A stretch of 20,365 nucleotides of DNA from a virus, in the IMG/VR virus record IMGVR_UViG_3300031974_001744, positions 1 through 20,365 of that record. One strand, written 5' to 3'. The notes beneath the pieces were generated by a model. It had not been told where the DNA came from and made no database searches. It saw nothing but the letters and a program-made list of their open reading frames with translations. Made by a program: the position numbers and the translations under genes. Positions 1 through 20,365 of the stretch are shown here, piece after piece. The number at the start of each line of letters is the position of its first letter. Positions within the stretch are counted from its first letter, which is position 1.

Positions 1-2
1 AT

Positions 3-551
3 GATTTCCACAAACAAGCATTAGAAAAAATGTTAAAGTTGTCAAAAGTTGTATTGTGGAACATACAAATCGTAACTGGTAGTAAAGAAGCAGTATTTAA
101 ATTGATTGGGGATTTCAACAAAAACATAAAAGATATCATAGTTTGGGATAAAGGATATGGAGAACCTTCATTACACGAGGGAGTATTGAACCGAAGAACA
201 GAATTGATTATTGTTTTTCAACAAAACGCAACAGCAGGTAGATATATAGAAAATTCATATTTCAAACACGGAAGTTTAAACGACTTATGGAAAATAAAAA
301 GACCAAGACACCCAAAAGGACACTCGGCAACATTTCCAATAGAATTGGCAGAAACTGCTATCAGAAGTTTCAGTCCAGAAAATGGTGTTGTAATGGATTG
401 TTTTATGGGAAGTGGAACAACAGGAGTTGTGTGTAATAAACTAAATAGAGATTTTATCGGAATAGAATTGGTCAAAGATTATTTTGACTATTCAAAGAAA
501 AGAATTGAAAACATTGAAAATAATTCTTCAACATTGGAAAAATTTATTTGA
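3..551 (+). CDS. DNA N4/N6-methyltransferase, C-terminal part (5' end outside window)
   Basis: The frame is open from base 3, so the visible ATG at 30 is probably internal and the gene begins upstream of the window. The C-terminal part shows the SAM-binding motif I, DCFMGSGTT (about bases 396-422), followed by a FIGIEL strand. Just before it lies the HPKGHSATFP segment typical of beta-class DNA amino-methyltransferases, in which the catalytic (D/S/N)PP(Y/F/W) motif IV precedes motif I. That catalytic motif is not visible and must lie upstream. The family transfers a methyl group from SAM to adenine N6 or cytosine N4 in duplex DNA. Target specificity cannot be read from this fragment. It may protect phage DNA from host restriction. 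The family call is firm; the role is inferred. Confidence 0.85.
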   Translation, partial: DFHKQALEKMLKLSKVVLWNIQIVTGSKEAVFKLIGDFNKNIKDIIVWDKGYGEPSLHEGVLNRRTELIIVFQQNATAGRYIENSYFKHGSLNDLWKIKRPRHPKGHSATFPIELAETAIRSFSPENGVVMDCFMGSGTTGVVCNKLNRDFIGIELVKDYFDYSKKRIENIENNSSTLEKFI

Positions 552-569
552 TTTTCACAAAACAACATT

Positions 570-578
570 ATATTTATA
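570..578 (+). promoter_or_regulatory. ATATTTATA motif upstream of the clamp gene (candidate phage promoter element)
   Basis: This AT motif sits in the 51-base gap between the methyltransferase and the sliding clamp, 24 bases before the preferred clamp start. The same or a one-base variant motif recurs in four other gaps upstream of gene groups. It matches the T4 late promoter TATAAATA at 6 of 8 positions on this strand, and exactly as its reverse complement. The role is inferred from position and recurrence. Confidence 0.4.
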
Positions 579-602
579 GTTAAATAATAGGAGTAAATGG
601 TT

Positions 603-1334
603 ATGAACAAATCGCAATTAACAAACTTCATCACAAAATATACTTTGGGTGGAGAAATTAAATCAACAAAATGGACTTCAAACGGAACTTCACTATCAAC
701 AAGATTTATCTCAGGTGATAAATCAGTTGTGGGTAATGTAGTTTTGAGTAAGTTTACACATCTAAAACCTTGTGAATTAGGTGTTTACAATACAGCACAA
801 TTATCATCATTATTGTCAGTATTGGGAGATGATGTAGAATTAAATCTATCACAATCAGGTGATAAGTTTATTTCTATGGAGTTAGAAGATACCAAAAGAA
901 AAACAAAATCAAAATATATGTTGAGTGATTTATCGGTTATACCAACACCACCAGAACTTAAAAACTTGCCAGACACATTTGAGTTAGGTATTAAGGTTGA
1001 CCCATATTTCGTTTCAACATTCATTAGTGGTAAAGGTGCTTTATCAGAAGCAGAAACTTTTACTATCTTAACTGAAAACGGAGAAACTAAAATCGTCATT
1101 GGTTATGCAAGTATCGCATCTAATCGTGTAACGATTCCAGTAGAAACCACAAAGGGTGGAGAAATTGAACCAATTAGTTTCAACGCAAATATGTTCGCAT
1201 CAATCTTAAATGCAAATAAAGATTGTGAAAGTGCAACATTAGAAGTTAGTTCCCAAGGGTTGTCAAGAATCAAATTTTCAATTGATAATTATGATTCTGA
1301 ATATTATTTAGTATCAACTCAGGCAGTTAACTAA
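603..1334 (+). CDS. 45: Sliding clamp (DNA polymerase processivity factor, gp45-like)
   Basis: This is a T4 gp45/PCNA-type sliding clamp, which forms a ring tethering the replicative polymerase to DNA; in T4 it also couples late transcription to replication. About 243 residues is close to T4 gp45 (228). Identity rests on overall character (MNKSQLTNF start, FNANMFASIL strand, two-domain beta-rich layout) and on the directly following clamp-loader gene. Two in-frame ATGs are possible, 597 and 603. The AGGAG at 589-593 is 3 bases from the first and 9 from the second, and MNKSQL resembles the T4 start MKLSK, so 603 is preferred. The stop overlaps the next start as TAATG. The motif at 570-578 may drive transcription. 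Confidence 0.88.
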   Translation: MNKSQLTNFITKYTLGGEIKSTKWTSNGTSLSTRFISGDKSVVGNVVLSKFTHLKPCELGVYNTAQLSSLLSVLGDDVELNLSQSGDKFISMELEDTKRKTKSKYMLSDLSVIPTPPELKNLPDTFELGIKVDPYFVSTFISGKGALSEAETFTILTENGETKIVIGYASIASNRVTIPVETTKGGEIEPISFNANMFASILNANKDCESATLEVSSQGLSRIKFSIDNYDSEYYLVSTQAVN

Positions 1335-2257
1335 TGGAGAGTGTAAAACACTCACTTTGGGTTGAGAAATATCGCCCTAATCAATTAGATAATTACATTG
1401 GTAATGACCATTTAAAATCAAAGGTGTCGGTATATTTAGAATCAGGAGATATACCACACCTTCTCTTATTCGGTCGTGCCGGAACAGGTAAAACCACCTT
1501 AGCAAAACTATTGGTTGGTAATATCGATTGTGATTATCTATATATAAACGCATCTGATGAAAATAGTGTTGATGTCGTAAGAGAAAAAGTAAAAAACTTC
1601 GCATCAACATTAGGTTTCAAAGATATGAAAGTGATTATCTTGGACGAGTGTGATTACATTACACCAAACGCACAAGCAGCACTTCGTAATCTTATGGAAA
1701 CTTTCTCAAAGAATTGTCGTTTTATATTGACTTGTAATTATGTTGAGAGAATCATTGACCCGATACAAAGTCGTTGTCAATCATTTCAGATAATTCCACC
1801 GGATAGAAAACAAGTCGCACAACATTTAGCAAACATCTTGAACAACGAAAACATTGAGTATGATGTTAAAGATATCGCAACTATTGTCAATAGTGGTTAT
1901 CCAGATATCAGACGAGTAATCAATGGTTCTCAAAGACAAGTTGTAAATGGTAAATTAGTAATTGATGAAAACACAATTACCCAAAACGATTACAAAACCA
2001 AAGTCTTGGATATATTGAAAACACAAGACAAGAAATCATCATTTCAAAACATCAGACAATTATTGGCAGACTCAAAAGTATCAGACTTTTCAGATTTGTT
2101 TAGGTTGTTGTTTGATACGATTGATGATTGGGGAACAGGACATATCGCAGAGTGTATATTGATTTTATCAAAATATCAACAATCAGACGCAGTCGTAGTG
2201 GATAAAGAAATTAACATTATGGCGATGTTTGTAGAATTAATAGGGAGTATCAAATGA
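1334..2257 (+). CDS. 44: Clamp-loader large subunit, AAA+ ATPase (gp44/RFC-small-like)
   Basis: This ATPase subunit of the clamp loader opens the sliding clamp and places it on primer-template junctions. The 307 residues contain Walker A GRAGTGKT (residues 47-54), Walker B IILDECD (101-107), sensor 1 TCNY (133-136) and the RFC-box arginine-finger motif SRC (146-148), in the order expected for gp44/RFC small subunits. Length fits T4 gp44 (319). The start ATG overlaps the clamp stop by one base (TAATG), so the two are likely translationally coupled. The partner small subunit gp62 is encoded about 5.9 kb downstream at 8147 rather than next door as in T4. Confidence 0.95.
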   Translation: MESVKHSLWVEKYRPNQLDNYIGNDHLKSKVSVYLESGDIPHLLLFGRAGTGKTTLAKLLVGNIDCDYLYINASDENSVDVVREKVKNFASTLGFKDMKVIILDECDYITPNAQAALRNLMETFSKNCRFILTCNYVERIIDPIQSRCQSFQIIPPDRKQVAQHLANILNNENIEYDVKDIATIVNSGYPDIRRVINGSQRQVVNGKLVIDENTITQNDYKTKVLDILKTQDKKSSFQNIRQLLADSKVSDFSDLFRLLFDTIDDWGTGHIAECILILSKYQQSDAVVVDKEINIMAMFVELIGSIK

Positions 2258-2496
2258 GTAATCCAAAACCAATGCCACCAAAATCTGAAGTTCAATTAGA
2301 TTTAGGTGAAGCAGATACAATAAAATGTGATGAATGTGGAAACGCATCATTTATTCAATCTTTCTTTTTAAAGAAAATATCTGCATTGATGAGTCCAACA
2401 GGTAAAGAGGCAATTGTTCCAGTTCAAGTATTTAGTTGTGGTAATTGTGGAGTTGTTCCACAAAAAATGTTAGAAGGTAGTGGACTTGAAAAATAA
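2254..2496 (+). CDS. Small zinc-ribbon protein
   Basis: This 80-residue protein has two CxxC pairs, IKCDECG (about residues 24-30) and FSCGNCG (about 60-66), spaced as in a zinc ribbon. It has no other recognisable domain. It overlaps the gp44 stop by four bases (ATGA) and its own stop overlaps the next start (TAATG), so it is translated with the replication genes. A zinc ribbon could bind nucleic acid or a protein partner of the replisome or RNA polymerase; nothing in the sequence decides between these. The call rests on the cysteine spacing. The function is unknown. Confidence 0.75.
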   Translation: MSNPKPMPPKSEVQLDLGEADTIKCDECGNASFIQSFFLKKISALMSPTGKEAIVPVQVFSCGNCGVVPQKMLEGSGLEK

Positions 2497-2996
2497 TGTA
2501 TATAGACCACGATAGGAAGTTAGTTTTTGTTCACATATCAAGAACAGGTGGCTCAAGTATAAAAACTGCTTTAAATCTACACGACAAACAATATAATGAA
2601 CACTATCATTTAGATTATTCTTACATACCAAAAGAATGTAAAGACTATTTTAAGTTTGCATTTGTAAGAAACCCATTTGATAGATTTGTTTCATTATATC
2701 ATTACAGACCAAAAGGTTTAAGTTTTTCTGAATGGTTAGATAACATAAATTTAGTATATGTTCAACAAGTTGACTATGGAGTAGAAAAATTAGACTTTGT
2801 AGGTAGATATGAAAATCTACAAGATGATTTTAATAAACATTTTGAAGGACAATTGACTATTGAAAATCCAACAGAATCATTTTCTATTATTAAAAACAAA
2901 CATTACACAGAATATTACGATGATGATACGATTAAAAAGGTAAGTAAGTTGGCAGAAAAGGATATTAGTAAATTTAACTACGAATTTGGAAAATGA
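2496..2996 (+). CDS. Sulfotransferase-like protein (Sulfotransfer_2-type, PAPS-dependent)
   Basis: Members of this family move a sulfuryl group from PAPS to a hydroxyl or amine, often on a carbohydrate. The N-terminal VHISRTGGSS (residues 12-21) matches the 5'-phosphosulfate binding loop, where PKTGGT/S is usual. FAFVRNPFDRFVSLY (54-68) matches the 3'-phosphate binding element with the conserved R-N-P-x-x-R-x-x-S pattern. At 166 residues it is short for the family (often 200-300) but still has both PAPS elements. It is the first gene of the block separating gp44 from gp62 and overlaps both neighbours. The acceptor is unknown; a phage or host glycan, or a virion protein, is possible. The fold call is good; catalytic activity is inferred. 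Confidence 0.8.
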   Translation: MYIDHDRKLVFVHISRTGGSSIKTALNLHDKQYNEHYHLDYSYIPKECKDYFKFAFVRNPFDRFVSLYHYRPKGLSFSEWLDNINLVYVQQVDYGVEKLDFVGRYENLQDDFNKHFEGQLTIENPTESFSIIKNKHYTEYYDDDTIKKVSKLAEKDISKFNYEFGK

Positions 2997-3517
2997 AAAA
3001 CAAGTTTAAATTTGGAAATTTAGAATTTACTCTTACTAAAAAAACACCAACAGATGAAATGTTCCAACAATGGAAACAAGAATTTTTCAGTATACCAGAA
3101 GTAAATAATTATAAAGTTTGGTTAACGGGTGGATTTTTAGAAGACTGGGAAACTAACGATATTGATTTGATATTAACTGGTAAACCTAATCTAAAAGAAA
3201 TAAAGAATCTATTATATCAAGCCAGAATCATTGGTGTAAAGTATGGATTACTAATTGATATATCACATTGGGATACAGAACCTTTGTATATTTATGAAAA
3301 TTATCCAAGTGTTTGGGGTGTAGGAACTGGTGTTGAAAAGTTTGTTGTGGAAAAACTAAACATTGATTTCAAACTATTTATTAATGACGAATTAATAAAA
3401 CAAGTAAAAGAATATGAAAAAGTTATAGAGGGTTTGTATAGATATAAATTTACATATCCAACGAAAAAGCAAATCACAAGAAATTATAAATCAAAACCAA
3501 TATTACTAAATGGATAA
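2993..3517 (+). CDS. Predicted nucleotidyltransferase-fold protein
   Basis: WLTGGFLEDW (residues 43-52) followed by TNDIDLIL (54-61) gives the GG...DxD pattern of the polymerase-beta-type nucleotidyltransferase superfamily. A possible third carboxylate is D89 in LLIDIS. These enzymes move NMP groups to proteins, RNA, antibiotics or sugars. The 174-residue length suits a minimal one-domain member. It overlaps the sulfotransferase stop (ATGA) and the next gene by 8 bases. Substrate is unknown. Sequence outside the motif gives no further clue, so this is a superfamily-level call only. Confidence 0.6.
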   Translation: MKNKFKFGNLEFTLTKKTPTDEMFQQWKQEFFSIPEVNNYKVWLTGGFLEDWETNDIDLILTGKPNLKEIKNLLYQARIIGVKYGLLIDISHWDTEPLYIYENYPSVWGVGTGVEKFVVEKLNIDFKLFINDELIKQVKEYEKVIEGLYRYKFTYPTKKQITRNYKSKPILLNG

Positions 3518-4184
3518 AAAAATAAGATATAATGTGGAAAGGTTTTACTATGATAACTATAAGGTAAACAAAGACGGAACTGAAAGAGGACTAAACATTT
3601 ATGAAAATAATTTTGGTAGATTAGAGGGTGGAAGACAACACGACCCGATTTACAATAATCCAAATGCTAAAAAACAAATTTATACTTTTGGTTGTAGTTG
3701 GACTTATGGTTGGGGTGTAGAACAAACCGAAACTTTTACTCATTTACTCGGAGATGAAAACACAGCAGTTCATAATTACGGAGCAGGTGGAACAGGTTTA
3801 GATTTCACAATCAAGACTTTATCAGAAGTTTATATACCAACATCAACACGACAAATATTTGTCATTACGGTTCCACATTATTTTAGAAGAACTTGGTTTG
3901 ATGATGACGGAGTGGTTTACAAACCTTGGGAGTTGAAAGAGTTCGTTGACTTCAACGAGTATAATAATTATTTTTATTTTTTACACCAATATAATTTAGT
4001 AAATACATTTGTAGGTCGTGATAAAATTATTTGGGGGACTTGGGACGGAGACTTACCAAAAGAAATGTTTGATGTAAAGTTTGAAACATATGATTTGGTT
4101 GAGGATAAATTACATCCAGGTATAGAATCACATAAAAGATATGCAGAGAAAATAAAAGATGTATTACAAGATAGATTTAAGTAA
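3510..4184 (+). CDS. SGNH/GDSL-type hydrolase (esterase/deacylase-like)
   Basis: The 224-residue protein carries YTFGCSWTYGWG (residues 58-69), with Ser63 as the likely nucleophile of block I. NYGAGGTG (89-96) fits the block II glycine, and DKLHPG (199-204) supplies Asp199 and His202 of the block V DxxH. The usual block III GxND is not obvious; VITVPHYF (118-125) occupies about that place. SGNH proteins hydrolyse ester or acetyl groups on lipids and glycans, and some act as O-acetyltransferase partners. Lying between a sulfotransferase-like gene and a GNAT gene, it may trim or modify a glycan, but the substrate is inferred. There is no signal peptide, so a cytoplasmic or virion location is likely. 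Confidence 0.75.
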   Translation: MDKKIRYNVERFYYDNYKVNKDGTERGLNIYENNFGRLEGGRQHDPIYNNPNAKKQIYTFGCSWTYGWGVEQTETFTHLLGDENTAVHNYGAGGTGLDFTIKTLSEVYIPTSTRQIFVITVPHYFRRTWFDDDGVVYKPWELKEFVDFNEYNNYFYFLHQYNLVNTFVGRDKIIWGTWDGDLPKEMFDVKFETYDLVEDKLHPGIESHKRYAEKIKDVLQDRFK

Positions 4185-4602
4185 TTACGAACCACGAGAA
4201 GTTCAAAAGTATCAAGAGTTTACAAACTACAATGATATTAGTTCAGAACAAATACAAGTGATATCAGAGGAATTATCTGAATTTAAAGATTCGTTTGGGA
4301 AAGATTGGCAAGAGTGGAATTTAAAAGACCTACGAAGTAGATTAAAAGACAATTGGACATTTTATTTAACGGAGTGTGGTTGGGCATTTATAGATTGGAA
4401 TAGAAAATATCCTTATTTGTGTAATCGTTATGTAATTCCAGAACATAGAAATAAAGGATTAGGAAGTGATTTAGTATGGTTGAGGTGTAATGAAATCAAA
4501 CAACAAGGATACAATTACGCAATGATTAAGTTAGAGGATTGGAATACACCAGCAAAATCAGTTATGAAAGAAGATATTTTCACACAATTAAAGGATATTT
4601 GA
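4159..4602 (+). CDS. GNAT-family N-acetyltransferase
   Basis: The 147-residue protein has the GNAT acetyl-CoA pyrophosphate-binding motif A, RNKGLG (residues 97-102, RxxGxG), directly after the strand YVIPEH, and an upstream WAFIDW strand. The family acetylates amines of small molecules, sugars or protein termini. The ATG at 4159 lies 26 bases inside the SGNH hydrolase gene, an unusually long overlap here. No later in-frame ATG precedes the body of the domain, and the N-terminal part is less conserved-looking, so the true start is uncertain. The gene ends just before the ATATTTATA motif at 4602, where a new transcription unit may begin. Confidence 0.75.
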   Translation: MYYKIDLSNYEPREVQKYQEFTNYNDISSEQIQVISEELSEFKDSFGKDWQEWNLKDLRSRLKDNWTFYLTECGWAFIDWNRKYPYLCNRYVIPEHRNKGLGSDLVWLRCNEIKQQGYNYAMIKLEDWNTPAKSVMKEDIFTQLKDI

Positions 4603-4610
4603 TATTTATA
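4602..4610 (+). promoter_or_regulatory. ATATTTATA motif upstream of the triple-Hint gene
   Basis: The motif overlaps the GNAT stop codon and sits 14 bases before the ATG at 4625, followed by an AGGA ribosome-binding site at 4614-4617. It is identical to the copies at 570 and 10645. The promoter role is inferred from recurrence in gaps. Confidence 0.4.
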
Positions 4611-4624
4611 TATAGGAAAAAATT

Positions 4625-6889
4625 ATGTCAGCAGAATCAAAAATAGAAAATTATTTAAATTATATCACCGGAAGTGCAGGTGGTTGGCCATCAAACACTA
4701 ATGTCGGTATCCTTGTGGGTATCGATTATTTCATAGAAACAGGTTCTAACAACATTTACTTTAGTGAAATGAACACTGCTTGTGGGGTTAGTGGTGAACT
4801 ATCAAGACAAGAAGATACTTTTGATAAGATTTCTGATTATGCAGTATCTCAAAGTTGCACAACAGCATACATTTATGGACGACACGATGAACAAAAACAC
4901 AATCCTTCTTCATTTCAAGAACCTATAATTAGTGCAAGTTTTGCAAGACACGGAATATCAGTTAATTTTGAATACAATGACGATATGTCACACACTTATT
5001 TCTCACAACGAGGTAGTGATGACTATACAGGTAGTTTCCACTTATTTATACAAGCACCTTGGTATAGTGATGATACATTATTCAACATCGTTAGTGGTTC
5101 ATTTAACAAAAGTTCTTTTAGAACCATTTTATCATCATCACCTGAAAGTGCAAGTTTAATACCATTATTTGATAAAGATAATTATACACCTAATACTAAC
5201 TTTCCAGATTATGTAATAAAACAACCAACAGCTCATTCAGCACTGGGAAGTGGTAATATAGGATTTAAAAAATATCAATCCGGAACCACTACTTATCAAG
5301 ACGCAATAGACAATGGTAACATAACTGAAAAGTTCATAGTATCAAGTGGTAGTTATGATGGCGAACAAGGACACTTACTTACGAATAAAAAATATTACTG
5401 GATAACACCAACGGAGATTATAAACGCAGGGCAAAATGTTGACCAAAGTTTGACAAATTCAAGTAAATTAATTATGTCGGGAAGTGAAACTTATTACCCA
5501 CAAGCAAGATTCATAAGAATAGTCGCAAGTGGAAGTTTAATCAATATGTTTGACGGTTCAACAAAACAAATTCAAGATGTAGAAGTTGGGGATGTCGTTA
5601 AATCATATCAACCATATGGAATGCCAGATGAGTCTGAAGGTATTGACTGGATAAATTACACAACCACAGATTTAAGTGGTTCATTTTCTTCTGGTTCTAT
5701 TGTTGTTGAGACATTAAATAAACAAAGTTATGGATATTATTTAATCAACGGAAGTATAAAAGTTCCTGCGGCTCCACACACTTTACACGGAGGTGGAAAA
5801 TTCTTTTGTAAAACAGGAGACACTTGGAACTGGAAACAATCAACTGATATATCAATAGGAGACTACTTTTTAAGCAGTGATGGTAGTGAGTTAGAAATTA
5901 CATCAAAAGTTGAGGTATTATCAGATGAAACATTTTACGGATTAAATGTTGAAGATATAGATACATATTTTCAATCAAATATATTAGTTCATAATTTACC
6001 ACCACTATGTTTTGTAGCAGGAACACCAATCACAATGGGAGATGGAACTAAAAAAGAAATAGAATTGATTAAAATTGGTGATGAAGTTAAAAATTATGAC
6101 TTTGATACCAAAGAAATTAAAATAGGTAAAGTATTATCGACTAAAAAACCAGTTAACAAATACATTGTAGAAATAAGTTTTGGTGATAAAAAAACAAAAA
6201 ACACATTCGACCACCCGTATTGGGTAGTTGGAAAAGGTTGGTCATCATATAAACCAGAGTGGACAGAAAAAAAATATAACATCAAATCCGAACAATTAGA
6301 AGTAGGAGATAAGTGTTTAGAACTTCAAGGTAATGAAATTGTAGAAACTAAAGTAACAAATATTCAAGAAGATATTAATCCAATACAAACTTATTCGTTA
6401 GAAATAGAAACACATAAAAATTATTTCGCTAACGATATGTTAGTTCACAACAAATCAAGTTTTTGTTTCACTTATGATACAATGATTACTTTATCAGACG
6501 GAACATATCAACCAATCATAAAAATTAGACCGGGTGATATGATAAAAACATATGATGTTGAGAATAATAAAATTCAGGACTCAAAAGTTTTAGAAGTCAT
6601 AAAGATAAGACACGATAATATAGTAACTTACACTTTTGATGACGACTCTACAATCACAGCAACAGATGACCACCCATTTTATATTGTCGGAGATTCTGAA
6701 GTAGATTCAGATTACAGACCACTAAAAATAGGAGATTTAGTTTTGACTGATGAATTAAATAAATTAAAAGTAGTTCATATAGAGGTTATAAATAAAGAAG
6801 AAATAACATACAATATTAATTCTACAAATAATGGTGTTAATTACTTTGCAAATAAGGTTTTAGTTTCTGATGAGTCTGATACAGAATAG
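4625..6889 (+). CDS. Large protein with three tandem C-terminal Hint (hedgehog/intein) domains
   Basis: The 754-residue protein has an N-terminal part (1-300) rich in Ser, Asn, Gly and aromatic residues, then three Hint-like domains. Hint 1 (about 302-457) begins SGSLINMFDG and ends NILVHN, with Ser in place of the starting Cys. Hint 2 (462-609) is the most canonical: CFVAGTPITMGDG start (Cys462), block-B-like TFDHPYWV with His530, and YFANDMLVHN end. Hint 3 (614-748) has CFTYDTMITLSDG (Cys614) and DDHPFYIV (His683), but ends VLVSDES with no His-Asn. Hint domains self-cleave or splice proteins. The residues after the two HN ends are Leu and Lys, not Cys/Ser/Thr, which argues against standard splicing and fits bacterial-intein-like cleavage or a purely structural use. 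A virion role for the N-terminal part is inferred. Confidence 0.85.
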   Translation: MSAESKIENYLNYITGSAGGWPSNTNVGILVGIDYFIETGSNNIYFSEMNTACGVSGELSRQEDTFDKISDYAVSQSCTTAYIYGRHDEQKHNPSSFQEPIISASFARHGISVNFEYNDDMSHTYFSQRGSDDYTGSFHLFIQAPWYSDDTLFNIVSGSFNKSSFRTILSSSPESASLIPLFDKDNYTPNTNFPDYVIKQPTAHSALGSGNIGFKKYQSGTTTYQDAIDNGNITEKFIVSSGSYDGEQGHLLTNKKYYWITPTEIINAGQNVDQSLTNSSKLIMSGSETYYPQARFIRIVASGSLINMFDGSTKQIQDVEVGDVVKSYQPYGMPDESEGIDWINYTTTDLSGSFSSGSIVVETLNKQSYGYYLINGSIKVPAAPHTLHGGGKFFCKTGDTWNWKQSTDISIGDYFLSSDGSELEITSKVEVLSDETFYGLNVEDIDTYFQSNILVHNLPPLCFVAGTPITMGDGTKKEIELIKIGDEVKNYDFDTKEIKIGKVLSTKKPVNKYIVEISFGDKKTKNTFDHPYWVVGKGWSSYKPEWTEKKYNIKSEQLEVGDKCLELQGNEIVETKVTNIQEDINPIQTYSLEIETHKNYFANDMLVHNKSSFCFTYDTMITLSDGTYQPIIKIRPGDMIKTYDVENNKIQDSKVLEVIKIRHDNIVTYTFDDDSTITATDDHPFYIVGDSEVDSDYRPLKIGDLVLTDELNKLKVVHIEVINKEEITYNINSTNNGVNYFANKVLVSDESDTE

Positions 6890-7496
6890 AGACTTCAAAT
6901 TTTCAATACAAATATCTACATTTTTATCACACGAAAAGTGTGATGAATTAATAGAACAAATAACCACAACAGAACAAATGGTTCCGGGCGCAGTTGGTAG
7001 TGAAAGAGGAGAAACAGCAATTATACCGGAAATAAGAGTAACGGAAGAGTGGTATTTATTTGACCAACCATATAATAAATATAGACCAGATAAATGTAAT
7101 GGGGATTGGAAATGGCTACAAGACAAAATATATCAGGTGGTTAAATTAGTAAATCAAGGTGTATTTCACTTTGATGTTGAGGGAGTAGGTGACGAATTAA
7201 AACTTATCAAATATCACCAAGGTGGATTTTATAGTTGGCATACAGACTTTAATGCGGGAGATAGTTCATTAAGAAAACTGACTGCGATTGTCCAATTAAC
7301 AGACCCGAGTGAATATGAGGGTGGAGATGTTCAGTTTGCTATCCAAGATAAACATACAAAAGAGTGGTATACAATAAATAAATTGAAAGGTTCACTAACA
7401 ATATTTCCAACATTTTTATCACACAGAGTAACACCAGTCACTAAAGGAACAAGATATGTATTACAAGAATTTTACACAGGAAACCATTTTAAATGA
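6870..7496 (+). CDS. 2OG-Fe(II) oxygenase (prolyl hydroxylase/PKHD-like), copy 1
   Basis: The 208-residue protein has the iron ligands His124 and Asp126 in YSWHTDF, distal His185 in FLSHRVTPV, and Arg195 in TKGTRYVL as the 2-oxoglutarate anchor. EYEGGDVQF (148-156) is the strand typical of P4H/PKHD-type enzymes. These hydroxylate protein side chains or small molecules using O2 and 2-oxoglutarate. The ATG lies 20 bases inside the Hint gene and the only upstream SD candidate is weak (AAGG at 6854-6857), so coupling to the Hint gene seems likely. Copy 2 follows immediately with a four-base overlap. A substrate among phage structural proteins, possibly the neighbouring Hint protein, is a guess from position. 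Confidence 0.9.
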   Translation: MSLIQNRDFKFSIQISTFLSHEKCDELIEQITTTEQMVPGAVGSERGETAIIPEIRVTEEWYLFDQPYNKYRPDKCNGDWKWLQDKIYQVVKLVNQGVFHFDVEGVGDELKLIKYHQGGFYSWHTDFNAGDSSLRKLTAIVQLTDPSEYEGGDVQFAIQDKHTKEWYTINKLKGSLTIFPTFLSHRVTPVTKGTRYVLQEFYTGNHFK

Positions 7497-8092
7497 AAGA
7501 AAATAATAAATTTAATTTTGTTTTACACAGGGAAAACTTTTTAACACCAGAGCAGTGTGATGAGTTGATTAGAAAATTTGAGGAATCAAAACCACAAAAA
7601 TCAGGAGTCGTTGGAACATATGAGGGTAGAGAAATAAATGAAAATGTCCGTAAAGTTCAAGAGGTTAGATTACAAAATGATGTTGTGTTGTCAGACGGAT
7701 TTAAGCTAACTAAGCATATTATTATGGCTTGTGAAATGGCAAACCTAATCAACTTTAATTTTGATTTAGAAAAACCATATAAATTAGAGGATATTGTATT
7801 GTTAAGATATGAGGATACTGACAAATATGATTGGCATTTAGACATTGGTAAAAATGAAACATCAGTTAGAAAGATATCAGCGATAATTCAATTAAGTGAT
7901 GAACAAGATTATGAGGGTGGAGATTTCGAATTTAGTATTACTAATAATGAAGGTGATGATAATTATTTTGGAACAAGAAAACGAGGTTCGTTAATATTGT
8001 TTCCTGCATTTTTAGGACATAGAGTTAGACCAGTAACGAGTGGTGTTAGATATTCAATTGTCACTTGGATTCTTGGAAACTCTTTTAAATAA
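7493..8092 (+). CDS. 2OG-Fe(II) oxygenase (prolyl hydroxylase/PKHD-like), copy 2
   Basis: This 199-residue paralogue of the preceding gene shares its architecture: FLTPEQCDELI near the N-terminus (FLSHEKCDELI in copy 1), iron ligands His115 and Asp117 in YDWHLDI, DYEGGDFEF (139-147), distal His176 in FLGHRVRPV and Arg186 for 2-oxoglutarate. All catalytic residues are kept, so it should be active. Divergence in the first half (residues 30-110) suggests different substrates. It starts at an ATGA overlap with copy 1. The pair probably arose by tandem duplication. It ends the accessory block; the next gene is gp62 behind a 54-base gap. Confidence 0.9.
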   Translation: MKENNKFNFVLHRENFLTPEQCDELIRKFEESKPQKSGVVGTYEGREINENVRKVQEVRLQNDVVLSDGFKLTKHIIMACEMANLINFNFDLEKPYKLEDIVLLRYEDTDKYDWHLDIGKNETSVRKISAIIQLSDEQDYEGGDFEFSITNNEGDDNYFGTRKRGSLILFPAFLGHRVRPVTSGVRYSIVTWILGNSFK

Positions 8093-8120
8093 TTTCTATT
8101 TTAGAAAAACAACTTACTAT

Positions 8121-8129
8121 TTATTTATA
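8121..8129 (+). promoter_or_regulatory. TTATTTATA variant motif upstream of gp62
   Basis: This is a one-base variant of the ATATTTATA motif, in the 54-base gap before the clamp-loader small subunit and 17 bases before its ATG at 8147. AAAGG at 8133-8137 is a plausible ribosome-binding site nine bases before the start. It would let gp62 be transcribed separately from gp45/gp44. Inferred. Confidence 0.35.
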
Positions 8130-8146
8130 TCTAAAGGTTATTCACA

Positions 8147-8578
8147 ATGAAAACAAAAAGCTTATTCGACCATATAAAAGAAATTACAAATAATCAAAAC
8201 CCAAATTATTGGGAAGAGATTTCTGATGCCGATAAAAAAACATTCTCAAACTATATGGTGCATAGATTTCTATCAATGAAACCAGAGTGGATTGAAGTAG
8301 TGAACGAAATACAAAGATACTGGGAATTAGAACCTAAATCAGTTTATCAATTCTACACCAATGTAATTCCCAAAGGTAGAACATTTCTAAGATACACAAA
8401 ATCTAAGAAGAAATCCAAGATAGAAAGTTGGGCAATGGATATATTATGTGATTATTTTGAAGATAGTTCAGAAAATATTGAAAAAACACTTGACATTATG
8501 GGTAAAGATGTTGTATATTCAATCGTATCCAAATATGGTGTAGATGAAAAACAACTAAAAAAGATATGGAGTAAGTAA
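8147..8578 (+). CDS. 62: Clamp-loader small subunit (gp62-like)
   Basis: The 143-residue protein resembles T4-type gp62, the non-ATPase subunit that bridges the gp44 tetramer in the clamp loader. The features used are NYMVHRFLSMKPEW near residue 40 (T4 gp62 has DYSKFMVENALSQFPE), a central IPKGRTFLRYTK basic segment (T4 has VPRGKRYGKW), and a lysine-rich C-terminus with KKIW. T4 gp62 is 187 residues; shorter forms are usual in marine T4-like phages. It is separated from gp44 by a block of at least seven other genes. Its stop overlaps the following start (TAATG). gp62 evolves fast, so recognition rests on short stretches and on replication-gene context. Confidence 0.72.
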   Translation: MKTKSLFDHIKEITNNQNPNYWEEISDADKKTFSNYMVHRFLSMKPEWIEVVNEIQRYWELEPKSVYQFYTNVIPKGRTFLRYTKSKKKSKIESWAMDILCDYFEDSSENIEKTLDIMGKDVVYSIVSKYGVDEKQLKKIWSK

Positions 8579-8976
8579 TGATTAAAGACGCACCAACAAA
8601 AGTTATTGATGATGTCGGTCAAGAATATGACCCAACAGATGTTGTTGGATATATGGAAAACACATATCCTGAAATGACATCAGAATTTAAAAAGATTCAA
8701 CGAGACCAATATGAATTGTTTTGTAGAAAACAATATGATTATGGTCCACAAAATATAGCAGTAGGAACTATTCTAAAAACCAAAGAAGATATTAAATTAT
8801 CATTGTTAGGAATTTGGTTTCGAATGCAGGACAAAACAGAAAGATTAAAAACATTATTGATGAGAGAAACAAATACACCAGGTGTAGAAAACGAACCCAT
8901 AACTGATAGTTTTTCAGATGTATCAAATTACGGAGTAATGGCACAAGTAGTAGCGAGGGGTAAATGGGCAAAATAA
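8578..8976 (+). CDS. DUF1599 / nucleotide modification associated domain 1 (Nmad1) protein
   Basis: The 132-residue protein shows the DUF1599 pattern. KQYDYGPQNIAVG (about residues 51-63) is followed by the helix LSLLGIWFRMQDKTERLKTLL (about 74-94), and then SFSDVSNYGVMAQ (about 114-126). The family is widespread in phages and has been named for its association with nucleotide-modification genes; its biochemical activity is not settled. Here it lies between gp62 and a RecB/Cas4-like nuclease. Both ends overlap neighbouring genes (TAATG at the start, 13 bases at the end), so it is part of the same operon. Confidence 0.75.
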   Translation: MIKDAPTKVIDDVGQEYDPTDVVGYMENTYPEMTSEFKKIQRDQYELFCRKQYDYGPQNIAVGTILKTKEDIKLSLLGIWFRMQDKTERLKTLLMRETNTPGVENEPITDSFSDVSNYGVMAQVVARGKWAK

Positions 8977-9797
8977 GTTATAGTCAGTTCGCAATGTGGG
9001 ACAAATGTCCTTACACTTGGGAAGTAAATTATGTCAAGAAAGAAAAGACTTTCGTTGGTAATATTTACACCTTGTTTGGTAGTGCCATTCACGAAACTAT
9101 CCAAGCATATTTAGTATGTTATTATGAACGAACAATCAAAGAAGCAGATGAATTACCACTACACGATATTCTGATATATCGTATGAAAGAATTGTATAAA
9201 GAATCCAAAGAACAATATGGTGATGATTTTGAAGTTACAAAAGAAGAAATGTCAGAGTTCACACAAGACGGATTCGCAATCATTGATGAGTTCTTGAAAA
9301 GAAAGGGTAGTCATTTCAAAAAGAAAGATACTGAGTTAGTTGGTATCGAAATGAACCTAAACTATGAACTTCCAAAAGAAATGAAGTTTGTTGGGTTTAT
9401 GGATGTTGTTCTACACGACAAGAAAACTGGTCGTATGAAAATTGTTGATATCAAATCATCTACAATGGGTTGGAATAAATATATGAAAGCCGACAAGAAC
9501 AAAACTAATCAATTGTTATTGTATAAACACTTTATGGCAAAGCAATTAGAAATATCAGAAGATAAAATTGATGTTGAATATTTAATATTAAAGAGAAGAT
9601 TATATGAAAATATGATGTATCCACAAAAACGATTACAGGCATTCTCACCTGCGAGTGGAAAACCAAGTGTTAATAAGGTTATGACAAGACTACAAGAGTT
9701 CATAGACGAGTGTTATGATGACAAAGGTAAAGTCATTTCACACGACTATGAAAAATGTGAAAAACACAAAAAGTGTAGAAGTTGTAAGGATTTATAA
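8964..9797 (+). CDS. PD-(D/E)XK exonuclease, Cas4/RecB/AddB-nuclease-like, with four-cysteine cluster motif
   Basis: The 277-residue nuclease has the RecB/Cas4-type order: SYSQFAMWDKCPY at the N-terminus, GSAIHE with His43, GFMDVVL with Asp147, IVDIKSS with Asp162 and Lys164, then the QxxxY motif (Gln183, Tyr187). Cys15 with Cys265, Cys271 and Cys274 gives one cysteine before and three after the nuclease core, the arrangement that binds a 4Fe-4S cluster in Cas4 and AddB nucleases. It probably processes DNA ends in phage recombination or replication, or degrades host DNA. No helicase or CRISPR genes are adjacent. The strong purine run GAGGGG (8955-8960) precedes the ATG. Confidence 0.88.
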   Translation: MGKISYSQFAMWDKCPYTWEVNYVKKEKTFVGNIYTLFGSAIHETIQAYLVCYYERTIKEADELPLHDILIYRMKELYKESKEQYGDDFEVTKEEMSEFTQDGFAIIDEFLKRKGSHFKKKDTELVGIEMNLNYELPKEMKFVGFMDVVLHDKKTGRMKIVDIKSSTMGWNKYMKADKNKTNQLLLYKHFMAKQLEISEDKIDVEYLILKRRLYENMMYPQKRLQAFSPASGKPSVNKVMTRLQEFIDECYDDKGKVISHDYEKCEKHKKCRSCKDL

Positions 9798-10240
9798 TGA
9801 CAGAACCAAGTTTAAGATTAAAAGTAACGGATTTTTTAGCAACAGATTTCGAACAAGAAGTATTTCAAGAACTGATGAAGATAAAACAATTGGATTATTT
9901 TGAAGGTGCACCATTTCCATTATACTTTTGGTATGATAGAGAAAAAGAAATGGTAGATTTAAAAACTCTCGAACCATTTATCAAATATTGGAAAAATGAA
10001 AGTCAATTTAACACTAAAATAATTATTATTCCGGAGTTAACAGATGACCAAAATCATTTTATAATGTATGATATCAGACCAAAAAATTCTAAACAATTAC
10101 AATATTACAGATTTGCATACGAGTATGATAATCCAAGAGACATCATAACTGGATTAAAACATTTTGTAAAAACATACGAGTTCGTTAATAAAGAAGAACT
10201 TAATCCAGAACCAGTTAGAAAACAAAAACGAAACGACTAA
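9797..10240 (+). CDS. Conserved-looking protein of unknown function
   Basis: The 147-residue protein starts at a TAATG overlap with the nuclease stop and ends at another TAATG. It is rich in aromatic and charged residues and has an IIIIPEL strand about the middle, then a hydrophilic tail (VRKQKRND). I see no catalytic motif, signal peptide or membrane segment. Tight coupling on both sides suggests a real gene that works with the nuclease or the SLOG protein. I do not recognise the family. Confidence 0.7.
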   Translation: MTEPSLRLKVTDFLATDFEQEVFQELMKIKQLDYFEGAPFPLYFWYDREKEMVDLKTLEPFIKYWKNESQFNTKIIIIPELTDDQNHFIMYDIRPKNSKQLQYYRFAYEYDNPRDIITGLKHFVKTYEFVNKEELNPEPVRKQKRND

Positions 10241-10638
10241 TGAAGATAGCAGTTATCGGAAGTCGAACCTATACTAATAAAACTAAAATAAAGAACTTTA
10301 TGTTTCGACTAAAAATGGAATATCCAGAAGTAGAAATAGTTTCTGGTGGTGCCAAAGACGGAGCAGATAAATATGCAAAGAGGTTCGCATTAGAATTTAA
10401 AATACCTTATAGTGAGTTTCCACCACAACACCAACCACATAATATGTATTGTGTAATGGAACCATATAATTATGGGAAACCTTATGCAGCAGGTTATTAT
10501 CACAAACGAAACAAAGATTTGGTTAAATATTCTGACAAGGTTGTGGCATTTTGTAAAGACGGAGTTATTACCAAAGGAACAAAATCGGCATTAGAATATT
10601 GTGAGAAAATTGAAAAAAAATATGTCATTTTAGACTAA
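10240..10638 (+). CDS. SLOG-domain protein (DUF2493/YspA-like)
   Basis: The 132-residue protein has the Rossmann-like SLOG signature: MKIAVIGSRTYTN at the N-terminus, IVSGGAKDGADKYA (about residues 33-46), then RNKDLVKYSDKVVAF (about 91-105) and a TKGTKSAL segment. These features match the YspA/DUF2493 branch, which is thought to bind nucleotide-derived ligands and is common in phages. The specific ligand or reaction is unknown. It is the last gene before a 24-base gap carrying the ATATTTATA motif. Confidence 0.82.
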   Translation: MKIAVIGSRTYTNKTKIKNFMFRLKMEYPEVEIVSGGAKDGADKYAKRFALEFKIPYSEFPPQHQPHNMYCVMEPYNYGKPYAAGYYHKRNKDLVKYSDKVVAFCKDGVITKGTKSALEYCEKIEKKYVILD

Positions 10639-10644
10639 GGTCAT

Positions 10645-10653
10645 ATATTTATA
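10645..10653 (+). promoter_or_regulatory. ATATTTATA motif upstream of the ribbon-helix-helix gene
   Basis: The motif lies within an alternating T/A run, nine bases before the ATG at 10663. No Shine-Dalgarno sequence can be seen between motif and start, so a transcript from here would be nearly leaderless. It matches the motifs at 570 and 4602. Inferred promoter element. Confidence 0.4.
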
Positions 10654-10662
10654 TATATAGTT

Positions 10663-10857
10663 ATGAAAGAAGAAAAGTTAACATCAGTAAAAGTCATTGA
10701 CGAGTTATATAGAAAGTTCAGAGAAAAATCTATTCGTGATGACTTCTCACTTCAAAAGTTAGTCAATCGTAGTATTGATTTATTCGTCCACGACGAGGAT
10801 TTCGCCAAGACTATTTTAGAATATGATAACTTAGAAGAATCGGGTTCAAAATATTAA
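10663..10857 (+). CDS. Small ribbon-helix-helix-like protein (possible regulator)
   Basis: The 64-residue protein begins with a short strand candidate, LTSVKVIDEL, followed by helices around YRKFREKSIRD and SLQKLVNRSIDLFVHD. This strand-helix-helix layout and spacing resemble CopG/Arc-type ribbon-helix-helix DNA-binding proteins, which dimerise through the strand and bind operators. It opens a transcription group just upstream of the glycan cluster and has no SD. It may regulate that cluster or itself, but this is inferred from position. The family call is moderate because the fold is short and variable. Confidence 0.6.
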   Translation: MKEEKLTSVKVIDELYRKFREKSIRDDFSLQKLVNRSIDLFVHDEDFAKTILEYDNLEESGSKY

Positions 10858-10866
10858 AGAGGTTAT

Positions 10867-12297
10867 ATGAGTTTACCAAAATTAAAAAAGGTTTCAGAAG
10901 TCAAAAAAAGAGATAAGAAAAAAATCTTATTATTATCAGATGATTTAAGAATGTCCAGTGGTGTCGGAACAATGTCAAGAGAAATTGTAATGGGAACACT
11001 CGATAAATATGATTGGGTTCAAGTCGGAGGAGCAATCAAACACCCAGACAAAGGTAAAATATTTGATATGTGTGATTCAATGAAAGAAGAAACAGGAGTT
11101 GAAGATGCTTATCTAAAGATTTATCCGGTGGACGGATACGGAAGTCCAGAATTAGTTCGTGAGTTAATCCAAATAGAAAAACCAGACGCCATTATGATTT
11201 ACACAGACCCAAGATTTTGGATTTGGTTATTTCAAATGGAACACGAAATCAGACAACACATACCGATTTTTTATTATAATATCTGGGACGATTTACCTTA
11301 TCCAATGTGGAACGAACCTTATTATGAAAGTTGTGATTTGATTATGAATATTTCTAAACAAACACACAACATTGTGCAAAATGTTTGTCAAAATAAACCA
11401 AGAACAGATTGGGACTCAACTTACATTCCACACGGAATAAATGAAAAATACTTTTATCCAATCAATGATGATAAAGAAAGATTAGAAATGAACAAAATGA
11501 AATCAGAGATATTTCAAGGAAGAGATATGGAATTTTGTTTATTCTACAACAACAGAAATATCAGAAGAAAAATGACTTCCGATACGATTATGGCATTTAG
11601 GGAGTTTGCATACAGACTACCAAAAGAAAAAAGAGATAAAGTCGCATATGTTCTACATACACAACCAGTAGACAATAACGGAACAGACTTACCGGCAGTG
11701 GTTCAAGAAATGTGTCCAGATTTGAATATTATATTTTCAACAAATAAATTATCAAATCAACATTTAAACTATCTATATAATATTGCCGATGTAACGATTA
11801 ATTTAGCAAGTAATGAAGGATTTGGATTGGGAACTTGTGAATCATTAATGTCAGGAACACCAATCATCGTAAATGTTACAGGTGGATTACAAGACCAATG
11901 TGGATTTAGATTGAGTGATGAATTATTAACTTACAAAGATTATGCAGATATTGAATCACTACACGATTGGAGAAAGTGGGAAAACAATAAATCACTAACT
12001 CACGGAGAGTGGGTAAAACCAGTATGGCCAAAAGTTCGTTCATTACAAGGTTCACCACCAACACCATATATTTTTGATGATAGATGTGATTGGGTTGACG
12101 CATCATATTCAATAGAACACTTCTATAATATGTCAAAAGAAGAAAGAAAAGAGTGTGGATTTAAAGGACACGAGTTCGTAACCGGTGATGACGCAATGAT
12201 GTCAACCAGACATATGAGTCAATTATTCATAGACCATATGGAAACGGCATTTGAAAAATGGACACCAAGAGAAAGGTATGAGGTATTAGAAGTATGA
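10867..12297 (+). CDS. Glycosyltransferase, GT4-type (GT-B fold), first of the cluster
   Basis: The 476-residue protein has an N-terminal Rossmann start (KILLLSDDLRMSSGVGTMSREI), the glycine loop used by GT-B enzymes. A C-terminal nucleotide-sugar site carries the E-x7-E motif, Glu317 to Glu325 in NEGFGLGTCESLMSGTP, and a TGG turn. Retaining GT4 enzymes move a sugar from a nucleotide-sugar donor onto a glycan, lipid or protein. AAAGAGG at 10856-10862 is the ribosome-binding site. It overlaps the next GT4 gene by four bases (ATGA). The long C-terminus (about 380-476) contains Trp-rich sequence not typical of the core. Donor and acceptor are unknown. Confidence 0.87.
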   Translation: MSLPKLKKVSEVKKRDKKKILLLSDDLRMSSGVGTMSREIVMGTLDKYDWVQVGGAIKHPDKGKIFDMCDSMKEETGVEDAYLKIYPVDGYGSPELVRELIQIEKPDAIMIYTDPRFWIWLFQMEHEIRQHIPIFYYNIWDDLPYPMWNEPYYESCDLIMNISKQTHNIVQNVCQNKPRTDWDSTYIPHGINEKYFYPINDDKERLEMNKMKSEIFQGRDMEFCLFYNNRNIRRKMTSDTIMAFREFAYRLPKEKRDKVAYVLHTQPVDNNGTDLPAVVQEMCPDLNIIFSTNKLSNQHLNYLYNIADVTINLASNEGFGLGTCESLMSGTPIIVNVTGGLQDQCGFRLSDELLTYKDYADIESLHDWRKWENNKSLTHGEWVKPVWPKVRSLQGSPPTPYIFDDRCDWVDASYSIEHFYNMSKEERKECGFKGHEFVTGDDAMMSTRHMSQLFIDHMETAFEKWTPRERYEVLEV

Positions 12298-13586
12298 GTA
12301 AACCATTAGTATTAGTAACGGCACCAGTTCAAACTCGTAGTGGATACGGAAACCACGCAAGAGATATTTGTAGAGCATTAATCGAATCAGATAAATATGA
12401 TGTTAGAATACAATCAGTTCGTTGGGGTTCAACACCTATGAATGCTTTGGAAAAAGATAATTTAAGTCATCAGGAAATTTCTAAAAGAATTTTAAAGAGT
12501 CCTAATGTTGAAAGACAACCAGACTTACATTTACACATTGTAATTCCTAATGAGTTTCAATCAATAGCCAAAAAGAATATCGGTATGACAGCAGGTATTG
12601 AACATACACTTCCACCAGCAGATTGGGTAGAGGGTTGTAATCGTATGGACAAAGTCATATTTACATCAGAATTTTCAAAAGAGAGTTTTGAAAAAATAGA
12701 ATATAATAAACACGATAAACAAACCGGAAACCCAATGGGTAAGTTAAAGACTGAAAAACCTATGGAAGTTCTATTTGAGGGTGTTGATGAAAATACCTAT
12801 AAACAAACAAGTGAAATTTCAGATAACTTAGAGAAACAATTCTCAAAAATAAAAGAGGACTTTTGTTATTTATTCGTAGGACATTGGTTACAAGGTAATC
12901 TCGGTGAAGATAGAAAAGACATCGGTATGATGTTGAAAACATTTTTTGAAACATTTAAGAATCAAAAAGACCAACCAGCACTAATACTAAAAACAAGTAG
13001 TGCTTCATTTTCTATTATGGATAGAAAAGAAATTAAAGATAAAATAAATATGGTTAGAAGTTCTATACAAGCAGAAAAACTACCAAGTGTATATTTAATT
13101 CACGGAGAGTTAACTGATGATGAAATGAATCAAATGTATAATCACCCAAAGGTGAAAGCACATTTAACCTTTACTCACGGAGAGGGATTTGGAAGACCAT
13201 TGTTAGAAGCATCATTTAGTGGTAAACCAATTATCGCACCAATATCAACAGGTCAAGCAGATTTCTTGGATAAAGAATACACAATTGAACTACCACACCA
13301 AATGACATCAGTTCCAAGAACAGCGTTCCCAGAAAAATATGTAATGGGAGAACCAAAGTGGTCAACCGTAATATATGGACAATCAATCGGTATAATTAAA
13401 GATGTTTATAAGAATTACAAAAAATATGAACTTCGTGGTAAAAAACAAATGATAGTTAATAGAGATAATTTTAATTTTGAAAAAATGAAAGAAAAGTTGG
13501 TGCTTATAATAGAGGATACACTAAAAGACATTCCAATAAATGTTCCATTAACATTACCTAAACTACCTAAAAGGGATAAAAAATAA
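12294..13586 (+). CDS. Glycosyltransferase, GT4-type (GT-B fold), second of the cluster
   Basis: The 430-residue protein has the same layout as its upstream neighbour: SGYGNHARDICRAL near the N-terminus and the E-x7-E donor motif, Glu297 to Glu305 in HGEGFGRPLLEASFSGKP. LFVGHW (193-198) is the strand opening the second Rossmann domain. Sequence similarity to the first GT4 seems limited to these motifs, so they likely transfer different sugars or act in sequence. It starts at an ATGA overlap and is followed directly, without a gap, by the next gene. It may act in the cytoplasm on phage protein or host envelope precursors; this is not decided by sequence. Confidence 0.87.
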   Translation: MSKPLVLVTAPVQTRSGYGNHARDICRALIESDKYDVRIQSVRWGSTPMNALEKDNLSHQEISKRILKSPNVERQPDLHLHIVIPNEFQSIAKKNIGMTAGIEHTLPPADWVEGCNRMDKVIFTSEFSKESFEKIEYNKHDKQTGNPMGKLKTEKPMEVLFEGVDENTYKQTSEISDNLEKQFSKIKEDFCYLFVGHWLQGNLGEDRKDIGMMLKTFFETFKNQKDQPALILKTSSASFSIMDRKEIKDKINMVRSSIQAEKLPSVYLIHGELTDDEMNQMYNHPKVKAHLTFTHGEGFGRPLLEASFSGKPIIAPISTGQADFLDKEYTIELPHQMTSVPRTAFPEKYVMGEPKWSTVIYGQSIGIIKDVYKNYKKYELRGKKQMIVNRDNFNFEKMKEKLVLIIEDTLKDIPINVPLTLPKLPKRDKK

Positions 13587-14042
13587 ATGGCAGAAATAAA
13601 AATAACTTGTCCTAATTGTTTAAATGATAGTCAATGTTTTGAAGAGGACTTAAATCAAATAGAAAACTTTAAATCTTATATGTGTTTTAATTGTGGATTT
13701 ACAAGTAATAGTTCATTTACAGAAAATTCAAATACACTTAAAGAGTTATTATCAAAATCTACTCAATTAGTTAGGGATGTTTCATTGTTTGATTATGATA
13801 GAAAAATAACTTGGTTTCCAACAACATTGAATATGGGTAAATTTGGAATAATATATCCAGAAGGAACAAAAACAAATTGGAATTGGAAATTAGCAGAAGT
13901 TCGTAAATTAACACCAGAAGAACAAAAAGACCCAAAATACGAAGGACACGAACATACATTAGATACAGAAAATGCAAAAGAATATGGACAATATGAGTTT
14001 TTAGATGCGTGTAAAGAAATGGGAATCATTAGAGACGTATGA
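13587..14042 (+). CDS. Unknown protein with N-terminal zinc-ribbon-like cysteines
   Basis: The 151-residue protein begins with ITCPNC (about residues 6-11) and has a second pair in YMCFNCGF (about 31-38), giving CxxC-x(~22)-CxxC as in small zinc ribbons. The rest is aromatic-rich (KITWFPTTLNMGKFG, TNWNWKLAEV) and acidic, with no motif I know. It begins at the base after the second GT4 stop and overlaps the next gene by four bases. Its role in or beside the glycan cluster is unknown. Confidence 0.7.
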   Translation: MAEIKITCPNCLNDSQCFEEDLNQIENFKSYMCFNCGFTSNSSFTENSNTLKELLSKSTQLVRDVSLFDYDRKITWFPTTLNMGKFGIIYPEGTKTNWNWKLAEVRKLTPEEQKDPKYEGHEHTLDTENAKEYGQYEFLDACKEMGIIRDV

Positions 14043-14536
14043 AGAATACAAGTTGGCAACAAATACAACCAGGTCAAATAGTTAAGTTTATTTATAAAAG
14101 TAAAAATAGTAGTAGGGGAATCCAAAGAACCGTATTGATTATTGACCCAAAGTATAAATATAGAAAAAAATCAACAGGTAGGTCAGTAGACTTCGTTGTA
14201 GGATTACAATTAGATACACTATTATCTGCACCAATCAATGTTAGAAGTTTTAATAAACTGATTTCTCAATTTGGTGGGTTGTTTGATGATGAGGGAGTTA
14301 TTGAAGTTGGAAATCAACCAAATAGAACAGATGCTCAAAGAACCGAAGATATTTATAAAACTCTTGAAAGATTTTTACAAAGAAACGATGTATTCAGAAC
14401 TTTCTTTTTGAGAGAATGTAGAAAACGAAGAGTATTTTTATTAGATAGTTATAAAAGGTTTCCTAAAAAGTCATTAGACAATTTACAATTAAGAAAAAGA
14501 CTTGAACAAACATTAAAAAAGATTGAGGAGTTTTAA
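14039..14536 (+). CDS. Unknown protein with SH3-like N-terminal strand pattern
   Basis: The 165-residue protein opens with IQPGQIVKFIYKSKN (about residues 9-23) and RTVLIIDPKY (about 30-39), alternating hydrophobic strands that resemble a small beta-barrel. The second half is very basic and helical (LQRNDVFRTFFLRECRKRR, KKSLDNLQLRKRLEQTLKK). The net positive charge suggests nucleic-acid or protein binding. It overlaps both neighbours (ATGA, TAATG). I do not recognise the family and cannot tell whether it belongs to glycan synthesis or is a structural or replication accessory. Confidence 0.65.
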   Translation: MKNTSWQQIQPGQIVKFIYKSKNSSRGIQRTVLIIDPKYKYRKKSTGRSVDFVVGLQLDTLLSAPINVRSFNKLISQFGGLFDDEGVIEVGNQPNRTDAQRTEDIYKTLERFLQRNDVFRTFFLRECRKRRVFLLDSYKRFPKKSLDNLQLRKRLEQTLKKIEEF

Positions 14537-15195
14537 TGAAACTTAGTTATAGTATTACTTGTTACAATGAACATAAAGAATTAGATAACTTATTATTTCA
14601 TTTATCTAAACACATCAGAGAAGAAGATGAAGTAGTAATCACAAGAGATATTTCAAAAGTCGGAGAAAAAAGTATTGTTCAAGATGACTTTTATGCATTA
14701 GAAAAGGTATTGGAAAAATATGAGTATAATTCTTATTTTAAAAATCTAAAAATAAATGTATTTCACTTTAATAAAGACTTTTCAGCATTAAAGAATTATG
14801 CAAAATCACAATGTTCAGGTGATTATATTTTTTCTATTGACGCAGATGAAATACCAAATGAAATACTTCTACAACAATTACCAACAATATTAGAAATCAA
14901 TGATACGGATTTAGTATGGGTTCCAAGAATTAATATTGTTGATGGTATTACATCTTGGCATTTAGAACATTGGCATTGGAGACAAACTGAACAAGGTTGG
15001 ATTAACTTTCCAGATTATCAGGCAAGAATATTTAGAAACACAGATAATATTAAGTGGGTTAGAGAAGTTCACGAAGTAATAGACGGAGCAAAGACATACT
15101 CACATCTACCACCACACGAAGAATTAACTTTACTACATAAAAAAGATATAACCAGACAAGAACAACAAAATAGATTATACGACACGATTATTTAG
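14536..15195 (+). CDS. Glycosyltransferase family 2 (GT-A), WaaE/KdtX-like
   Basis: The 219-residue protein shows the GT2 start LSYSITCYNEHKEL and, further on, DFSALKNYAKSQCSGDYIFS (81-100) leading into the DxD metal and donor site IDADE (Asp102, Asp104). The HWHWRQ and YQARIFRN segments are typical of the WaaE-like branch of GT2, which adds sugars to lipopolysaccharide core or similar acceptors. The C-terminal TRQEQQNRLYDTII is also characteristic of that branch. The start overlaps the previous stop (TAATG). There is no membrane segment, so it is a cytosolic enzyme. The acceptor is unknown. Confidence 0.87.
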   Translation: MKLSYSITCYNEHKELDNLLFHLSKHIREEDEVVITRDISKVGEKSIVQDDFYALEKVLEKYEYNSYFKNLKINVFHFNKDFSALKNYAKSQCSGDYIFSIDADEIPNEILLQQLPTILEINDTDLVWVPRINIVDGITSWHLEHWHWRQTEQGWINFPDYQARIFRNTDNIKWVREVHEVIDGAKTYSHLPPHEELTLLHKKDITRQEQQNRLYDTII

Positions 15196-15205
15196 GAGAT
15201 AATGG

Positions 15206-16108
15206 ATGCCATTTCATTATAGTAAGAGTATTATGGAACAAGGAAAACAAATGAATATATTAGTAACAGGTGGAGCAGGATTCGTAGGAACGAATTTAAT
15301 TAAAAGGTTATTAAAAGACGGACACAATGTTGTATCGTTGGACAATTATTCAACAGGTAAAAAAGAAAATGAACAGGAAGGTTGCACATATTTTGATGTA
15401 GACATTAGAGATATTGTAGATTTTAGTTATTTTATGGAGAAACCAGATGTTGTGTATCATTTAGGAGCACTAGCAAGAATCCAACCATCATTTGAAAATC
15501 CAGCCAATACATTAGAAGTTGGAATCTTAGGAACGATGAATATCTTGGAGTGGGTAAGAGAATTAGAAAATAAACCAAGAATGATATTCGCAGGTTCATC
15601 ATCAGTTCATAGTGGTATGATGAAAAATCCATACACCTTTTCAAAAAGTGTAGCAGACGATATGTGTTTATTGTATAAAAAACATTTTGGAGTAGAAGTA
15701 TCGATTTGTAGATTTTATAATGTATATGGGCCACATCAATTAACCGAAGGAGAATATTGCACGGTAGTTGGTGTATTTGAAAGACAATATAAAAACGAAG
15801 AACCATTAACCATTACAGGAGACGGATTCCAAAGACGAGATTTTACTCACATTGATGATATTGTGGACGGATTAATTTTAACATCTGAAAACGAAACTTG
15901 TTGGGACGAAATAGAATTAGGTAGAGGAAATAATTACTCAATCAATGAGTTGGCCGATATGTTTAACACAGAAATTAAATACATTGATGCAAGACCAGGA
16001 GAGGCGAGAGAAACTCTTTGTAATACTTTGATAGCAAAAAGATTAATAGGATATGAACCAAAGGTAAATATAGAAGATTATATTGAGGATATAGTAAATG
16101 GAAGATAA
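15206..16108 (+). CDS. NAD-dependent epimerase/dehydratase (extended SDR, UDP-sugar epimerase-like)
   Basis: This enzyme interconverts or dehydrates nucleotide sugars and would supply donors to the neighbouring glycosyltransferases. Visible are NILVTGGAGFVG (GxxGxxG, residues 17-28), SSSVHSG (131-137), the catalytic YxxxK (Tyr143, Lys147) and a C-terminal RRDFTHIDDIVDG segment, all as in GalE/RmlB-type SDRs. Two starts are plausible. ATG 15206 has AGGAG at 15194-15198 (spacer 7) but gives 15 extra residues before the Rossmann strand. ATG 15251 has AAGGA at 15240-15244 (spacer 6) and gives a typical N-terminus. I keep 15206 because it fits the tight operon; 15251 is a real alternative. Confidence 0.9.
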   Translation: MPFHYSKSIMEQGKQMNILVTGGAGFVGTNLIKRLLKDGHNVVSLDNYSTGKKENEQEGCTYFDVDIRDIVDFSYFMEKPDVVYHLGALARIQPSFENPANTLEVGILGTMNILEWVRELENKPRMIFAGSSSVHSGMMKNPYTFSKSVADDMCLLYKKHFGVEVSICRFYNVYGPHQLTEGEYCTVVGVFERQYKNEEPLTITGDGFQRRDFTHIDDIVDGLILTSENETCWDEIELGRGNNYSINELADMFNTEIKYIDARPGEARETLCNTLIAKRLIGYEPKVNIEDYIEDIVNGR

Positions 16109-16736
16109 ATTTTTCAGAGGAACTAATATTCAAGAGAGGTGGGAGAAAAAACATAGAGAAGAATATAAAATAGACCAACCATATGATTTTTCTAAGTTTA
16201 CCAGTGGTGAGATGAATGAATATCAGGAGGTTGCTGCTAAACTATTGGAAGAAAATAAAGACGCATTTTCAATGAACACTTTACACGAATTAGGTTGTGC
16301 TGGTGGTGATTTTGTTTCTTATGTAAAAAATTATGTTTTACAGGATTGGGAAATAAGTGCAGAAGACTTCTCAAAAGATGCCATAGAATCTGCAAAAAAA
16401 AGAGAACCTAATGTTAATTTTTTTCAAAATGATTTTTTACTAAATAGAATCAATAAAGACTATGGTTGTATTTGTATGTTTGAAACAATTGAACATATTC
16501 AAGAGGGAACAAACTATGAAATTTTAGAAAACTCATTAAATCACTCTGAATATACTATTGTTACAACTGTTGATACAGAAGACGATTGTTTCGGTGAACA
16601 TATTTCACATTATAAAATTGATACTTTTGACAAAAAAGGTTACGATGTAGTTTGGAAAAGTTTTCTTAAAGAAATATATATGCCAAATGGGGTTTATCAT
16701 TATATGATATTCTTATTAAAAGGAAAGTTAAATTGA
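16098..16736 (+). CDS. SAM-dependent methyltransferase, class I
   Basis: The 212-residue protein has motif I HELGCAGGDF (residues 63-72, with Ala in a position often Gly). A following ISAEDFSKDAIESAKKR segment carries the SAM ribose-binding acidic residue and helix. FETIEHIQEG (post II) is typical of ubiE/small-molecule and sugar methyltransferases. It sits inside the glycan cluster, so O-methylation of a sugar is a reasonable guess. The start at 16098 has GAGGA at 16085-16089 (spacer 8) and lies 11 bases inside the epimerase gene. It overlaps the next gene's TTG start. Confidence 0.82.
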   Translation: MEDKFFRGTNIQERWEKKHREEYKIDQPYDFSKFTSGEMNEYQEVAAKLLEENKDAFSMNTLHELGCAGGDFVSYVKNYVLQDWEISAEDFSKDAIESAKKREPNVNFFQNDFLLNRINKDYGCICMFETIEHIQEGTNYEILENSLNHSEYTIVTTVDTEDDCFGEHISHYKIDTFDKKGYDVVWKSFLKEIYMPNGVYHYMIFLLKGKLN

Positions 16737-17653
16737 AAGTAATATTTTTTAGTGAATCAAATATCAAAGGTAAAGTAGATAGACTATTCCCTAATCAACG
16801 AACGGAGTTCAGTTGGAGTTTGATGCTGGATGCTGAATGGTGTCCATTAAATGATTCACCGACAGAAAGATATGATTTGGGAATTGTAATTATACCGAAA
16901 AACAATCCAAAAGTTGACTTGAACAAATACAAACTATATTGTGAAAATGTAGCAGTTATGCAAGAGGGGCCACATTGGTATTATCAAGATTATTCAGTAG
17001 AGAATCAAATACATTATTTAAATTGTTTACGAGAAGCAGATTGGGTATATTGTCATAATATGTCAGACATTAGATATTACAAAGGATTGGGTTGTAAAGA
17101 TGTAAGAGTAATGAGAAGTATGATGATTCCAGAGGGACTAAAAAGTCAAGAGTTCAATACACAGAAAAATGGAATTTTATTAGGTGGTAATTTTGTTTCT
17201 TGGTATGGTGGTATGGATAGTTATTTAGTGGCATCAGAAGTTAATGAACAATTATATGGTGTTTCAATGGGTAGAAAACAAGAACAAGAAGAAATGATTG
17301 AGGATATCAAATATCTACCTTATATGAGTTGGAGAGATTGGATAAATCATATTGGACAATATAAAGTTGGAGTTCACTTGATGAGAACACACGCAGCAGG
17401 AACATTTAGTATGAATATGAGTTTTCATCATTCGCCGGTAATCGGATACGAGGGACTTGATACTCAAGAATTACTACACCCACAAACTACCGTTCAAGTT
17501 GGAGATTTAGTAAGTGCAAGACGAATACTAAGAAAATTATACGAAGATAAGTTTTTCTACGAAGAATGTTCAGAACAGACAGGTAGACGATTTAAAAAGT
17601 ATTTTTCAGAAGATGCTTGGTTAGAACATTGGGAGAAAACAAATGTCAGATGA
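16733..17653 (+). CDS. Glycosyltransferase-like protein (GT-B-like), TTG start
   Basis: The 306-residue protein has a short N-terminal strand (MKVIFFSES) and a second-half region with KVGVHLMRTHAAGTFSMN (about 211-228) and HHSPVIGYEGLD, which read like the donor-binding half of GT-B glycosyltransferases. No E-x7-E is evident. The start codon is TTG at 16733, overlapping the methyltransferase stop as TTGA. It is supported by AGGA at 16721-16724 (spacer 8), and no ATG lies nearby in frame. Its place between a methyltransferase and a GT2 supports a glycan role; the family assignment is tentative. Confidence 0.65.
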   Translation: MKVIFFSESNIKGKVDRLFPNQRTEFSWSLMLDAEWCPLNDSPTERYDLGIVIIPKNNPKVDLNKYKLYCENVAVMQEGPHWYYQDYSVENQIHYLNCLREADWVYCHNMSDIRYYKGLGCKDVRVMRSMMIPEGLKSQEFNTQKNGILLGGNFVSWYGGMDSYLVASEVNEQLYGVSMGRKQEQEEMIEDIKYLPYMSWRDWINHIGQYKVGVHLMRTHAAGTFSMNMSFHHSPVIGYEGLDTQELLHPQTTVQVGDLVSARRILRKLYEDKFFYEECSEQTGRRFKKYFSEDAWLEHWEKTNVR

Positions 17654-18866
17654 AAGATTGATTAGTTTTATAATCCCTTCAAGAAGCAACTTGAAGTATT
17701 TAAAATGGAGTTATGCAAGTTTAAGAAAACACATTGGATATAGACACGAGATATGTTATGCTGATGACGCATCCACCGACGGAACTTGGGAGTGGTTACA
17801 AGAAATCGCAGAAAAAGATGGACGAGTAAAAATTCACAGAAACGAAGGCCCAACAAGATTAGGACACACCATACTATACGATACATTGATAAATGATTAC
17901 TCGACCAATGATATTGTGATGATAGCACACGCAGATATGTATATTATGCCAAACTTCGACGAAGAAATATTAAAACATATCAAACCAGGTGTGGTTGTGA
18001 GTGGAACAAGAATAGAACCACCGTTGCATCCAGAGGGGCCGGAAAAGATTATACAAGATTTCGGAATAGAACCAGAAGAATTTCAAGAACACGAACTATT
18101 GAGTTGGTTTAATCGTTATGAACCAGAACAAGAAACCACCGAGGGAATATTCGCACCTTGGGCAATCTACAAAGAAGATTTTCAAAAAATAGGTGGACAC
18201 GACCCATTGTTCGCACCACAATCAAAAGAGGATAGTGATATTTTCAATAGATTCATATTAAATGGATATAAAATAGTTCAAACACGACGAGGTTGTGTAT
18301 ATCATATGACTTGTCGTGGTTCAAGATTTGCAGATGGAGCAAAACGAAATCCAGACGGACAAGTGTTTATGAAAAATAGAGAAACAGATGAGTGGTTAAA
18401 ACAAAATGAACGCTCAACAAGAAACTTTATTAGAAAATGGGGAACAATGGTTCAACACGACCAATTACTGAAACCAATTGTATCGCCAGTTTATGATATT
18501 GGATTTGAATTAACTGAGGCAGCAGATGTCAACTTGATTAGAGCATTAGAACCTTGGTGTGGTTATATGGTAGTTCCAGCGGCAGAGGAGATTGAACAAT
18601 ATATTAAAGAAGAACAACCAAACACAGATTATCAATTGGATAAAAAATTACATACAGACTTACCAGGTATTCCAATGTATGATATTAGAGTTAGATTTAA
18701 TCCTTGGAAACTAACTCAACAAAGTTTCAACATAATACAAAAATTACCAGACATCATCAAAGATAGTGGTGAAGAAGGACAAGAATTCGAATTAGATATA
18801 TTCGAAATATCCATAGACAAAATGACAGAACATCAAGAGGACAATATAGTATGCAATTCAAATTAG
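17643..18866 (+). CDS. Glycosyltransferase family 2 (GT-A) with long C-terminal extension
   Basis: The 407-residue protein has the GT2 N-terminus ISFIIPSRSNLKYL, the nucleotide-binding YADDASTDGTWEW (39-51) and a DxD-like AHADMYIMP (Asp98 with Ala/His before it, a variant site). IGGHDPLFAPQSKEDSD (about 187-203) contains the acceptor-side ED region common in GT2. Residues after about 280 do not look like GT2 and may bind the acceptor or mediate oligomerisation. GGGAG at 17631-17635 (spacer 7) supports the ATG at 17643. The gene overlaps its neighbours by 11 bases upstream and 16 bases downstream. Confidence 0.85.
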   Translation: MSDERLISFIIPSRSNLKYLKWSYASLRKHIGYRHEICYADDASTDGTWEWLQEIAEKDGRVKIHRNEGPTRLGHTILYDTLINDYSTNDIVMIAHADMYIMPNFDEEILKHIKPGVVVSGTRIEPPLHPEGPEKIIQDFGIEPEEFQEHELLSWFNRYEPEQETTEGIFAPWAIYKEDFQKIGGHDPLFAPQSKEDSDIFNRFILNGYKIVQTRRGCVYHMTCRGSRFADGAKRNPDGQVFMKNRETDEWLKQNERSTRNFIRKWGTMVQHDQLLKPIVSPVYDIGFELTEAADVNLIRALEPWCGYMVVPAAEEIEQYIKEEQPNTDYQLDKKLHTDLPGIPMYDIRVRFNPWKLTQQSFNIIQKLPDIIKDSGEEGQEFELDIFEISIDKMTEHQEDNIVCNSN

Positions 18867-19024
18867 TAAATAAAAGAACAAAAGAAGTAGTTGACACCGT
18901 AGGAACAAGATTGTTGGAATATGCAATAGAGTATTTCCAAGTAAAAAAGAAATTAGATAAAGAATCCTTTAACAAACTATATGAGGTTAAAGAAGATGAT
19001 GGAAATAGACCTACACGGGTTTAA
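18851..19024 (+). CDS. Small protein of unknown function (57 residues)
   Basis: ATG 18851 opens a 57-residue frame ending at TAA 19022-19024. It lies 16 bases inside the GT2 gene and overlaps the Smr gene, closing what would otherwise be a gap of more than 100 bases in a tightly packed operon. AAGAGG at about 18835-18840, ten bases upstream, is a possible ribosome-binding site. The product (FKLVNKRTKEVVDTVG..., then LLEYAIEYFQVKKKL and SFNKLYEVKEDD) has a strand-helix-strand flavour like many tiny phage proteins. No function can be assigned. Confidence 0.6.
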   Translation: MQFKLVNKRTKEVVDTVGTRLLEYAIEYFQVKKKLDKESFNKLYEVKEDDGNRPTRV

Positions 19025-19217
19025 ACACGAAGAAGTAGAAGACAAGTTAGCAAACTTATTGATTCTACATTACAATATGGGAAATTTCCCTATTAGACTA
19101 ATCACAGGTAAAAGTGATAAAATGAAACAAATAGTTCGTGAAATAGTAAATAAACACGGATTCACAGAAGATGACTTCTGGAATGATAATCCAGGAGCAA
19201 TAATATTAAGGAGTTAA
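18996..19217 (+). CDS. Smr-domain protein (small MutS-related)
   Basis: The product of about 73 residues is essentially one Smr domain: EIDLHGFKHEEVEDKL at the start (the LDLHG motif) and RLITGKSDKMKQIVREI in the middle, the counterpart of the usual HGxG segment. Smr domains bind or nick branched DNA or, in other contexts, cleave RNA. The canonical second HGxG is not exact here (ITGKS), so nuclease activity is uncertain. The frame could also start at 18981, but that adds MRLKK before the domain. The GAGG at 18983-18986 is nine bases from ATG 18996, which I prefer. It overlaps the 18851 frame. Confidence 0.8.
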   Translation: MMEIDLHGFKHEEVEDKLANLLILHYNMGNFPIRLITGKSDKMKQIVREIVNKHGFTEDDFWNDNPGAIILRS

Positions 19218-19218
19218 A

Positions 19219-19455
19219 ATGGAAACATTACAAATTTTAGGTTGGGTATACTTAGGTTTATCCATTGGAGTAGTAACAGGAGTATTTGTATTAGCATTAC
19301 TTCAAGCGGGTAGAATGAAGAGAATGGAAAACGAAATCAATGATTTGAACTTTAAAAACAAGATTTTAAAGGGAGAAAACAAAAGATTATCTACAAGAGG
19401 TAAACCACAACCAAGAAAAAGAAGAAATTGGAAGAAAAAACCAGTCAAAAAATAG
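19219..19455 (+). CDS. Small single-pass membrane protein with coiled coil and basic tail
   Basis: The 78-residue protein has one hydrophobic segment (about residues 5-28, ILGWVYLGLSIGVVTGVF...), then a heptad-like stretch (MKRMENEINDLNFKNKILK) and a strongly basic tail with many Lys and Arg. An AGGAG site at about 19210-19214 precedes ATG 19219 after a one-base gap. It may anchor a complex at the inner membrane or take part in lysis; neither is shown. No lipobox or endolysin gene is visible nearby, so a spanin call is not supported. Confidence 0.7.
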   Translation: METLQILGWVYLGLSIGVVTGVFVLALLQAGRMKRMENEINDLNFKNKILKGENKRLSTRGKPQPRKRRNWKKKPVKK

Positions 19456-19474
19456 GTAGTTTTTTTGATTAGTT

Positions 19475-19483
19475 ATATTTATT
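19475..19483 (+). promoter_or_regulatory. ATATTTATT variant motif upstream of the holin-like gene
   Basis: The fifth copy of the AT motif, with one change at its last base, lies in the 35-base gap before ATG 19491 and ends seven bases before it. No ribosome-binding site can be seen between. A weak U-rich hairpin (stem 19445-19452 with 19461-19468) precedes it. Inferred promoter element. Confidence 0.35.
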
Positions 19484-19490
19484 ACTGAGT

Positions 19491-19775
19491 ATGACTAAAC
19501 AAGAAAAACAACATTTAGAACTAATAGTATATCGTATGGACGAAGCCGACAAACGAGTCGACTTATTACATAAAGAATTTAAAAACGATTTACAAGAGTT
19601 ACATTCAGATATCAAATTTATCAAAGAAAATCTATTCAATCCTGAAAACGGACTATGGGCAGAAACCAAACAAAACTCAGCATTTAGAAAGAATACTACA
19701 ATGTGGAGAGGAATTATTGGTGGTGGTTTAATCGCAGCATTAGTAGAAAGTTTTTGGGGTATGTTCACAAATTAA
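19491..19775 (+). CDS. Small membrane protein, holin/XhlA-like
   Basis: The 94-residue protein has an N-terminal charged helix (HLELIVYRMDEADKRVDLLHKEF..., likely coiled coil) followed by one C-terminal hydrophobic segment (about residues 72-92, MWRGIIGGGLIAALVESFWGMF). This cytoplasmic coil plus C-terminal helix layout resembles XhlA/hemolysin-type phage proteins that help holins. A holin role is plausible but not certain, since no endolysin lies in the window. It is preceded by the AT motif and no clear SD. Confidence 0.6.
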   Translation: MTKQEKQHLELIVYRMDEADKRVDLLHKEFKNDLQELHSDIKFIKENLFNPENGLWAETKQNSAFRKNTTMWRGIIGGGLIAALVESFWGMFTN

Positions 19776-19798
19776 ATTAAAAAAATCACCGAAAGTTC

Positions 19799-19827
19799 TT
19801 GACTTTCTCATTTATTATTCATACATT
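19799..19827 (+). promoter_or_regulatory. Sigma70-type promoter (TTGACT-17-TACATT), early promoter copy 1
   Basis: The -35 TTGACT is at 19799-19804 and the -10 TACATT at 19822-19827, with a 17-base spacer, the ideal for host sigma70 RNA polymerase. It matches the promoter at 20099 in 25 of 29 positions, including the shared spacer TCATTTATTATT. It lies 37 bases before ATG 19865. The function is inferred from the strong match and its duplication. Confidence 0.8.
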
Positions 19828-19864
19828 AAGTTGTTATGATAATGATGATAAGGAGAAATTAATT

Positions 19865-20089
19865 ATGGATATGGGAACTTTCGCTATGGGTTGTATGAAT
19901 TATGAATTAACAAGAGATGCTGGTAATCTACCAGAACACGACATAGAATTCCAAGCCGAAACTGGTATTGGACCAACCTATAACAATAATGAACCTATGA
20001 CAGATGAAGAGTGGAGATTCGCTCTTGAAGAAGACGGAAGAATGACACCGGAAGAAATAGATGAATATATTGAATCTTTCAAAATGTAA
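19865..20089 (+). CDS. Very acidic small protein behind its own early promoter
   Basis: The 74-residue protein starts at ATG 19865 with AAGGAG at 19850-19855 (spacer 9). An earlier TTG at 19799 is in frame but is the -35 box of the promoter, so it is not the start. The product has about 19 Asp/Glu against four Arg/Lys and one His, giving a strongly negative charge. It ends with an amphipathic stretch (MTPEEIDEYIESF). I recognise no family. The charge and early-type promoter suggest a host-takeover or anti-restriction (DNA-mimic) protein, a hypothesis only. Confidence 0.7.
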   Translation: MDMGTFAMGCMNYELTRDAGNLPEHDIEFQAETGIGPTYNNNEPMTDEEWRFALEEDGRMTPEEIDEYIESFKM

Positions 20090-20098
20090 AAAAAAGAC

Positions 20099-20127
20099 TT
20101 GACTTTATCATTTATTATTTGTATATT
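20099..20127 (+). promoter_or_regulatory. Sigma70-type promoter (TTGACT-17-TATATT), early promoter copy 2
   Basis: The -35 TTGACT is at 20099-20104 and the -10 TATATT at 20122-20127, with a 17-base spacer. It is nearly identical to the promoter 300 bases upstream, including the spacer sequence, and sits 24 bases before ATG 20152. It likely drives the last gene of the window. Confidence 0.85.
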
Positions 20128-20151
20128 ATATAGAATTTAAAAGGAGATTAT

Positions 20152-20365
20152 ATGGCTATTATTTATGAAAAGAATTTTACTGACCCTAACGAGAAAATCG
20201 TTAGACAATTTACTAATTGTTGTGGAGCAAGTGATAAAGGAACTGAGTTCGGTATCGTTTGTCGTGGGTGTTGGGAACCTATTGAGGGTTATATGGCTGA
20301 CGGAGATGATTCACCGGAAGAATTTGAAAACTTAATCAATAGTGAATCAGTATTAGAAAGATTTA
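20152..20365 (+). CDS. Small protein with CC...CxxC zinc-binding-like motif (3' end outside window)
   Basis: ATG 20152 follows a strong ribosome-binding site, AAGGAG at 20141-20146 (spacer 5), and the promoter at 20099. The frame stays open to the window edge, giving at least 71 residues. Cys23 and Cys24 with Cys37 and Cys40 (NCCGAS... and IVCRGCW) form a plausible zinc-binding knuckle. The visible C-terminal part is acidic. No family is recognised. Its own strong promoter and SD suggest high early expression. Confidence 0.75.
   Translation, partial: MAIIYEKNFTDPNEKIVRQFTNCCGASDKGTEFGIVCRGCWEPIEGYMADGDDSPEEFENLINSESVLERF

Follow-up and report, generated by a model that had tools for sequence, protein, structure and literature searches.

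A 20,365-nt stretch of viral DNA (the window) contains an eight-kilobase cluster of glycan-synthesis genes whose main feature is invisible from one window. Glycosyltransferases with intact GT4 and GT2 motifs form a fixed skeleton, conserved in order and in position beside T4-like replication genes, while the genes between its ends are swapped from relative to relative. We favour, at barely better than even confidence, a reading in which the cluster serves a T4-like lineage as a core module and glycosylates a phage-encoded protein in the cytoplasm, probably one in the virion, in a manner resembling that of the chlorovirus capsid. The data suggest that in these phages one self-encoded protein carries a coat of changeable sugar.

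A nine-gene cluster in a T4-like replication neighbourhood

Positions 10867-18866 are filled by nine open reading frames (ORFs) on the same strand, in the order GT4, GT4, Zn-finger-like protein, unknown, GT2, NDP-sugar epimerase/dehydratase, methyltransferase, GT-B enzyme, GT2. The glycan-synthesis cluster that a first-pass annotation had proposed here is thus real, and it is not a chance arrangement because the gene order recurs in other contigs. That annotation overlooked two of the ORFs (13587-14042, Zn-finger-like; 14039-14536, unknown) and gave overlaps of 1-16 bases, which needs correction: the eight internal junctions comprise six overlaps (4, 4, 1, 11, 4 and 11 bases), one abutting pair and one 10-base gap, so the overlaps range from 1 to 11 bases and none is of 16. 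Promoter-like sites number 65 against 54.6 expected, and terminator-like sites 4 against 3.3. The T4-like character claimed for the surroundings is also well founded, as the sliding clamp and the large and small clamp loader subunits match phrog_223, phrog_168 and phrog_225. The features are listed below with homologue counts among 256 loci; these loci, some of which overlap as pieces of a single contig, were found via similarity to genes of the window, so the prevalences are valid for close relatives only.

597-2257, + strand: sliding clamp and clamp loader large subunit (phrog_223, 1.3e-6; phrog_168, 5.7e-88)
6870-8092: two tandem 2OG-Fe(II) oxygenases
8147-8578, + strand: clamp loader small subunit, gp62-like (phrog_225, 5.2e-18)
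8578-8976: weak match to DUF1599, 'nucleotide modification associated domain 1' (E 0.0049, below cut-off; homologues in 103/256 loci)
8964-9797, + strand: PD-(D/E)XK nuclease, marking the conserved position from upstream (PF12705, 6.2e-15)
10663-10857, + strand: h64, small ribbon-helix-helix-like protein directly before the cluster (best-hit homologue in 142/256 loci)
10867-12297, + strand: GT4a, GT4-type glycosyltransferase, skeleton (phrog_2170, 3.1e-23; EGFGLGTCE motif; homologue in 186/256 loci)
12294-13586, + strand: GT4b, GT4-type glycosyltransferase, skeleton (phrog_2170, 5.8e-19; EGFGRPLLE; homologue in 181/256 loci)
13587-14042, + strand: ZnF151, small protein whose N-terminus has a Zn-finger-like Cys motif (homologue in 131/256 loci; 31-sequence alignment)
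14039-14536, + strand: h165, protein without a family match (homologue in 62/256 loci)
14536-15195, + strand: GT2a, GT-A fold GT2 glycosyltransferase, skeleton (PF00535, 5.6e-11; DADE motif)
15206-16108, + strand: NAD-dependent nucleotide-sugar epimerase/dehydratase (PF01370, 1.5e-45)
16098-16736, + strand: class I SAM methyltransferase, accessory (Methyltransf_25, 1.5e-5, below cut-off)
16733-17653, + strand: GTx, predicted GT-B fold glycosyltransferase, TTG start (model pLDDT 93.1; homologue in 62/256 loci)
17643-18866, + strand: GT2b, GT2 glycosyltransferase, distal border of the cluster (PF00535, 1.3e-14; homologue in 96/256 loci)

The epimerase probably starts near 15251 and not at 15206, because its homologue in locus L002 (282 aa) begins 9 bases past the GT2 gene there.

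A constant skeleton around an exchanged interior

Many viral contigs from the environment have the arrangement GT4-GT4-(ZnF)-GT2 next to the same replication genes, and so do two isolates, Flavobacterium phage immuto and Microcystis phage Mel-JY01. Among the 80 nearest relatives of the nuclease, GT4a lies downstream in all 54 with at least 2 kb of DNA, GT4b in 44 of the 44 with 3.5 kb and GT2a in each of the 28 with 5 kb. Skeleton distances track replication-gene distances, with Mantel r values against the nuclease of 0.909 (GT4a), 0.825 (GT4b) and 0.764 (GT2a), the clamp loader giving a yardstick of 0.944. ZnF151 is usually a member of the skeleton.

Between the first and last GT2 the genes vary, in some relatives taking in nonulosonic-acid and sialyltransferase-like genes. 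The 138 interior ORFs from 22 loci fall into 82 families; these loci come from 27 with both ends (L071, L122, L138, L187 and L211 were dropped as copies), and some of their GT2b assignments are weak, at about 22% identity (e.g. L010, L013). When the analysis was repeated with stricter limits on 12 loci, the fraction of interior genes in common was 0.69, 0.22, 0.15 and 0.02 across falling bands of GT4a identity. A family scan covered 114 of 131 non-redundant interior ORFs, with 17 short or doubtful ones excluded (one minus-strand), and among the families listed, which are the 25 commonest of 69 and of 110, it found 10 epimerases, 5 DegT, 3 CTP transferase and 2 NeuB proteins. A homologue of the window's methyltransferase is the best assignment in just 1 of the 256 loci, so the oligosaccharide methylation that had been read from the window is not a constant property, and this gene is one of the swappable accessories. 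With its nucleotide-sugar genes, several glycosyltransferases, conserved borders and variable interior, the locus shows the pattern of an O-antigen or capsule locus.

We also considered a large insert in GT4b, as some matches (e.g. L066, L085, L090) spanned about 1.8 kb against 1.3 kb. The uninterrupted GT4b genes of L066 (432 aa) and L090 (435 aa) ruled this out, and Rfam returned nothing in L066, L085, L090 or the window; the longer span would arise from joining with the adjacent GT4a.

Identities of the enzymes

The classes assigned at first pass (two GT4, two GT2, a GT-B-like protein, an epimerase and a SAM methyltransferase) agree with Pfam, PHROG, motifs and fold, and the set of enzymes is, as had been claimed, sufficient for an oligosaccharide. 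GT4a and GT4b match PF00534 at 6.5e-6 and 3.7e-5, just below the curated cut-off, and both have the E-x7-E motif. The closest solved relative of GT4a is the glycosyltransferase B736L (3oy2, 4.4e-12; next relative 3e-6), which we take to be a chlorovirus enzyme. GTx has no Pfam, PHROG or NCBIfam match at E 0.01 and lacks the GT4 E-x7-E motif (41-sequence alignment); its AlphaFold2 model (mean pLDDT 93.1) matches PDB GT-B glycosyltransferases (best E 2.6e-11), and a GT-B fold is confidently predicted. GT2b has a C-terminal extension that is conserved in its alignment. The methyltransferase has a SAM methyltransferase fold with its best Pfam match (1.5e-5) below cut-off, and for the epimerase/dehydratase no NCBIfam equivalog above cut-off names the substrate. 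Searches gave no match for ZnF151 in Pfam or PHROG, nor for h165 in Pfam, PHROG or NCBIfam; h165 is confined to part of the relatives. A strand-helix-helix pattern, judged by eye, is conserved in h64 and suggests a possible regulator; Pfam RHH_10 reached just E 0.034 in 5 of 20 members, which is not significant, and another family reached 0.015.

The DADE motif of GT2a is present in all 142 homologues. The top six Foldseek rows for its model (pLDDT 93.7) are SunS/ThuS peptide S-glycosyltransferases, and the best match in a profile search is GmaR (22ao, 1.8e-11), a PDB name that we take to denote the flagellin glycosyltransferase. GT2a is a candidate priming enzyme, but fold does not fix the acceptor. 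Its Z-scores with ThuS and SunS (17.9 and 17.0) are slightly above those with WrtF (16.6) and TarS (16.5), at identities of 16-17%. WrtF and TarS act on glycans or teichoic acid and fall within about 1.5 Z of ThuS/SunS.

The probable acceptor

The first-pass annotation held the product more likely to be a 'virion or envelope' glycan than modified DNA. The second half of this claim stands, with DNA an unlikely target (PF09198 in 0/17 records), and the first can be narrowed, with a phage-encoded acceptor favoured. None of 17 records, most of them possibly incomplete, yielded the flippase Wzx (PF01943), Wzy/WaaL (PF04932) or the initiating transferase (PF02397), while 13, 9 and 9 of 14 control genomes, respectively, were positive. 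Proteins of the 22 loci have at most one hydrophobic segment each, and in immuto and Mel-JY01 the sole ORF with at least eight is the immuto tape measure, both scans having lacked a known flippase as positive control; the locus enzymes are soluble and include no multi-span membrane protein. Because the skeleton is common to phages of Bacteroidota and cyanobacteria and no lipid-carrier machinery was found in these records, we favour an acceptor encoded by the phage, which is also the simpler solution given that the envelopes of Flavobacterium and Microcystis differ. GT2a would attach the first sugar to a side chain of the Ser/Thr/Cys type, GT4a and GT4b would lengthen a common stem, and outer sugars would come from the GT-B enzyme and GT2b, with the epimerase providing an NDP-sugar and the methyltransferase decorating a sugar. 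Swaps of interior genes would then alter the outer sugars, like serotype genes, and the stem would stay constant since the acceptor belongs to the phage itself. Several observations count against this reading: the cluster lies amid replication and not structural genes, the ThuS/SunS match of GT2a barely exceeds those to WrtF and TarS, and Mel-JY01 has a split GT4a and yielded no good GT2b homologue. It is further weakened in that soluble glycosyltransferases could modify host lipid-linked sugars and borrow the host flippase.

The last point leads to the main rival, in which the enzymes of the cluster remodel the envelope glycan of the infected cell (LPS or capsule), for example to block superinfection, via the lipid carrier, flippase and ligase of the host. 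The variable sugar genes counted above are of the kind found in surface-polysaccharide loci, and O-antigen glycosyltransferases are often soluble. Such a role is proposed for pelagimyophage glycosyltransferases (PMC7029224). We nevertheless consider it less likely: Flavobacterium and cyanobacterium phages have the same skeleton while their host acceptors should differ, the flippase, polymerase/ligase and initiating enzyme turned up in none of the 17 records, the skeleton tracks the replication genes, and a virulent phage would gain little from such remodelling late in infection. It is less plausible again that the target is a non-virion protein (host or phage regulatory), glycosylated as an intracellular step of takeover or defence. 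The similarity of GT2a to peptide and protein glycosyltransferases and the location amid replication genes would suit such a step, but the fast-changing interior would fit selection outside the cell and not an internal switch.

Glycosylation of phage DNA is, in our view, very improbable. The idea was prompted by the position amid replication genes, the weak DUF1599 match and the tandem 2OG-Fe(II) oxygenases, and it draws further support from an MRSND stretch that two proteins of the thymidylate-synthase family (in L264 and L265) have in common with T4 gp42; both retain Asn at the site of the gp42 Asp. Its probability was lowered by several results. The DNA glucosyltransferase family PF09198 is in 0/17 records, with T4 as positive control at E 1e-99, and in neither immuto nor Mel-JY01. 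For a pyrimidine hydroxymethylase of the thymidylate-synthase family the results are mixed: PF00303 occurs in 10 of 20 records, the complete Mel-JY01 record has no thymidylate-synthase/hydroxymethylase homologue in a search that recovers T4 td and gene 42, and six of eight proteins examined resemble plain thymidylate synthase, two being ambiguous. Moreover, immuto bears its own 7-deazaguanine DNA-modification genes instead (DpdA and QueC/D/E/F), and nonulosonic-acid genes are present in interiors, such sugars being, to our knowledge, not known on DNA. Tet_JBP (PF12851) was in 0/17 records, with its control likewise positive nowhere.

If, as we prefer, the product sits on a phage protein in the virion, tailed phages would gain a surface identity that can be exchanged, with effects on host range, immune recognition and phage competition that are testable in the isolate immuto. 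A more tentative extension, to which we give only limited credence, is a widespread T4-like lineage with phage 'serotypes', in which a vertically inherited, position-fixed, virion-glycosylating stem bears tip genes exchanged by recombination, some for nonulosonic (sialic/pseudaminic-like) acids. Were this true, the particle would display a bacterial-type surface sugar.

Relationship to known systems

The usual classification of phage glycosyltransferases is as auxiliary 'moron' genes or as enzymes that modify DNA. In this locus the glycosyltransferase skeleton behaves as core genes do, while what lies between its ends varies in the manner of an O-antigen locus. Among the papers listed, our literature search found no description of the locus, no paper on immuto itself and no mention of Mel-JY01. 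Both isolates (immuto, MW353176; Mel-JY01, PP395634) have the same GT4-GT4-(ZnF)-GT2 genes beside the PD-(D/E)XK nuclease, at about 36-50% protein identity. The last GT2 is also found in immuto (45.7% identity), whose interior differs, being annotated as aminotransferase (two), mannosyltransferase, pilin-glycosylation-like and epimerase, whereas Mel-JY01 differs in lacking ZnF and a close GT2b and in having GT4a in two ORFs. With Wzx/Wzy-type loci the cluster shares sugar genes, several glycosyltransferases, conserved borders and a variable interior, but the flippase, polymerase/ligase and initiating transferase were found in 0/17 records. Pelagimyophages and cyanomyophages are T4-like and have LPS-type glycosyltransferases in a variable island; these lie mostly in the structural region, between VrlC and gp14 (PMC7029224), whereas the skeleton described here is beside replication genes. 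In Moraphages, a large lineage of aquatic phages, putative glycosyltransferases make up four of the core orthologue groups; the part of the report concerned describes neither their gene order nor a swapped interior (PMC12619734). Mycobacteriophage virion proteins bear glycans built with phage glycosyltransferases (Freeman 2023, as cited in PMC12619734). A parallel in mechanism may be the chlorovirus capsid glycan (PBCV-1), which is made by virus-encoded soluble enzymes without the ER or secretory pathway, some of its sugars being conserved across all chloroviruses (PMC7019647). That system differs in belonging to a eukaryotic virus, in being N-linked and in having a known acceptor; the only sequence link is the single GT4 match of GT4a to B736L.

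Layout and enzyme content of the cluster

The virus record spans the window exactly (20365 bases), and nine plus-strand ORFs fill 10867-18866. Family searches bear out the enzyme calls of the first-pass annotation (two GT4-type and two GT2 glycosyltransferases, a nucleotide-sugar epimerase/dehydratase and a SAM methyltransferase), which had, however, overlooked two ORFs, ZnF and h165. It had also described tight packing with overlaps of 1-16 bases; six junctions do overlap (by 4, 4, 1, 11, 4 and 11 bases), none by 16, while one abuts and one has a 10-base gap. The protein that it called GT-B-like has no match in family searches, but the fold supports the assignment: an AlphaFold2 model built from 41 homologues (mean pLDDT 93.1) resembles GT-B glycosyltransferases, with 364 chains at E <=0.001 and the strongest match at 2.6e-11. 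The consensus of these homologues lacks the GT4 E-x7-E motif. The proposed T4-like replication neighbourhood is likewise present, with a clamp and the large and small clamp loader subunits.

Homologues among 256 related loci (best-hit assignment; overlapping contigs counted)
GT4a, GT4-type glycosyltransferase: 186/256
GT4b, GT4-type glycosyltransferase: 181/256
Nuclease, PD-(D/E)XK, upstream marker: 173/256
GT2a, GT2 glycosyltransferase: 152/256
h64, small ribbon-helix-helix-like protein: 142/256
13587-14042, +, ZnF: 131/256
Epimerase: 119/256
GT2b, GT2 glycosyltransferase: 96/256
16733-17653, +, enzyme of predicted GT-B fold: 62/256
14039-14536, +, h165: 62/256
Methyltransferase: 1/256

Elsewhere in the window, a SLOG-family (YspA-like) protein lies immediately upstream of the cluster (10240-10638; homologues in 117/256 loci). 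A sulfotransferase (2496-2996; phrog_3347, galactose-3-O-sulfotransferase, 8.3e-17) and a GNAT acetyltransferase (4159-4602) are possible further glycan decorators. A 754-aa protein (4625-6889; homologues in 37/256 loci) carries several Hint/intein-like modules (AXH 1.9e-22, Intein_splicing, PT-HINT) and is possibly a self-cleaving phage protein.

A fixed skeleton and a variable interior

Loci with both ends share the order h64-GT4a-GT4b-(ZnF)-(h165)-GT2a-interior-GT2b. The DADE motif is intact in 142/142 GT2a proteins and E-x7-E in 167/167 GT4b ORFs tallied. In phage Mel-JY01, GT4a occupies two ORFs (190 and 302 aa; L013 10498-11989), either a true split or a sequencing error. A check anchored on the nuclease, and so independent of the glycosyltransferases, retained 80 of 177 confirmed loci (74-96% identity); the skeleton's position is fixed among close relatives, because GT4a follows the nuclease in 54/54 loci that extend >=2 kb beyond it, GT4b does so in 44/44 with 3.5 kb and GT2a in 28/28 with 5 kb. 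Pairwise protein distances between loci correlate with nuclease distances for GT4a (r 0.909, 155 loci), ZnF (0.902, 99), GT4b (0.825, 136) and GT2a (0.764, 102), against a yardstick of 0.944 (155 loci) for two replication genes (999 permutations, p 0.001 for every correlation). The drop from GT4a to GT2a, which lies nearer the changing interior, would fit recombination there.

That interior is diverse, with 82 families among 138 non-skeleton ORFs in 22 both-ended loci. In a stricter comparison of 12 loci, the share of common interior genes was 0.69 at >=75% GT4a identity (7 pairs), 0.22 at 60-75% (13), 0.15 at 50-60% (16) and 0.02 below 50% (30); the window shares only 0.50 with L002 and 0.36 with L021 despite ~80% GT4a identity. 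Among the Pfam matches listed for 114 interior proteins are epimerase (10), DegT aminotransferase (5), GT29 sialyltransferase (3), cytidylyltransferase (3), FkbM methyltransferase (3), GNAT (3) and NeuB (2); the NCBIfam matches listed include putative PseC (5) and PseF (4), counted irrespective of cut-off. Matches of this kind make nonulosonic acid synthesis plausible in some relatives; no such gene is present in the window.

A search of 50,697 phage records found relatives of GT4a in 10, of GT4b in 5 (four of Flavobacterium phage immuto, plus Mel-JY01) and of GT2b in 4, all from immuto; for the GT-B enzyme there was no relative. The families are common in IMG/VR, where profile scans confirmed at least 595 GT4a, 591 GT4b and 325 GT2b relatives, the best 80 of each being carried forward. 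All 11 loci from 84,980 species genomes lie on MAG-titled contigs, and may be viral contigs inside bins.

The likely acceptor

Regarding DNA as the target, PF09198 matched 0/17 records, with the T4 control positive. PF00303 occurs in 10/20 records and is absent from the complete Mel-JY01 record, in a search that recovers both T4 members. Six of eight thymidylate-synthase-family proteins read have the plain thymidylate-synthase motif; those of L264 and L265 have MRSND as in T4 gp42, yet Asn at the discriminating site, and are possible dUMP hydroxymethylases. Tet_JBP (PF12851) matched 0/17 records, with no hit in the control set either. The immuto record (L287 18607-36971) is annotated with a 7-deazaguanine set (QueC, QueD, QueE, FolE, DpdA, QueF). 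The window also encodes two tandem 2OG-Fe(II) oxygenases (6870-8092; phrog_61) and a protein with a weak, sub-cut-off match (0.0049) to DUF1599, 'nucleotide modification associated domain 1' (8578-8976; homologues in 103/256 loci). For an envelope glycan, Wzx, Wzy/WaaL and an initiating transferase were sought in 17 records and none was found, with positive controls, although host machinery may be used instead; the only ORF with >=8 hydrophobic segments in immuto and Mel-JY01 is the immuto tape measure.

The best PDB profile match of GT2a is GmaR (1.8e-11), ahead of chondroitin synthase (1.1e-8). Its model (pLDDT 93.7) has SunS and ThuS as its first six Foldseek rows, with VIA-align Z of 17.9 for ThuS, 17.0 for SunS, 16.6 for WrtF and 16.5 for TarS. 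The best solved relative of GT4a is B736L, a chlorovirus protein. Reasoning from enzyme class to acceptor, we judge it slightly more probable than an even chance that the cluster glycosylates a protein of the phage itself, with a virion protein the most likely. We favour this because a stem that stays constant in phages of unrelated hosts is combined with a changing tip, an absence of lipid-carrier machinery from the records searched and a GT2a resembling peptide glycosyltransferases. The chlorovirus capsid glycan, with conserved and variable sugars (PMC7019647), is a working precedent; among the closest phage descriptions are the variable glycosyltransferase islands of pelagimyophages (PMC7029224) and the core glycosyltransferases of moraphages (PMC12619734).
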